Origin: Bryoerythrophyllum caledonicum
Taxonomy: Eukaryota; Streptophyta; Bryopsida; Pottiales; Pottiaceae
Direction: 5' to 3'
DNA length: 64,000 nucleotides
Assembly (NCBI GenBank): GCA_963971425.1
Contig: OZ020515.1
Span: 13,842,291 to 13,906,290 of the forward strand
The notes under the pieces were generated by a model. It worked only from the letters and a program-made list of their open reading frames with translations. It was not told the origin of the DNA and ran no database searches. The position numbers and the translations under genes were made by a program. Positions within the stretch are counted from its first letter, which is position 1. Each line of letters starts with the position of its first letter. Positions 1-64,000 of the stretch are shown piece after piece.

Positions 1-1490
1 TGCTCAGTTACTTCACCAATTTACTACAGAGATGACTTCAAGGTTGAAGCTCCAGGGCGCCCTATGGCAGCAAGAGCTTGACTCTCCCTATCCGTTTTCT
101 CTGTTCAAAGCATATGAGTTGCAGAGAACTACTTTCCTACGTATCACTGACTTGGCACTAGGAGCTAAGTTAAGTGACGGGGAATTTGATACCTTATGGA
201 AAGGTGCTGAGCCGTTTGCTAACATGTAGAATCTCACGTGCGAGATGATAGCAAGAGCTGATCTCGATCTTGATAACCTCAATAAATGTCTTCTACCGAT
301 TGGTGACCTTGGCACTAGAGTGCTACAGTATTACATGACTTTAGAGGCGCAGATTAATTACAATAGGAAGGCAGAATAGCCTACAGAGGCTTACCGAGTG
401 GTGCGCATCCCAGAATTCAAGCTGATGGTAACACCCGAGAATTTTGAGTCTATCCCGGAATGGCGCCGAACACTGGAAAGCCTGTTGGGATGCGCATCAG
501 AGAAGAGATAGGACAACGTGGCGAAATGACTGCAGGTCATTATGTGTTTACACATCATTGTGCGCACCAAAGGTTGTTACGAGCACTACATGGTGCCCGG
601 AATCAAATGATTGACACGGAAGATTTCCGGAAGCAGGTAACTCTTTCTACTCCACCTTTGGATTACCAGTCACCTGGCTGGATTGGTGCAGCTACATCAG
701 TAACAGGGTCTGTACTGAAGCAAAGATATTTAGGGAACTATGATATGATGTTTGACTGTGAAGATGAGAAACCCTTTCCTACATGGCCAGCCATTGAATG
801 GATCCTTGAGGATGTGGGCTTATCTGTGAAGAATTGGAAGGCATGGGATCAAGTGTATCCAAAAGCCTCACAGACATGGACACACGTTATCCCAGTAGCA
901 GTTGCTACTAATCCTCACCTCTGCCTGTTACATGGACCAAGGAGATACAAGTGGGCGCCAAATGCGCGCTTGGACACTGTACCGTACAACTGGCCTCTGG
1001 TGCCAGGGACATTCGCTACTCCTCATGAGTGTGCCATATCTTACCGGGCGTATTTTGAAGCTCATAAGCATCATACAGACCCGGTATGCTTCCGAGCAGC
1101 AACTTTCTGAACTTTTTTGCGTACGTATGTGCGTACTGCAAACTGGTTATCAACGTCAACAAGTTTGATGAGGCAAAACTAGAGTTTCTGATCTGGATGA
1201 AGCTGCAGCAAAAACCGGCCCGTTGGTTACGTTTGTTGGAAGCAATGGCTCTCACTCAATTCCTTATTGGAGCTAGTTCGGTATTTACTTTAGAGTTCTC
1301 GCCAAAACGGCAGCATCAGATTACGACCTGGCTGACGTACCAGATAACCCATGCAACGCACCTCATGAATGATGAGGATGTGCGGCGTAATATGGAGGAG
1401 ATGGAATTACAAAGTTATCTCCAAGATCTGGAAGTAGCTGATGAGTTCAAGCACAAGACGCCGAAGCTTGACATACGTCGTCGGTGAATG
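1..1490 (+). pseudogene. Decayed ORF chain of unknown family
   Basis: An open reading path starts before the window and runs through three frames. The first frame is interrupted by TAG at 227-229, 377-379 and 509-511. The path then moves to the frame of 460-1110 (216 codons, with a WPAIEWILEDVGL stretch) and to a third frame at 1086-1487 (133 codons, ending in a basic KLDIRRR tail). Amino-acid composition is protein-like (many W, Y and P, few low-complexity runs), which suggests one former gene with at least two frameshifts. I do not recognise the family. A capsid- or Gag-like protein of a mobile element would fit the setting, but that is a guess. No intact start or splice sites could be assigned. 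Confidence 0.45.
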
Positions 1491-4400
1491 ATGTGTGTAC
1501 TGATGCGGAAGTTCTCTCATGTGTGTGACAAGTGCCGAAGTTAGGCAAGAGAAGAGCAGACTATGGAGATTCAAGCGGAGTAGAGCAGAACTTGATGATA
1601 TTACTAGCGCGCAGGTGTTGAAGAGCAAAGTTGACGCTTTTGGAGTTACCTCCTTGCTACTTATCAACGATGAAAGCTCATGTAGTTGAAACTTTGAATT
1701 TTTAAATTCGGGTGATAAGTAGCATGACAAATCTTATGAGGATTGAACTCTTTATTTTGACCTGTGAACGATGTTTTATTATCAAAACTTATGATTATGA
1801 TTACAGGACTTGGTTGAGTAAGTTGCATGATAAATTGTCATAACTTGGTAACAAACTAAGAACTTAGTTAAAACTGGAAAGAATCAACTTGCATGTCATC
1901 CTGTGGTGGGATGAGACAGAGTCGAAACTTTACATGATGCTAAAATTAATATATGACTTGCTTTGTGAGTATGTTGATGGTTCATTGAGTAATAGCTGGA
2001 GCAATTTTTCAAAAGTTGACTGCCGAATTCGCTGCAGTAAAAGGAGATAATGGACATACACATGCAAATGCTTGATGATGTTTTGGCTCTGGTATAACTT
2101 CCAGTACAGTTCGCGTAAAGTGGTGTCGACATTGATACATGAAACGGTAAATGGTCCGTGAATGCGGCTGCCAAATTTTTCTCATGGATGTCGCGTAGTA
2201 CCAAAGACTAACTAAGCAAAAGCAGCAGTTTTTGCAAGCATGGAAGTTTTGGATGCTTATCAAAGTTACAGAAGTACTAGAGCTGCGGTTCGGATTTGTG
2301 TGTTCTTTTCCATGTTGCTAATAGCCTCTGCCAAGATTCGAGTTTTTCAATTCGAAGAAATAGTCCAATGAACGAGACTGATAGCTTGAGCGCTTACCCT
2401 GCGAACTTCAATTCTCTTGAAGACTATGAAGTATCGTTACAAATCTGAGATAAGAAATGGGTATGATGAATGAATGTGGAATAAACTTAAAATGATGATC
2501 TGATCAAGCAATGAGCTAGCCCATGACTCCCCGGTTATACTGTACAAATTTTGGAATATGTTACAGTTCACAAGCAGTTCATGAAAAATTGAATTAAGGT
2601 TAATGGCAGAAAAGTAGTTGGTATTTTCCTTTGAAACTTGTGAAACTATATGAATATTCCTAAAACTGTGCTCTTCAAACCCTATCGATTGAGCAACGAT
2701 TAAGATGAATACAGTAGACGATGATCACGAATGAACCAACTGATCGCACAAGTAGTATTCAATAAATGATCATTGTTCAACTAAGATGACCAAGTGAATA
2801 CCATCAATTCTGAACAAATTAAATGTTAAAAATTACGTGTGCATAACTTCTCTCGATACAGACAAGTGTCTGTCTACACAGACAGCATTCGCAGAGGATG
2901 AATAAACGACGATACCAGAGATGATTTCTTGGATGAAGATTTCTCACGAACACCAAATTAATGATGACTCGAAGTTGTTCAAGTATTACTAGAACATGAC
3001 TTTTTCAATTCAAGTATGATCTGATAACAACTTCCGAGACATAGAACAGTGTTACGTGACTTGAACTTATTGTTCAAGATGTGAATTTTGTATATCATGT
3101 TTTTGAAGTTCTGCTCGCAATGGCCATGATAAAGTTTGAACCTTACGACAAGTTAGAACCTATGATAAAGCCACACGAAATTGATATGGTGATGAGACAC
3201 TGTGAACTACTGTAGTAGTGATGTTACTAATTTTATGATGAAAACGCTATGATACTGCTCACATTTTAAAATCATTTACATATACTTAGTATATGCAACT
3301 TATGGATCGTAATTATTTTACAGATCTGAATCTATAAGTATGAGATTTAAGAGTATGCTTCCTAAGACCTCAATAGACATAGACAGAGAGGCTGTCTATA
3401 TTGACGTGCATGGCTCTCAAGTTGTTGATATCCGCAATAGTGGTGACGTAGTAGCCAAGATGATCATGTAAGTCCTGTTAAGTGCTAAATATGGAGGTAT
3501 GTCACTCAATAGAGTTCCAGACAACGCCAAAGTTTCTGTACACTTTGAAGTTTTTTCAGCATCTATTTTTATGAGAAATTAATTCGGGACCACCACTGAT
3601 ACAAAATGAAGTTAAAGTCAAGTTTAGCTAAGTCAAGTTTGGGCGAAGGGACCCACTGATGAGGAAGTTGCATGTGACTCGTGAGTAATTTAAGCAAAAG
3701 ATGAATAAAGTACGAGTCAACATGAACTTGACTGGCGGATGGGCTGATTTTGGCATTATAAGTTGACCCCACATGACTTGGGGCAACTACTCAGAATGTG
3801 CGCAATTACTCATGAAGTATCGCTGATGCTCGAATATCAATATTTTTTGTAATCTAAAAATTTGCTCAAAGTGCTTCTAGAAAAAGCACTGCATACCAAG
3901 CGAATTGAATTATGTGCTCTTTCCAAAAATTCCATAGTTTCTTATTCTAGACATGCTACTCCATGGACCATTCCTAAATGCTGCTTGCAAAATTCATAAA
4001 AAACGAAAATAACAATAAAAAAAAAAATCATTACAAATAGCAAGTATAATATTTGCCAGAAATTTATGAAGAATCTTTGAACAACTTAATCTGTAAAGCC
4101 CCAAGCCATTTTAGAGGAATCTCTACTTCATCGATTAACAACTATCAAGTTGAAAGTATTGAGAATGTAATTATAAATCTTCTTCTACACTTATATGAGC
4201 TGATGTGATCAAAATTTTGTGAATTTTGATCATACATATTGCAAGATAATTGCGGTCAAAGTCAACATGTTTGAATCTATTTTAGTGGAACTTTTCCAAG
4301 TAATTTTGTGCTAAGAGAAGAATGAAGATTTCTAAAAGTGATGAATACTTTTTGAAATATCCATGTAACTTATGATAATGGCACTTTGAAAATAGTAAGT

Positions 4401-7400
4401 TCAAAATTACTTTGGAGGATTTCAAGCCTAACATGACATCTTAGGAGTTTTTACAAAAACTCAAAATAGAATATTCATTGTCAATATAATACCTGGATGT
4501 TTCCATTCCATGAAATATGAGCTTGACATCAAAAAAGATAAAATGTGAAGATGTAGACCTTTTGGACTTATAAGGTGAACTAATAAGTACTTTCATGGTG
4601 TGATGGGGATATATCTGAACTTGGACCATGCGTTGTGATTGTAAGTTTGTATGACTTAGAGAGAATTTATACAGATTGGTAGTTTTTATGGATTATGGTG
4701 GTACAAGTTATTACAAGTCACAGTGCTTAGATCACAAAATTAGAGACATAAGAATGAGTAAAAGTAAAAATCAAAATAAAATCACAATACAACACCTATG
4801 GAACCGTTTTACACCTCACTGTTCCAAAAAATGACAATTGGAGATTGAAATCCGACTATTTGTATGGTCAGTGACATAGCTATGTTAAACAATTTAGTAT
4901 GTATGGGCACATGTAAAATTAGTTACCTTGCTCCTGGAGAAGTAATTGATACATTTATGACATAAGGGCAAATGTGCAATTTAAATACTGGATATTAGAA
5001 AGCTTGTTGGTCCGGAATGACCTTAAACTACCCAGATGCTAAAAGCAATATTTTTACGAAAATGGGATTTAGTCACTAGTTGTTTGAGTAACACCTTGTG
5101 ATAGTAAAAAAATAAAAAAAATAAAAAAATAGAAAAATAAAAAACAAAACAAAAACAAAAACAACAATACATCAAAAATAAAAATAATGGAAAAAGAAGA
5201 AGAGAAAATGAACCAATCTTTAAAACAACAAGCATGTTGTTAAAAAATTAAGTTCATTCTTAAAGTGTTTTAAGTCTTTAAGCCAATTAAAATATAACAA
5301 TAGACTACTTCTCTTAGAAATAGTTAAGGAAAAAATAAGCGAGAACATGATAAAAAAGAGTGAAAATAGTTAAGGAAAAAATAAGAGAGAACATGATAAA
5401 TAATGAGAGATCATTACTATCCGAGTGCGCAATTAGTAGTGAGGTGTTAATACACACTATTTAATCGCGAAGGAAATATGTACTTCAATAAACCAAAGTT
5501 GATAGTACATTAGGAATAGAAATTAGATCAGATATTAAAAATAGATAGAACCCTTCATTTTAACTATAAATTGAAGGAGAATATGTAGTCATAGTATAGA
5601 TACACCATTGGTAGTGACGTAAATCACCTACTTTATGGCTGTGATAGGAAAAAAGAAGAAAACAAAATAAAAATAAGATAATAAGGCAATGAAAAAAATC
5701 CGAGAGTTAGTAAGATAGATTTAGCAATTAGTAATGAGGACACACTACTAATTTACTAACTTTTAGTGATGTGAGGACTAACGAGTGCTAACTTGAAGTC
5801 AATCAAAATATTGAAGAAGACTCATATATAGATATACATGAAGAATAGGAACCAAATTACAACAAACAAACATACATGTGATGGAAGACTCAAGAAGAAT
5901 AAATCTTAAGAAATAGATTGAAAAAGTTTAAAGATAATTGGAACCAGGAAACCCTTAAGAAGATTAAGGAAACTTAAAGAAATGAAAGTCAAAGACATTG
6001 GAATACAAAGGAGCAACAAGGACGAGCTTCAAGTGTTGAAGTCGACGAGGACGTCTCCAAGTTAAAAAAGAGGGCTATGCAGAGCCAATATATGAAAAAG
6101 GGATTTTTTCTTTAAAAAATAGCTTAAAGGGTTTGAAATAGTTCAAAAAGTAGATAGTTAGTGATAAAAGTTAAGGGAAACTTTAAAAATAAGTGAAAAA
6201 TTTAAAATAGCTTAAAGGAAACAATGCTAGTATGAAAGGACTTAAAGAAAAGACTTAAAAGAATAGTCACACCTTTTAATTAGTTGAAAGGGTTTAAGCA
6301 AAACTTGAAGGGGTGGAAGGAAACGAAAGAAACCTTTTAAGAAATAGTGTCTCTTCATAGTTTTAGCTTAAGTGGAGTAGAAATTCATTTTGAATTCACC
6401 ACATTTGAAGAAGCAATTGTGAGTTCTAGCTTGGAGCTAGCAAATTCTTGCGATGGTTGTAAGAGTTTTTAAGTTAATACATATTGTGTTGTGTAAATTT
6501 GTATTGATTCTAATTGATTAAGTAACTTTGCACATGTGACTTGTGAAAGTGAGTCTTAATAATTAAGAAGTCGAATTTTAATTGATTATAATATCTTAAA
6601 TTGATAAACAATTTAAGAAGATTTAAATGTTGCACTTATTGAATAAGTGACATTGAAAGAAAATAAAATACATTCAAGAAACTAAAAATATTTATGACTA
6701 AGAATTCTTATAATAATAATTGAATTACAAGATAAGAGTTCTTATATTTAAAGTGCATTAATTAGTCTTAAGGAACTAATTGCATGAAAGAGAGTAATGT
6801 TATTTTAGAAGAATGCAATTACTTTAATTTTAAGAGTAATGTATAGTGGATTAAATCAAAGGAATTAAATTTGATTGAAAGTGTATGTGTTAGAGTATTG
6901 ATCTCAAAAATGATCATTCCTAAACTTCTAAAAAGTGTGATTGTTGAAGTTAATGTGTTTTGATGTGGAATCCACTTGGAGCTTAAGAGATTAGCCGTGG
7001 ACGTACGTGATTAAAGATGGAGCAAATTGCATGAAGTAAGCTTTTCAGTTATAAAGAAGAATTAATGAACGAACAAAGCAATGAGTTAAGGAATGGATAA
7101 ATTCCATTCGCCTAGCAAGGCATAGTTAGAGGTTTGGGCACACACACAAGAAAGACAGGAGCAAGGCTCTTGTCGCAATCACTCTTTTTCTTGGGGTAAT
7201 ATAAAAATTCTCAATCCTTTAAGAGTGTAGATTGTTTAACCCATAAACCTTTAAAATGATGCATTATAGCTTTAAATTTATTATAGAAAACATTTTTATG
7301 TGATAATTAGATCAAAATTACTTAAACATTAGACGCCAGACCATCCCGGGAAGAATTTAGAATCATATGGAAACTTGTGTGAGTCTTGGGTGTTTTGCGT

Positions 7401-7440
7401 GAGTGTAAATTTACGGTTTACAGTAGGTGACACCTAGTTT
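1491..7440. other. AT-rich stretch without recognisable genes
   Basis: About 6 kb with frequent stops in all frames, no recognisable protein motif and several homopolymer or A-rich runs. The short ORFs here are composition artefacts. Near 7,100-7,440 the base composition becomes less extreme, possibly marking the upstream region of the exon-like ORF at 7,521. I see no clear terminal repeats that would define an element. Confidence 0.6.
5101..5400. repeat. A-rich low-complexity tract and a 37-bp direct repeat
   Basis: Bases 5,105-5,170 are almost only A with scattered T, G and C. At 5,318-5,354 and 5,364-5,400 a 37-bp sequence beginning AAATAGTTAAGG occurs twice with one visible difference, spaced 46 bp apart. 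Confidence 0.8.
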
Positions 7441-7520
7441 TGTGCACTCTCTTGAGAATCAAGAAGAAATAGACTCTTTGCAAACAAATCTGATGAGCAG
7501 AACAGAGAGATGATAGATCA

Positions 7521-7760
7521 ATGGCATCGGAGAGCTCGCATCGAGGATATAGGGATGATAATGATGAAGTTGAAGACTTTGAAGTTCAAAGCGGGGGCAT
7601 GGTTGAAGCTCCCGTCAGCGTTGAGAATCGGTTACGGTCTTCAAGGATTAGAAATCGTTCCTCCTCAAGGACAATGCTGTCTACAGGTCAGTGTCGTCAT
7701 GGAAGCGCGGACAACATTACGATGGTATTGCAGGAGTCGGGGCAAGTTCCATCGATTCAG
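7521..7760 (+). CDS. Possible first coding exon, unknown acidic/serine-rich protein
   Basis: An ATG at 7,521 opens an 80-codon segment rich in S, D, E and R (it starts MASESSHRGYRDDNDEVEDF) that ends at a good donor, CAG|GTACTT, at 7,760/7,761. The composition resembles the N-terminal tails of the mobile-element genes further right, and it lies upstream of the ParB/methyltransferase gene, so it could be that gene's first exon, with the hairpin and the tandem repeat inside the following intron. No acceptor linking it to the next exon could be proven. The overlapping frame starting at 7,510 is less plausible. Confidence 0.3.
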
Positions 7761-8080
7761 GTACTTTTTTATACAAATATTTTCAAAATACATGAATATG
7801 TTTACAAGTTGCATTGCTAAGAGCATGGTGTAGGTATTTTAATTATTATATTTAGATTTATGATTTGAAAGTAGTACGACTGTAAGTTAGAACTAAGAAA
7901 GATGGGGAGCAACAATCTTATGCTAAACCTTCCATTAACATTCATTTTGCTCTTTCATATGAAGATTTTTTTAGCTTTGAAGATGTTAAACAAATTCTTT
8001 TCTACAATGTAGAATTCATTTCAACATAAATCAATAATTTGTACATAATTCGGGCAAGCGCAAGTAAATAGGCGGTTTGA

Positions 8081-8324
8081 AAATTTACCTGCGATCGGGG
8101 TCCGGTCGTCGCTCAGTTGGCGCGTGGTCACTTGGCTACTGCTCTGGTTGACGCCCACTAGGTGCGCTCGCCCCCAACGACTGCCCGACCGCCGCCCTAA
8201 ATGCCGGGCCATCGCCCGGTCGTCCGTTGGGGGTGAGCGCACCTAGTGGGCGTCAACCAGAGCAGTAGCCAAGTGACCACGCGCCAACCGAGCGACGACC
8301 GGGCCCCGATCGCGGGTAAATTTT
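8081..8324. repeat. GC-rich foldback (hairpin) with 100-bp arms
   Basis: The left arm (8,081-8,179) and right arm (8,225-8,324) are reverse complements with only a handful of differences by eye. They enclose a loop of about 45 bp that is itself GC-rich. The outer edge is AAAATTTACC on the left and GGTAAATTTT on the right. Base content contrasts sharply with the AT-rich surroundings. This is the structure of a foldback MITE or a small-RNA-producing inverted repeat. No clear target-site duplication was found outside the arms. Confidence 0.9.
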
Positions 8325-8636
8325 CAGCGACCTAAATTGTAGTTCGATGAAAGTTCATTGTGTCTTCGAATTGTGAGGCCTTTTCATTGTGAACGAGTCT
8401 TGATAGTGCTATTGGGCGCTGAAACCCACTTTAGTTTAGACGGCCATACCGGTATCAAATGGTAAGTAATCCAATTTCCTTCATCGACTTTCTCCGTATT
8501 TTGATTTTTGCGCGCAGATTGATTGCTAATTGTGGGAATCATGTAGGTCGTGGAGACGAGGTTAATTCGAGGAGACTCCAGAGTTGGGATGGCGACTAGC
8601 GGAGAGGGTGACGACAATCATGTATGTCATACTCCA

Positions 8637-9548
8637 CTTTCCTGTGAACACTTCTTTTGATTTTTATTTCGCGGACCTCAAATGTAGACAGCCGTGGATT
8701 TCCATCATGTTTTCAAAAATTTCTGTGACCCATGAAAACCACCTTTGGATCCGAAGGTGGTTTTCATTGGTCACCAAATTTTTCACAAACATGGAAATCC
8801 GCGGAGCTCGAATGTATACAGCCGTGGATTTCCATGTTTTCAAAAATTTCTATGACCCTTGAAAACCACCTTCGGATCCGAAGGTGGTTTTCATTGGTCA
8901 CCAAATTTTTCACAAACATGGAAATCCGCGGAGCTCAAATGTACACAGCCGTGGATTTCCATGTTTTCAAAAATTTCTATGACCCTTGAAAACCACCTTT
9001 GGATCCGAAGGTGGTTCCTACAGGTCGCTGAAATTTTTGAAAACATGGAACTCCGTGGAGCTCGAATGTGGGCTGTCGTGGATTGCCATGTTTTCAAAAA
9101 TTTCAGTGTTCCTTGAAAACCACCTTTGGATCCGAAGGTGGTTTCTAAGGTCGCTGAAATTTTTGAAAACATGGAACTCCGTGGAGCTCGAATGTGGGTT
9201 GCCGTGGATTGCCATGTTTTCAAAAATTTCAGTGCTCCTTGAAAACCACCTTCGAATCCGAAGGTGGTTTCTAAGGTCGCTGAAATTTTTGAAAACATGG
9301 AACTCCGTGGAGCTCGAATGTGGGTTGCCGTGGATTGCCATGTTTTCAAAAATTTCAGTGCTCCTTGAAAACCACCTTCGGATCCGAAGGTGGTTCCTAA
9401 AGGTCGCTGAAATTTTTGAAAACATGGAACTCCGTGGAGCTCGAATGTGGGCTGCCGTGAATTGCCATGTTTTCAAAAATTTCAGTGCTTCTTGAAAACC
9501 ACCTTCGGATCCGAAGGTGGTTTCTAAGGTCACTGAAATTTTTGAAAA
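8637..9548. repeat. 126-127 bp tandem repeat, seven units
   Basis: The landmark AACCACCTT(T/C)G recurs at 8,737, 8,864, 8,991, 9,118, 9,244, 9,370 and 9,497, giving spacings of 127, 127, 127, 126, 126 and 127. Each unit contains a 26-bp palindrome centred on GGATCC (mutated to GAATCC at about 9,256) and a second inverted pair built from CCATGTTTTCAAAAATTTC and its complement. Units fall into two types. The first two carry CACCAAATTTTTCACAAAC, and later ones carry GCTGAAATTTTTGAAAAC. The long ORFs seen on both strands here are by-products of the repeat. Confidence 0.95.
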
Positions 9549-9806
9549 CAATGAAATACCCATTCCTTGTATAAATTTGGTTGCAAGTGCATTTTTCTTT
9601 CTTGTACCTTAGCTCTTCTAAGAGCACCTAGTTCATCCTCACTAATTCTTGGGCTTTTCATGCATATTTCATATTCTTTGAATGCGTGGTGTTATGCATG
9701 TTTTGAATCCTTGCGTTTTGATAGCTCCATTGATTATGACCTGGATGTTTATAGTTTTGAGAGGAAGAGTTTCTGATAGTTTGTTAACTCAATGTAGACT
9801 AGAGAC
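9549..9806. other. Short spacer upstream of the ParB/methyltransferase gene
   Basis: Unique-looking, moderately AT-rich DNA between the tandem repeat and the first clear exon. It contains no convincing coding sequence. An AG at 9,798-9,799 could serve as a splice acceptor if the gene starts further left. Confidence 0.4.
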
Positions 9807-12800
9807 GTGCATATGGGCTCCTCATCACGGGGTGATGGAAACAATATGGCTCTTCAAGTTTTAGAATTTGGAGAAGATCCAGGGTTGAAGACGACCGAGC
9901 TGGCATTACGGAGGTCCCTGCGTGGGACTTCTTACGACATATTGCAGAAGTCCACTTGCGCATACGCTCAAGAACTCCACATCCCACTCTGCCGCATGCT
10001 CCCAATGCCCGATGTGAGAGTCCCGCTACGGAGCGATGTCGAGAAGCTTAAGGGGGAGTTTGTAAAGGGGTATTGGCCTGGCTCCGCTTGCTTTTACGTC
10101 GCAGCGAAGAGCTTCTCGTTGGTGGAGAAGGATGTGTCACCAGATGTTCGAGCTTTGTGGTCCGAATTGTGGCAAGAGGAGGAACGGAAGTTTGAGGCTC
10201 TTCTCGCAAGTCAACCGGAGTATGCGCCATTTCGCAACAAGTTCTTTTTTGTCTGGGATGGGAATCACCGCCACACTGCATGGATGGAGGTGATATCCAG
10301 TCTTCATGCCACTCATTCCGAGTTCCATGTGCCGGTGAGGGCGGTTGTCATTGAGCCGACTGTGGAGAACATACACATTCTCCTTAATGCGATGACCGAT
10401 TGGAACAAGTAAGCATTTTTCCTTAATTCCATCACTAATTTATTTTCATTATTAAATACATGCTTCTATTTCACCTGAATTCTATATCATGTCCTTCAGG
10501 CAAAAAGAGACGGATCATATCGGTCAGCAGCTTACCCATGAGTTGAAGAGGATCCAACATTTTGGATTATTGGACTTTGAGCAGCTCAAAGATCTGATAA
10601 GCGAGTCTGACTACGAGGCCAGCCTTGCAGAATGGGGGAAGGCAACGAAGAAAAAATGGTATCACATGACGCACGATGCATTTCTGCGGCTCATGTTCGA
10701 GGTTCAACAACTAACACATACTCTTGATTCATGCCTATTGCTCCATGTAGTTTTTTGTACTTTCATACTTTAAATCTAATACTTCATGAGTTGGTGATTG
10801 CAGCGTGATTTAATTGCCGTTCAGGAGGAATGCATTTGACAGTATAGAGACACTCTCGTTACTGGCAATGGTGAGGACCGCAAAGGGAGTTCTGTTGAGT
10901 TGGTGAGTAAGTGCACAGACGCGGTGCAGAAGAAGAAGGTCTCGTGTCAAACCAGTTTCAATCGACTATTGGCAGTTGCCAATCCGGCTAATGGCGAAGA
11001 CTTCTTCAAAGAGGTTTGATCTTTTAAGTTTTCTTACTGTCCACAGTCCTATTCATTGTTTCTCATATTTTTTATTTCCAAATTAGTTTGAATGTATACC
11101 AAATTGATACAAATTTTGTGTGTCTTTTGTTTAGGTGTTGCGTCATTTTGACATTTATCAGTTCAAGCCGGAGATGACATCGGAGAAGTTACAACTCTTT
11201 TGTACCGCGAAGGTGCCATCAAAGCTCAAGGCACGCTGGTGTAAGTGGTGGAACATGAGCAAGTTGAGTAGGGAGGAGTATCACTTCCCAAAATCTCCAG
11301 CTTCAGACACAAGTCTTCGAGGGTGGATCGATAGAGCTGCCTTCTGGGCTAGGGTAAGTTTTCCATATCATGGGATTTTAGTAAATGTAGATTTTCATTG
11401 CTAATATTTTCTTTGTCTAACTTGTTGTTTGGTTGGTTTCAGCTGGAAGACGAATGTGAGAAGAAATTTGCGGAGATTGTCCAGGAGGACAATCTTGTCA
11501 TCCAGACGGAAGGGCTTCCCAATCCCGTGAAAGGGATTGGAGCATGGATCGAATCGTGGTGCATCAGGCTGTGGCACAAAGCATTTTCTGCCCATGTGGG
11601 GAAGAAGATTGGGTTCACGAAGACCGAGGAGTTTCTGACGCAGCCCGAGTGTGAGAGATCGATGAAGAGGGCAGTGCTTCGCTACTTCTGGAGAGAGCTT
11701 GTTGCCAAGGGAGCCATGCAGCCTGAACAACTTCCAATTCGCTTGAATATGTGGACGAATCTGACTGATGTCCAGTGCATCTTCACGGAGGTGTAGTTGC
11801 GACGCTTCTCTCGTCACCACTTGGAGCAGTGCCCTTGGTTCTTGGAGCTGAAGGATTCTAATCCTACCCCGGGCGAGGAGATGTAGCTAAGGTCTCGTTG
11901 TGACTCCTTACCCGTCTCAGGTGGTGATGATGGGATGCTTCCTCCATTGGTCCCCTCAATGGCTGCGCAAGTGGATGTAGAGTTGACTGCAAAGGAGAGA
12001 GAGGCAGCAGCTACAAAGGCGGCGAAGGCGGCGGCTAAGGCGGCGGAGAAAGAAGCCCTCAGGGTGGAGAAGGAGACTGCCAAGACACTGAAGAATGAAG
12101 TCAAGGAGAGGAACAAAGAGCTGGCCGCGTTGGTGTTGAGGGAGGGACCCGAGAAGCTCATTGCTCAATTTGGGGTGGATGCATCGATTGCCATTCCTGT
12201 TGCGGTTGCACCGTTGCACGGAATTTCGCCATCAGCCAGCAGCCGGCCTTCAGCATTCATTACGAAGCCTTCGTAGACAGTGTACACAATCCCAGTGATC
12301 GAGCAGGTTGATTCTTCTGTTGGAGTGTTGGTGATGTGTGAGAGTGCCCAAAGAGAGGCATGGTGATCATAGACGTGCCGGAGGGGTTGCCGGTCCCAGG
12401 GATTCATTGTGGCACTAAAGTGCCTAGTTGGAACGAGCATCCAACTCAGCTGAACGAGAGAGGCAAGATGGAATCTCCTTTCATTCACCGTTGTTTTGAG
12501 ATGGCTGGAGAGCTGCTTCGTGACGGAGCGCCACTCATCGTGTTTTATCCAGACTCCAAGTTCATTTCCAATGAACTTCTTGGTTGGGCAGACTGGGCAG
12601 AGTTCGTCAAGGAGACAAAGTGGTTTGCCATTAATGGCTTGCCACTCTCGCGCGATGGGCAGCCCGGGCGCACTCACTAGTGCTTCATGGTGAAGTGTTT
12701 TGTGAGGAAGTCTGAGTCAGCAGCCCCTTTTTCTTTCTACGACAGGGTGGAGCTGATTCGCGAAGGGATTCAACTGTCCTCGGATGGTCACTTGACCAAT

Positions 12801-13644
12801 CTTATTACACAGGACATGTTGACGATGAGAGGGACCACCATGGAGCCATGGCGGGGAGCGCGGGAGAAGTCTACAAACCTCATGGAGGCTTTGATTGACC
12901 TTTGCACCCAGGAGGACGACGTAGTTTTTGATTTGACAGCATCTACTGGTAAGTATTCTTACTACGTCAAATTGTATTATCCTTCTTTGTATTACAACTC
13001 TAGTACTAATTATTTTGTTTATCTTGTATAGGGGCATCAATCAAGGCTTGCAAGGCTCTAAAGCGCCACATCTTGGCATTGGAGTCTGACCCGGATTTGG
13101 TTAAGGGGGTCCTCCAACCCTTGATTCCGAGATCGGTGGAGGTGGAGTCAGCAATGGCACCAGCGGTGGAGGAGGAGTCTCGTAAGCGCCCGTTGGAGCT
13201 CGATGACGATGAGCCAAAGGTGAAGACGGCTCGCAAGAGAACTTGTAAGTAAGTTCTCTAAGTCTTCTTTGGTGAATTTTGCATCCATGTGATTTAGAGA
13301 GTTTGTAATTTTATTTCTGACTTTAACAACACAATTGCTTTGATTTTTGCAATTGGTCGAGGTCGTTGATGGCTTCACCATCAACAACGTGGGAGGGGAT
13401 GTTGTTAAGGTTGTCAAAGCTGGTTAATAGTCCGCCACGGACATATGATTTGGCTCCTTGGGATGGTGGTGTTGCAAATGCGATGGCTGCACAATCATCC
13501 CCTCCAGGTGTTCCTCGAGCACCCCGTCATAGGTCCATCGCAAGGCAATTCGTAGACGATGAGGCTGATGGTAGTGGGTCGGAAAGCAGTGCCCCTTGTT
13601 TGGACGAGGATGACTTTGATGACTTTTCAGTGGAGGATTTGTGA
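9807..13644 (+). pseudogene. ParB/DGQHR-like plus N4/N6 DNA methyltransferase-like gene, degraded
   Basis: Read exons are 9,807-10,408, 10,500-10,701, 10,804-11,013, 11,135-11,353, 11,443-12,948, 13,032-13,252, and a probable last exon at about 13,364-13,644. Exon 1 carries FFFVWDGNHRHTAW, the D-G-x-H-R core of ParB/DGQHR-like domains, followed by a VPVRAVVIEP strand. About 12.0-12.15 kb encodes an Ala/Lys/Glu coiled coil. Then follow, in beta-class (PF01555) order, an IIDVPEG segment at the DPPY position, RGAREKSTNLMEALIDL, and across an intron VVFDLTASTGASIKACKAL with ALESD, the FxGxG/SAM-binding half. An acidic tail ends at 13,644. Damage includes TGA at 10,837 and TAG at 11,794, 11,884, 12,274 and 12,678, a frame change near 12,350, and a substituted DPPY catalytic motif. 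It is probably an inactive copy of a mobile-element or virus-like gene. Intact relatives would join DNA-site recognition to adenine or cytosine-N4 methylation, but that role is inferred. Confidence 0.7.
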
Positions 13645-14470
13645 TTCCTCTATTTGGATTGTTTTTTAATTTTATATGGGGCCTACTTTTGTTTTATTTT
13701 ATCTTTGAAATTGTCGATGTCCCATCTTATATTAATTGAAACACATGGAATGATTTAACACATTATCAAACAACTCTATTCCATTATTCAATCCATCCAT
13801 AAACCAAGGTATTGTTGTGTGTTACATGTAGACAAAACTGAGTACTGTATAAAATTCATAAGAAATTGTAGTAATGTAGAGAATTTACCACGTCTTTTGT
13901 AGTATGCTAAACAACATGAACGTGTTTCCGTGCTTCGTACCATACGCAATCGTTGGTATCAACCACTTTTTATTGAAGTATGTCAAATTCTCAATTACAG
14001 GTGGTTCCCACACCACAAGTATCACCTAGATATGATATGGATATCACCTAGGTATTATATGGATATCGCCCTGGTATTATATGGATATCATCTATGTATT
14101 GTAAGGGTATGGCCTTCCATTAATCCTTTTAATTTTTCAATTATTGGGAGAGTTTTATTCTCAATGAAATAAATACAAATACGACCAATGAGTAATTCAA
14201 ACCTGTTTTGTTATCCTAACCTAAATACCAAACCCATAAGTGCCCCTTTCATTTTGAAGAAAAATTGTTGCTCTAAGACCATCAAGTTGTCAACAATTCA
14301 GACTTCAATATGTCCAAATATTGTAGAGTTTTACATGATTTTTTACATATGTCAAGATAGACTAAATATAACCTACGGCCATAGGCGTTGCTTTCAAATT
14401 TTGTAAAGAAATTGTGGAAAAAAAAACAATAAAATTCAGTGCTCACCGTTCGCCGCTCGCCGCTCACGGC
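13645..14470. other. Spacer between the 3' ends of two convergent genes
   Basis: AT-rich DNA with no coding signal, lying between the stop of the plus-strand ParB/methyltransferase gene and the last exon of the minus-strand ParB/HAD gene. It presumably holds both 3' untranslated regions. It includes a 22-bp minisatellite at 14,020. Confidence 0.5.
14020..14107. repeat. 22-bp minisatellite, four units
   Basis: Four consecutive 22-bp units of the form TATCACCTAGGTATTATATGGA with one to several changes per unit. The last unit is the most diverged. Confidence 0.9.
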
Positions 14471-16618
14471 TCACAAGATAGCAATCTTGAGATGGACACC
14501 ATCATCTTTGTAAAGCTTCCGTTGAGGAGTACAATCGGTTCTATCTTGAACTTCAGCAAACATCTGCTTGAGAGGTGAAGGGGATGCAACAGGCACTATC
14601 CCAGCCCTCCGCTCCGGAGGGCTATCCACAACATCATCATCGACCTTCTACTTGGAGAAGTCCATGATAGCAGAGGCAGCATCAGTTGCAGTGCACATAA
14701 GATATGGTTTCGATTGCTGGGGCTGGGAGATGTCGCCACCATAAGACTCAGAGTACTCCGGAATGACGCTAACATCCAAGGGCAGCATACTACCAATATT
14801 CAGGCATGCGGTAGGATCAACACTAGACTTTGAAACCTGAAATACATTGGAATAAAGCAAGGAATGAGAGAAAGAACATGAACACATGCGAGGCAATGAA
14901 ATTATGATTGACTCGAAGATAAGTTCATGGAATCATAAGAAGTGACAAACACGACAAATATGTAGAAGGAGAAAACAAACGGATTTATATATTAACAATT
15001 TTCAAAATATATACAAGATTTACAAGTACGTTTTAGCTACAAGTAAATCACATAATGTATCCGGCGCACTAAACCTACATTGAAAACCCCTACATATATG
15101 AAGTTCCCCTATATCTTGAACATGAGTTACTCCTACAACTATTTAGGAGCTCATTTAAAAATATTAGGAATCTCGTACGCAGTACCCATGTTCCTTGTGG
15201 AGAGCGCCATTCCATCAATGATATGCTTCATTATAGGACTATCACGCACCAAAGGAGGTGTCCCTATACAATTACTATCGACGTAATTCTTCAACTGCCC
15301 GAGAGGACATTCAAAATGCAAGCGGCGAAGCCACGAAAGAAGGGTCCCGGTGAGAACATTATCATTTGTATCTCCGCGTCTCCATGGAGGCAAGAAGATG
15401 GCGTTCCCGGTAAAATTACAAACACTCTTCTCCGGGCTGTCGTCTATAAGAAGAGTGTTGTTGGAGTTAAAGACTACCGGCTCATGCCGAAGGCTAAACA
15501 ATGTTCTCGACAAGGTTTTCAAAAACATCCGCTTCTACTTATTATCTTTAGCCATGAGATACACATTCCGCGAAGTTTTTATTTGAGAACATTTCTCTTG
15601 ACCTAGAACAAGAAAAGGAGGTCCCAGATCCTTGAAGAGACAAGCCGCGATCGCCTCGACTGTGGATTTCTTCATAGAGCTCTAGATGACGACAGAGTTC
15701 AGAAAGTTTCTGATAACCGATACGAACTCACGAACACCAAGACGAAAGTAGACCGCCTTTGGTCCAATCAAGGTAGGAATGGTGGACGAATAATCAGTCC
15801 ATTGTGAGCTATGCACGGTAAGCCTCATAGCAATAGAGACTGAATTCGTCACGCATAGAATGACATTCAAATCCATGACGAGATTTAGCCACTTTGCTGG
15901 TCCGGCGCTCTCAACAACGGACACAGTTCTAGGAACAAGGTCCTGGGACAGGACCAACACACAATACAGTCAATGGTAGCAATAAGTGGTAGGTACCTGA
16001 TAAAATGCAGATTGAGTAATATGCAATGGAATTGCCACTGCTTGCACAAATTCCCCCCCACATAGCGACTGGGATACAACTATCCCAATTGGAGACTTCA
16101 ATGCAAGAGGACGGTGGACAATGTCATCCAATCCGATCTGAGAAACAATTGAAGAAAATGAATCGTTAAACAATTCTTTGAATTATGATAACATTGTATA
16201 TACAAAAATATACACTCCTCGTAAAGTACATCAAAATGCGTATGGATCTGACGCCTGCATGGAAACACATCCAAGAAAAAACCTACTGAGTCTAAGGTTG
16301 AGCACAGTCATTTCAAAAAAACAAGGCTGCACTTCGTGATAAAACGGCCAAAAATGTATTAAAAAGCTAGCCAACCTTATCCACCTCTGATGACTGTGGT
16401 CCGCAAGGCTTAGGAGACGGCTCGTAGTCGACGCGCTCCTCCATGCACACCTCTTCTCCCGCCACCGCAGCTACCGCATGAAACGACTCTTCTACAAGTT
16501 GAGCAGGGACCGAAAGAGTCGAACCGCCAGGAGCACCATCAACATTGACATCACGCACACGAACAGCAAAGCCGACCCCATCTGCCATAGGCAAAATCGG
16601 AGTTGAATTGGAAGGCTG

Positions 16619-16800
16619 AGTATCCTCGGGTCGAGGATACGCAGAAGGCCGGGACGATGAAGAGGGGATATCCCCAAGTAGAACTGGCACCTCAACCGAA
16701 ACGACGGCTTCTCCAAGTGGGTTAGATGATGTGCAAGCTTGCAATCCAGTTGAACGAGACTGAGACCCAGCGAAAGTGTTATCCTCGGTGCGAGGATAAG
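16619..16800 (-). repeat. Two 19-bp palindromes inside coding sequence
   Basis: TATCCTCGGGTCGAGGATA at 16,621-16,639 and a variant with centre GGTGC at 16,780-16,798 lie in the reading frame of the coiled-coil/Ser-rich part of the minus-strand gene. Each is read as a YPRxED peptide (YPRPED and YPRTED). They belong to the same palindrome family as the intronic copies. Confidence 0.85.
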
Positions 16801-17368
16801 TGGAGGGATGAGACACGACGGATCCGGATGGAACAGCGGGGATGGGAACCGAAATGTGAGCTTGCTCAGAAAGACGTTTGTTGAGTTCCGCCAACATCTG
16901 CGCTTGGATCTCGGCACAAATTGACGCCGCCATTCTCTCTTTCTCTTGAACAGACTCTGCCCGCTGCCTCTCGAAAGCAGATTCCATCTCAGCTTGTCTC
17001 TTCTGGGAGCCTCTAATTGTGCCAAGATTGTCTGCCTCTCCTGCTGCTCCAGAAGGCGTTGGTTGCGTTGGTGCTCATAAAAGTCAGCACCAGGTTCGTA
17101 CTTAACAGGCAGCCCAGGGGCCAGAGCATGCCCAACTGCATTTGCGAAGGCGTCATCAGGAAAAGATGCGCCCTCCACCGGAGACCGAGGGGCCGGAGCA
17201 TGCCCAATTGCATCTACGGAGGCGGCCTCATGTAGGGGAGCGTCCTCTAGATCCATCGTAACCATCATTGTCACCACGGTCGATGCCCCCACATTCTGAT
17301 GTACTGGGACGATCTCCACCTTCATCATCATTGGAGTCGGACATATTTGACAACGGTACGAGCGATGG

Positions 17369-17500
17369 GAACATCTGCTGTGGGGGCGGTACCAGCGACG
17401 GAAACATCTGCAACAAGGGCGCTACCATCGACGGGAACATCTGCTGCAGTGGTAGAACCAGCGACGGGACCGTCTGGTGCAGGGGCGGTACCAACCAAAG
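17369..17500 (-). repeat. 33-bp minisatellite encoding an 11-residue repeat
   Basis: Four in-frame 33-bp units within exon 3 of the minus-strand gene encode repeats of the type VAGTAPTADVP on the minus strand. The last unit is the most diverged. The period keeps the frame, consistent with expansion while the gene was still translated. Confidence 0.85.
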
Positions 17501-18105
17501 GAGATATGTCAGGACCTCCTTGAACTTCCATATGAACGGCTTCGCCGTCCACCGGAAGGTCTTTGTCCGCGAGCACAGGAGGTCGGCGAGGCGGCGATCT
17601 ACTACGAGATCTATATGACGGCTCACTATCATCCAAGCTAAGGATCGAAAGATCGACGCCGTCATTGCTCCCATATGGATTGACGAGCAAGGGAGAGTCA
17701 TCCTGAGGAGGCTGCTGAGTCGGAGCACCGCTACCAGATGCCCGGAGGGTATCGGGGGAGTCCTGCCGAGATCCAACACCAGAGCGTTGAGCACGTTGGC
17801 GAACACGTTCAGCCCTCCTTGGCGATATTCGGGCCCTTGGAACGCGTTCCGAAGGTGCAGCTTGAGCGGTTGACGTAGATGCACCTCCAGCGTTGGAAGG
17901 CAAAGGCTGAAGGTAAGTACAGTCTTTGTGGATGAAATCATTCATATCCAACTGAAAAATGCGCTGCATTTGACTCTTGTACTGAAGCCGGAAGGATTCG
18001 TCAATGAGTCCATAGACAGACATTCCAAACATCTGCATGAGAAAGAAGAAATTAAGATTAGAAATTGGATAATGGGACATACAATCTGAAATGAAAACAA
18101 TTGTC

Positions 18106-18234
18106 TATCCTCGACTCGAGGATAAACCACTGTAAGACTAATGATCAGACAAAACTATCTATCCTCGACTCGAGGATAGAATACAATGTTACAGACGACA
18201 GCATACCGTGAGGTATATCCTCGACTCGAGGATA
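18106..18234 (-). repeat. Three 19-bp palindromes in one 230-bp intron
   Basis: Perfect copies of the palindrome at 18,106-18,124, 18,160-18,178 and 18,216-18,234 (centre base C on the plus strand, so G in gene orientation). All lie inside the intron read between 18,262 and 18,033 of the ParB/HAD gene. Spacing is 54 and 56 bp. Confidence 0.95.
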
Positions 18235-19629
18235 GACTACAATAATTCAAATGAGAACGTACCAGATTGGCCAGCACAAATTTGGAACCACAGAAAATTC
18301 CGAAAATCCTCTCCTTCCGGTTGCAAAAGTCCCGGAGTAGCTCCAAGTAAAACTCCATCCGTAATTCCGAGCCGTGGACGGAGAATTCTGCCTCCAGATA
18401 CGTATTCTTCTCTTTGTAGAAGAATGTATCTGGTGCAGAATAAAACAGCCTCACTTTGTTGATGAGCACGGAAGCCTGGGGATGACGCTTCTTCACTAAG
18501 AAGAGTAGGTTCACATCCGTAACCTTAGCCCTCGACGTCCCGTAGTACATGCGCTCATTCGCTGACGAGCAGACGGGAGAATACCGGGCCATCCGCTTTT
18601 CGGCAAACTTTGCAGCTTGCAACGCGCGATTGGCAGAGGAGGTGATCCAGATCCAAACATGAGGAGTGCTCATGTTTGGGGTACTCTTTTGCAACTTCAT
18701 GGCATTCATGAAGTCTGCAAAGTATGGTTCATCCAGGGATCGTCCTTGGACAGCCAGCCGGGAACCTCATGGAGGTCAAGAAGTCCCAGTGTGAACTCCT
18801 TAGAATCATCTGGAGGGGTGAAGTAATCACCAAACTCCAGCTTCTCTGCATTAAACTCGCGGAGTTTCACATAACCATCGTGCGGGGTGAACAGATTCTT
18901 CAAATGTAGAAATTTCTTGAAGAACGGAAGAACGTTCAGGAACTTCTCCAGCAGATGAGATGCTCGTTTCAGCTTCCCTGCATTGGTCAACCTCATCAAC
19001 CAGAACTCTTTGTCGGGTTGACATAGGAGCACGTTGTAAGAAGCAAAAGACACACGATGTTTCTCCTTCCACTCCTTCCACATTGCGTCGTCGATCGACC
19101 CATTTGGAAGTAAAAACAATAAAGATGGGTCGATGTGCACCAGCTCTTACATGACGACGCGCTTCTTCTTCCTTCGATCAGCCCACTCCTCGTAGTGGTA
19201 GCGCGATCCATGTACTACGCCAGTCCTACGAAGGGTGACTTTTGGATAACCTTGCCCGCGATCACTGTCAACCAGGTAAGTGAACAAATCTCTTAAATCT
19301 TGGTCGGATAGATGACCCAACCTCTTAAAAAACTCGCGGTGGATTGGCGAAGGCTTGAAACCCCTAGCGTCCTTATATGGATAAGCTGTGTCGGGGTTTA
19401 CGATGACTCCGCGGCTGTGCTGATCAAGGAATTCTTCCCAGAGGTTGAAAATGTCATCGGGTAGAGTGATGACCTTTATCTCGTTCGTAAGGTCCGATGA
19501 CTTGTTTACTTGCTTTCCTTCTCTCGTGGGATCGATGTTCTGGAAGCGTGTGACAATCAACTTTGCAAACAACTGCAACACAATACAGACAACCTTAGAA
19601 AAATAAATCATGGATACATCATGGAAGAG

Positions 19630-19725
19630 TATCCTCGACTCGAGGATACTATAACAAGTAGCATAGAACATATTAACTAGCGGGTACACAAATGGGCATG
19701 GAAGATTATCCTCGACTCGAGGATA
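19630..19725 (-). repeat. Two 19-bp palindromes in a 174-bp intron
   Basis: Copies at 19,630-19,648 and 19,707-19,725 lie in the intron 19,746-19,573. The first is flanked AG..CT and the second AT..AT, so each palindrome extends by two further complementary bases. The intron happens to stay open in frame, so translation through it yields YPRVED. Confidence 0.95.
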
Positions 19726-21171
19726 ATTAAGGAACTGGAACCTTACCAAGTACTTCTCTTGGTCGAAGTTGACACCGTTTATTCGCAAGTCGCCCTCGTC
19801 ATGTTGGTAGCTGGGTCTCCCAGAGTTGAGCCAAATTCTTCTACAGCTTGAAATCTGGTTCCCCCACGTAGGCTGGGCATGATCAAGGTAGTTGGTGTCG
19901 TTGTAGAACTTTGAAATCCTCTGCAACTTCAGAGGATCGGTTGTCCACACAACATATGCATCCCAATGGCACAGGTCCCGCTTGCGCTGCTCCCCGCATT
20001 GCTCAACACGTTGAAGTCTTCTGGAAGCTTCGACACCGTGTTGTCCGTTGATGAGCATGAACTTCCCATCCTTGATATCGTCCCAGGAATTGGGCTTGTG
20101 CGTTATTGGTTCTCCCGCGTCATCGATTGGGCAGATGCAAATCTTTTTACGCTGATTTACCTCTCCAAGTTGGACCAGAAAGTCCATGGAGTTCCTCACA
20201 ATTCCCTCCTCCATCCCACGAATAACGAACTGGGCTTTGGCGGGCACACACTGTTCGATGTTTACGGTGAATGTAGACTCGAACGGGAAGCATGACTTGC
20301 ACTCCTCCCAGTACAGTCGTTGGGACTCCGTTATCTTCTCGAAGTCTACTTGTGGGTCATTCCGCGATTTCACCGACGTTGCAGCCCTCGTAACAGTCGA
20401 GGTCGAACTCCCACCGGCAGTAGCAGTCTTTTTTCGTTTGGACGGTTCGCCTAGATTTGAAGCCATCTCAGAAGCCCTTCGTGGAGCACCACGACTCGTG
20501 CTTCGAGTCGCATCTGCCGCTTCTGTAGTAACCTCAGCGGCTGTTGCGCTCTTCTGCTTGGGCCGACGACGAGGGGGAGCTACCGGAACCGGACGGGCCT
20601 CAAAGTTCGTAAGGAGTTGGTGAATACGAACCAGTCTCCGGTTAACCTTTTCAGCGTCGTTGTTTGACCACGGGCTATATTTTTCAAACGCTTCACGCAA
20701 CGCCCCCTGCCCATGTTTGTCGGCACCCTCAAGCAATTCGTTGAAGTTGAATTGCCCAGATATGTCACCCACTTTCACAATAGTAGAGTGAAAGTGAGGA
20801 AGGTCCTCACCAGCATCGTTCACGGCCTGGATACCGAGAATGATGTAATCGCGTCGACGCTGCTCCACGAACGTCACTCTTTCATTTTTGTTCAACGGAA
20901 CATATGGAATCTCTTCTTTTAGTTTGAAAGAGAGAAGAACGTTCTTCTCTGACCTACAGAAGGACCATCCCAGGATGTCGAGGTTGAACGACCACAGCTT
21001 CCCGTAGTTCTCGACGACGTCGTCAATGAAAGGCAACCGGGCGACGAGATTTTCGAACTCCGTAATGAAGTATGATGACCCCGAGTAGTCGTAGTCGTCG
21101 ACGGGATCCATCGGGATTGGCAAGCTGCGTAGAGTCATAAGAAAAACGAGTGAGAAAGTTGACGCTAACAT

Positions 21172-21857
21172 TATCCTCGACTCGAGGATAGATATTTATC
21201 GAGTCTAGCTTCATTAAGTTCATTTTTTACGTTTATCCTCGACTCGAGGATAAAGGCATTCTCTATGTTGTTAATTTAGATAATATTTCAATACAAAGAT
21301 CAAATTTATCAATTTTTGTGAATTTTACCTGGTGAGGTACTCAGAGGTTGGATTCTATCCTCAACTCGAGGATACAAAGGACTCTTGGGGATGAGATTCT
21401 CGTCAGCTTACTACATGCATCTATTACATATGCAATTAGTTTATTCTGATTTTTTATTAGTACCGGGTTTGTTTTTAACTTTAGAATGCACAGGAAACTA
21501 CTGGATATACAAGTATCCTCGACTCGAGGATACTTCAATCTGTTACGGAAGTGTTTTTTGTTATATTACATCATGCATTAGTATCAAACGACAGAATTAT
21601 TGTAAGTTGTCGAATAGTTCAATGTTTCTTAGTTTCTTAAATGAGCTGTATGCACAAGGTTGATACTTATCCTCGACTCGAGGATAGGTGGGACTGCGTC
21701 GAAGGGATTTCTTTAGCTTTATTCTTATGTAAAATTGTATTTGACTGACTTTTATCCTCGATGCGAGGATAAACTGTAAATAGAGTATTGACTTTTATCC
21801 TCGACTCGAAGATAAGCTATAAGCCGACGGACTATCTCGTATTCTTGACTCAAGGAT
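21172..21857 (-). repeat. Cluster of eight palindromes upstream of the ParB/HAD coding start
   Basis: Copies start at 21,172, 21,234, 21,356 (one mismatch), 21,514, 21,668, 21,753 (variant centre), 21,796 (one mismatch) and 21,839 (strongly diverged). They lie directly upstream of the acceptor at 21,125, so they sit in a 5' intron or leader. Copies become less perfect with distance from the gene. Confidence 0.95.
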
Positions 21858-22380
21858 AAATTGTGATCCCTCTTGAATCTGATACCCTCACCCCAGTAAT
21901 TACGGATTATATTATTTAGATGAGATCAAAATGAGACTTCTGCATTGCAACTCACATGTGATGAAAATTATTACCTTTCAAATGAAATGGGAGTCTGTTG
22001 TGTGATTGAGCTTTACAGTTGCACACAGTGCAGTGACCTGTGGAATAATGCAATGTCACAAAAGTAATCCACACAATAATATGGACAATGAAACACAAAA
22101 CCCGTCGAAATGTAAACTCAACGAAATCTACACTCCAATGTTATCACAAAACGTGCAATGTGTTGTTGAAACCCTAAACCCTGCCAGAATCTTGTAAAAT
22201 GCTATATTGCAAAATTCGAACAAATGAAACCCTGAACGCACTAAACACTTAACCTTAAACAAACTGAACAATCACATTCACAAACCCCTCGGAAGAAAAC
22301 AAGGTTAATCAAAACCCTAACCAAAACGAAACTCAACTAAACCCTAAAACGAACTAAACCTCACGAACACAGAACCGAAC

Positions 22381-22560
22381 AACACACACACACACCTAAC
22401 AACACACAAACTCCTAACAACACACACAGACACACACACCTCACGAGCCACACACGAAACACACACACGAAACACACACACTCACCTAACAACACTATGA
22501 CCGCACAACGCACACACACCTCACACCTAACACACCTCACACCTTAGAATGCAAACCACA
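22381..22560. repeat. AC-rich microsatellite
   Basis: Irregular (AC)n with CCTCACA, CCTAACA and CGAAACA interruptions. Confidence 0.9.
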
Positions 22561-23120
22561 ATACACACCTCACAACACGGAACTACAACTCCAACCTCAC
22601 CATACACACCTCTCAACTCACAACGTGACCTAACACAAACTGATAGAGAGAGAAGGTTGCGCAAAAACATACTACGTGAGAAGTTGAAAAAGAAGAGAGT
22701 GAGAGACAAGGGTTTGATAGAGAGAGAGAAGAGCTGTGACGAGAAGATAGAAGAGATGAGGAAGAGAGAATGGGGAGAGAAGTGAGGGAGTCGCGGTGGT
22801 TCACCGCACCGCCAAATTCCGTTTTGGGCAGCGCGGAGCGGGCAGGAGAAACGGGCAGCGGGCAGCCAAAAAAATTTAACTCAGCAAAGGGGACTTTTAC
22901 TGCAAAGGGGACTTTTTATTTCCAAATTTTTTCACCTCGTCTTGAAATTGAAAAACATCAAGTCTAAAATAATGTCTCTAATTTATGTGCAAAAATATAA
23001 TTTTTGGTGGTTCTTTGTCACTCTACAATAACAATGGCTTTTAGTGTAGTGGACACCAAATGCAAACCCATATACAAATTTAAAAGTTATCCATTGATGT
23101 AGTGACAATACTATACACTA

Positions 23121-23196
23121 AATGTCAACTACTATAGTAAATGTCAACTACTATAGTAAATGTCAACTACTATAGTAAAGGTCAATTCTATAAGTA
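23121..23196. repeat. 19-bp tandem repeat
   Basis: AATGTCAACTACTATAGTA occurs three times in tandem (23,121-23,177), followed by a degenerate fourth unit. Confidence 0.9.
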
Positions 23197-23949
23197 GTGC
23201 AACATTATATTTTTTACTTGTGTACATTTAGTGTATGTTACCTAGAAAATTACAATGTGTACATTTTTAGCATCAAAATAAAGAAGATTTTAAGCGCATG
23301 TAGAAAGAAGAAAAATATTTGCACGAGGAATGTTTAAAAACAAAAGAACGTACATATGGAACAAATGGAAAATCCCAAAAAATTGACAACAATAAAATGG
23401 TTCTGTGTAGAAAAATTGAAACTATAAATACTAGATTAAAAAAATTTGAACTTTGACTTAGAAGAAAAGAGGGAAAAGAAAGGAAAATTGGAATACAAAA
23501 CAACATAAAATATCTAATAAAAATAGAAGTTTCCATTACATACTCATTAGATATTCATTAAATATGCATCAAAAATTCATTGAAAATTTAATAAATATTA
23601 AAATATACATTAAATATACATTTTTAAATGATTATCTATTCATTAAGTATTATTTTATAATTTTGCAAATATACATTAATTTTGATATGTTAATCGTCTT
23701 TGGAAAAATAAATGTGAAACTCTAAATTTTTACTAAATGCTATTGAAGTATTTTCTAAATGATCTTAAAATATAATAATACTCAATAAGTATTCATTAAA
23801 TATACATATGTACAGTACATTAAATATTTGTCAAACATATCAATATACCTTAAATAAACCAATTTTCTTTACATACTAGTATATAATTTTTTCAATATTC
23901 TAAAAAAGATACAAAGATACATTAACTATTGTTTAATCTTTAAAGATTT

Positions 23950-24330
23950 CAATATACATATTACATTCTTGAAACATTCATTCAAGAATCTTCCATTGCA
24001 CTATTAAATTTAGAAATATACATTAATTATTCTTGAAAACATTCATTCAAAAATCATCTATATTTTCTTTAACATATAATTATACATTAAATATTATTGA
24101 AACATTCATTCACAAATCATCCATATTTTTTTCACACATAATTATTCATTAAATATTCTTGAAGCATTCATTCACAAATCACCTATGCATTTCTTAAATA
24201 TATAAATATACGTTAAATATTCTTGAAACATTCATTCACAAATCATCTATGCATTTCTAAAATATATAAATATACATTAAATATTCTTGAAACATTCGTT
24301 CAAAAATCATCTATTTTTTCTTCAATATAG
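23950..24330. repeat. AT-rich tandem repeat, unit about 62 bp
   Basis: Five to six diverged units share CATTAAATATTCTTGAAACA followed by TTCATTCACAAATCATCTAT and a variable T/A-rich part ending ATATAAATATA. Confidence 0.8.
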
Positions 24331-24896
24331 ATAAATACTTTGAATTCTCATTCTATATTCATGTTTTTCATTCAAGGAATGCCTGACATGTGAATTGGAT
24401 TAGTTAGGAATGGGAGGATAAGGAGATGAAGTTGAGGACAAGATGGGAAGAATAAATGCATGGCGGGCAATAGTCGGTTGATTGGGGGCGAACACTATTT
24501 GTCAACTTCTTACAAATTGTGGTGGGTGGATGATTGAGGCAAATACAACGGGTACTAGGGTAGGTGGACGATTGAAAGATAATATTAATGACAATGGGGG
24601 CTAATAGTATTTGGTAACTTGTTAACAAAGACTGTACCAGGGTAAATACACAATTTGTACTATTACACTAAAAGCCATCTTTAGTGTAGTTGTGGCAATG
24701 TGTGAAAATCTTTTACAGTTCTTCAAATGCATCTTTTTGCTACAAGCAATAAATGATTTTGGACAATATTAAAGAAAATGTATACAACTTACTAGTGGTG
24801 AAAATCTCAAAATTATATAGTGGTGTGGCCTAGCAAAAGTTTTTGGAGTTGCCGGAAGTGCTCGTAAATAATCAAATTTTTTAGAAATGGAATATA

Positions 24897-25264
24897 CCGT
24901 AGGTCAAGGGCACCTTCGGCACTTGGACGCCGAATAATTAATAATAGTCAAAAAAGTGGGTTTGGCTTTTTAAAAGAGGTTCTAGAAGATTTCGGCTAGA
25001 GTTCATAGATTAGACTATAATTAGCCTATTATGACGGCATAGGGGATTGAGCCTAAGACCTCGAGCTCCCTACTAGGAGCTCTTTTGCACACACTTCCAA
25101 GAATCAAGGCTTTCCAAGCCAGAACTCCCCATTGATGTCCTTTGTGTTCAAAGATTTTGTATAGTACTATTTTCTTCAATTTCGGCATTTCACTCAATAA
25201 TTTCCCAAATCATTCGGCATGCCTTTTTTGAATTATTATAGCCGAAGGTGCCCTTCACCTACGG
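24897..25264. mobile_element. 368-bp MITE with TA target duplication
   Basis: Termini CCGTAGGTCAAGGGCACCTT and its complement (right end 25,241-25,264) differ at one position in the first 24. TA lies on both sides (24,895-24,896 and 25,265-25,266). The other arm of the surrounding inverted repeat shows the uninterrupted sequence, giving an in-window empty site. TA duplication fits a Stowaway/Tc1-mariner-type MITE. Confidence 0.85.
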
Positions 25265-26088
25265 TATTGTTTCATTGAAATCCAAATGGATATAGCATGT
25301 TAAAGTTCAAAAACATATTTTCTAACTATATGGAGTACTTTGAACACGTTCAGAGAGCTAGTGTAAAGTAAAAAAAAAAACAAGTGGAGAAATCAATATT
25401 CGAATGTACTTAAAAAACAAGAAATAAATCAAACTTTATTGCAGCAAAAAACAAACCTTTCATATAAAAAAAAAACCTACAGGGTGGATTTAAATTCTTT
25501 ATAACACCAAAGGAATTAAAGTAAATGTACAATCTAGGTCTAACTGATTATTCTAAATGGTATTGAATTCAAAACTTTAAAATGCTTTTGTTCACTGAAA
25601 AAAGAAATTAATGCTATCCATCAATAATATACACATGGTACTAAGAAATTACTTTTAAAAGTGCTAATGACTTTAATGTAACTTTATGGATAATTCTGAT
25701 ACTTTAGAGTATGCAAATACAACTTCAGTTTAATAAAAATCTATAATTTATACTTATGCACTAAAATGTATGTATGTATATTAATATAGTCATGGGCAGA
25801 ACAGGGAAATGGGAACCTAAAGGTGCGCATTGTGATCAAATTATTTGTCCCTAGGAATGCAAATAGAAAACTGTGCAAAATAATTCAAGAAATAAAAAAA
25901 TTGTGTTCCCTTATGACTTTTATTGAAGATCACAAATATGATATTCCATTTGCAAATACATGCATGAAAATGAAAATGTACTTTGACATTTTTACTATAG
26001 AGATGTATATAAACATGAATATATATAAATTCACATGTACAAGCCGAACATTGGTTTTCCCATGGAATCCATGATCAATTATAAATGT
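25265..26088. other. Inner part of the long inverted repeat, no genes
   Basis: AT-rich, with short A runs. It partly matches 28,330-28,560 in inverted orientation. No coding signal is seen. Confidence 0.5.
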
Positions 26089-26736
26089 TACTAGTATCGG
26101 TACCCGTCGTTCCGACCGGGGAAGGTTTTTTATTAGTGCTCCTCAGAATATTTTGTTTGACGTATTATATTTTAGATTGCAATTTGCATTGCCATTCAAC
26201 TTCTTAGGTAACTTTTGGAAATGGTAGATATCCAACAAAGTCAAAGTGAGGTAATCCTGGTATAATCTATCACACGGCCAATCCAGAATGAGCTTCAACC
26301 AAGAGACATGGACTGTATATATAGCTTCGGGCATTTTCATTGTGAGTTTAAAATAAGTGCATGTTGCTGATGTAGTCTAATTGAGGAGCATGAAGGCACA
26401 TATTGCACTACCTGTAATCATCATAAAATTTGGTGAGGTTTTGAATCTCATGGGAAAATCATCTCATGAACACCTTGAAAAATCTTAAAGTTACACAAAC
26501 ACGTTGTCCCCGTCCTCCATGCCATAGCTCACAGTTCCATCTCCTATCCCTTTCTCGCCCCTCTCAAGCTCTTCCAGAAGCCGAAAGTTCCGCGGAACTA
26601 CACACAACAACTCACTCCAATGTCAAACCCTAATAAAATCCTCCAAACCACTCCACTGCCCTAAAACCTACTCAGCAGTTTAAAATAAACTCCCTAAAAC
26701 CTAACAAAAACAAAAACATGCAAGCAAGAACAAACC

Positions 26737-26880
26737 CTGTGCAGAAGACTCATTGCTGCCGAGCTTGACCTCACGCAGTCCTTCAGCAAGCCTCGCAGCT
26801 ACCTTTTGCTTCTCCATATTTCCAACGCCTCAATTCTCTCAATCTCCGCCTCTGCCTCAAGCCGAATCTCTTTCACTTGC
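26737..26880 (-). pseudogene. Possible captured exon, unknown coiled-coil protein
   Basis: On the minus strand, one frame reads VKEIRLEAEAEIERIEALE and a second reads MEKQKVAARLAEGL with REVKLGSNE following. Both are protein-like and GC-richer than the surroundings, and a frame shift between them is likely. I do not recognise the gene. Its position inside the Helitron-like element suggests a captured fragment. Confidence 0.3.
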
Positions 26881-27440
26881 CAAAAACCATTCCAATAAAC
26901 TACGCACCATTAGAATTTGAGCTTCCGTGCTTAGGGCCAGGGAACAAAATTACTGTGAAGAATACACAGTCTAACCGATCAAGACTATCAAGTAGTAGCA
27001 AAAACTTCAGGGCTTCTTTCTCAATGTTCTACATAATCAGCTTTTAACCGGACCGAAATGAAAGCTCAGAGTATATTCAAACCAAAACCAAGACAATTTG
27101 CAAACACTCAATCCAATTTCTCACACACATTGCATTACTTCACATTCAGGGAGGAAGCACATGACAACAATGGTGACAAACTCACCCATGATGCCAGATT
27201 CATACAGGGAGAGAATGAAAGCAACCCACATGAAGCCTAGAAGCTCAAGCATGGGTGGGGAGTACCCGGCAGTGGTAGTCCACAATTATGTCAGCCCATT
27301 GCAGAGTTTGTATTCACTCTCCATTTACATGAGAGACAATGCTACAAAAGCTGATCCAAGTGAACACCTGACATACATCAAAATTTGAGCTAAATTGCAA
27401 CCCTAATATTTTGAGCACTAAATTAATGTTGATATTTTAG

Positions 27441-27726
27441 GTCATCACGATACAGATTCAGCAGACCTCGTGAACCAAATGCGTAAGAGCTACGGGCTGA
27501 CCAAGTCGAGGGAACGCACCAGACGTACGTGGGTTGTCCCAGCTCTGGCAGTGATTCACCTGGTAGCATTCGTCCTCACCATGTCGCACAACAACTGCGA
27601 CCGGAAAGACGACTGTATCTTTCTCTTCGGGAAGAGCTTCCCATTCCAGCCACTTACGGAGAATCCCCTCCTGGGACCATCGGCCATCTCTTTGTTGGAC
27701 TTCGGCGCTCTGGAATCAGATCTAGG
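27441..27726 (+). pseudogene. Rhomboid-type intramembrane protease fragment (captured exon)
   Basis: The exon is bounded by TTTTAG| at 27,440 and |GTATAC at 27,727. It encodes a charged N-terminal stretch, a hydrophobic segment (WVVPALAVIHLVAFVLTMS), then NNCDRKDDC and FPFQPLTENPLLGPSAISLL with FGALESDL. This is the pattern of plant rhomboid-like (RBL) proteins at and just after the first membrane segment: a conserved NNC, F.P...NPL.GPS and GAL. The catalytic GxSx and His segments are absent, so only the N-terminal exon is present and no protease activity is expected. It lies inside the Helitron-like insertion, which is known to be a setting for captured gene pieces. Confidence 0.7.
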
Positions 27727-28589
27727 GTATACCTACTCGGTTGTGATCAGCATCAAAGCTTCTCAAAAAAACAGAAGGACTCGCGAAATGGAACTCGCAT
27801 CCTACATACAATCTCGCCTTTTCTCGCCTACAGAGTGACTGGAGCCCCAAGCTCGAGCTTGAGAGTGAAGTTGGTGTCGTTGGCAGACCCAGTCTCAAGG
27901 GCAGACGCTTCTTGGTCTGTTGTGCGGTTATGGTCTTCTTGGTCTGTTCTACGGCGATGGTCTTCTTGGTCCAACAGGGAGCGGCGGTCAGACAGACTGT
28001 CGCTTGTTATAGTAGTAGATAATTACTTACCTTTTCTTGGCAAGCAAAAGTAACATCGAGAGGAATTTAAATGCAAGCAAATAAGTTGATCATACACCAC
28101 ATAGCAATTTCATTGATTTCAAAGTTCCAAATGTTTTTGTAAATTACTAAGATAAATAAATATTTAAAACCACGTTCTTAAAAACGAACTATTAAAATTC
28201 AATTCATAGTTAAATGTGTGTCTGGGACACACATACACAGACTCACACATAACACTTACACACTCATTTACAGAATTTAAGTCGACAAATGAGAAGAAAA
28301 ATGGGTATGAATTAAAGTAAATTTGTCAATTTCTAAATAAAAGAATGCAACATTGACTTTTTTTAATCAAAGAATGCCACTTTTAAAAGTCACTTCTCTA
28401 GTACTATGTGAATATTATTTATGGATAGCATTCAAATAATACCAAGTGCAATATATTCACTAATGTGGATTCAAGCGGAATATATTCACGAATGTGGATT
28501 CAAGTAGAATTCAAGTTGATATATATCTTTATAACTCCAAGTGAATTTTGATTTCAATGAAAGAGTATATTCCATTTATAATTTTTTAT

Positions 28590-30160
28590 TCATTGTGAGC
28601 ACTTCCGGCAACTCCAAAAAAACTTTTGCTAGGACACACTACTAAAGACAGGATTTTCAACACAAGTAAGTTGTATACATTTTCTTTTATATTGTCCATT
28701 ATCATTTATTGTTTGTAGTGAAAAAATGCATTTTATCCGAGTCAAATATTTTCACAAATTGCCACAAATAGTCAACCAAGGATGTAGAAAAACATAATTT
28801 TTTTTTACATATATCTTTGACACTTTAAAATTTTCACTATGTATTAGTTCTATTACAAGACGTGGTATAAACCTTCTTAGTGACCGTGGGAATTTTCATT
28901 CTAAAGCATACTTTGTTCCCAAAATATTAAGGCATGAACTGGCATTATTCCAACCTCCACTCCTTGCACTATATTTTTGAACATGCTACACCCCTTTTTT
29001 ACCTCTTCAAAATGTGTAAAATAATTAATATCATGCTAAATACCATGATGTTAATGGCCGTGACCTTGTATAGTGTAAAAACTGTACACCAAATGAGGTC
29101 AAAGTCCGCTGATCCACTAAACGTTGGGATGGAAATGAACCATTTTTTCTACTTCAAACACTATAATCTTCCAATACGTGCGCTCAAAGTTCTTGACATT
29201 TCATGAGCATGTTATTTATTAAGAATTTATTGAGATCGTACGGTTGGAATTAGATATACAAATCTTTGTTTCCTTCCTTCATTATTGCACTAGATTTTTC
29301 AAAGTTGAAGAACTTTTGGAGTGAAATTGATAAGGAAATATAGGTTCTACATTATAAATAATAGTTGATGTAAATTGCTTTGAAAAAGTAATTTAATCCC
29401 TAGCGTACCGTGACAGTTTTACACCAAAAACACTTCAAACTTTTTGGATTCTAGTGCAATGAACAAAGAAGGAAACAAATACTTTGATTTTTAGTCCTAA
29501 CCGTACAATCTCAAATAAGACTTGCACAATAAGATACTCTCAGTATTTCATAAACCTTGACCGCACGGATTGAAAGATTATAGTATTTAAAGTCATGCAA
29601 TTGGTTTGTTTTCCTCCCCGCGTTCAGTGGAATAGTTGACTTTGACTTCACTCAAAAAATTTCACTACACAAGGTCTAATTCCGTTACGATCTTGTGAAC
29701 ATGACGTTAGTTCCTTACACACTAGTTTTTAGAGGTAGCGGACCGGTGTAGCAAATTCAAAACAACTGTGCAAGGAGTGGAGGCTCAGAATTTGTTGTTT
29801 CGCAGTTAAATTTTTTTTTTAACTTAATATGTTTTAGATTGATAATTCTTATGGTCATTAAGAAGGTATACACTACATATTGTTGTGGATAAAATAGGAA
29901 AGTGAAAAATATAAAGATATCTAGGTTTTATGTGGGAAAGAAGAAGTTTTTTTGGTAACTTGCCCGACAATAAGTGACAACGTGTGAAAATGTTTCACTT
30001 GGGTTGGTATGCTATTTTTCACTAAAGACAAGAACTTTTTATCAACGGTACAAATTGAAATAATATTACTTGCAAGTATTGAGAATCTCACATTTGATAT
30101 AGTGTCATAGCAAAAGTTTTTGGAGGTGACCGAGGTGCCCGCCCTCCCTTTTTGAAATTC
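28590..30160. repeat. Foldback element, arms of about 0.75 kb
   Basis: The left arm (28,590 to about 29,430) reads GAGCACTTCCGGCAACTCC at its outer edge. The right arm (about 29,440-30,160) ends AGCAAAAGTTTTTGGAGGTG. Both arms share, in inverted order, a GTGCAAGGAGTGGAGG block (28,965 and 29,770) and blocks around TTTGACTT and GCACTAGA near the centre. The loop is very short. The left arm's outer part also pairs with 24.7-24.9 kb, so the family occurs in several orientations here. The small ORFs inside are not convincing genes. Confidence 0.8.
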
Positions 30161-30860
30161 AAAACCCTATAATTTTTTCTTCAAATGTTGAATTTAGGAA
30201 AAACTGTTTTCCCACTAAGGTCAAAACAATGGTTCATTTTCTTCCTTGCGATGAGTAGATCTGAAGAATTAGACTTCACTTTGTATCAAATTTTTGCATT
30301 GTACGAGGTCTAAATCTTTTACCATTGTCTTAAGCATGATGTTATTTCCCACACACCATTTTTTAGAGGTAAAAAAGGGGTGTAGCATATTCAAAACAAG
30401 TGTGCAAGGAGTGGAGGTTTAAGAATTGCCATTTCATTTTTTATTTCTTTTAACTACGTATGTTTTCGAATGATAATCCAAACGGTCAATAAGAAGGTTT
30501 TCACCACATATTTTTGATGTAAAAATAAAAAGTGAGAAATATGAAGATCTTGATTTCTAGAGTTCATGTAGAAAAGAGGAAGTTTTTTTCCCCCGTTGCC
30601 CGACAATGTGTGAAAATGTTTGACTTGGGATAAAATACCTTTTTATACTAAAGACAAGATTTTTTTAAAAATTATCGAAAGAAGGAAATATTCTTTATAT
30701 GTGAGAAAACTCAATGTCAATAGAAACTTTAGTCAAAAAAATTGGAGCGTCCCGGAGTCCCCATTTTTTACTTTCAGTGGTACGATTATTCAATCCTCAA
30801 ATCCAATATTTTTTCTTCAAATATCTCCACGCACCTGTTATTAGAGGCAATCTAGTATAA
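30161..30860. repeat. Additional right-arm copy of the same foldback family
   Basis: The block at about 30,360-30,420 (GGTGTAGCATATTCAAAACA, then GTGCAAGGAGTGGAGG) and the block at 30,470-30,680 repeat the order seen at 29,750-30,060. They match 52,850-53,190 in inverted orientation. Confidence 0.7.
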
Positions 30861-31640
30861 ATTTTTCAATAAAAATGGAATTTTTGACAAATTTTAGGTA
30901 CATGCCCGAAATCCCATTTGGCCCCGGGGGGGCAGTTGGTCCTATAGAGGTTGAAGGCGATAAATTCGTGCCACTACTTATCCAAAAGACTTGTTCAATG
31001 CATGCGTGGATTTCGGGCTAGTGGCGTACTGAAATTAGTGCGTATGTCGATCCAAAAATAGGACAGCGGCAGCTAAAAAGTTGGACAGAGGATACCATTT
31101 CCCGCCCCCCAAATCCTGGAGCCGTTGGAAAGGAGTTTTCCCGCGCACCGCTGATTTTTGAGCTCCGCTTCGCAGATGACTACCGTATGCTCATTTTCAG
31201 AAGTTCATTTCCTACTTTTGCACTTCCTGGATCCTCTCTTCTCTCTCTACTCCGCTCACTGTCTTGCTTCTTTTGAGAACATTCACAGTAGTTGTCAATA
31301 CTATGTCTGAGGTTATCTGAAGTACGTTGGGTTTTTTTGTTGACGCATCCTTGTGGAGTGCTCGATTTCTTATCAAAGGTACTTCTACATCATGAGATTG
31401 TTGTCTGAGGCTGTTCTTGAGCAATCGAGGGCTACTTGACCCAAGCCCATAGGCCGTCCGCATCACCGCAGTTTGTTCACACTATGTGTAGTATTTCTTT
31501 CGTCGTCGAAGTCATAGATATCGGTGTAGAACTTCTAATTCACTATAGAATTTGCATGCAATTAGAAGAAAGTGTGCTGTGAATGCTCCAACACTATTCA
31601 TGATCACTGTAGCATATCACTGAACTACTTCGAAACTAAG
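30861..31640 (+). promoter_or_regulatory. Putative promoter and first leader exon region of the DUF7869-type gene
   Basis: The stretch at 31,060-31,260 is GC-richer than its surroundings and contains a pyrimidine-rich CTCTCTTCTCTCTCTACTCC run, as is common near plant transcription starts. No ORF is convincing. A leader intron ending at the AG before 32,447 would place transcription start in this region (inference). Confidence 0.3.
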
Positions 31641-31644
31641 CATT

Positions 31645-32301
31645 TATCCTCGAGTCGAGGATAACACCGACTCTTGCCAATTCAGCTGACAATTAACGAA
31701 TCCTTCAAATGAAATCCTCCTTACATTTATCCTCGGGTCGAGGATAACACTGACCCTTGCTAATTTAGCAGTCGATCTACGAGTCCTGTGAATAAAATCC
31801 TCATTTCATTTATCCTCGGGTCGAGGATAACACTGACTCCTACTAGTTCAGAAGTTGATCAACGGATCCTAAAAATAAAAATCCTCATATAAAGACTGAA
31901 TTTTTCTGTTCGATTGAGATTCACATTATAGTATTCTAAAGTAAAATTACGTGGTCTATCCTCGACCCGAGGATAAACCCAACATATGGAAAAAATCAAT
32001 GCCAATCTGAATTATAATCAATTGTGCTTGATCACTAAAATTGAGATATCGCCTACACTTCTTTAATCCTCGAGTCGAGAATGTACCGAAAATCGTCTAT
32101 TATCAAACTGCTTGATTTTATTGTCTACAATGAATCTTATCGAGTTCTATGTTGTCTGATGATATTTCGCAGGACCATGCACATATGTCGCTCTCTCTGT
32201 TGGATTCATACAACTAGTATCCTCGACTCGAGCATAGTGTTTTGAATATATTTTCATGTGTTTTTATAATTTTTCTCATTCATATCCTTGAGTCGAGGAT
32301 A
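31645..32301 (+). repeat. Seven 19-bp palindromes in the DUF7869 gene leader
   Basis: Copies start at 31,645 (TATCCTCGAGTCGAGGATA), 31,728 and 31,811 (centre GGG), 31,957 (inverted GGG form), 32,064 (diverged), 32,218 (one mismatch) and 32,283 (one mismatch). They belong to the same family as those around the ParB/HAD gene. Four or five of the seven have the same strand orientation relative to the gene. The segment between copies 2 and 3 is a partial 83-bp repeat (TTTATCCTCGGGTCGAGGAT with CACTGAC following). Confidence 0.95.
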
Positions 32302-32446
32302 CTCGGTGAAGTTTCTTGATATTGCCATTGTTCCTGAATATTCTCGTCCAAATTTATATTGCTTTGAATATAAGGTGCTAATTAATTTGCATATTTCAAT
32401 TATCTTCATTCCAGAACTAATGTCGCTTCAATGTGATGTTTTGTAG

Positions 32447-35260
32447 ATGGAAGAAGACTCATTTGATGTCAGAAATCGAGTTCCACCAACCTTGCCTCCC
32501 GGTGTTGCTCCTTGTGAGGGTATTCCTCGCGCTGCCTGGTTTTCAAAGCGCGTTATCCTTCGAAATACATCAAGGAATAATGTGGGAATTGGACTATGTC
32601 AGAGTGTTGATTCCAACTTAATTCCCGAAACTGGAGGTCGGCCACTTGGAGATGACCATGTTGCGGTTCTGATTGCTGAATCTTTAAATGAAGATGATAT
32701 TCCTTTGAATTGGATGTTTGCTCTCCGAGCATGGCCAATTCGACAGGTCTTTCTTCCTAATGTGAGTTTGTACGATCAAGAGCAAACTTGCATTTACAAT
32801 GCTGCTCTAAAGGTATTCCGTCGGGGTCCAAGAATTGGTGTTCGACAGTATGAGAGCAATCGTCAAAGGCGAGTGCTGCCTTCTCCACCAAAGAAGGAAG
32901 TACTCCTTTCTGCACAATCGATCAACCTTGTTGCGAGCGTTGTTTGTTGTCCAAGAAATTGTACTCAAAGCTTTCCACGCAGTTTAATTTCTGTACTTCG
33001 AACGCAAGTTCACAATGACATTGGAGGTGTATACTTTCGGAAACATGTTTTACTTGATGTGCATAGGCAAATGCACATTGACTCCAATGGCAACCATGTG
33101 GTGATGCTTGATGGAATTGATGTATGCCAAGATGCATGGTGTACAATCATGAGGGTCAGCCGAGCCACATTCTACCGATAGAAAAGTGATGCGAAGGATG
33201 AAGTGCGAGCGATGGCACACGACAATTCTGGAACTAAGAAGCCTCGCACCCATACTCTCCAAGCAATTGCTACATTGCACGACCTACTTGACGATGCTGC
33301 TGATAGTAGTCATAACAAGACTACTACACTTGGCACTGGGAAGAAGGTTGTTTCGAAACATCTTCCCTCCTCCTTTCAATGGAGTGCAATGTTGCCCAAA
33401 GTAAACGAGGTGAATTCAAGATTTGGCCTCAAGCCAATATCTTTGTCTGGTCTTAGCCGAATTCGAAGCTCCAAATTTGAACAATTTTTCACTAAGAAAC
33501 CGGGTGACAACTTTGCTCGTTGCGGTAGATGCGACCAATTGAAGCAATTGAAGAAGGCTAGTACGCGAGGGTCGTCCGCATTCAATATGTGGGATACCAA
33601 ATTAAAGTTGCATCAGGCCTCCCAACAGACTCATCGTATTTTATATTATGGGAACCGGAAGAACTCGGAGGATAGGCCTGATGACGTTGTTTGCATCATC
33701 CATCATAAAATGGATCACAGCAAAACATCATCTCCTCATTTTTCTCACAAGAATAAGGCAACAGAGTCTTTCATGAAACTCCCCGTAGTTGTGACTGGAA
33801 TGATTGCTTATGGACATGGGGATGTCCGTTATGCACATTATAGTCTTGACATCTTCCCCACTGACTCAAATCACACTGTTGGATCCATTGCTAAGTTACT
33901 TTGGGACTTAGAGAGTCCACCGGTATATTCTTCTCGTGAATTATTTGCAAGAGGGAGAGCTTCTCCTCTATCTCAGGCAGTGCTTGTGGATGCTAATGTG
34001 TGCCTTGGATCCCTTGCGGCTCCACCGGTTGAACCTGTTCCAGCAAGGCAATTACCACCAATTCTCCAAATGCAATTGGATAATGCCACAGGAGACAATA
34101 AGAATAGATTTGTGTTTGCTTTCTTCTCCCTACTTGTTCATTTGGATATTTTCCGAGAAGTACAGGTGAACTTCTTACTTGTTGGTCATACTCACGAGGA
34201 TATTGATGCAATGTTTGGGAGATGGAGTACCAAACTTAAGTCAAATAGCTATCCAACGATTCCACTCTTGATGAAGTCATTCATGGAAGCTGAAGAGAAG
34301 CCAGTTATTCCACATCTTATTGAAGATGTGCCTGACTTCAAGGGCTTTCTTGATGGATATTTGTGCAACGGCAATGAGGCCCTTACGGGTCATACAAAGG
34401 GCCAGCAGTTCAAGTTTTATAAGGACTCTGATGGTTTGCCAAAGATGCAGTACAAAATTCTTTGTACAGACAGGGATTGGTTGCCCGAGGAGAATGGAGG
34501 AATTCAGTTGTGGAAAATGACGGCAGATGGTAGACCAATATTGCCTCATGGGCAGCCACTTCCTCTCATTCCGCATCGTCATGAGAATTATGATGAGGTT
34601 ATGAAGGGTATTTCTGGGTTTCTAAGTCTATGGGAATCTATGGCAAATGAGGATATCTCAGGTGAATACAGGAGGAAGAATGAGCATATCATGTACTATT
34701 GGAGGGGTGTAAAGGCCGCTCTTGAGGTGCCATTAGAAGAATCGACTTCCCTACGAGAGGGATTTTGGCCACTATCTAGATATGCTCCGTCTATTGTTGA
34801 TGAATATGATATAGATGGTACTTTGAGGGAGGAGTATGCAGAAGACTCTCCATTCATTGGACAACGACGTCATTGTCCGCCTCCATTGTTCCGGGTTGGT
34901 AGAGATGTATATGAGGGCTATGTACTTGCGGTGCGTTCAGCTGATGGGGATTTGCGCCCATTTTGGATTGCCTTGGCATTGACTAATCCACATCCGGATC
35001 GTGAACATTCTCATGAGATTAAAGTGCAATACTACAAACCTGCATCCCAACGTCATGTGGACTTCGAAACGTACCAAGGGTGGGATTCTAGTAATGGGAA
35101 CAATTGGGTTGAAGAATCTGAATCTGAATCAATCTGGGTATATACAGATTGCATTGTAACAGCTTGGAAGCCTAGGTTCTGTGGGAACACTAGCTCTTCG
35201 AGGCTCAAAATTCCGAAATCTCAGGTAGAAATAATCAAGGCATCTTTAGCTGAATATTAG
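32447..35260 (+). pseudogene. DUF7869-type, transposase-like ORF with one in-frame TAG
   Basis: A single frame of about 938 codons runs from ATG 32,447, directly after TTTTGTAG (a plausible acceptor), to TAG 35,258-35,260. It is interrupted once by TAG at 33,179-33,181. Before the stop: a basic N-terminal region and DGIDVCQDAWCTIMRVSRAT, a helix-turn-helix-like segment typical of this family. After it: GTKKPRTHT, CGRCDQLKQL, IIHHKMDHSK, QLDNATGDNKNRFVFAF and LLVGHTHEDIDAMFGRW. The spaced acidic residues in MDHSK, QLDN and HTHEDID suggest an RNase H-fold nuclease, so a transposase role is inferred; the family is formally of unknown function. The C-terminal 300 residues look like a chromatin- or BAH-type module but are not assigned. 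Either a single nonsense mutation or readthrough explains the stop. Confidence 0.8.
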
Positions 35261-36013
35261 ATTTCAACAGGTTCTGTGGTTTTTGATGACAAGAGTTATC
35301 CTAGTCTTTTGAAATAGGTGGGGGTGCATGTCCTTATTTGAACTTGTGTTGTTTCAGGCTGGATATTGTACTAAGTATGTATTGAACATGGGGGTTGTCG
35401 TGAAATTGAGACGTTGAATGTTCGCGTAGCATATTTGTAGACAAAAATTATATTATAATTTGTAGTTTCACATAGTGATGTATTGTATTGCTTCAATATC
35501 ATTAAATGTTGTCGTTTGTTTGTAAAGTTATTGATGGATAAATTGTGGTTAACATTGTGTGTTTGATTAATTGTGCATTTATCCTTGACGCATTGATACT
35601 TTCTATTAAAATAAATAATTGAATGTATTTCTACAATATGTGCTAATTTTTTTGTGATTGGTATTTCAATGACCTTGTTGTTTGAAACAAGTACCACCTC
35701 TTGAAATTGGTAAATTTTATTTCCCTTCAAATTGAGAAGACATGCATTTTGGGTGGCATGTAAATGAGAGTATATGTCTTATTTTAGTCCAATTTTGAGC
35801 CCTGCTAGGGATGCTCAAATTTTTGCCGCTTAAATTTTTATGGAGTATTTTTATTCTTGCTATGATAATTTTTTGGGATGTAGTAGTTGGCAATTTCAAT
35901 CGAGCTTAAGTCTCAATATAATAAATAGTCTCAAATTAATGAAACAGTAAATTGACTATAATTAGACACTGATGAATTGAGACTCTGAAATGTCTCATTT
36001 TAATGAATATGGC
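35261..36013. other. 3' flank of the DUF7869-type gene
   Basis: AT-rich, no coding signal. AATAAA-like motifs and T-rich tracts occur, but no terminal inverted repeat of the element was recognised. Sequence similarity to the right-hand duplicate begins abruptly at about 36,014. Confidence 0.5.
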
Positions 36014-36603
36014 CTTCAATTGGCGACCTACAGCTACAACAATTCCCAATTTGGGTTGGTTCAACATCCTTACAGCAAGCTGCAAGCCTCTCATCCCAAA
36101 TGCTCAGAAAACGTTGTCTTCCTGACCTTGGACCATCACGCACCTCTCCATCTTCTTTAAATCGTACTTAAATGCTTCCCACTATGCTACGAGGAATGCG
36201 CAAATTATTTGCTATGAAACGATGTGAGAATCCTTGCTCACTCAATGCTATGACTTGAGATCGTTCATGAAGACTAGTTTTCTTCATCTTTACCACTCAC
36301 AAATGTGAAGAGTCTCAGCATATGACTTATGGCAACTCTCAAAGATTTTTATGCACATACAAAAGACAAGTGACAAAAGGAGTCACTAAAATCCACATAA
36401 GTAGGTGGCCACCTTTAAGATTCATTTGGCCTTTTCCAAAAAAATGTGCCACTTGTATTTCCCAAACAAAGCCACCTAATTTTGCCTTAAATGAAGCTCA
36501 TTAACTGTAATTAACTACAACGGCTGATTTTTAGTAGTCTTTCGCTTGTGGCACGCCAAATGGATTTAGGGAAAGCGGCCAAGAACTTTTGTGAGTGACT
36601 GTA
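36014..36603 (-). mobile_element. Truncated Tc1-type element (5' part only)
   Basis: Matches the right 0.59 kb of the full-length Tc1 element at 55.5-57.15 kb: the N-terminal third of the transposase frame and the right terminal repeat ending at 36,603 with TA. The left end is cut at the duplication border. A small indel near 36,080 (an extra CTGCAAG-type stretch) distinguishes it from the other copy. Confidence 0.85.
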
Positions 36604-38221
36604 CTGCCCTCAACCCTAAACCTTTACACTGGTTGCCCTAAACATCTTAGATCACCAATGCCAAGACTTCAAAGTTCCACTCCCCCCAATTTCCAGCTGA
36701 TCGATGCGGAAGCGACTGAAAGATTTCATTTTCATGAACTCTGATTTCCAGCATACAGAATTCAGTCCAACTTTCAAATCAAACTTGCACCAACTTTGTA
36801 CTCTAAACTGTGAGAAATTTCTCACTCAATCATGTATGTATGCATGTCTCTTGAGGTTATTCTCAGGATTATTCTCCAGACAACGTCGTGTTTTAAGGGG
36901 TAGTAGTGACTTCATTCAAGGAAACACCCAAAAGGGTTAGGGGGTTCATATAATCGTATCATATGAATTATAAGAACTTCTTCGTACCATAGGCGGATAT
37001 TCATGCAAGTATACTATTCCGTTAGCTGATCCATCGACATGCGAAGTCATCAGCTCTTAGGAAGTTTAGATGACCTTTCAGAAAACAGAAACAATGTCAT
37101 GATTTGTATGCCGGCCATTCAGAGAAAAAGGCACTTGCCATGTACGCAATTTATGCTTATTCGCATAATAGATCCATAGAACTGACAGTAGTCCCATGCA
37201 TAATATGGAGTGCAGACTAATCACAGAAGATTATATAATCAGCCACACTCGATCTTCAAGAGTGGTGTTCTTGACCGTACCAAGATTTGCACGCATACTT
37301 TGAATATATTGATCTCGAAGAGTAGTATCACTGTGTGTGAAGTAATGACCACTTTCCTTGATCTGAAAGCTGGACAGGCTAGTCAGTTCTTCAGTCTGAG
37401 TCTGTATATTAAAAACATTCTTCCGCTGTCACAGTACAAAGAAGTAGCTAGAAGTATAGATCCTGCGTTGACCTGCGAGCTTTAAGCAGCTCGCAGTACC
37501 CAACACTGGCTACATACATAGTTTGAGATCAAGAGTCCCTTTCTTAATGAAATATACTCTGATCGATATGACCGTGGTTGATGCATGGTAACAACCAGCG
37601 CGACAAAAATGTGCTAACGGTCTGAATTTTATGGAAAATGATCATGTGAAAACAACTGAAAACGTCTGAGACTCAATTATAACGTAACCTGTTGCACACT
37701 GCATTGACAAGATGTAACTACACTACACAATAACTTGAGCTTTGACAGATTCACGGTATAAAACCCATTATATTCCATTGTGTTTTATTACAATCAACTG
37801 CTGCATGATGAGCGAAGGGACCCACCCCTCCTCCAACACCGACATGCACCATAACAGGACGACATGGCTCCCCTTCTGCGGCAACGACAACAACAGCAGC
37901 CTCCACAGAAGCTGACATGTCGTTGGAGAAAAACAAGAAGCTCAGATACATATGACCCAGCCTCCAGGGTGCCTTCTCACTCACGCACACACACATACAT
38001 GGCTCATATGTACCTGTACTACATCTGGAATAGAGAATGGGACGACTCAAAAACAACTGGAAACAGAAACGAGTAAGCGAACCGCTACCCACGTGCATGA
38101 ATCGGCCTAGACCATGCGTCCGACTACGCACACATCGCACGGACGTGATCCTCCTGCCGATGTGGTGATTCGCCGGCTGCAGCATCACGAGCTGTTCATG
38201 CTGCGGACGGTCGGCCAATTT
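36604..38221. other. Non-coding DNA 3' of the valine-rich gene
   Basis: Shared with 57,150-58,775. The ORF-like translations here show no motif and are not conserved in length between the copies. The part nearest the gene (37,750-38,221) is probably its 3' untranslated region. Confidence 0.4.
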
Positions 38222-38665
38222 CTAGTAGCAGTCCAGAACGTGGGTTCCCAATAGGCCGCTGACGAGCACGAGGAGGTCGCCGACCAGCGCGAGCACGACG
38301 CCGAGCACCGTGCCGACCACCCCGCCCAGCACGCTGACCACCTCGACCACCACGCCGACCACCACGCCGACCTCCACTTTCGCCTTCACCTTGACTTTGA
38401 TCACGTTCGATGGTACCGTGTAAACGCCGTGAACGACGGAGCCCACATCGATCACGCTGATGTCGAGCTTGAGGGCGAGGTCGAGTTTCACCTTCGCAGT
38501 GCCGCCGACTCCGATCGATATGCCATTCGCCTTGATTTCCTTGCACAAATCGTTGTGGACCTCCACCTCGTGGGCGTGCGCCGACACGACGGCCCCGAAG
38601 AGGAGCATGAGCACCAGGCTCGCCTTCATGGCACTGTTGCCGCCGGAGGAGCACTTGACCGCCAT
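38222..38665 (-). CDS. Small secreted valine/glycine-rich protein, copy 1
   Basis: The frame opens upstream, but a TATA box (CTATATAAAG on the minus strand, 38,784-38,793) places transcription start near 38,755, so I choose the ATG at 38,665, giving 147 residues and a leader of about 90 bp. The N-terminus (with MKASLVLMLLFGAVVSAHAH) is a signal peptide ending near AHA. The mature part has two Cys (DLCKE and the C-terminal LDCY), alternating K/V strands (VIKVKVKAKVEVGVVVG) and a long V/L/G-rich hydrophobic C-terminus. GC content is far above the neighbourhood, with G/C in most third positions. The family is not recognised. The second copy encodes an identical protein, which supports real coding use or a very recent duplication. 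Confidence 0.75.
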   Translation of the reverse strand: MAVKCSSGGNSAMKASLVLMLLFGAVVSAHAHEVEVHNDLCKEIKANGISIGVGGTAKVKLDLALKLDISVIDVGSVVHGVYTVPSNVIKVKVKAKVEVGVVVGVVVEVVSVLGGVVGTVLGVVLALVGDLLVLVSGLLGTHVLDCY

Positions 38666-38781
38666 TGCGAAGGGATCGATCGAAGGCGGAGTAAAACGCG
38701 AGAGATCACGAGGAGGTGCAGGAGTAGCTAGCGGACTAGTGCAGGAGCAGTGGTGAGCGATGATTTGCATGGGAGCTGGAG

Positions 38782-38796
38782 GGCTTTATATAGGTC
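38782..38796 (-). promoter_or_regulatory. TATA box of the valine-rich gene, copy 1
   Basis: CTATATAAAG on the minus strand, about 120 bp upstream of the chosen ATG. It decides against the upstream in-frame ATG at 38,770, which lies too close to the box to be in the transcript. Confidence 0.6.
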
Positions 38797-39287
38797 TGAG
38801 CGGAGATGCACTAGTAACTAGTGCTGCGACGAAACGATGACTAGATCGGGCGATGCAGCTTTATCGACGTGTGAAAGTTGTCCATAAGTTTGTCTTCTCG
38901 TGGCTACTGGTGCAGAAGGACAAGTGGAACTCTGAGGATTATCCACACTGGGTGGATTTTCGTCATCTTTTGCATGCAGTACGAGATGAGATCATGCATC
39001 ATGCAGTTTGAAGGAGATCATGCATGTATGAACGTCGTCAAAAGCGGGTCTCCACGTCGGTTTCCTCGAAATTAATAATAGTCGTCGATTGTAGAGGCAT
39101 CTTTCTGAAGTCAATACCATCATCGTGCATTCTCTGAAACATCACTTGTAACCCTAGTCAGGTCTGACACAACTCTTTGAAGACCATAGACCATTGATTT
39201 GGCGAATCCGAGACCATGATGGTATTGTATGAAGGTCCATAAGGGAGTAAAAGTTACATGATTCAAAGTGTTGATTGATTGTTATAC

Positions 39288-39785
39288 TACACTAGGGTTG
39301 GTACGTGTCGTCCCGACAGGGAGAACGGAGGGTGGTGTGTTAAATTTACGTTTGTATGTTTTGAGTTTAAAAACCTATAAGCTCAAATCGAATCTAAATG
39401 GAAAAGTACTTATATTTTTGGAGTGCATGTAAACATTACCCTAGTTTGAATCCACTCCAAAAATAATGTACATTTGCTTTACATTTGCATTTTGATCAAC
39501 CCTTTGTGCACATAAGTATCACTTGCCTAATATAGGAGGAGAAAACCCTTCACATCAAGAGGTCAAAATCTAAAGTCATTAGATTACTACCTAATATAGG
39601 AGGAGAAAACCCTTCACATCAAGAGGTCAAAATCAAGAGTCATTAGGTTACTATCTAATATCAAGAGTCAAGAAGAGTGCATCACCGTGCGTCACCCTTC
39701 ACATCAAGAGGTCAAAATCAAGAAAGAGAGGTCACGTGACCGGGAGCGGCAGATAGACAAACTGTCGCCTTTTATATAAGTAGAT
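39288..39785 (+). mobile_element. Short element with Helitron-like ends
   Basis: The start CTACACTAGGGTTGGTACGT and the end GCGGCAGATAGACAAACTGT followed by CGCCTTTTATATAAGTAGAT parallel the two ends of the 26.1-28.0 kb element. The interior has a direct repeat of CCTAATATAGGAGGAGAAAA (39,517 and 39,591). It is missing from the other duplication copy, so it inserted after the duplication or was replaced there. Class assignment is tentative. Confidence 0.45.
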
Positions 39786-39796
39786 GCTACATGGGT

Positions 39797-40405
39797 CTTT
39801 GAAGAATTTGGGAGATTGGTAGGAGGGATGTTGCACAATGCATATGTCCGGAATCCGAGGCCCCGGACGTCATTGACACCCGTCCTGTCCGAGACGTTGT
39901 CGGAACGTGGTTAATTTGGCGGTAGCCCAATTTACCTCCGGCCGGGGACCGTTCGCCGGGCGACCGCCTCGGACGTGCGACGACTAGGGCCGCCACCGAG
40001 GCGGCGTCCGGTCGGTGTCCAGGTCGACTAGGGCGGTCACCGAGCGACCGCCCCCCGACCGCGCCAACCGTCTGGCGACAAGGCCGGGACCGAGGTGACC
40101 AGCTAGTAAAAGACTGGGTTGCCTCCACAGATAGAGAGGTGCCCAAAGACAACGGACGGACAACAACCTTATCGGATAGATGCATGGAATATGTTCCAAA
40201 TGTCCATATAATATTCCTTGAATATGTTCGAATATTCCCGTATAATCTGAAACATTCTAGAATATTACTTACCGGACAAATGGACGCCGGAACAACCACG
40301 ATAAAAGAGGTCAAAAAAAAATATTAATTTTTTTTTGTTAAGTTACAGTCCTGCGGAGCTCCCGGATGGACGTCTTGTCCCGTCCGAACAACCTAGATTG
40401 GTAGG
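39797..40405. repeat. GC-rich dispersed repeat (also at 60,318-60,940)
   Basis: Begins TTTGGGAGATTGGTAGGAGG and ends GGATGGACGTCTTGTCC plus GATTGGTAGGAAGG. The core (39,930-40,095) is rich in CGACCG and GGCGG motifs. The 60.3-kb counterpart is clearly more diverged than the flanking duplication, largely by G/C to A/T changes, as expected for a methylated CG-rich repeat. Confidence 0.65.
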
Positions 40406-41248
40406 AAGGGTTATTGGAAATGTATAGAAGAACATGAACTTTGATTGGCAAATGAATTATTGGATTCCGTGATGATGGGCGAGGGTTTCCCCGAGGAGAA
40501 CAAGCTTATAGATGAAGTTTAAACTGAGAATATCTCTAAACTCCCACTTTATAGAATGTATAATGATATGTGACTCTCTCGTCCAATCTTGATGCATCTC
40601 AAGGAAATTAGCATTTTGTCTTTACAAGAGATTGAAATGTCAATTCTTTTAGCCTTTAAGGCAGATAAAAACTTAGCTGTGAAAACCCCCATTATTTTGG
40701 TTGGGATGGGAACCAAGTTAGGATGAAATTAGGTTGATTAAAGACAAATTTGAAATTAATCTTAGTTTTAAAATTCAAGTAAATCTTTTCATTAAAATAT
40801 AAGGCTAATTTGGCTAAATCCAACTATCTTTGTGCATATTTTATATGCTTGGACTCTAAAGACTCTAACGTTAATAGAAGTAGTTATTGGTTTTGGCCCT
40901 AGGGACCAAAATTAGTCATTGATATTAAGGCCAACTTGACTACGATAGAGTATGACTTAGAAGAATGACTTTATGATTGGCCAAAAATAAGACTCTTGTC
41001 CAACGTGGGTTTATACTCTCGCCAAGAGTTGTTGAATAAAGAACTACATCCATTAATGACTTAACGACAATGGCAACCCACATGGTGACACTTTTACAAG
41101 AAGACTTCATAAAAATTGAGAGTTGAACTCGGTATAAACTAGCTGCAAAAGTATTCCTCCCTCGGATGCCCCCAAATTTAATTCTCAACTACTTCCCTAA
41201 TACTATTTATAGCGATACAGTTTGGGAAACTCTTTACACTACATGTAA
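40406..41248. other. 3' flank of exostosin copy 1
   Basis: AT-rich and shared with 60,941-61,779 with scattered small indels. No gene is seen. Confidence 0.5.
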
Positions 41249-41430
41249 TCATCTACAAGTCTCTGGAACACCATAATCTTTAGACGAACGCCTCATCTCA
41301 CTTCGCCATTTATCCATGTGTAATTTGTAGTGCAATACCTGTCTCACCAAGAACAACAACCATAGTTCCAAGTTTAGTAGAAAGGTCACCTTATTGCTTC
41401 CCTAAAAAAATCAAAGCAAGTTCACAGAAA

Positions 41431-41486
41431 TCACTACAAGAAAGCCTTCACACGGGTTATTTTTTACTAGTGAACTCTTTCTTGTA
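41431..41486. mobile_element. CACTA-like terminal remnant in the last intron
   Basis: CACTACAAGAAAGCCTTCAC and, inverted, TTTCTTGTAGT 40 bp away form a short inverted repeat with the CACTACAAGAAA start typical of En/Spm (CACTA) elements. The same structure is at about 62,011-62,066 in copy 2, so it predates the duplication. No coding part remains. Confidence 0.45.
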
Positions 41487-43617
41487 GTAAAGATCCCAAC
41501 CTTCTTATTCCTAGTGAACATTGAAGACTTTCTCATAGTAAATATTCGGACCTGGATGAAAGTAGAGAATGCATCGTCGCCTGTTGGGGAGTCGCACACA
41601 ACCGCCCACACATCGGTTTTCTGCTTCAGCTTCTGCCTCTTCGCCTCCAGATTCACAGCATTGTGGTAAGTGAAGCGCTGCCACATGCCTCTCACAGCTG
41701 ACAACATGGAATCCACCTGCGTTTCATTTATGCCCTGCCATCAAATAACCATGAGTTTAGACCTCTTTTTCTCATTTCGGAAATATCAGCCCTAACATTC
41801 ATGACCTCTCCTTTTTCATTCTGCTAACACTAGTTCTAACGTAAGGTAAAAGACCACCAAACTCTTCCATACATAGTTGAGACACCACCAAGCTCTCCCT
41901 CCGATAGCTATTAAGAGTGTAGTAATACAATGAAAAGAGGGAGTTGGCTACCTTACTGAAACTATGGGTGATTTTAGAAATGACTCTAATGTGTTACTCA
42001 TAATTGAGCCAACCTCTTTTATCAACTCCCAAGTACACATGAAACATACCCTTAATATAGAGACAAGGTTGTGGATGTTATCTTCTGCGACGCGCACAGT
42101 GAAGCTCTCATACTCAAGCACATTCTCAAATGGTAGATGAATACCATCCTGCGCCAAACAAAGCCATGTTCAATATTCACAAACCACATTCCTACTCAAG
42201 AACAAAGGTGACGATATTCACCTTTATTATTACAATTGTTTCTTCTCAATTATTATTAGATAAGGAATACTATAATTTCTTCAGTTTTCTCACTACAGAT
42301 TGTGCTATCTGTTTCACCATTTGCATGTGACAAATGCCCTGGATGAATATGCGGCATCATGTGGAGGGTGAGGTACCTGGATGATGACAGGAATGCAACC
42401 GCTGAGAATGCTGTCTTCCATGCGCACACTCCATCCGTCTCCTGGAAAAACTCCACAAAACCTGGACTTGGAGAGCTCCAGTTTGTACTCTGGACTGCGT
42501 TGGAACTTCACCACCACATCTTGGGATGCTTGCCGCCCTAGAAGCCCCTTTTTATCACGTTGGGACCCAAGTTCTGCCGCCACTTTCTGCCTGATGCCCA
42601 TGCTGTACCTGTTGGCAATCTCAAACTCAAACCTTAGCTACAATCTTCCCAAAAGAACTCAGTTACAATCAAGCGTTGGTATGTAATGTAAGGTAGAGGA
42701 CAATGTTAAGACTTGTAAGATCAAACATGTTGGATATGACTTACAATGTAGGGAGTCTTATTATCAGACGGTTGGTTCACCTCTGAAAAGATGGAAATGT
42801 ATATTAGTTTCAGGTTACCTGGATTCCGGCCGACCATTTTCGTACTCACCCCCAAGTTGCCATTGAAGTAGAGTAAAGTGGGTCGCTCTTGACGAGATCT
42901 GCATCGATCAACGTGCATGCTAGCAACTTACTGACAAGAGGTTCATGAAATAATACTCTCCTTCATCAGGTTTAGAAGCATATAGTACCTGGATGAGAAC
43001 TTTTCTAGGGTAGGATACGGATCCGGAGCCTTCCAAGCTGGCATGACGAGGTCTTTTCCGGGGTCATAACAAGGGTGATCACCGCGCCACTCTCGTGGAA
43101 TGGGGTCCCAATTGTCGAAAGGATATGCAGAGGTGGAACCCTTGTGCTTCGCATTTGTGTTGCCCCAATGAGCTAACATCATGCTCCTCCATATCTCCTT
43201 CGGCGCCGCGCACGCTCCCTCGTCCCATGGAAAAAAACTAACCATTCCAAGGATAAGGCACCAACATTTTATAAACAGACTCGAGATGATTTTTTCTTAC
43301 ATACCCAGATGTGGTCACGTCCTCCGGAGCGGTTCCAGTAAGGAGAGGTCTGTTGAATGTGAAAGTAAACCTTCTTGCTGTAGTCTCCAGCATAGTATTG
43401 CCTCAGATCCATGTGCTTCTCCTGCAAAATCGTATCATGAAGAGAAAAAACACTGGTGGAATTGCCAGTTGTGCTACCTCCTTTCGATCACTTTCTATTC
43501 TATTTTCCCTCCACTCATGTCACAAATTGAAGGATGTAGCCTTCATCTATCATGCGTGCAATAAACGAAAGAGTTCTGATAAACAAAACCTGTGTACTTA
43601 AATGTGGAGCTGCATCT

Positions 43618-43910
43618 TATTGAACGTGATCTCTTTACTTCAATGAACACTCATGAACTACCGCTTAACAGCAGCTATGGCAGATATCTGCTCCATGCGC
43701 TACATACAGAATTCAAACTAAACAACTACTGACTACGTCGTCACAACAGACTATATACACACTGGGGTTTCATCCAGTGGATGAATATCTGACGATGTTA
43801 CTGTTAACAAAGCTTTGCTCCACGTCAACAGAGCTTCACTAAACTTCCCTGGAATCTCACTAAACGTCAATGGAAGTTAACTAAGTAAAGTTGCAAGAAG
43901 AAGCTCAATA
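43618..43910 (-). repeat. 3' LTR of the Copia element
   Basis: 293 bp, bounded by the CATCT duplication and the polypurine tract. It differs from the other LTR at an A/G site in the GTTAACA(A/G)AGC stretch. Confidence 0.95.
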
Positions 43911-44290
43911 CTCCCACTCAGTAACAAAGTCAGAGGTCAAAGATCACACAGCTAATCTCCCACTTCTTTGAACTTCTGAGTAACATGAAGAGCAGATCGA
44001 AGTCGTTGGAACTTGTCCAGAGGGAGAGCCTTGGTGAAAAGATCGGCAAGCTTATCAGCAGAGGGCACGAACTGAAGATCAATCTCACCATTAGATTGAT
44101 ACTCACGGATCACATGGTAGGCTACACCAATGTGTTTCGTCCTCTTGTGATATTCGGGATTGAAGACTAACCGAATAGCAGCTTGATTGTCGCTCAAGAG
44201 AGATGTCGGAGCAGACAAAGGAAAACCAATACTAGACAGAAGACTGCGTGCCCAGTGAGTTTCCTTGCTTGCCAAAGAAGCAGCTATATA
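43911..44290 (-). pseudogene. Copia RNase H C-terminal part, separated by a stop
   Basis: This continues the pol frame after the TAA at 44,291-44,293 and ends at 43,952. It contains SDNQAAIRL and RTKHIGVAYHVIREY, the RNase H D-N-Q and H..I..H..RE regions of Copia elements, and the ADxLTKALP-like DLFTKALP tail. Without readthrough the reverse transcriptase of this copy would lack this catalytic part. Confidence 0.85.
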
Positions 44291-47200
44291 TTATGCTTCA
44301 GTGGTCGAACTGGCAGTGCAGGCTTGTTTTCGAGAAAGCCACATGATAGGAGCGTTATTAAAGATAATAACAACCCCACTCTTCGACTTCCTATCATCCA
44401 GGTCTCCGGCATAATCCGCATCAGCGTAGGTGATAAGTTGGTTCCGAAGCTGAGAAGGCCGAGAGTAACGAAGCCCCAAATTAATGGTGCCACGAAGGTA
44501 TCTCAAGATGCGATTCACAGCAGTGCAGTGGATCGTTCGGAAGTTCGAGGCAAACTGGGCCACCTTTGTGACCGCGAAAGTAATGTCAGGTCGAGTGGTA
44601 GTGGCCAAATACAGGCAGCTACCAACAATCTCTTGATAAGGAAAGATCGGTTTGTCATCACTGTCGTCTGAGCGAACAGCAACAAGCTGTACGTTCGAAT
44701 CAGCTGGAGTAGACACTGAATGCGTGTTGAGAAAACCAAACTTGAGGAGAGTAGCTATAGTGAATCGAGCCTGATCAAGAGAAATCTCGTAAGAGAAACG
44801 GTTTCGTAGGATACGGAACCCAATGTACACGTCCGCAGGACCGTCGGTGATGTCAAAATACTGTTTGAGATAGGCGATGAGTTCCATGAGTCGAGCATGG
44901 CTCCTACCGATGGCAAGTCCATCATCAACAAAGATAGTAGTGATGAGACGAGGGGAAGAGGTGGAAGCATAAACGCAGGGATCCTCTGGCGTAGGTTGAA
45001 GGTCAAAATGACGTAAGAAGCCATCAAATTTCTTGTTCCACGCACGGGAAGCTTGCTTCAATCCATACAAGCTCTTGTGAAGACGATACACCTGATCACC
45101 TGGAACTTTATAGCCAGGAATCTGACACATATAGATCTCTTCGGTGAGGTCACCATGAAGAAAGGCGGTCTTTATATCGAACTGGCGCATTTCGAAATCC
45201 TCAGCAGCAGCGAGGGAAAGGATTGAACGAATGCTATCGGCCTTTGCAACAGGGGCATAAGTATCACCATAATCCAGACCAGGCACTTGAGAAAACCCTC
45301 GAGCCACAAGTCGAGCCTTGAAACGTGAAATGGAACCATCAGCTTTGTATTTCAGTTTATATAACCACTTGCAAGTGATGGGCTGGCGTCCAGAGGGTAG
45401 AGGTTGAAGGTCCCAGGTATGGTTTCGAATGAGAGAGTTAAACTCTTCATCCATTGCAGCAGCCCATTGCTTGGACTGAGGTGACGACAGAGCTGCTTTG
45501 AACGAGTTTGGTTCAAGTACAGCAAGTGAATCAGACACCAGATTCGCTGAAGATGCAATCGGTGGTAAAGTACGCATGAGCTCCGAGATTGATCGGGTCT
45601 TAGAGACAGGATTCAAGCTGTCAAAAGATTCTTTCGAAAGAGTATCCACGGAAATAGGACTCCCATTGGCAGATGAATAGCCAGTAGAAATAGAAGGGTT
45701 ACTTCCACTGACCAATGTACCAGAGGTAGAGTGGATCTGAACTCCTCGGTGAACTGAAGAGCTTGGTGGTGAACGTCCACTTGGAAGATGCTGTGAACTC
45801 CCACTGTCATGATGAGATAGGCAATGCTCACTGCCACAAGGATGTTGACTCCCACTAGGAGTATGCAAGCTCCCACTTCGACTAGAATAAGATGAAACGG
45901 TGACAGGCTGCAAAGAGGCATCAAGCGGCTCGGAATTGGGCAGAATACCAAGGTCAACACAATTAAGACTCCCACTGGCAAGAGTATTTGGCGCTGAAGA
46001 ATGAAAGGGATCGATAGCCTCAGTAGTTTGAACTGTATCTCCAGGAAAAAGGATGCCGATGTAAGCATCTTCCGATGCCGATGCAGATGACATCACCATA
46101 GGTTGAGACGAATCCTCGTCAAAAACTACATCTCGTGAGATGATAACTGCGTTTTTGGTAGGGTCCCACAGGCGATAACCTTTGGTGGTGTCAGAGTAAC
46201 CAAGGAAGAGGCACTCACGAGTTTTACTGTCCAGTTTCCTCCGAAGTTGTTTCGGCACATGCACGTAGGCAATGCTACCAAACGTACGAAGATGATGAAC
46301 AGAGGGTATTCGATCATAAAATTTTTCGAATGGAGTCACACTGTTGATGGTACGAGAAACTACTCTGTTTAATGTATACACCGCAGTAGCAACTGCTTCA
46401 GCCCAGAATCGACGATCCATTCGTCGCGCATACAACATACATCGAGCAGCCTCGACAATCGTCCAGTTGTCACGCTCTGCCACAGAGTTTTGTTCCGGGA
46501 TATACGGGCTGGTGAAATCATGTTGAATACCATGACGAGAACAGAAGTCTCGAAACTTGTGGTTCTTGTACTCAGTACCGTTGTCACTGCGAAGCTTAGT
46601 AATGCGAATACCGGTTTGGCTTGAGAGTAGTCGATACAAAGTCCGAAAATGATCAAGAACTTCATTCTTCTGAGTCATGAAAAAGACAAACCTAAAATGG
46701 CTGTGATAATCCTTGAAGACCACAAAAAATTTGTGTCCACCTTGGGAAGTAATCTCAAGTGGTCCTGAAACGTCGCTATGGAAGAAAGAACCAGGAGTAT
46801 GAGAGCGTTTGATTTCACGATCAGCATCTGAATTCTTAGGAAATGGAAGTCGATGCTGCTTTCCCTGAAGACATCCAGGGCAAACTGTCGAGATACTCTG
46901 GGTAGAAACTTTCAAACCAGCGACCGAATGGTGACGCGCCATATACTTCACAGTTGTCATACTCGCATGACAGAATCTTTCATGCCATCGATGAAGAGTA
47001 CGTGTAGCATGAGAAATCGCTGAAGAGCTATCAGAGGATTCTGAAGAAACTAAGTGCGCTGATGAAGAAGCACAAGGAGGCATAAAATCCATCTTCAGAA
47101 GCCCATGGTTCATGTGTGCTGTAAAAATCAGGCTTCCATTTCCATGGTTCGAGATCATCTTGCAATGATCACGAATGAAGACTACAGCTAAACCAGAAGC

Positions 47201-48037
47201 CATCAGCTGCGGAATGGATATCAAGTTCCGCTTGAGATCCGGAACGAAGAGAACATTAGTCAGCAGCTCAGGTGTGATAATGCCGTTCACAGCAGAGTGA
47301 ACTAAGATGTCACCGATTCCACGAACTTGTAGCTGGTGATTGTCAGCTACGGAAACGTTCCAGGCGTTCTCAGCAATAGGCTCAAATTTAACAAACCAGG
47401 CACGTTTGTCACTCATATGCTCCGTAGCAGCACTATCTGCAAACCAGTTGCAATCGTCGACAGTAGAATCGCGAGATCCAGAGCGATCGGATAGGATACA
47501 GTAAGCGTTGCTACCGAGTTCAGAAGAACTAGAATCAGAAGAGTAAGAATCGGAAAGTGGTTCACTCTGTGATATATGAGCTTGACTTCGTGGTTTAAAA
47601 AATTTCTTCGTCTTCTTAACCAGATGTCGATGAGAGGATCGATGAGTAACAACGGGAGGAGATACATCACTGCCAGTATCACTCACGGTTTCATACGGAC
47701 AGTCGTTCCTCCAATGAGAAGGCTCACCACAGTTAAAACAAATTGATTGAGACTTCAGTTTAAGTACATGAGCAGCATGCTTCTTCCTCGAAACATCACG
47801 TGAATCCTTGGAGTCGCGATGAATGAGAGAATGGCTATCCTTAGAGTCTCGATGAGAAGGCTTAGAATCACGAGAGGAAGAGCGATAAGGAGCACGAGAG
47901 GATTGAGTAGAAGAGAAAAAAGCTGAATCTAATTGTGAATCGGTTCGACCTTCTTTCTCACGCAGTGACACCTCTCGCTTGATAAGCCGGGACTGGAAAG
48001 AGCGCAAGGATTGCTCTGAAGGAGGGACACTACCCAC
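44291..48037 (-). CDS. Copia polyprotein: zinc knuckle, protease, integrase, reverse transcriptase
   Basis: 1,248 codons. In order: CCHC knuckle CFNCGEPSHWRNDC (about residue 100); aspartic protease WFADSAATEHMS (about 205); integrase zinc region HRWHERFCHASM..CPGCLQGK and catalytic FHSDVSGP, RSDNGTEYKN and a downstream PEQNSVAERDNW (about 350-540); reverse transcriptase from WLYKLKYKADGSISRFKARL (about 870) with the FVDD active site in TTIFVDDGLAIG (about 1,040); start of RNase H. Enzymes for reverse transcription and integration in virus-like particles. The frame overlaps gag with a one-base offset near 48,030 and ends at a TAA inside the CTASSTTEA region, where relatives continue. So it is a near-intact but interrupted polyprotein. 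Confidence 0.95.
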   Translation of the reverse strand: MGSVPPSEQSLRSFQSRLIKREVSLREKEGRTDSQLDSAFFSSTQSSRAPYRSSSRDSKPSHRDSKDSHSLIHRDSKDSRDVSRKKHAAHVLKLKSQSICFNCGEPSHWRNDCPYETVSDTGSDVSPPVVTHRSSHRHLVKKTKKFFKPRSQAHISQSEPLSDSYSSDSSSSELGSNAYCILSDRSGSRDSTVDDCNWFADSAATEHMSDKRAWFVKFEPIAENAWNVSVADNHQLQVRGIGDILVHSAVNGIITPELLTNVLFVPDLKRNLISIPQLMASGLAVVFIRDHCKMISNHGNGSLIFTAHMNHGLLKMDFMPPCASSSAHLVSSESSDSSSAISHATRTLHRWHERFCHASMTTVKYMARHHSVAGLKVSTQSISTVCPGCLQGKQHRLPFPKNSDADREIKRSHTPGSFFHSDVSGPLEITSQGGHKFFVVFKDYHSHFRFVFFMTQKNEVLDHFRTLYRLLSSQTGIRITKLRSDNGTEYKNHKFRDFCSRHGIQHDFTSPYIPEQNSVAERDNWTIVEAARCMLYARRMDRRFWAEAVATAVYTLNRVVSRTINSVTPFEKFYDRIPSVHHLRTFGSIAYVHVPKQLRRKLDSKTRECLFLGYSDTTKGYRLWDPTKNAVIISRDVVFDEDSSQPMVMSSASASEDAYIGILFPGDTVQTTEAIDPFHSSAPNTLASGSLNCVDLGILPNSEPLDASLQPVTVSSYSSRSGSLHTPSGSQHPCGSEHCLSHHDSGSSQHLPSGRSPPSSSVHRGVQIHSTSGTLVSGSNPSISTGYSSANGSPISVDTLSKESFDSLNPVSKTRSISELMRTLPPIASSANLVSDSLAVLEPNSFKAALSSPQSKQWAAAMDEEFNSLIRNHTWDLQPLPSGRQPITCKWLYKLKYKADGSISRFKARLVARGFSQVPGLDYGDTYAPVAKADSIRSILSLAAAEDFEMRQFDIKTAFLHGDLTEEIYMCQIPGYKVPGDQVYRLHKSLYGLKQASRAWNKKFDGFLRHFDLQPTPEDPCVYASTSSPRLITTIFVDDGLAIGRSHARLMELIAYLKQYFDITDGPADVYIGFRILRNRFSYEISLDQARFTIATLLKFGFLNTHSVSTPADSNVQLVAVRSDDSDDKPIFPYQEIVGSCLYLATTTRPDITFAVTKVAQFASNFRTIHCTAVNRILRYLRGTINLGLRYSRPSQLRNQLITYADADYAGDLDDRKSKSGVVIIFNNAPIMWLSRKQACTASSTTEA

Positions 48038-48534
48038 GCAAGAAGCAAAGGCTCATAACTCGGCGGTAGGCTACATTTTATCTTACTCAGGATCTGTTGC
48101 TCTGAGATATGCTCGCCAAGGTCATTTAACTGCCGAGCTAGACTCTGTATCTGGCTGATAAACGGGATGATTGACGCACGCTCTTCTAGCTGACACTTAT
48201 AAAATTTCTCTTGTAGCAGAGTGACGCTCTCATCAGAGTGATCAAAATGATATGCCGCTAACTGTGACCACATCTCTGCCGAAGTGGAGCAGTGTATAAC
48301 CTCATGTTTGTAAAGTTTACTTACAGAATTGAGGATTGCAAGAGCGGCCGTTTTGTCCTTCTGCTCCCAGGCCACGGTATCTTCAGCCAGATGCCTTGGC
48401 GCCATGCCGGTAACGACGTCGAACACATTCTTCGACTTGAAGAGAAACTGCATGTGTAAGCGCCAGAGCTGATAGTTGGATCCATCGTACTTCTCCACAG
48501 AGAAAGCGTCCTTAGCCTCACCGCCCTCAGCCAT
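47929..48534 (-). CDS. Copia Gag N-terminal part
   Basis: Starts at ATG 48,534. Contains YDGSNYQLWRLHMQFLFKSK and WEQKDKTAALAIL, then a W..L...Y-type Gag core, typical of the UBN2/retrotran_gag family of Copia. The reliable Gag part runs to about 48,030, beyond which the frame diverges and the pol frame takes over. Copia usually makes Gag-Pol as one frame, so the one-base offset is either a mutation or an unusual frameshift site. Confidence 0.85.
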   Translation of the reverse strand: MAEGGEAKDAFSVEKYDGSNYQLWRLHMQFLFKSKNVFDVVTGMAPRHLAEDTVAWEQKDKTAALAILNSVSKLYKHEVIHCSTSAEMWSQLAAYHFDHSDESVTLLQEKFYKCQLEERASIIPFISQIQSLARQLNDLGEHISEQQILSKIKCSLPPSYEPLLLAWVVSLLQSNPCALSSPGLSSERCHCVRKKVEPIHN

Positions 48535-48703
48535 GACTAAGCGAAATCAGAGTGTACCAAAGAAAAATAAAAGAAAGACGCGATATCTCTCTCAGGCTTC
48601 AAACCCTAGCGAGAATCAAGAAAATCGCTCCCAACCGCAAAATAACACCAAAACTCGGCGGACTTTGGCGCAGCGGACTCAGCACGTGGTGGCGCCTATA
48701 ACC

Positions 48704-48996
48704 TATTGAACGTGATCTCTTTACTTCAATGAACACTCATGAACTACCGCTTAACAGCAGCTATGGCAGATATCTGCTCCATGCGCTACATACAGAATTC
48801 AAACTAAACAACTACTGACTACGTCGTCACAACAGACTATATACACACTGGGGTTTCATCCAGTGGATGAATATCTGACGATGTTACTGTTAACAGAGCT
48901 TTGCTCCACGTCAACAGAGCTTCACTAAACTTCCCTGGAATCTCACTAAACGTCAATGGAAGTTAACTAAGTAAAGTTGCAAGAAGAAGCTCAATA
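48704..48996 (-). repeat. 5' LTR of the Copia element
   Basis: 293 bp, bounded by CATCT at 48,997-49,001 and by the primer-site region at 48,688-48,703. Confidence 0.95.
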
Positions 48997-51534
48997 CATC
49001 TGCTTGTTCCACAATGCACGCGTGTAAGAGAGGCACGTAATAGAAATCAGCTTCATCTCCGTTTGTAGTCCGGTGCTTACTTGCAAGCAGGCTCTCATAC
49101 AATGCCATCTGTAGGAATATGAAATCAGGATCAAAGTTAAAAAACTTCACTTTCATCTTTCTCTCAAATCACAATTGCTACGGTAGATAATACGACCGCC
49201 AACAACCTGGGTACACAAATTTAATAGAACCTCTGCGGTTTTAGGGTTCAGGGTTGAAGTTTTCACAATATGACGTACTGTTGTAAAAATGAACGCAGTT
49301 TCTACCGTGCCTCAGTTTTTACATACTTAGCTGTTGAAGGAAAAATCATACCTCTGCACCGTAAAGATTCTCAGTCCACCAGGTAACGTTCAGATCAGTG
49401 TAGAGCCGGTTCACACACTGATATTTGAAGTGTCTTTCCTACGAGGCAAAAGCTTTTTCCATCAAATATTCAAATATTCCTACAAGGCCATTTGCAACTG
49501 ATAATAAGGGTCACTACATGAAGCTAACCCAGAATCTACCAATGGATTATTATGATCACCAAACATGTGAGGCCTACTCTTCACCCCCCTCTGCTCTCTC
49601 TTCTAACCACTTTCCAATAGAGCCTAATACACAGAAGAGGTACCAAAAAACTCAACATTTAGCACAGAAGTGGCAATTGTAGCGAAAACCGCCTATACAA
49701 CATAAGTAGGATATATACAAACCTGAAGCAATTGTGAGCTGAACTCTGCAGGAAGATCATACACGTAAACCAGGGGACGTTTCTTCAATGTGGTTGCGTT
49801 TCTTTCGTTTGAAGCATTGACGGTTGGGAGCCATAATGGTCGTCCCTTAGGGCGAGGCCCAAAAGATGGCACACTGCAATCAATGCCATACCAGCCTTCT
49901 CTGCACTGCAACCACAACGATCTACATGCAAAATCTCCAGCAGAACGTTTAAAATGGCAATAAATACTAGGAAGGGCTGTAATTCATGCAAAACCTTTCT
50001 AAATGCATGAACTCTAACATTTCAAGTTTGTTGGTGCCCTTTCTGTGTTCTGGTAAAAGGCCATGTTGTGTGGACGCAGTGGGGCATGTTAGATTCGTCA
50101 CATGAGCAGAGAAAAACAACAGAAAGCGGTCAGCATAGAGACAGCACAATTGGCAGCGTGCCAGTTGTGCTTTATCTTCCTCTTACCACTTTCTATTGTC
50201 TTTCCTGTACTCATGTGGTAAATCAAACATGCCCCACTGCGTCCACACAACATGGCCGTTTACTAGAACACAGAAAGGGAACCAACAAACTTGAAACGTT
50301 AGAGTTCATGCATCTAGAAAGGATTGCACAACAAACTGCAAAATCAATGAGAAAACACTGTTACTAACCTTACAGTAACCCTGGTGACAAACGCCGTTGT
50401 CACTACACTGATTCACACAAAAGCTCTCCGAGGCGCTCCCACACAGCGCGCCCCACCGCCCATCATACTTACAGTCGCACTGCGGATCCTTGGCACGAAA
50501 CGTGCCCTCACTGACGTCTCTTGCACCCGCGTTGCACCAGCCCTTGTGGCTCTTGTTGCCATAAATGTAGTCTGTATCCGCCCTCGTCCAGTCCACAGTA
50601 AACCCATCCTCCCTGCAAAGAATAACATCATAGTTAGAATCAGCTTCTAGAAAGTCTTAAAATACTCAGCAGATGAGGAAGCTGTGGGTTGTTTACTTGA
50701 GGTGGAATCCACAGGCTTCGGCGACTGGTCGATCAGAAAACTTGGTGTTGTTGCCGCACAGACAGAAGGATGTGCGCTTCTCACAGAATGCGGGGCACAT
50801 GGACACCCCCCAGGAACCGAAGGGCTGCGCTTCCGTGACGTCTCTGTTGCACGCGCGGTGGACCTCTTGTTCGCAGCTTGGTCCTGTTCAATTGATTGGT
50901 GAGTTTCTTTCTTTGCCAATTGTGGCGTCTCTCTCTCTTTAACCAATGTATACTTTGTTTTTCTCGACTCATGTGATATATATGACACGCATCTCCGCGT
51001 CTACATAATATAGCATGTTTAGAACACGAAAAACAGTATCGAAAAACTCACAATTCACATCTAGACAGTAGCAGCACCAACCAATTGAATAGGTCATTAT
51101 CCCACACGCACCTGAGAACCCCAGTTCGCACCGGCATTGCGCAACCTCTCTGTTGCACATGCCGTGCCCGTTGCACCCCATAACACAGTCCTTCTCCCAA
51201 AACTCCTGCCCCATCATAAAACATGAAAAACCTGCAAAATGGTGGAAGAACCTAAGAAAGCGAGAGAAAGAGAGTGAATACTTACTTCGACAACAGAGAC
51301 TGGAACCGCGAAATTGCCACATTGTGTGAACCAGCGACCGACTTCGGATTTCCAGGTGGCATTCCGGTACACAATTGCGCCATCCTCGCTCTCACGATCA
51401 AAATTTTCGATGGGGTGAAAGACGAGTGCGCCTGGCTCCGCAAAGAAAGTGGGCGTCACGAAGATGTGCGTCGCCACAAGGAGAGCAACCAGAGATACTC
51501 CCACTTGCCATGGTGACGCCCGAATCGAACCCAT

Positions 51535-52780
51535 TATTTCATGTTCTCCATCGCCTCAGCAACCAGCGATTGAAAGCTAATTCATGCCCTCAACTCAAAT
51601 CTGTTGAGAAGAAGGCAAAATTTGGGAGCAGAACATTCGAACGTGACACGCACGTCTTACGATCCATGACAAACGCAACAAGTGTCGAAATCCGAAGTTC
51701 TACAAAATGAGAAGGGCGTGGTTTCTAATCTGAAACTGGTAGTTACTCCATATGCAAGGTACATGATTCCGCAGCAAATGCTTCAAACGCGAGTGAACCC
51801 ACGAGATGAAACCGCCATTCGTCTACGAAATTGGAAGCTTCGAGAGCGAGCGATTTTGGAGGTTCTGTTGCGCAGCTGATGTTAAAGGTCAATTGTAGAT
51901 CCCCCTTCGTGCCGCCCCTTCTTGCTTTTTCAAGCAGTTTAGAAGCATCCTTTTCCACAGTCTGCTTAAGAGAAGGGCGACACTTTTCGAGTGAGCAGCG
52001 ACATGGTTGCTTGGAGTCTGAGGCTGGTGAGGTGCAGGCGTTACTGCAAAGTGGGGCCATCAGTTTCTATAACTGGTCATCTCACAGAGTTCGACAGAAG
52101 TCTGCAGCCATGACGCCGATGCGAAAAAACTGTCGCTCACAGGAGACTGACGAATTTGTAGAGGTTACTGAGTATTCGTCATGAGAGATTGAGAGGTTCC
52201 TTGTCATATGGCCGGGTAATTTGTATATTTTATCATCGATGTGAAGGATTGCCAGGTTTATCATGATTTGGCAACGGAACGTGAGCATTGTGTGGTCGTT
52301 GCGGTTGCTCACTGATCTCGGAGAGCTTCTTGAGGTGTCGCAGCTCATATTGCATGACCAGCTCGTATTACAGCTGATGTTGAAGTAGCTCGTTCTGCAA
52401 TTGCAGTAACATGAGCCACGTAATGGAGTTATTTAGAGTTACACTGTGATTTTTGACCCCTTTTCTCATAATTTTATCAGCCCTGAATAGTTCTAAAAAA
52501 ACCTTCCAAGGTATTCTACAAATGACTCTGTTTCAGAGAAAAATTGCAGCACTTTTACAGGAGGGAATTGCAATAATTCCAGGGAGGAAATGTAACCTAT
52601 CTTTAACCCCTAAAGGACCAAGTGTCAAAAATGGGCTTTTTGAAAGTTCGGTCAGGTTCCTATGGTGTCAATTTCCAACATTCCACTTGGAAATTTTTAT
52701 TGTAGAAGGACATTACTAAAACCCTAATGAGATAACAACTTTTTTCTAAATCCGTCATATAATGAAAAAGTTAAAGGGTT
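51535..52780. other. Upstream region of exostosin copy 1
   Basis: Presumably holds the promoter and 5' leader of the exostosin gene. No TATA box stands out, and the ORFs in this stretch (for example on the plus strand at 51,831-52,184) show no motif. Confidence 0.4.
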
Positions 52781-53515
52781 TTGAATTTCAAATGGGGAGA
52801 GCGGGCACTTCGGGCACCTCCAAAAACTTTTACTAGGACACTTGAATGTGAGATTTTCAATACTAGCAAGTCGTATTTTTTCCCTTCATATTTTCAAAAA
52901 AAAGTTCTTGTCTTTAGTGAAAAATTGCATATTAACCCAAGTCAAACATTTTCACGCATTGTCACACATTTCGGGCAAGGTCCCAAAAAACTACTTCTTT
53001 TCCACATAAGACTTAGAGATCTTCATATTTTTACTTTTTTTTTTGTTCCACAACAATGTGTAGTGTAAACCTACTTATTGACCATTTGGATTGTCAATCT
53101 AAAACATATTCATTTAACAAAATAATAAAACGAAAATTGGCAATTTTTGAACCTCCACTTGTTGCACAGTTGTTTTGAATATGCTACACCCCTCCTCTAC
53201 AATTTGGTGCTTAAGGAACTAACATCATGCTTAACACAATGGTAATGGATTTAGACCTTGTGTGGTGCAAAAATTTGGCACCAAGTGAAGTCAAAGTCTG
53301 TTGATCCATTGAACTTAGGGAACAAAATGAACCATTTGTTAGACTTCAAACACTATAATCTTTCAATCCGTGCGGTCAAAGATTATGAAATTTTGAGAGT
53401 ATGTTACTTAATAAGTCGTATTTGAGATCCTACGGTCAAAACTAGACATTGAAGTTTTTATTTCCTTCTTTATTCATTGCACTAGAATCCAACAATTTTG
53501 AAGTATTTCTCGTGT
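52781..53515. repeat. Left-arm copy of the foldback repeat family
   Basis: GCACTTCGGGCACCTCCAAA, then AACTTTTACTAGGACAC opens it, matching 28,600-28,640. Blocks around 53,150-53,200 (ACCTCCACTTGTTGCACAGT) and 53,300-53,490 (CTTCAAACACTATAATCTTT and GCACTAGAATCCA) match 28,960-29,450 in the same order. Only one arm is present. Confidence 0.8.
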
Positions 53516-53547
53516 AAGACTGTTTCAGGACGTAGGGGTTATTCATC

Positions 53548-53601
53548 TAGGAAGGGTATAGAAGGGAGGACATCTAGGAAGGGTATAGAAGGGAGGGGAT
53601 T
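53548..53601. repeat. 26-bp tandem duplication
   Basis: CATCTAGGAAGGGTATAGAA followed by GGGAGG occurs twice in tandem. A separate 18-bp doublet, CGTGGGAGGGATTCCTCC, lies at about 53,992-54,027. Confidence 0.8.
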
Positions 53602-54121
53602 GGGTTACGGGTCGATTCTGAATTATTCAATTATCCAACCTAAGCAACGGGAAAAGTTTCGAACTTGGCTGTTCATCCAATGGTTCACAAGAGAGAAGTA
53701 CTGTTCGAATCCCATCCAGAAAACGAGAGCGCTAGTGAAATAGAGTGGTTCAAGGAACAAAATTCCATGACCATATATGTATTCAGAGAAGCCTTTCAAA
53801 CCGGAAGAGTCATTGCGAGGAATGCCATTTGATCATTCCAAAGCAAACTCTCTAATCTACGCTTTTGATTAAGAATACACCTCCTAAGAACACTCGGTTT
53901 TGGACCAGCAAGCTAGCTGACCTACGACGCCGTGCAAACTGTCACTCTCAAAACAGCGAGGTCAAGCAGAAAAAACAAGGGTGTCGATGACCGTGGGAGG
54001 GATTCCTCCGTGGGAGGGATTCCTCCCTGGATGGTCATCGCACAGTGAAAGCTTTTCATCTTTTGAGCTGTTTATTTTTACATCTGAAAATGTACAGTTC
54101 CTCCAGAGCGCTTGAAAATCA

Positions 54122-54755
54122 TCAGTTCGGTGGCTTCTTGATAGTAAGCTCTGCCCGCAGATGAACAATACCGTCACGGAAATAGGGGGAGTCCTCAGCA
54201 ATGAATTCCTGCCACTCCATGCCAAACAAGTTCCGGTACCCTACTGCTTTGCCACCAGTAAATACATAACTCCCTTTGGACTTGGGCATGAACTCCCAGT
54301 TGGGCTTCATTCTTGTTGCAAACTCGTAGTCGACAGCAAAGCTCACGGAACCTTTTACCTGTCGAACCAGTGTTCTAGGATTAGAATTCAGCACCCCGGA
54401 TCAATAGTTCACAGAAAGAGACCGAGTCAATGAATAAGCGAAGTGGTAGAAACACTAGGGCGCACCTAACAACATAAGAACTTAACCTAGAAAATTATCC
54501 ATCTGTCGGAGCAAATGAAATTATTACCTGCATCCCAAGGAAGAGTCCGAAGCATTTGCACTGGCCTTGCTGCAATGAGCGGACAAGAAGAACCCTAGAC
54601 CGCCCAAATGAAAAGCCTGAGAATAGACGCGTCCTTGAGGATAGAGGGCACGACACTCGTCAATCTTCAAGTCTAAATAGACTAGGCACTGACATGATGA
54701 GTCAAAATCCACCACTTTCAAGTTTCACCGGCCTGTACTTGTACGCCCGCTCAAT
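54122..54755 (-). pseudogene. LRB/POB1-type BTB protein, C-terminal fragment
   Basis: Two exons read: about 54,755-54,538 and 54,358-54,122. They encode the C-terminal domain of plant LRB/POB1 (LIGHT-RESPONSE BTB) proteins: [33 protein letters not shown] and FFLSAHC, a [10 protein letters not shown] stretch, then [16 protein letters not shown] and [14 protein letters not shown] with [10 protein letters not shown] near the end. Family members are Cullin-3 adaptors acting in light signalling. Here the BTB and BACK domains are missing, and two frameshifts break exon 1 (near 54,715 and between FFLSAHC and KCFGL). The intron is intact with CAG|GTAA and GACAG| borders. So it is a truncated genomic copy, not a processed one. 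Confidence 0.8.
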
Positions 54756-54959
54756 TCATACCAGAGTAGCATCTTCACCGTGAATTCGGAACTTCTAAGC
54801 TATAAAACAGGACTCACTATTACTATGAATCACTGGGCAGTGAAAGAGTAAATGTATTCGGTTATACTTTACTGGAGAAAAGTTATTTAACTGTGCAGGA
54901 GGAATCGATATCTAATGAATGAAGTTTCAATAGGATCTGGGACACCAAAACAATGAAAT

Positions 54960-55232
54960 CTAAGGTTCCTCATGAATCACTGATTCATAGAACAAGCAAA
55001 CAACCAGTACAAGCATGAACACCCACCGCGTGATGTCTTTGTAGCGGTTCGCCAGGTAAGTTCGGGCAGCATCTGTCAGAGGCTGAACAGCTTCTGCAAG
55101 GAGAATGCTGAAAGGAAGATCAAGATAGAGTAAAGCAGACTCCGACGTCATGGACACATCGCTTTTTATTGCGAAGCATAGATAAACAACAACACAGCTC
55201 AGGTGCCCGGCAACTACATAAGTACACCACAC
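54960..55232 (-). pseudogene. Possible exon of an unrecognised membrane protein
   Basis: A 90-codon frame with [20 protein letters not shown] followed by DITRW and a hydrophobic segment ([13 protein letters not shown]) looks protein-like. A TTGCAG acceptor lies just before EAVQPL (about 55,100). The upstream part of the frame is less convincing. Family not recognised. It may be a gene piece like the neighbouring LRB fragment. Confidence 0.3.
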
Positions 55233-55503
55233 GAGAGACGATTGGATATGTCATCTACGTGTGTTGTACACAAGCTGTACGTTCACGCTCTATGTGTCCC
55301 CACAGGTCATAAACAACTATCTAGGACTACGGTACATGTGTACATCACATGGCAGGTGTCTACATCACAGACAGATTAAACTAGGATTGTGGTACATGAG
55401 CCCGACAAACTTACTAAATTATGATTCGAGATTACTGTACAGTCTGTAGGTGCTCACGTTGCTACATACTAATGGTGTACACCTATGCTGCGACACCAAT
55501 AAG

Positions 55504-57149
55504 TACAAGTGTCTCACAAAAGTCCTTGGCTACTGTCTGGAAACTTAGAAATCTAACAATATCTTCTAAACTAGTGGCAATTAGTAGGCCAGATTTTTCA
55601 TAGATACCATATTTGCTTTCAAGAATATGTAATCAAACTTTCATACAATGAAAATTACATTGTGAGCAAAAAGTAAAACAAGTGTGGAGAAACCATGGCC
55701 AAGAACTTATGTTGATTACATAGGAAATCATTGGAATACAAACTAAATTTGGAACAAAAAGCTAGTATGTAGTAAATGATATTTTGTACATCCTATACAA
55801 CTACTATAAATCTACCAACTTGTGTATCCACCCTTAGCTACAAGAAGATAAACTACTCTTGTTGGCATTGTGCAAATGAGTTTTTGTACATATTCTATTT
55901 CAATGCTTTGCCAAACAGCCTGGATCTTCTCCCACAAGTCATCTCTGCTTGTTGGCAAATTACTAGACAACCTTAAGCGTCTATCTACTTCATTCCACAA
56001 GTGCTCGATAGGATTTAGATTAGGAGATTGTGGTGGCCACTCTATCTCATAAAAATCTTGCCGACCTAGATAGCATTGCACAAGAATAGATGTGTGCTTT
56101 GGGTCATTATCATGCTAGAAAATTATGTTTGCCTCATCAAGACCTTGTCTCTCAATAGTATCCAACAGCTGCAAATCCAAAATGTTGAGATAAACTTGCG
56201 AATTCATAATGCCATCAATGCGGTACAAGTTTCCAACACCTGCCCAACTCATGCATCCCTATATCATGATGCTACCACCACCGTGTTTAACCATAGGTTG
56301 CACATGACTATCACGTAGAGGCTCTGTATGACTTTTCCAACACCATTGATGGCCATCTAAACCAAAAAGATTGATTTTCGACTCATCTGACCAAATAACA
56401 TGACTCCAGTCTTCTACAATACAATCCTGTGAAGCCTTTGCCCATCATAATCTCTTTTGTCTATGCTTCTTTGTCAGCAACGGTCTTTTACTTTTCACTT
56501 TTGATCCAAGCCATTGCCTTCGGAAACATCTACAAATAGTCTCATCACTCAACTGAAGATCTCGAGTTCTCAATTGGCGACCTACAACTACAGCAATTCC
56601 CAATTTGGGTTGGTTCAACATCCTTACAGCAAGCCTCGCATCCCAAATGCTCAGAAAACGTTGTCTTCCTGACCTTGGACCATCACGCACCTCTCCATCT
56701 TCTTTAAATCGTACTTAAATGCTTCCCACTATGCTACGAGGAATGCGCAAATTATTTGCTATGAAACGATGTGAGAATCCTTGCTCACTCAATGCTATGA
56801 CTTGAGATCGTTCATGAAGACTAGTTTTCTTCATCTTTACCACTCACAAATGTGAAGAGTCTCAGCATATGACTTATGGCAACTCTCAAAGATTTTTATG
56901 CACATACAAAAGACAAGTGACAAAAGGAGTCACTAAAATCCACATAAGTAGGTGGCCACCTTTAAGATTCATTTGGCCTTTTCCAAAAAAATGTGCCACT
57001 TGTATTTCCCAAACAAAGCCACCTAATTTTGCCTTAAATGAAGCTCATTAACTGTAATTAACTACAACGGCTAATTTTTGTAGTCTTTCGCTTGTGGCAC
57101 GCCAAATGGATTTAGGGAAAGCGGCCAAGAACTTTTGTGAGTGACTGTA
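55504..57149 (-). mobile_element. Tc1-type DNA transposon, full length, spanning the duplication junction
   Basis: Terminal inverted repeats: left TACAAGTGTCTCACAAAAGT with CCTTGG following, right (complement) TACAGTCACTCACAAAAGTT with CTTGG following; outer TA on both sides. Length is about 1.65 kb, normal for Tc1. It encloses a 341-codon transposase frame. The point where duplicate similarity begins (56,568) lies inside the transposase, so the element's left part belongs to the end of duplication unit 1 and its right part to the start of unit 2. Confidence 0.9.
55812..56834 (-). pseudogene. Tc1-type DD34E transposase with four stops
   Basis: One uninterrupted frame of 341 codons apart from TAA 56,715-56,717, TGA 56,445-56,447, TAG 56,259-56,261 and TAG 56,115-56,117; no frameshift. 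The N-terminus has paired helix-turn-helix DNA-binding regions (SEQGFSHRFIANNLRI; GPRSGRQR). The catalytic core shows VIWSDESKINLFG (first Asp), HDNDPKHTS (second Asp) and PPQSPNLNPIEHLWNE (Glu), a DD34E spacing of the Tc1 branch. Length equals the family norm. All four stops are one C-to-T or G-to-A change away from codons common at such positions (Gln, Arg or Trp), which suggests decay by 5-methylcytosine deamination. Confidence 0.93.
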
Positions 57150-58775
57150 CTGCCCTCAACCCTAAACCTTTACACTGGTTGCCCTAAACATCTTAGATCA
57201 CCAATGCCAAGACTTCAAAGTTCCACTCCCCCCAATTTCCAGCTGATCGATGCGGAAGCGACTGAAAGATTTCATTTTCATGAACTCTGATTTCCAGCAT
57301 ACAGAATTCAGTCCAACTTTCAAATCAAACTTGCACCAACTTTGTACTCTAAACTGTGAGAAATTTCTCACTCAATCATGTATGTATGCATGTCTCTTGA
57401 GGTTATTCTCAGGATTATTCTCCAGACAACGTCGTGTTTTAAGGGGTAGTAGTGACTTCATTCAAGGAAACACCCAAAAGGGTTAGGGGGTTCATATAAT
57501 CGTATCATATGAATTATAAGAACTTCTTCGTACCATAGGCGGATATTCATGCAAGTATACTATTCCGTTAGCTGATCCATCGACATGCGAAGTCATCAGC
57601 TCTTAGGAAGTTTAGATGACCTTTCAGAAAACAGAAACAATGTCATGATTTGTATGCCGGCCATTCAGAGAAAAAGGCACTTGCCATGTACGCAATTTAT
57701 GCTTATTCGCATAATAGATCCATAGAACTGACAGTAGTCCCATGCATAATATGGAGTGCAGACTAATCACAGAAGATTATATAATCAGCCACACTCGATC
57801 TTCAAGAGTGGTGTTCTTGACCGTACCAAGATTTGCACGCATACTTTGTATATATTGATCTCGAAAAGTAGTATCACTGTGTGTGAAGTAATGACCACTT
57901 TCCTTGATCTGAAAGCTGGACAGGCTAGTGAATTCTTCAGTCTGAATCTGTGCACAATGTACATAAGACATTCTTCCGCGGTCACAGTACAAAGAAGTAG
58001 CCAGAAGTATAGATCCTGTGTTGACCTTCCAGCTTTAAGCAGCTCGCAGTACCCAACACTTGCTACGGATATAGTTTGAGATCGAGAGTCCCTTTCTTAA
58101 TGAAATATACTCTGATCGATATGACCGTGGTTGATGCATGGTAACAACCAGCGCGACAAAAATGTGCTAACGGTCTGAATTTTATGGAAAATGATCAAGT
58201 GAAAACAACTGAAAACGTCTGAGACTGAATTGTAACGTAACCTGTTGCACACTGCATTGACGAGATGCAACCACACCACACAATAACTTGAGCATTGACA
58301 GATTCACGGTATGAAGCCCATTAAATTCCAATGTGTTTTTATTACAATCAACTGCTGCATGATGAGCGAAGGGACCCACCCCTCCTCCAACACCGACATG
58401 CACCATAACAGGACGACATGGCTCCCCGTCTGCGGCAACGACAACAACAGCAGCCTCCACAGAAGCTGACATGTCGTTGGAGAAAAACAAGAAGCTCAGA
58501 TACATATGACCCAGCCTCCAGGGTGCCTTCTCACTCACGCACACACACATACATGGCTCATATGTACCTGTACTACATCTGGAATAGAGAATGGGACGAC
58601 TCAAAAACAACTGGAAACAGAAACGAGTAAGCGAACCGCTACCCACGTGCATGAATCGGCCTAGACCATGCGTCCGACTACGCACACATCGCACGGACGT
58701 GATCCTCCTGCCGATGTGGTGATTCGCCGGCTGCAGCATCACGAGCTGTTCATGCTGCGGACGGTAGGCCAATTT
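57150..58775. other. Non-coding DNA 3' of the valine-rich gene, copy 2
   Basis: Equivalent of 36,604-38,221. Differences cluster at 57,930-58,080 and around 58,190-58,340. No gene is seen. Confidence 0.4.
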
Positions 58776-59219
58776 CTAGTAGCAGTCCAGAACGTGGGTT
58801 CCCAATAGGCCGCTGACGAGCACGAGGAGGTCGCCGACCAGCGCGAGCACGACGCCGAGCACCGTGCCGACCACCCCGCCCAGCACGCTGACCACCTCGA
58901 CCACCACGCCGACCACCACGCCGACCTCCACTTTCGCCTTCACCTTGACTTTGATCACGTTCGATGGTACCGTGTAAACGCCGTGAACGACGGAGCCCAC
59001 ATCGATCACGCTGATGTCGAGCTTGAGGGCGAGGTCGAGTTTCACCTTCGCAGTGCCGCCGACTCCGATCGATATGCCATTCGCCTTGATTTCCTTGCAC
59101 AAATCGTTGTGGACCTCCACCTCGTGGGCGTGCGCCGACACGACGGCCCCGAAGAGGAGCATGAGCACCAGGCTCGCCTTCATGGCACTGTTGCCGCCGG
59201 AGGAGCACTTGACCGCCAT
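58776..59219 (-). CDS. Small secreted valine/glycine-rich protein, copy 2
   Basis: Same length and same protein as the gene at 38,222-38,665: a signal peptide ending near AHA, Cys in DLCKE and at the C-terminus, K/V-alternating strands and a hydrophobic V/L/G-rich tail. The start is chosen at 59,219 for the same reason, a TATA box at 59,338-59,347. The flanks differ from copy 1 at scattered bases, while I saw no difference in the coding sequence. Function is unknown. It is likely secreted or membrane-associated. Confidence 0.75.
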   Translation of the reverse strand: MAVKCSSGGNSAMKASLVLMLLFGAVVSAHAHEVEVHNDLCKEIKANGISIGVGGTAKVKLDLALKLDISVIDVGSVVHGVYTVPSNVIKVKVKAKVEVGVVVGVVVEVVSVLGGVVGTVLGVVLALVGDLLVLVSGLLGTHVLDCY

Positions 59220-59335
59220 TGCGAAGGGATCGATCGAAGGCGGAGTAAAACGCGAGAGATCACGAGGAGGTGCAGGAGTAGCTAGCGGACTAGTGCAGGA
59301 GCAGTGGTGAGCGATGATTTGCATGGGAGCTGGAG

Positions 59336-59350
59336 GGCTTTATATAGGTC
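59336..59350 (-). promoter_or_regulatory. TATA box of the valine-rich gene, copy 2
   Basis: CTATATAAAG on the minus strand, about 120 bp upstream of the chosen ATG, identical to copy 1. Confidence 0.6.
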
Positions 59351-59756
59351 TGAGCGGAGATGCACTAGTAACTAGTGCTGCGACGAAACGATGACTAGAT
59401 CGGGCGATGCAGCTTTATCGACGTGTGAAAGTTGTCCATAAGTTTGTCTTCTCGTGGCTACTGGTGCAGAAGGACAAGTGGAACTCTGAGGATTATCCAC
59501 ACTGGGTGGATTTTCGTCATCTTTTGCATGCAGTACGAGATGAGATCATTCATCATGCAGTTTGAAGGAGATCATGCATGTATGAACGTCGTCAAAAGCG
59601 GGTCTCCACGTCGGTTTCCTCGAAATTAATATCAGTCGTCGATTGTAGAGGCATCTTTCTGAAGTCAATACCATCATCGTGCATTCTCTGAAACATCACT
59701 TGTAACCCTAGTCAGGTCTAACACAACTCTTTGAAGACCATAGACCATTGACTTGG

Positions 59757-60317
59757 CGAATCCATGTGTGCAGACATCTGGAGTGCAGCCATGTTGGTGT
59801 TTATGCGGAGCGCTTGCATGCTTGGCCTCTCATCAAGCATTTTATCTACCGTGCTTAGGACATTGTGGTCGATGAGAGTGATCAATCTTATTATTATAGT
59901 TTTTAAGACTTTTGGGACTCCCAAAGGAGTCTGGCATCTGGACGAGTCTCACGTTTCTTAGATTTGGTAGGACGAGTCTATCTCACAAATTTTCTTATGA
60001 ATACTCTAGATGGGCACTTTTGAAAGTCTTTGGGGAGTACATTTTTTTTTTATAAGTTTGACATTTGATGAAATAGATATGCTACCTAGATAGCACTTTT
60101 TTTTTAAATAGGGTGGGCAGTTTAGGGTGTTTTACTAAGTCACCAAAACGTTTTGAGATTTTGAATACAAGTAACTCCAAGAAAACTTTTTCCTACCAAA
60201 TATACTTAAAAGTTAAATACAATGAATACTTATATACTATGTCACAAACTTTACAATACTTCTTAGATTGGAAAATGATGCTGACTAGAATTTGATTGAA
60301 ATTTGTCTCTAAGATAC
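59757..60317. other. Copy-2-specific DNA replacing the short element of copy 1
   Basis: Similarity to copy 1 stops at about 59,756 and resumes near 60,318. A minus-strand frame within 59,718-59,924 reads MLDERPSMQALRINTNMAAL, protein-like but not recognised. The rest is AT-rich. It could be a captured or inserted piece, or the ancestral sequence lost from copy 1. Confidence 0.4.
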
Positions 60318-60940
60318 TCTTTGAATTTGGGAGATTGGTAGGAGGGATGATATTCTACACATACATCCAGAATCCGGGGCCCCAGACATCACGGACATCC
60401 GTCTAGTCCGAGACATTGTTTGAATGCAGTTAATTTGGTAGTTGCCCAATTTACCTTCAGTTGGGGACTGGTGGCCACTCGATCGGTGCGTGGTCGCCCC
60501 GCCACCGCCCCGGTCGTCCGACGACTTTGGTTGCAACCAAAGCGGCGTCTAGTCGGTTGTCAGGTCACCTGGGGCGGTCGCTAGGCAATTGGGCCCCAAC
60601 CGCGCCAACCATCCGGCGACAAGGGCACGCTTGAGGCGATTGGCAGTACAAGACAGAGTTGTTTACATAGACAGACGGGGCCCAAAGACAATAGACAGAC
60701 ACCACCCTTATCAGACAGATGTCTAAAATATTTTTCAAATGTTCATAGAATATTCCTTGAATTTGTTTGAATACTCTCAGATAATCTAAAATATTCCAAA
60801 ATATTCCTTATAGGACGGACAAACGCCAAACAACCATGGTAAAGGTCTAAAAGAGGTAAAAATAGTTTTTTTTTAATCGTTAACTTACAGACGTCATGCG
60901 GAGCTCTTGGATGGACGTCTTGTCCTGTCGAAACCACCAA
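60318..60940. repeat. GC-rich dispersed repeat, diverged copy
   Basis: Counterpart of 39,797-40,405, with many more A/T substitutions and a GATTGGTAGTAAGG end. Confidence 0.6.
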
Positions 60941-61779
60941 GATTGGTAGTAAGGATTATTGGAAATGTATAGAAGAACATGAACTTTAATTGGCAGATGA
61001 GCTATTGGATACCATGATGATGAGCGAGGGGTTCCTCGGAAAGAATACGCTAATGGATGAAGTTTGAATTGAGAATATCTCTATACTCCCACTTTATAGA
61101 ATGTATAATGGTATGTGACTCTCTCAACCAATCTTGATGCATCTTAAGGAAATTAGCATTTTGTCTTTACAAGAGATTGAAATGTCAATTCTTTTAGGTT
61201 GATAAAAACTAAGCTTTAAAGACCTCCTTTATTTTTGTTGAGATGGGAACCTTAGGATGAAATGAGGTTGACTAAAGACAAATTTGAAATTATTCTTAGT
61301 TTTAAAATTCACCTAAATCTTTTCATTAAAATATAAGGCTAATTTGGCTAAATCCAACTACCTTTCTGCATATTTCATATGCTTGGATTTCAAATTTCTT
61401 CAAGGTTAATAGATATAGTATTGGTTTTGGCTCTAGGGACGAAAATTAGTCATTGATACAGGACCAACTTGACTACAATAGAGTATGACTTGGAAGAATG
61501 ATTTTATGATTGGCCAAAAATAAGACTCTTATCCAACATGGGTTTATACTCTTGCCAAGATTCGTTGAATAAAGAACTACATCCATAAATGAAGAAACGA
61601 CAATGCAACCCACATGGTGACACTTTTACAAGAAGACTTCATCTTATTGAGAGTTGAACTCGGTATAAACTAGCTGCAAAAGTATTCCTCTCTCAGATGT
61701 CCCTAAATTTGATTCTCAACTACTTCCCTAATACTATTTATAGCTATACAGTTTGGGAAACTCTTTACACTACATGTAA
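60941..61779. other. 3' flank of exostosin copy 2
   Basis: Counterpart of 40,406-41,248 with small indels. No gene is seen. Confidence 0.5.
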
Positions 61780-63989
61780 TCATCTACAAGTCTCTGGAAC
61801 ACCATAATCTTTAGACGAACGCCTCATCTCACTTCGCCATTTATCCATGTGTAATTTGTAGTGCAAAACCTGTCTCACCAAGAACAACAACCATAGTTCC
61901 AATTTGTAGTGCAAAACCTGTCTCACCAAGAACAACAACCATAGTTCCAAGTTTAGTAGAAAGGTCACCTTATTGCTTCTCTAAAAAAATCAAAGCAAGT
62001 TCACAGAAATCACTACAAGAAAGTCTTCACACGGGTTATTTTTTTCTAGTGAACTCTATCTTGTAGTAAAGATCCCAACCTTCTTATTCCTAGTGAACAT
62101 TGAAGACTTTCTTATAGTAAATATTCGGACCTGGATGAAAGTAGAGAATGCATCGTCGCCAGCAAGGGAGTCGTACACAACCGCCCACACATCGGTTTTC
62201 TGCTTCAGCTTCTGCCTCTTCGCCTCCAGCTTCACAGCATTGTGGTAAGTGAAGCGCTGCCACATGCCTCTCACAGCTGACAACATGGAATCCACCTGCG
62301 TTTCATTTATGCCCTGCCATCAAATAACCATGAGTTTAGACCTCTTTTTCTCAAATTTTCAGAAATATCATGACCTCTCCTTTTTCATTCTGCTAACACT
62401 AGTTCTAACCTAAGGTAAAAGACCACCAAACTCTTCCATACATAGTTGAGACACCACCAAGCTCTCCCTCATAGCTATTAAGAGTGTAGTAATACAATGA
62501 AAAGAGGGGGTTGGCTACATTACAGAAACTATGGGTGACTTTAGAATGACTCATAATGTGTTACTCATATTTGAGCCAACCTCTTTTATCAACTCTCAAG
62601 CACACATGAAACATACCCTTAATATAGAGACAAGGTTGTGGATGTTATCTTCTGCGACGCGCACAGTGAAGCTCTCATGCTCAAGCACATTCTCAAATGG
62701 TAGATGAATACCATCCTGCGCCAAACAAAGCCATGTTCAATATTCACAAACCACTTTCCCACTCGAGAACAAAGGTGACGATTTTCACCTTTATCATTAC
62801 AATTGTTTCTTCTCAATTATTATTAGATAAGGAATACTATAATTTCTTCAGTTTTCTCACTACAGATTGTGCTATCTGTTTCACCATTTGCATGTGACAA
62901 ATGCCCTGGATGAATATGCGGCATCATGTGGAGGGTGAGGTACCTGGATGATGACAGGAATGCAACCGCTGAGAATGCTGTCTTCCATGCGCACACTCCA
63001 TCCGTCTCCTGGAAAAACTCCACAAAACCTGGACTTGGCGAGCTCCAGTTTGTACTCTGGACTGCGGTGGAACTTCACCACCACATCTTGGGATGCTTGC
63101 CGCCCTAGAAGCCCCTTTTTATCATGTTGGGACCCGAATTCTGCCGCCACTTTCTACCTGATGCCCATGCTGTACCTGTTGGCAATCTCAAACTCAAATC
63201 TTAGCTACAATCTTCCCAAAAAAACTCAGTTACAATCAAGCGTTGGTACGTAATGTAAGGTAGAGGACAGTGTTAAGACTTGTAAGATCAAACATGTTGG
63301 ATATGACTTACAATGTAGGGAGTCTTATTGTCAGACGGTTGGTTCACCTCTGAAAAGATGGGAAATGTGTATTAGTTTCAGGTTACCTGGATTCCGGCCG
63401 ACCATTTTCGTACTCACTCCCCAAGTGGCCATTGAAGTAGAGTAAAGTGGGTCGCTCATGACGAGATCTGCATCGATCAACGTGCATGCTAGCAACTTAC
63501 TGACAAGAGGTTCATGAAATAATACTCTCCTTCATCAGGTTTAGAAGCATATAGTACCTGGATGAGAACTTTTCTAGGGTAGGATACGGATCCGGAGCCT
63601 TCCAAGCTGGCATGACGAGGTCTTTTCCGGGGTCATAACAAGGGTGATCACCGCGCCACTCTCGTGGAATGGGGTCCCAATTGTCGAAAGGATATGCAGA
63701 GGTGGAACCCTTGTGCTTCGCATTTGTGTTGCCCCAATGAGCTAATATCATGCTCCTCCATATCTCCTTCGGCGCCGCGCACGCTCCCTCGTCCCATGGA
63801 AAAAACTAACCATTTCAAGGATAAGGCACCAACATTTTATAACCAGACTCGAGATGATTTTTTCTTACATACCCAGATGTGGTCACGTCCTCCGGAGCGG
63901 TTCCAGTAAGGATAAGTCTGCTGAATGTGAAAGTAAACCTTCTTGCTGTAGTCTCCAGCGTAGTATTGCCTCAGATCCATGTGCTTCTC
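61780..63989 (-). pseudogene. EGF-repeat exostosin (GT47) gene, copy 2, last seven exons
   Basis: Exons equivalent to 8-14 of copy 1: 63,989-63,873, 63,805-63,558, 63,467-63,387, 63,175-62,944, 62,715-62,617, 62,313-62,131, and 61,869-61,780. The 5' exons lie beyond the window. Exons 9 and 10 are in frame here (six T's at the start of exon 9; LGSEYENGR in exon 10), which exposes the two indels of copy 1. In exon 11, however, the Gln codon after MGIR is TAG (63,154-63,156 area), so translation would stop before the catalytic GDGWSVRMEDSILSG region. The acceptor of exon 14 is duplicated. Either copy 2 is also a pseudogene or this base needs checking. Confidence 0.85.
61853..61948 (-). repeat. 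48-bp tandem duplication over an intron/exon border
   Basis: The 48 bp at 61,853-61,900 recur at 61,901-61,948. The unit contains the intron-13 acceptor (GAGACAG|GT) and the first bases of exon 14, so copy 2 has two equivalent acceptors (exon start 61,869 or 61,917). Copy 1 has only one unit. Confidence 0.95.
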
Positions 63990-64000
63990 CTGCAAAATGG

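Follow-up and report, generated by a model that had tools for sequence, protein, structure and literature searches.

A family of 19-bp palindromes in the window (the whole 64-kb stretch of DNA analysed here) was found in two genes that both belong to one DNA transposon of approximately 21 kb. On balance, the palindromes are probably family-specific binding sites of a protein encoded by the element, which would keep the genes of its own family active.

Palindromes in the window

The palindrome, designated type 1, is 19 bp long and has the form TATCCTCG-NNN-CGAGGATA. Scanning the 64-kb window with up to 3 mismatches gave 42 strand matches, corresponding to 22 places, and none were obtained in 100 shuffles of the window. 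Genome-wide, with up to 2 mismatches, 3619 forward and 3602 reverse matches were detected (approximately 3,600 places), compared with 3 and 0 for the reversed control. The family described in an earlier note on this DNA is thus confirmed, and its counts were reproduced: 15 places at 16621-21858, at a gene labelled ParB-like in that note and here called the partner gene, and 7 at 31645-32301, at the DUF7869 gene, with none elsewhere in the 64 kb, i.e., outside one element (up to 3 mismatches).

Motif scan and leader alignment placed eight palindromes in the partner-gene leader (21172..21858, minus strand). Five lie in two introns of this gene: 2 in intron 1 (19573..19746, minus strand; palindromes at 19630 and 19707; donor GTAAGG, acceptor TTGCAG) and 3 in intron 2 (18033..18262, minus strand; 18106, 18160, and 18216; donor GTACGT, acceptor ATGCAG). 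The splice sites inspected were those of the window copy, and the borders used in counting sites were 4 bp shorter for intron 1 and 3 bp shorter for intron 2. The DUF7869-gene leader carries an array of seven (31645..32301, plus strand), the first three spaced 83 bp apart. Leaders and introns, named earlier as the hosts, therefore hold 20 of the 22 sites within approximately 2 kb in total; the remaining two are in coding exons (16621..16798, minus strand), where they are translated as YPRPED and YPRTED. No type-1 sites were detected in the 9.7 kb separating the two genes, insertion (see below) included, or in the DUF7869 coding sequence of the window copy.

The palindromes had also been said to keep the same orientation relative to the gene. 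In 17 of the 22 window sites G is indeed the central base on the gene strand, but the statement concerns this base only and other loci are mixed, with 24 G, 19 C, and 2 A for sites on the DUF7869 side and 89 G, 27 C, 11 A, and 5 T on the partner-gene side. The orientation is a habit of one side and no rule. A strand bias of type-1 sites on contig C1, hinted at in one listing, was absent in a later sample.

A DNA transposon of approximately 21 kb

The transposon ends in inverted repeats, is flanked by 4-bp target duplications, and carries two divergent genes, the DUF7869 gene and the partner gene, the latter followed on its own strand by an ORF for a NIF-type phosphatase. The window copy (14490..36016) was delimited by homology to six other loci (L013, L017, L019, L022, L030, and L032). 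It is without the left 1.1 kb or so, being cut by another transposable element that ends at 14489, and it contains a later insertion (26091..28018) absent from the L013 and L017 copies. Comparison of right ends located the right terminal inverted repeat (..GTCTCATTTTAATGAATATGGCNTT) at 35992..36016 on the plus strand. Among the matches listed, this right end is common to 40 places, the window counted in; the fetched ends terminate in GGCGTT in 9 of 10 cases and in GGCATT in one, L009 in GGCATT, and the window copy in GGCCTT.

Left end and target duplications were observed in two complete copies, each recognised as a single element by its ends and target duplication, with the interior read in part (in the first, interval C1:18832000-18834499 was outside the reading). 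The duplications found were TACT, GCAT, and GAAG, the last belonging to a 255-bp MITE described below. In 21 ten-kb regions chosen by motif presence, all on C1 (L009-L029), a homolog of a DUF7869 or partner-gene exon was found in 19; of the exceptions, L028 had the NIF ORF only and L011 had none. The two genes, formerly taken for two unrelated elements, are accordingly united in one transposon by homology, shared ends, and target duplications.

Genes and predicted proteins

The DUF7869 gene (32447..35260, plus strand) is the candidate transposase gene and matches Pfam PF25273 (E=1.5e-45; 155.6 bits, with a Pfam cut-off of 26). Its protein has 937 aa in open copies such as L043. The window copy has an in-frame stop at 33179-33181; programmed readthrough was considered and rejected, the stop occurring in the window and L027 only, among 7 copies. 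Weak helix-turn-helix matches were detected in the protein (PHROG, E=0.0028; Pfam, E=0.043). No paper on DUF7869 was found in the literature searched.

The partner gene (16370..21111, minus strand), defined by ORFs and homologs, has three main exon blocks, and its ParB label is unconfirmed. It is broken in the window by an in-frame stop and a frameshift. In L042 the exon blocks are open, but the stretch separating two of these blocks contains one or more in-frame stops, and none of the copies read had a fully open partner gene. The Pfam ParB family was not detected at E up to 1 in 16 exon-1 sequences, some of which are fragments; Pfam and PHROGs searches of the gene revealed neither ParB nor a DNA-binding domain. 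A PDB search with an exon-1 profile gave a single match (E=0.45), which was set aside.

Downstream of the partner gene, homology identified the NIF ORF (FCP1/SCP-like HAD phosphatase; open part 15154..15534, minus strand), whose match in the window carries 3 stops. The homologous open ORF L042:3040-3867 matches Pfam NIF PF03031 (E=6e-13; 49.2 bits, cut-off 21.8), so that a phosphatase is predicted from its sequence. Two predicted structure models had pLDDT values of 34.6 and 31.1 and were unusable.

Conservation and genomic distribution of the sites

For measuring divergence, site columns were set on one copy and differences were counted among the remaining copies. In the partner-gene leader (6 copies), the arms differ by 6-8% compared with 24-31% for the surroundings, and in the two introns (4 copies) by 3-7% compared with 14-21%. 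In the DUF7869 leaders, the values were 2.5-3.7% and 7-25% in a group of 3 copies and 3.4-4.3% and 5-7% in a group of 6. In old lineages, divergence of the arms is three to five times lower than that of the partner-gene leader around them. The sites keep homologous positions across the aligned leaders, and no clean presence/absence of a site was seen in six aligned partner-gene leaders.

Of 93 sampled type-1 matches, which are not independent as several share one element, 55 lie within 25 kb of listed copies, although the 25-kb surroundings of these copies cover at most 1.2% of the genome. The distribution is therefore not uniform; the sites concentrate at element copies, and the association with both gene families proposed earlier holds genome-wide. 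Ten of the remaining matches were fetched, and 8 matched noncoding DNA of the element; one matched no known element and another did so over 34 bp only. Because 8 of these 10 off-copy sites match element noncoding sequence, host promoters are not a main location of the palindromes.

Related families with different outer arms

A diverged DUF7869 copy (43% identity) had other 9+1+9 palindromes and no type-1 sites in the 5 kb read ahead of it. The type-2 palindrome, TCAGCTCGA-N-TCGAGCTGA, was predicted from this relative and then confirmed by a genome scan, which gave 5157/5229 places with up to 2 mismatches (control, 0/1), a count open to type 3 as well, the two types being 2 bases apart; exact type-2 places numbered at least 100. 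Type 3, TTAGCTCGA-N-TCGAGCTAA, was found in a third element. The core CTCGA-N-TCGAG is common to all three types and the outer arms are TATC, TCAG, and TTAG by family; TNNNCTCGANTCGAGNNNA occurs at 9490 places genome-wide (control, 32). A correlated palindromic extension past 19 bp was also observed, exceeding the needs of a simple dimer site.

All three types occupy matching noncoding places of homologous genes. At the partner gene, type-2 sites in L045 and type-3 sites in L047 are located upstream, between exon blocks 1 and 2, and after block 2, and sites in L046 upstream and between blocks 1 and 2. Exact type-2 or type-3 arms were absent from 23 type-1 loci, L044-L046 had exact arms of type 2 only, and L047 of type 3 only; with up to 2 mismatches, L028 had one type-3-like and L029 one type-2-like site. 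Types 2 and 3 are one base per arm apart, with partner proteins 44-57% identical, and type 1 is three bases per arm from both, with partner proteins 27-33% identical. This comparison covers three families on one contig, with L044-L046 representing type 2 and a single locus, L047, representing type 3.

Possible function of the palindromes

Each transposon family looks as though it had labelled its DNA with a recognition code of its own. If the palindromes are family-specific binding sites, an element protein, probably as a dimer, would recognise through them the copies of its own family. Once bound, it would maintain the activity of the two element genes at their promoters, leaders, and introns; counteracting silencing is the most likely mode, and simple activation a possible one. 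We infer here protein binding, dimerisation, and anti-silencing as well as the identity of the binder, for which the partner-gene product would be the first candidate and the DUF7869 protein the second. Each family would have its own outer arm around the shared core; with such an arrangement, protein and sites would change together and cross-family activation would not occur.

A more specific proposal, possible yet doubtful, is an independently evolved self-recognition code. Its reader, encoded by the DUF7869 transposons and perhaps joined with a NIF-type phosphatase, would recognise the fixed core and the changeable outer arm throughout the noncoding DNA of the element, override silencing in its own family only, and diverge together with the code as the families split. 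Common core and changeable arms would form a natural series for comparing reader with code, so that a change of specificity without loss of function would be directly testable in transposons. DUF7869, for its part, would be placed in the context of a transposon whose ends and target duplications are defined.

Several other explanations were considered. The palindromes could be accessory sites that the transposase requires in cis to mobilise the element, like the 19-bp internal repeat bound by the CRD dimer of piggyBac, and the 255-bp MITE family is in line with this: it has element-like ends, a GAAG target duplication, and one type-1 palindrome near its centre, held with 0-3 arm mismatches in 20 of 20 copies sampled from the 39 others listed. 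The MITE arms (0.11) are, however, no better kept than their flanks (0.08 and 0.16). The window sites lie in leaders and introns approximately 3 kb or more from the element ends; within 756 bp of its right end the window copy contains no site with up to 3 mismatches, and at the left end L030 (first 1.9 kb) and L032 (first 2.8 kb) hold degenerate sites only, none with up to 2 mismatches. A role in mobilisation is thus unlikely.

Hairpins in RNA or single-stranded DNA of the transcripts, acting in splicing, translation, small-RNA production, or stability, would suit location in leaders and introns. Flank pairing in type 1 (74 flank clusters; sites with 4 mismatches taken in) exceeded that in shuffles at +1 (57% vs 44%, p=0.0025) and +2 (54% vs 29%, 0/2000 shuffles), and in type 3 (16 sites, unclustered) at +2 (81% vs 51%, p=0.0035) and at +5 and +6 (62% vs 34%); on the gene strand, A>G also exceeds T>C (12 vs 3). 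Against this, no clear preference on the gene strand was seen for the changes that G-U pairing tolerates, taken as a whole (60 vs 45; C>T 48, G>A 42), compensatory changes are not clearly in excess among core pairs, and 38 type-2 sites match shuffled pairing from +1 to +9 (lowest p 0.056; p=0.033 at +10). Template-switch repair of imperfect palindromes, as described in PMC8794818, can create such covariation without function, and we regard hairpins as rather unlikely. Binding by a host transcription factor, with the sites exploited by the transposons as promoter elements, would agree with the leader position, the dimer-like palindromic form, and the common core; it is quite unlikely given that three related families have three outer arms tracking protein divergence and that the off-copy sites mostly match the element (8 of 10). 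The earlier suggestions that the palindromes are a tiny mobile element, or serve in partition as parS does, were prompted by the many copies, the clustering, and the ParB label. Both are highly improbable, because site positions are conserved between the aligned leaders, the six compared show no clean presence/absence, no ParB family was detected in the partner gene, and thousands of dispersed sites are unlike a partition locus.

Comparison with known systems

ParB-parS resembles the present case in having palindromes clustered near a gene that was labelled ParB-like; here, a ParB domain was not detected and thousands of family-specific sites are dispersed in transposons. In Spm/En, TnpA binds repeated subterminal sites and also relieves methylation, whereas the terminal stretches read here are without good sites.

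In piggyBac, a CRD dimer binds a 19-bp palindromic internal repeat of a DNA transposon, a repeat located in the terminal inverted repeats according to passages of PMC7351741, in contrast to the leaders and introns occupied here, away from the ends. The TTAA target site of piggyBac also differs from the TACT, GCAT, and GAAG duplications. Fungal TET/JBP dioxygenase transposons likewise carry a gene that may counter DNA methylation; no dioxygenase was found here, and family-specific site arrays are not described in the parts of PMC12730594 drawn upon.

As the best explanation, the mode of action would resemble VANC/VANDAL anti-silencing, except that the transposase gene is unrelated and the code palindromic. 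VANDAL elements carry a Mutator-like transposase gene, in place of which DUF7869 (PF25273) is found here with 4-bp target duplications; a further difference is the NIF phosphatase ORF next to the partner gene, and binding and demethylation would hold by analogy. In the literature searched, VANDAL elements are the ones described as using arrays of short motifs for anti-silencing specific to the family; if the proposal is true, another transposon class would supply a second case with a different structure, which would point to repeated origins of such codes. In the Arabidopsis elements, as described in passages of PMC5735166, the VANC21 motif occurs in tandemly repeated regions within introns of VANB21 and VANC21 and upstream of VANA21; from one VANDAL family to another, the motifs differ. 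Common to both systems, with passages of PMC5735166 and PMC10398659 as the source, are noncoding arrays of short motifs in partner-gene introns and upstream of the transposase, partly in tandem, enriched in the family and different for each family. The VANC/VANDAL motifs are of 8-9 bases and arrayed in one orientation, whereas those described here are palindromes of 19-35 bp with a shared core.

Palindrome family and genomic distribution

The type-1 palindrome, TATCCTCGA-N-TCGAGGATA, consists in practice of three variable bases flanked by two 8-base arms. The clustering claimed in an earlier note (about 22 copies, 15 + 7) was reproduced: at ≤3 mismatches, 22 places were counted in the window, 15 within 16621–21858 and 7 within 31645–32301, and 100 shuffles of the window gave 0 matches. 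The genome-wide count proposed in the same note (≤2 mismatches, 437-Mb assembly) gave 3619 forward and 3602 reverse places, versus 3 and 0 for the reversed-sequence control.

Of 93 type-1 matches sampled with a subsampling pattern, 55 lay ≤25 kb from 103 listed DUF7869 or right-end places, the surroundings (25 kb) of which cover at most 1.2% of the genome. Ten of the remaining 38 were fetched and, with the palindrome masked, 8 matched noncoding parts of known elements, one of them (L052) over 61 bp only; the match at L049 spanned 34 bp only, and L054 had none. As a control, 30 random pieces of the window were compared with this library after the window itself had been taken out of it, and 1 matched. 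Contig C1 comprises 65 of the 437 Mb, yet holds 55 of the 93 sampled matches; it looks TE-rich and could be a sex chromosome or another one with low recombination.

The DUF7869 transposon

The two clusters had been assigned to two unrelated elements, but both genes belong to one transposon. Window positions 14490–36016 aligned with other copies except for an insertion (26091–28018). The right end, terminating in ..GTCTCATTTTAATGAATATGGCGTT with small changes, is common to at least 40 places, the window among them; GGCGTT ended 9 of 10 fetched right ends and GGCATT the other. Two complete copies, defined by both ends and target duplications, with the sequence between read in part, were located at C1:18815147–18836376 (21.2 kb, TACT) and C1:29816839–29837305 (20.5 kb, GCAT). 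The left end is AACACTATATTCATTAAAATGAGAC, with small changes; in the window the left part was lost to another high-copy TE, whose end (13950–14489) cuts into it. Among the best 40 scored of 1005 candidates for that TE end, the full-length matches listed were 91–99% identical.

Two genes diverge from the middle of the element. The DUF7869 gene matches PF25273 (E = 1.5e-45), with open copies of 937 aa; the partner gene lies on the opposite strand, and downstream of it on that strand is a NIF-type phosphatase ORF (PF03031, E = 6e-13 in L042), either part of the same gene or the next one. The window copy of each gene is broken; DUF7869 is open in some copies elsewhere, and no fully open partner gene was found among the loci read. 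The partner gene was once labelled ParB-like, which none of 16 exon-1 sequences supported.

Elsewhere in the window, a tandem array of 26–34-bp palindromes around ACCTTCGGATCCGAAGGT (8860–9523) directly precedes an ORF (9798–10412) that resembles ParB by eye (PHROG ParB, only E = 0.55). This palindrome has 416 places genome-wide (control 0), with at least 5 arrays on contig C2 some 5 kb away from copies listed for the TE end 13950–14489; the window array may mark another TE whose leader carries arrayed palindromes. Near-identical ORF sets at 37751–38785 and 58182–59339, about 20.5 kb apart, represent a local duplication, and a Copia-like ORF (1253 aa, stop to stop) occupies 44291–48052.

Position and conservation of the sites

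In the window element, 8 type-1 sites lie in the partner-gene leader, 2 and 3 in partner-gene introns with splice signals on the gene strand (GTAAGG/TTGCAG and GTACGT/ATGCAG, respectively), 7 in the DUF7869 leader and 2 in coding exons. At ≤3 mismatches there were none in the 9.7 kb separating the genes, the DUF7869 coding sequence or the 756 bp preceding the right end. In complete elements, the leftmost sequence read (1.9 kb in L030, 2.8 kb in L032) had only degenerate sites and none at ≤2 mismatches.

Arm divergence was measured by setting site columns on one copy and comparing the remaining aligned copies. Arms differed by 6–8% versus 24–31% for surroundings in the partner-gene leader (6 copies), 3–7% versus 14–21% in two introns (4 copies), 2.5–3.7% versus 7–25% in a DUF7869-leader group of 3 copies, which leaves a single pair for each reference, and 3.4–4.3% versus 5–7% in a second such group (6 copies). 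The gap was small among recent copies and large among old lineages, as would be expected under selection on lineages that keep moving.

A palindrome-bearing MITE and two further families

A 255-bp nonautonomous MITE family (L029:4894–5148, target duplication GAAG) had 40 places listed of 332 candidates, on 12 contigs, 30 of the 40 matching over all 255 bases, query included. A type-1 palindrome near its centre was kept with 0–3 arm mismatches in all 20 other copies read there, and was intact in 5; arms were not better kept than flanks in these 20. The founder probably carried the palindrome, which decayed in later copies.

That palindrome is the one type-1 site of L029, whose DUF7869 gene is diverged (43% identity over 526 aa). 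The 5 kb upstream of this gene (L044) lacks type 1 and carries TCAGCTCGACTCGAGCTGA (type 2), a palindrome of 9+1+9 bases that shares the type-1 core; an unrelated 9+1+9 palindrome, GGATGTTGCGGCAACATCC, is also present (L044:962–980). Scanning with type 2 at ≤2 mismatches gave 5157 + 5229 places (control 0 + 1), all 100 listed being exact; type 3, two bases away, falls within this limit, so the total covers both types. The core pattern TNNNCTCGANTCGAGNNNA (9490 places, 32 in the control) revealed the third arm, TTAG.

Two type-2 loci, L045 and L046, had 14 and 20 sites at ≤3 mismatches, next to diverged homologs (28–34% for the exons of the partner gene, 39% for DUF7869). These sites lie upstream of and between partner-gene exon blocks 1 and 2, and in L045 also after block 2; the sequence read at L046 stops short of that point. 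L047 has a third homolog with its own NIF-like ORF, and 16 type-3 sites are placed before its exon blocks, between them and beyond them. Spacings in the upstream arrays of L045–L047 recur at about 52, 53, 74 and 75 bp, each close to an integral number of helical turns.

Exact type-2/3 arms were absent from 23 type-1 loci (L009–L028, L042, L043 and the window); L044–L046 had exact type-2 arms only and L047 type-3 only. At 2 mismatches, a single type-3-like site appeared in L028 and a single type-2-like site in L029. Types 2 and 3 are one base per arm apart, with partner proteins 44–57% identical; type 1 is three bases per arm from both, with partner proteins 27–33% identical. This apparent co-divergence of arm and protein is one concordant comparison of three families, not tree-wide proof.

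Flank pairing

RNA hairpins remain an alternative. Across 74 type-1 flank clusters, which represent 295 sites, pairing outside the 19-base palindrome exceeded that of shuffled flanks at +1 (57% vs 44%, p = 0.0025) and +2 (54% vs 29%, reached in none of 2000 shuffles). Type-3 flanks paired in excess at +2 (81% vs 51%, p = 0.0035), +5 and +6. In type 2, the flanks are extended and mostly invariant (GCATAT..ATATGC); their pairing did not exceed that of shuffled flanks anywhere from +1 to +9 (lowest p 0.056), whereas +10 gave p = 0.033. G-U-keeping changes on the gene strand were not clearly favoured (60 vs 45; A>G 12 vs T>C 3), and core pairs showed no clear compensation. Some hairpin use may explain the flank pairing, as may template-switch homogenisation (PMC8794818).

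Interpretation and comparison with known systems

Transposase accessory sites and sites of a host factor likewise remain as explanations. Our literature search, with most subscription papers outside its coverage, found no description of this palindrome/DUF7869 system among the entries listed. Passages of PMC5735166 and PMC10398659 describe, for VANC/VANDAL, motif arrays in partner-gene introns and upstream of the transposase gene, with a different motif for each family. Since position, conservation, family specificity and co-divergence of the palindromes agree with that system as described in those passages, our favoured reading, with moderate confidence, is that they are family-specific sites for an element-encoded reader. 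Such a reader would act on its own family's palindromes and keep that family expressed, probably by anti-silencing. The element is not itself a VANDAL: its DUF7869 gene and 4-bp target duplications rule out membership.
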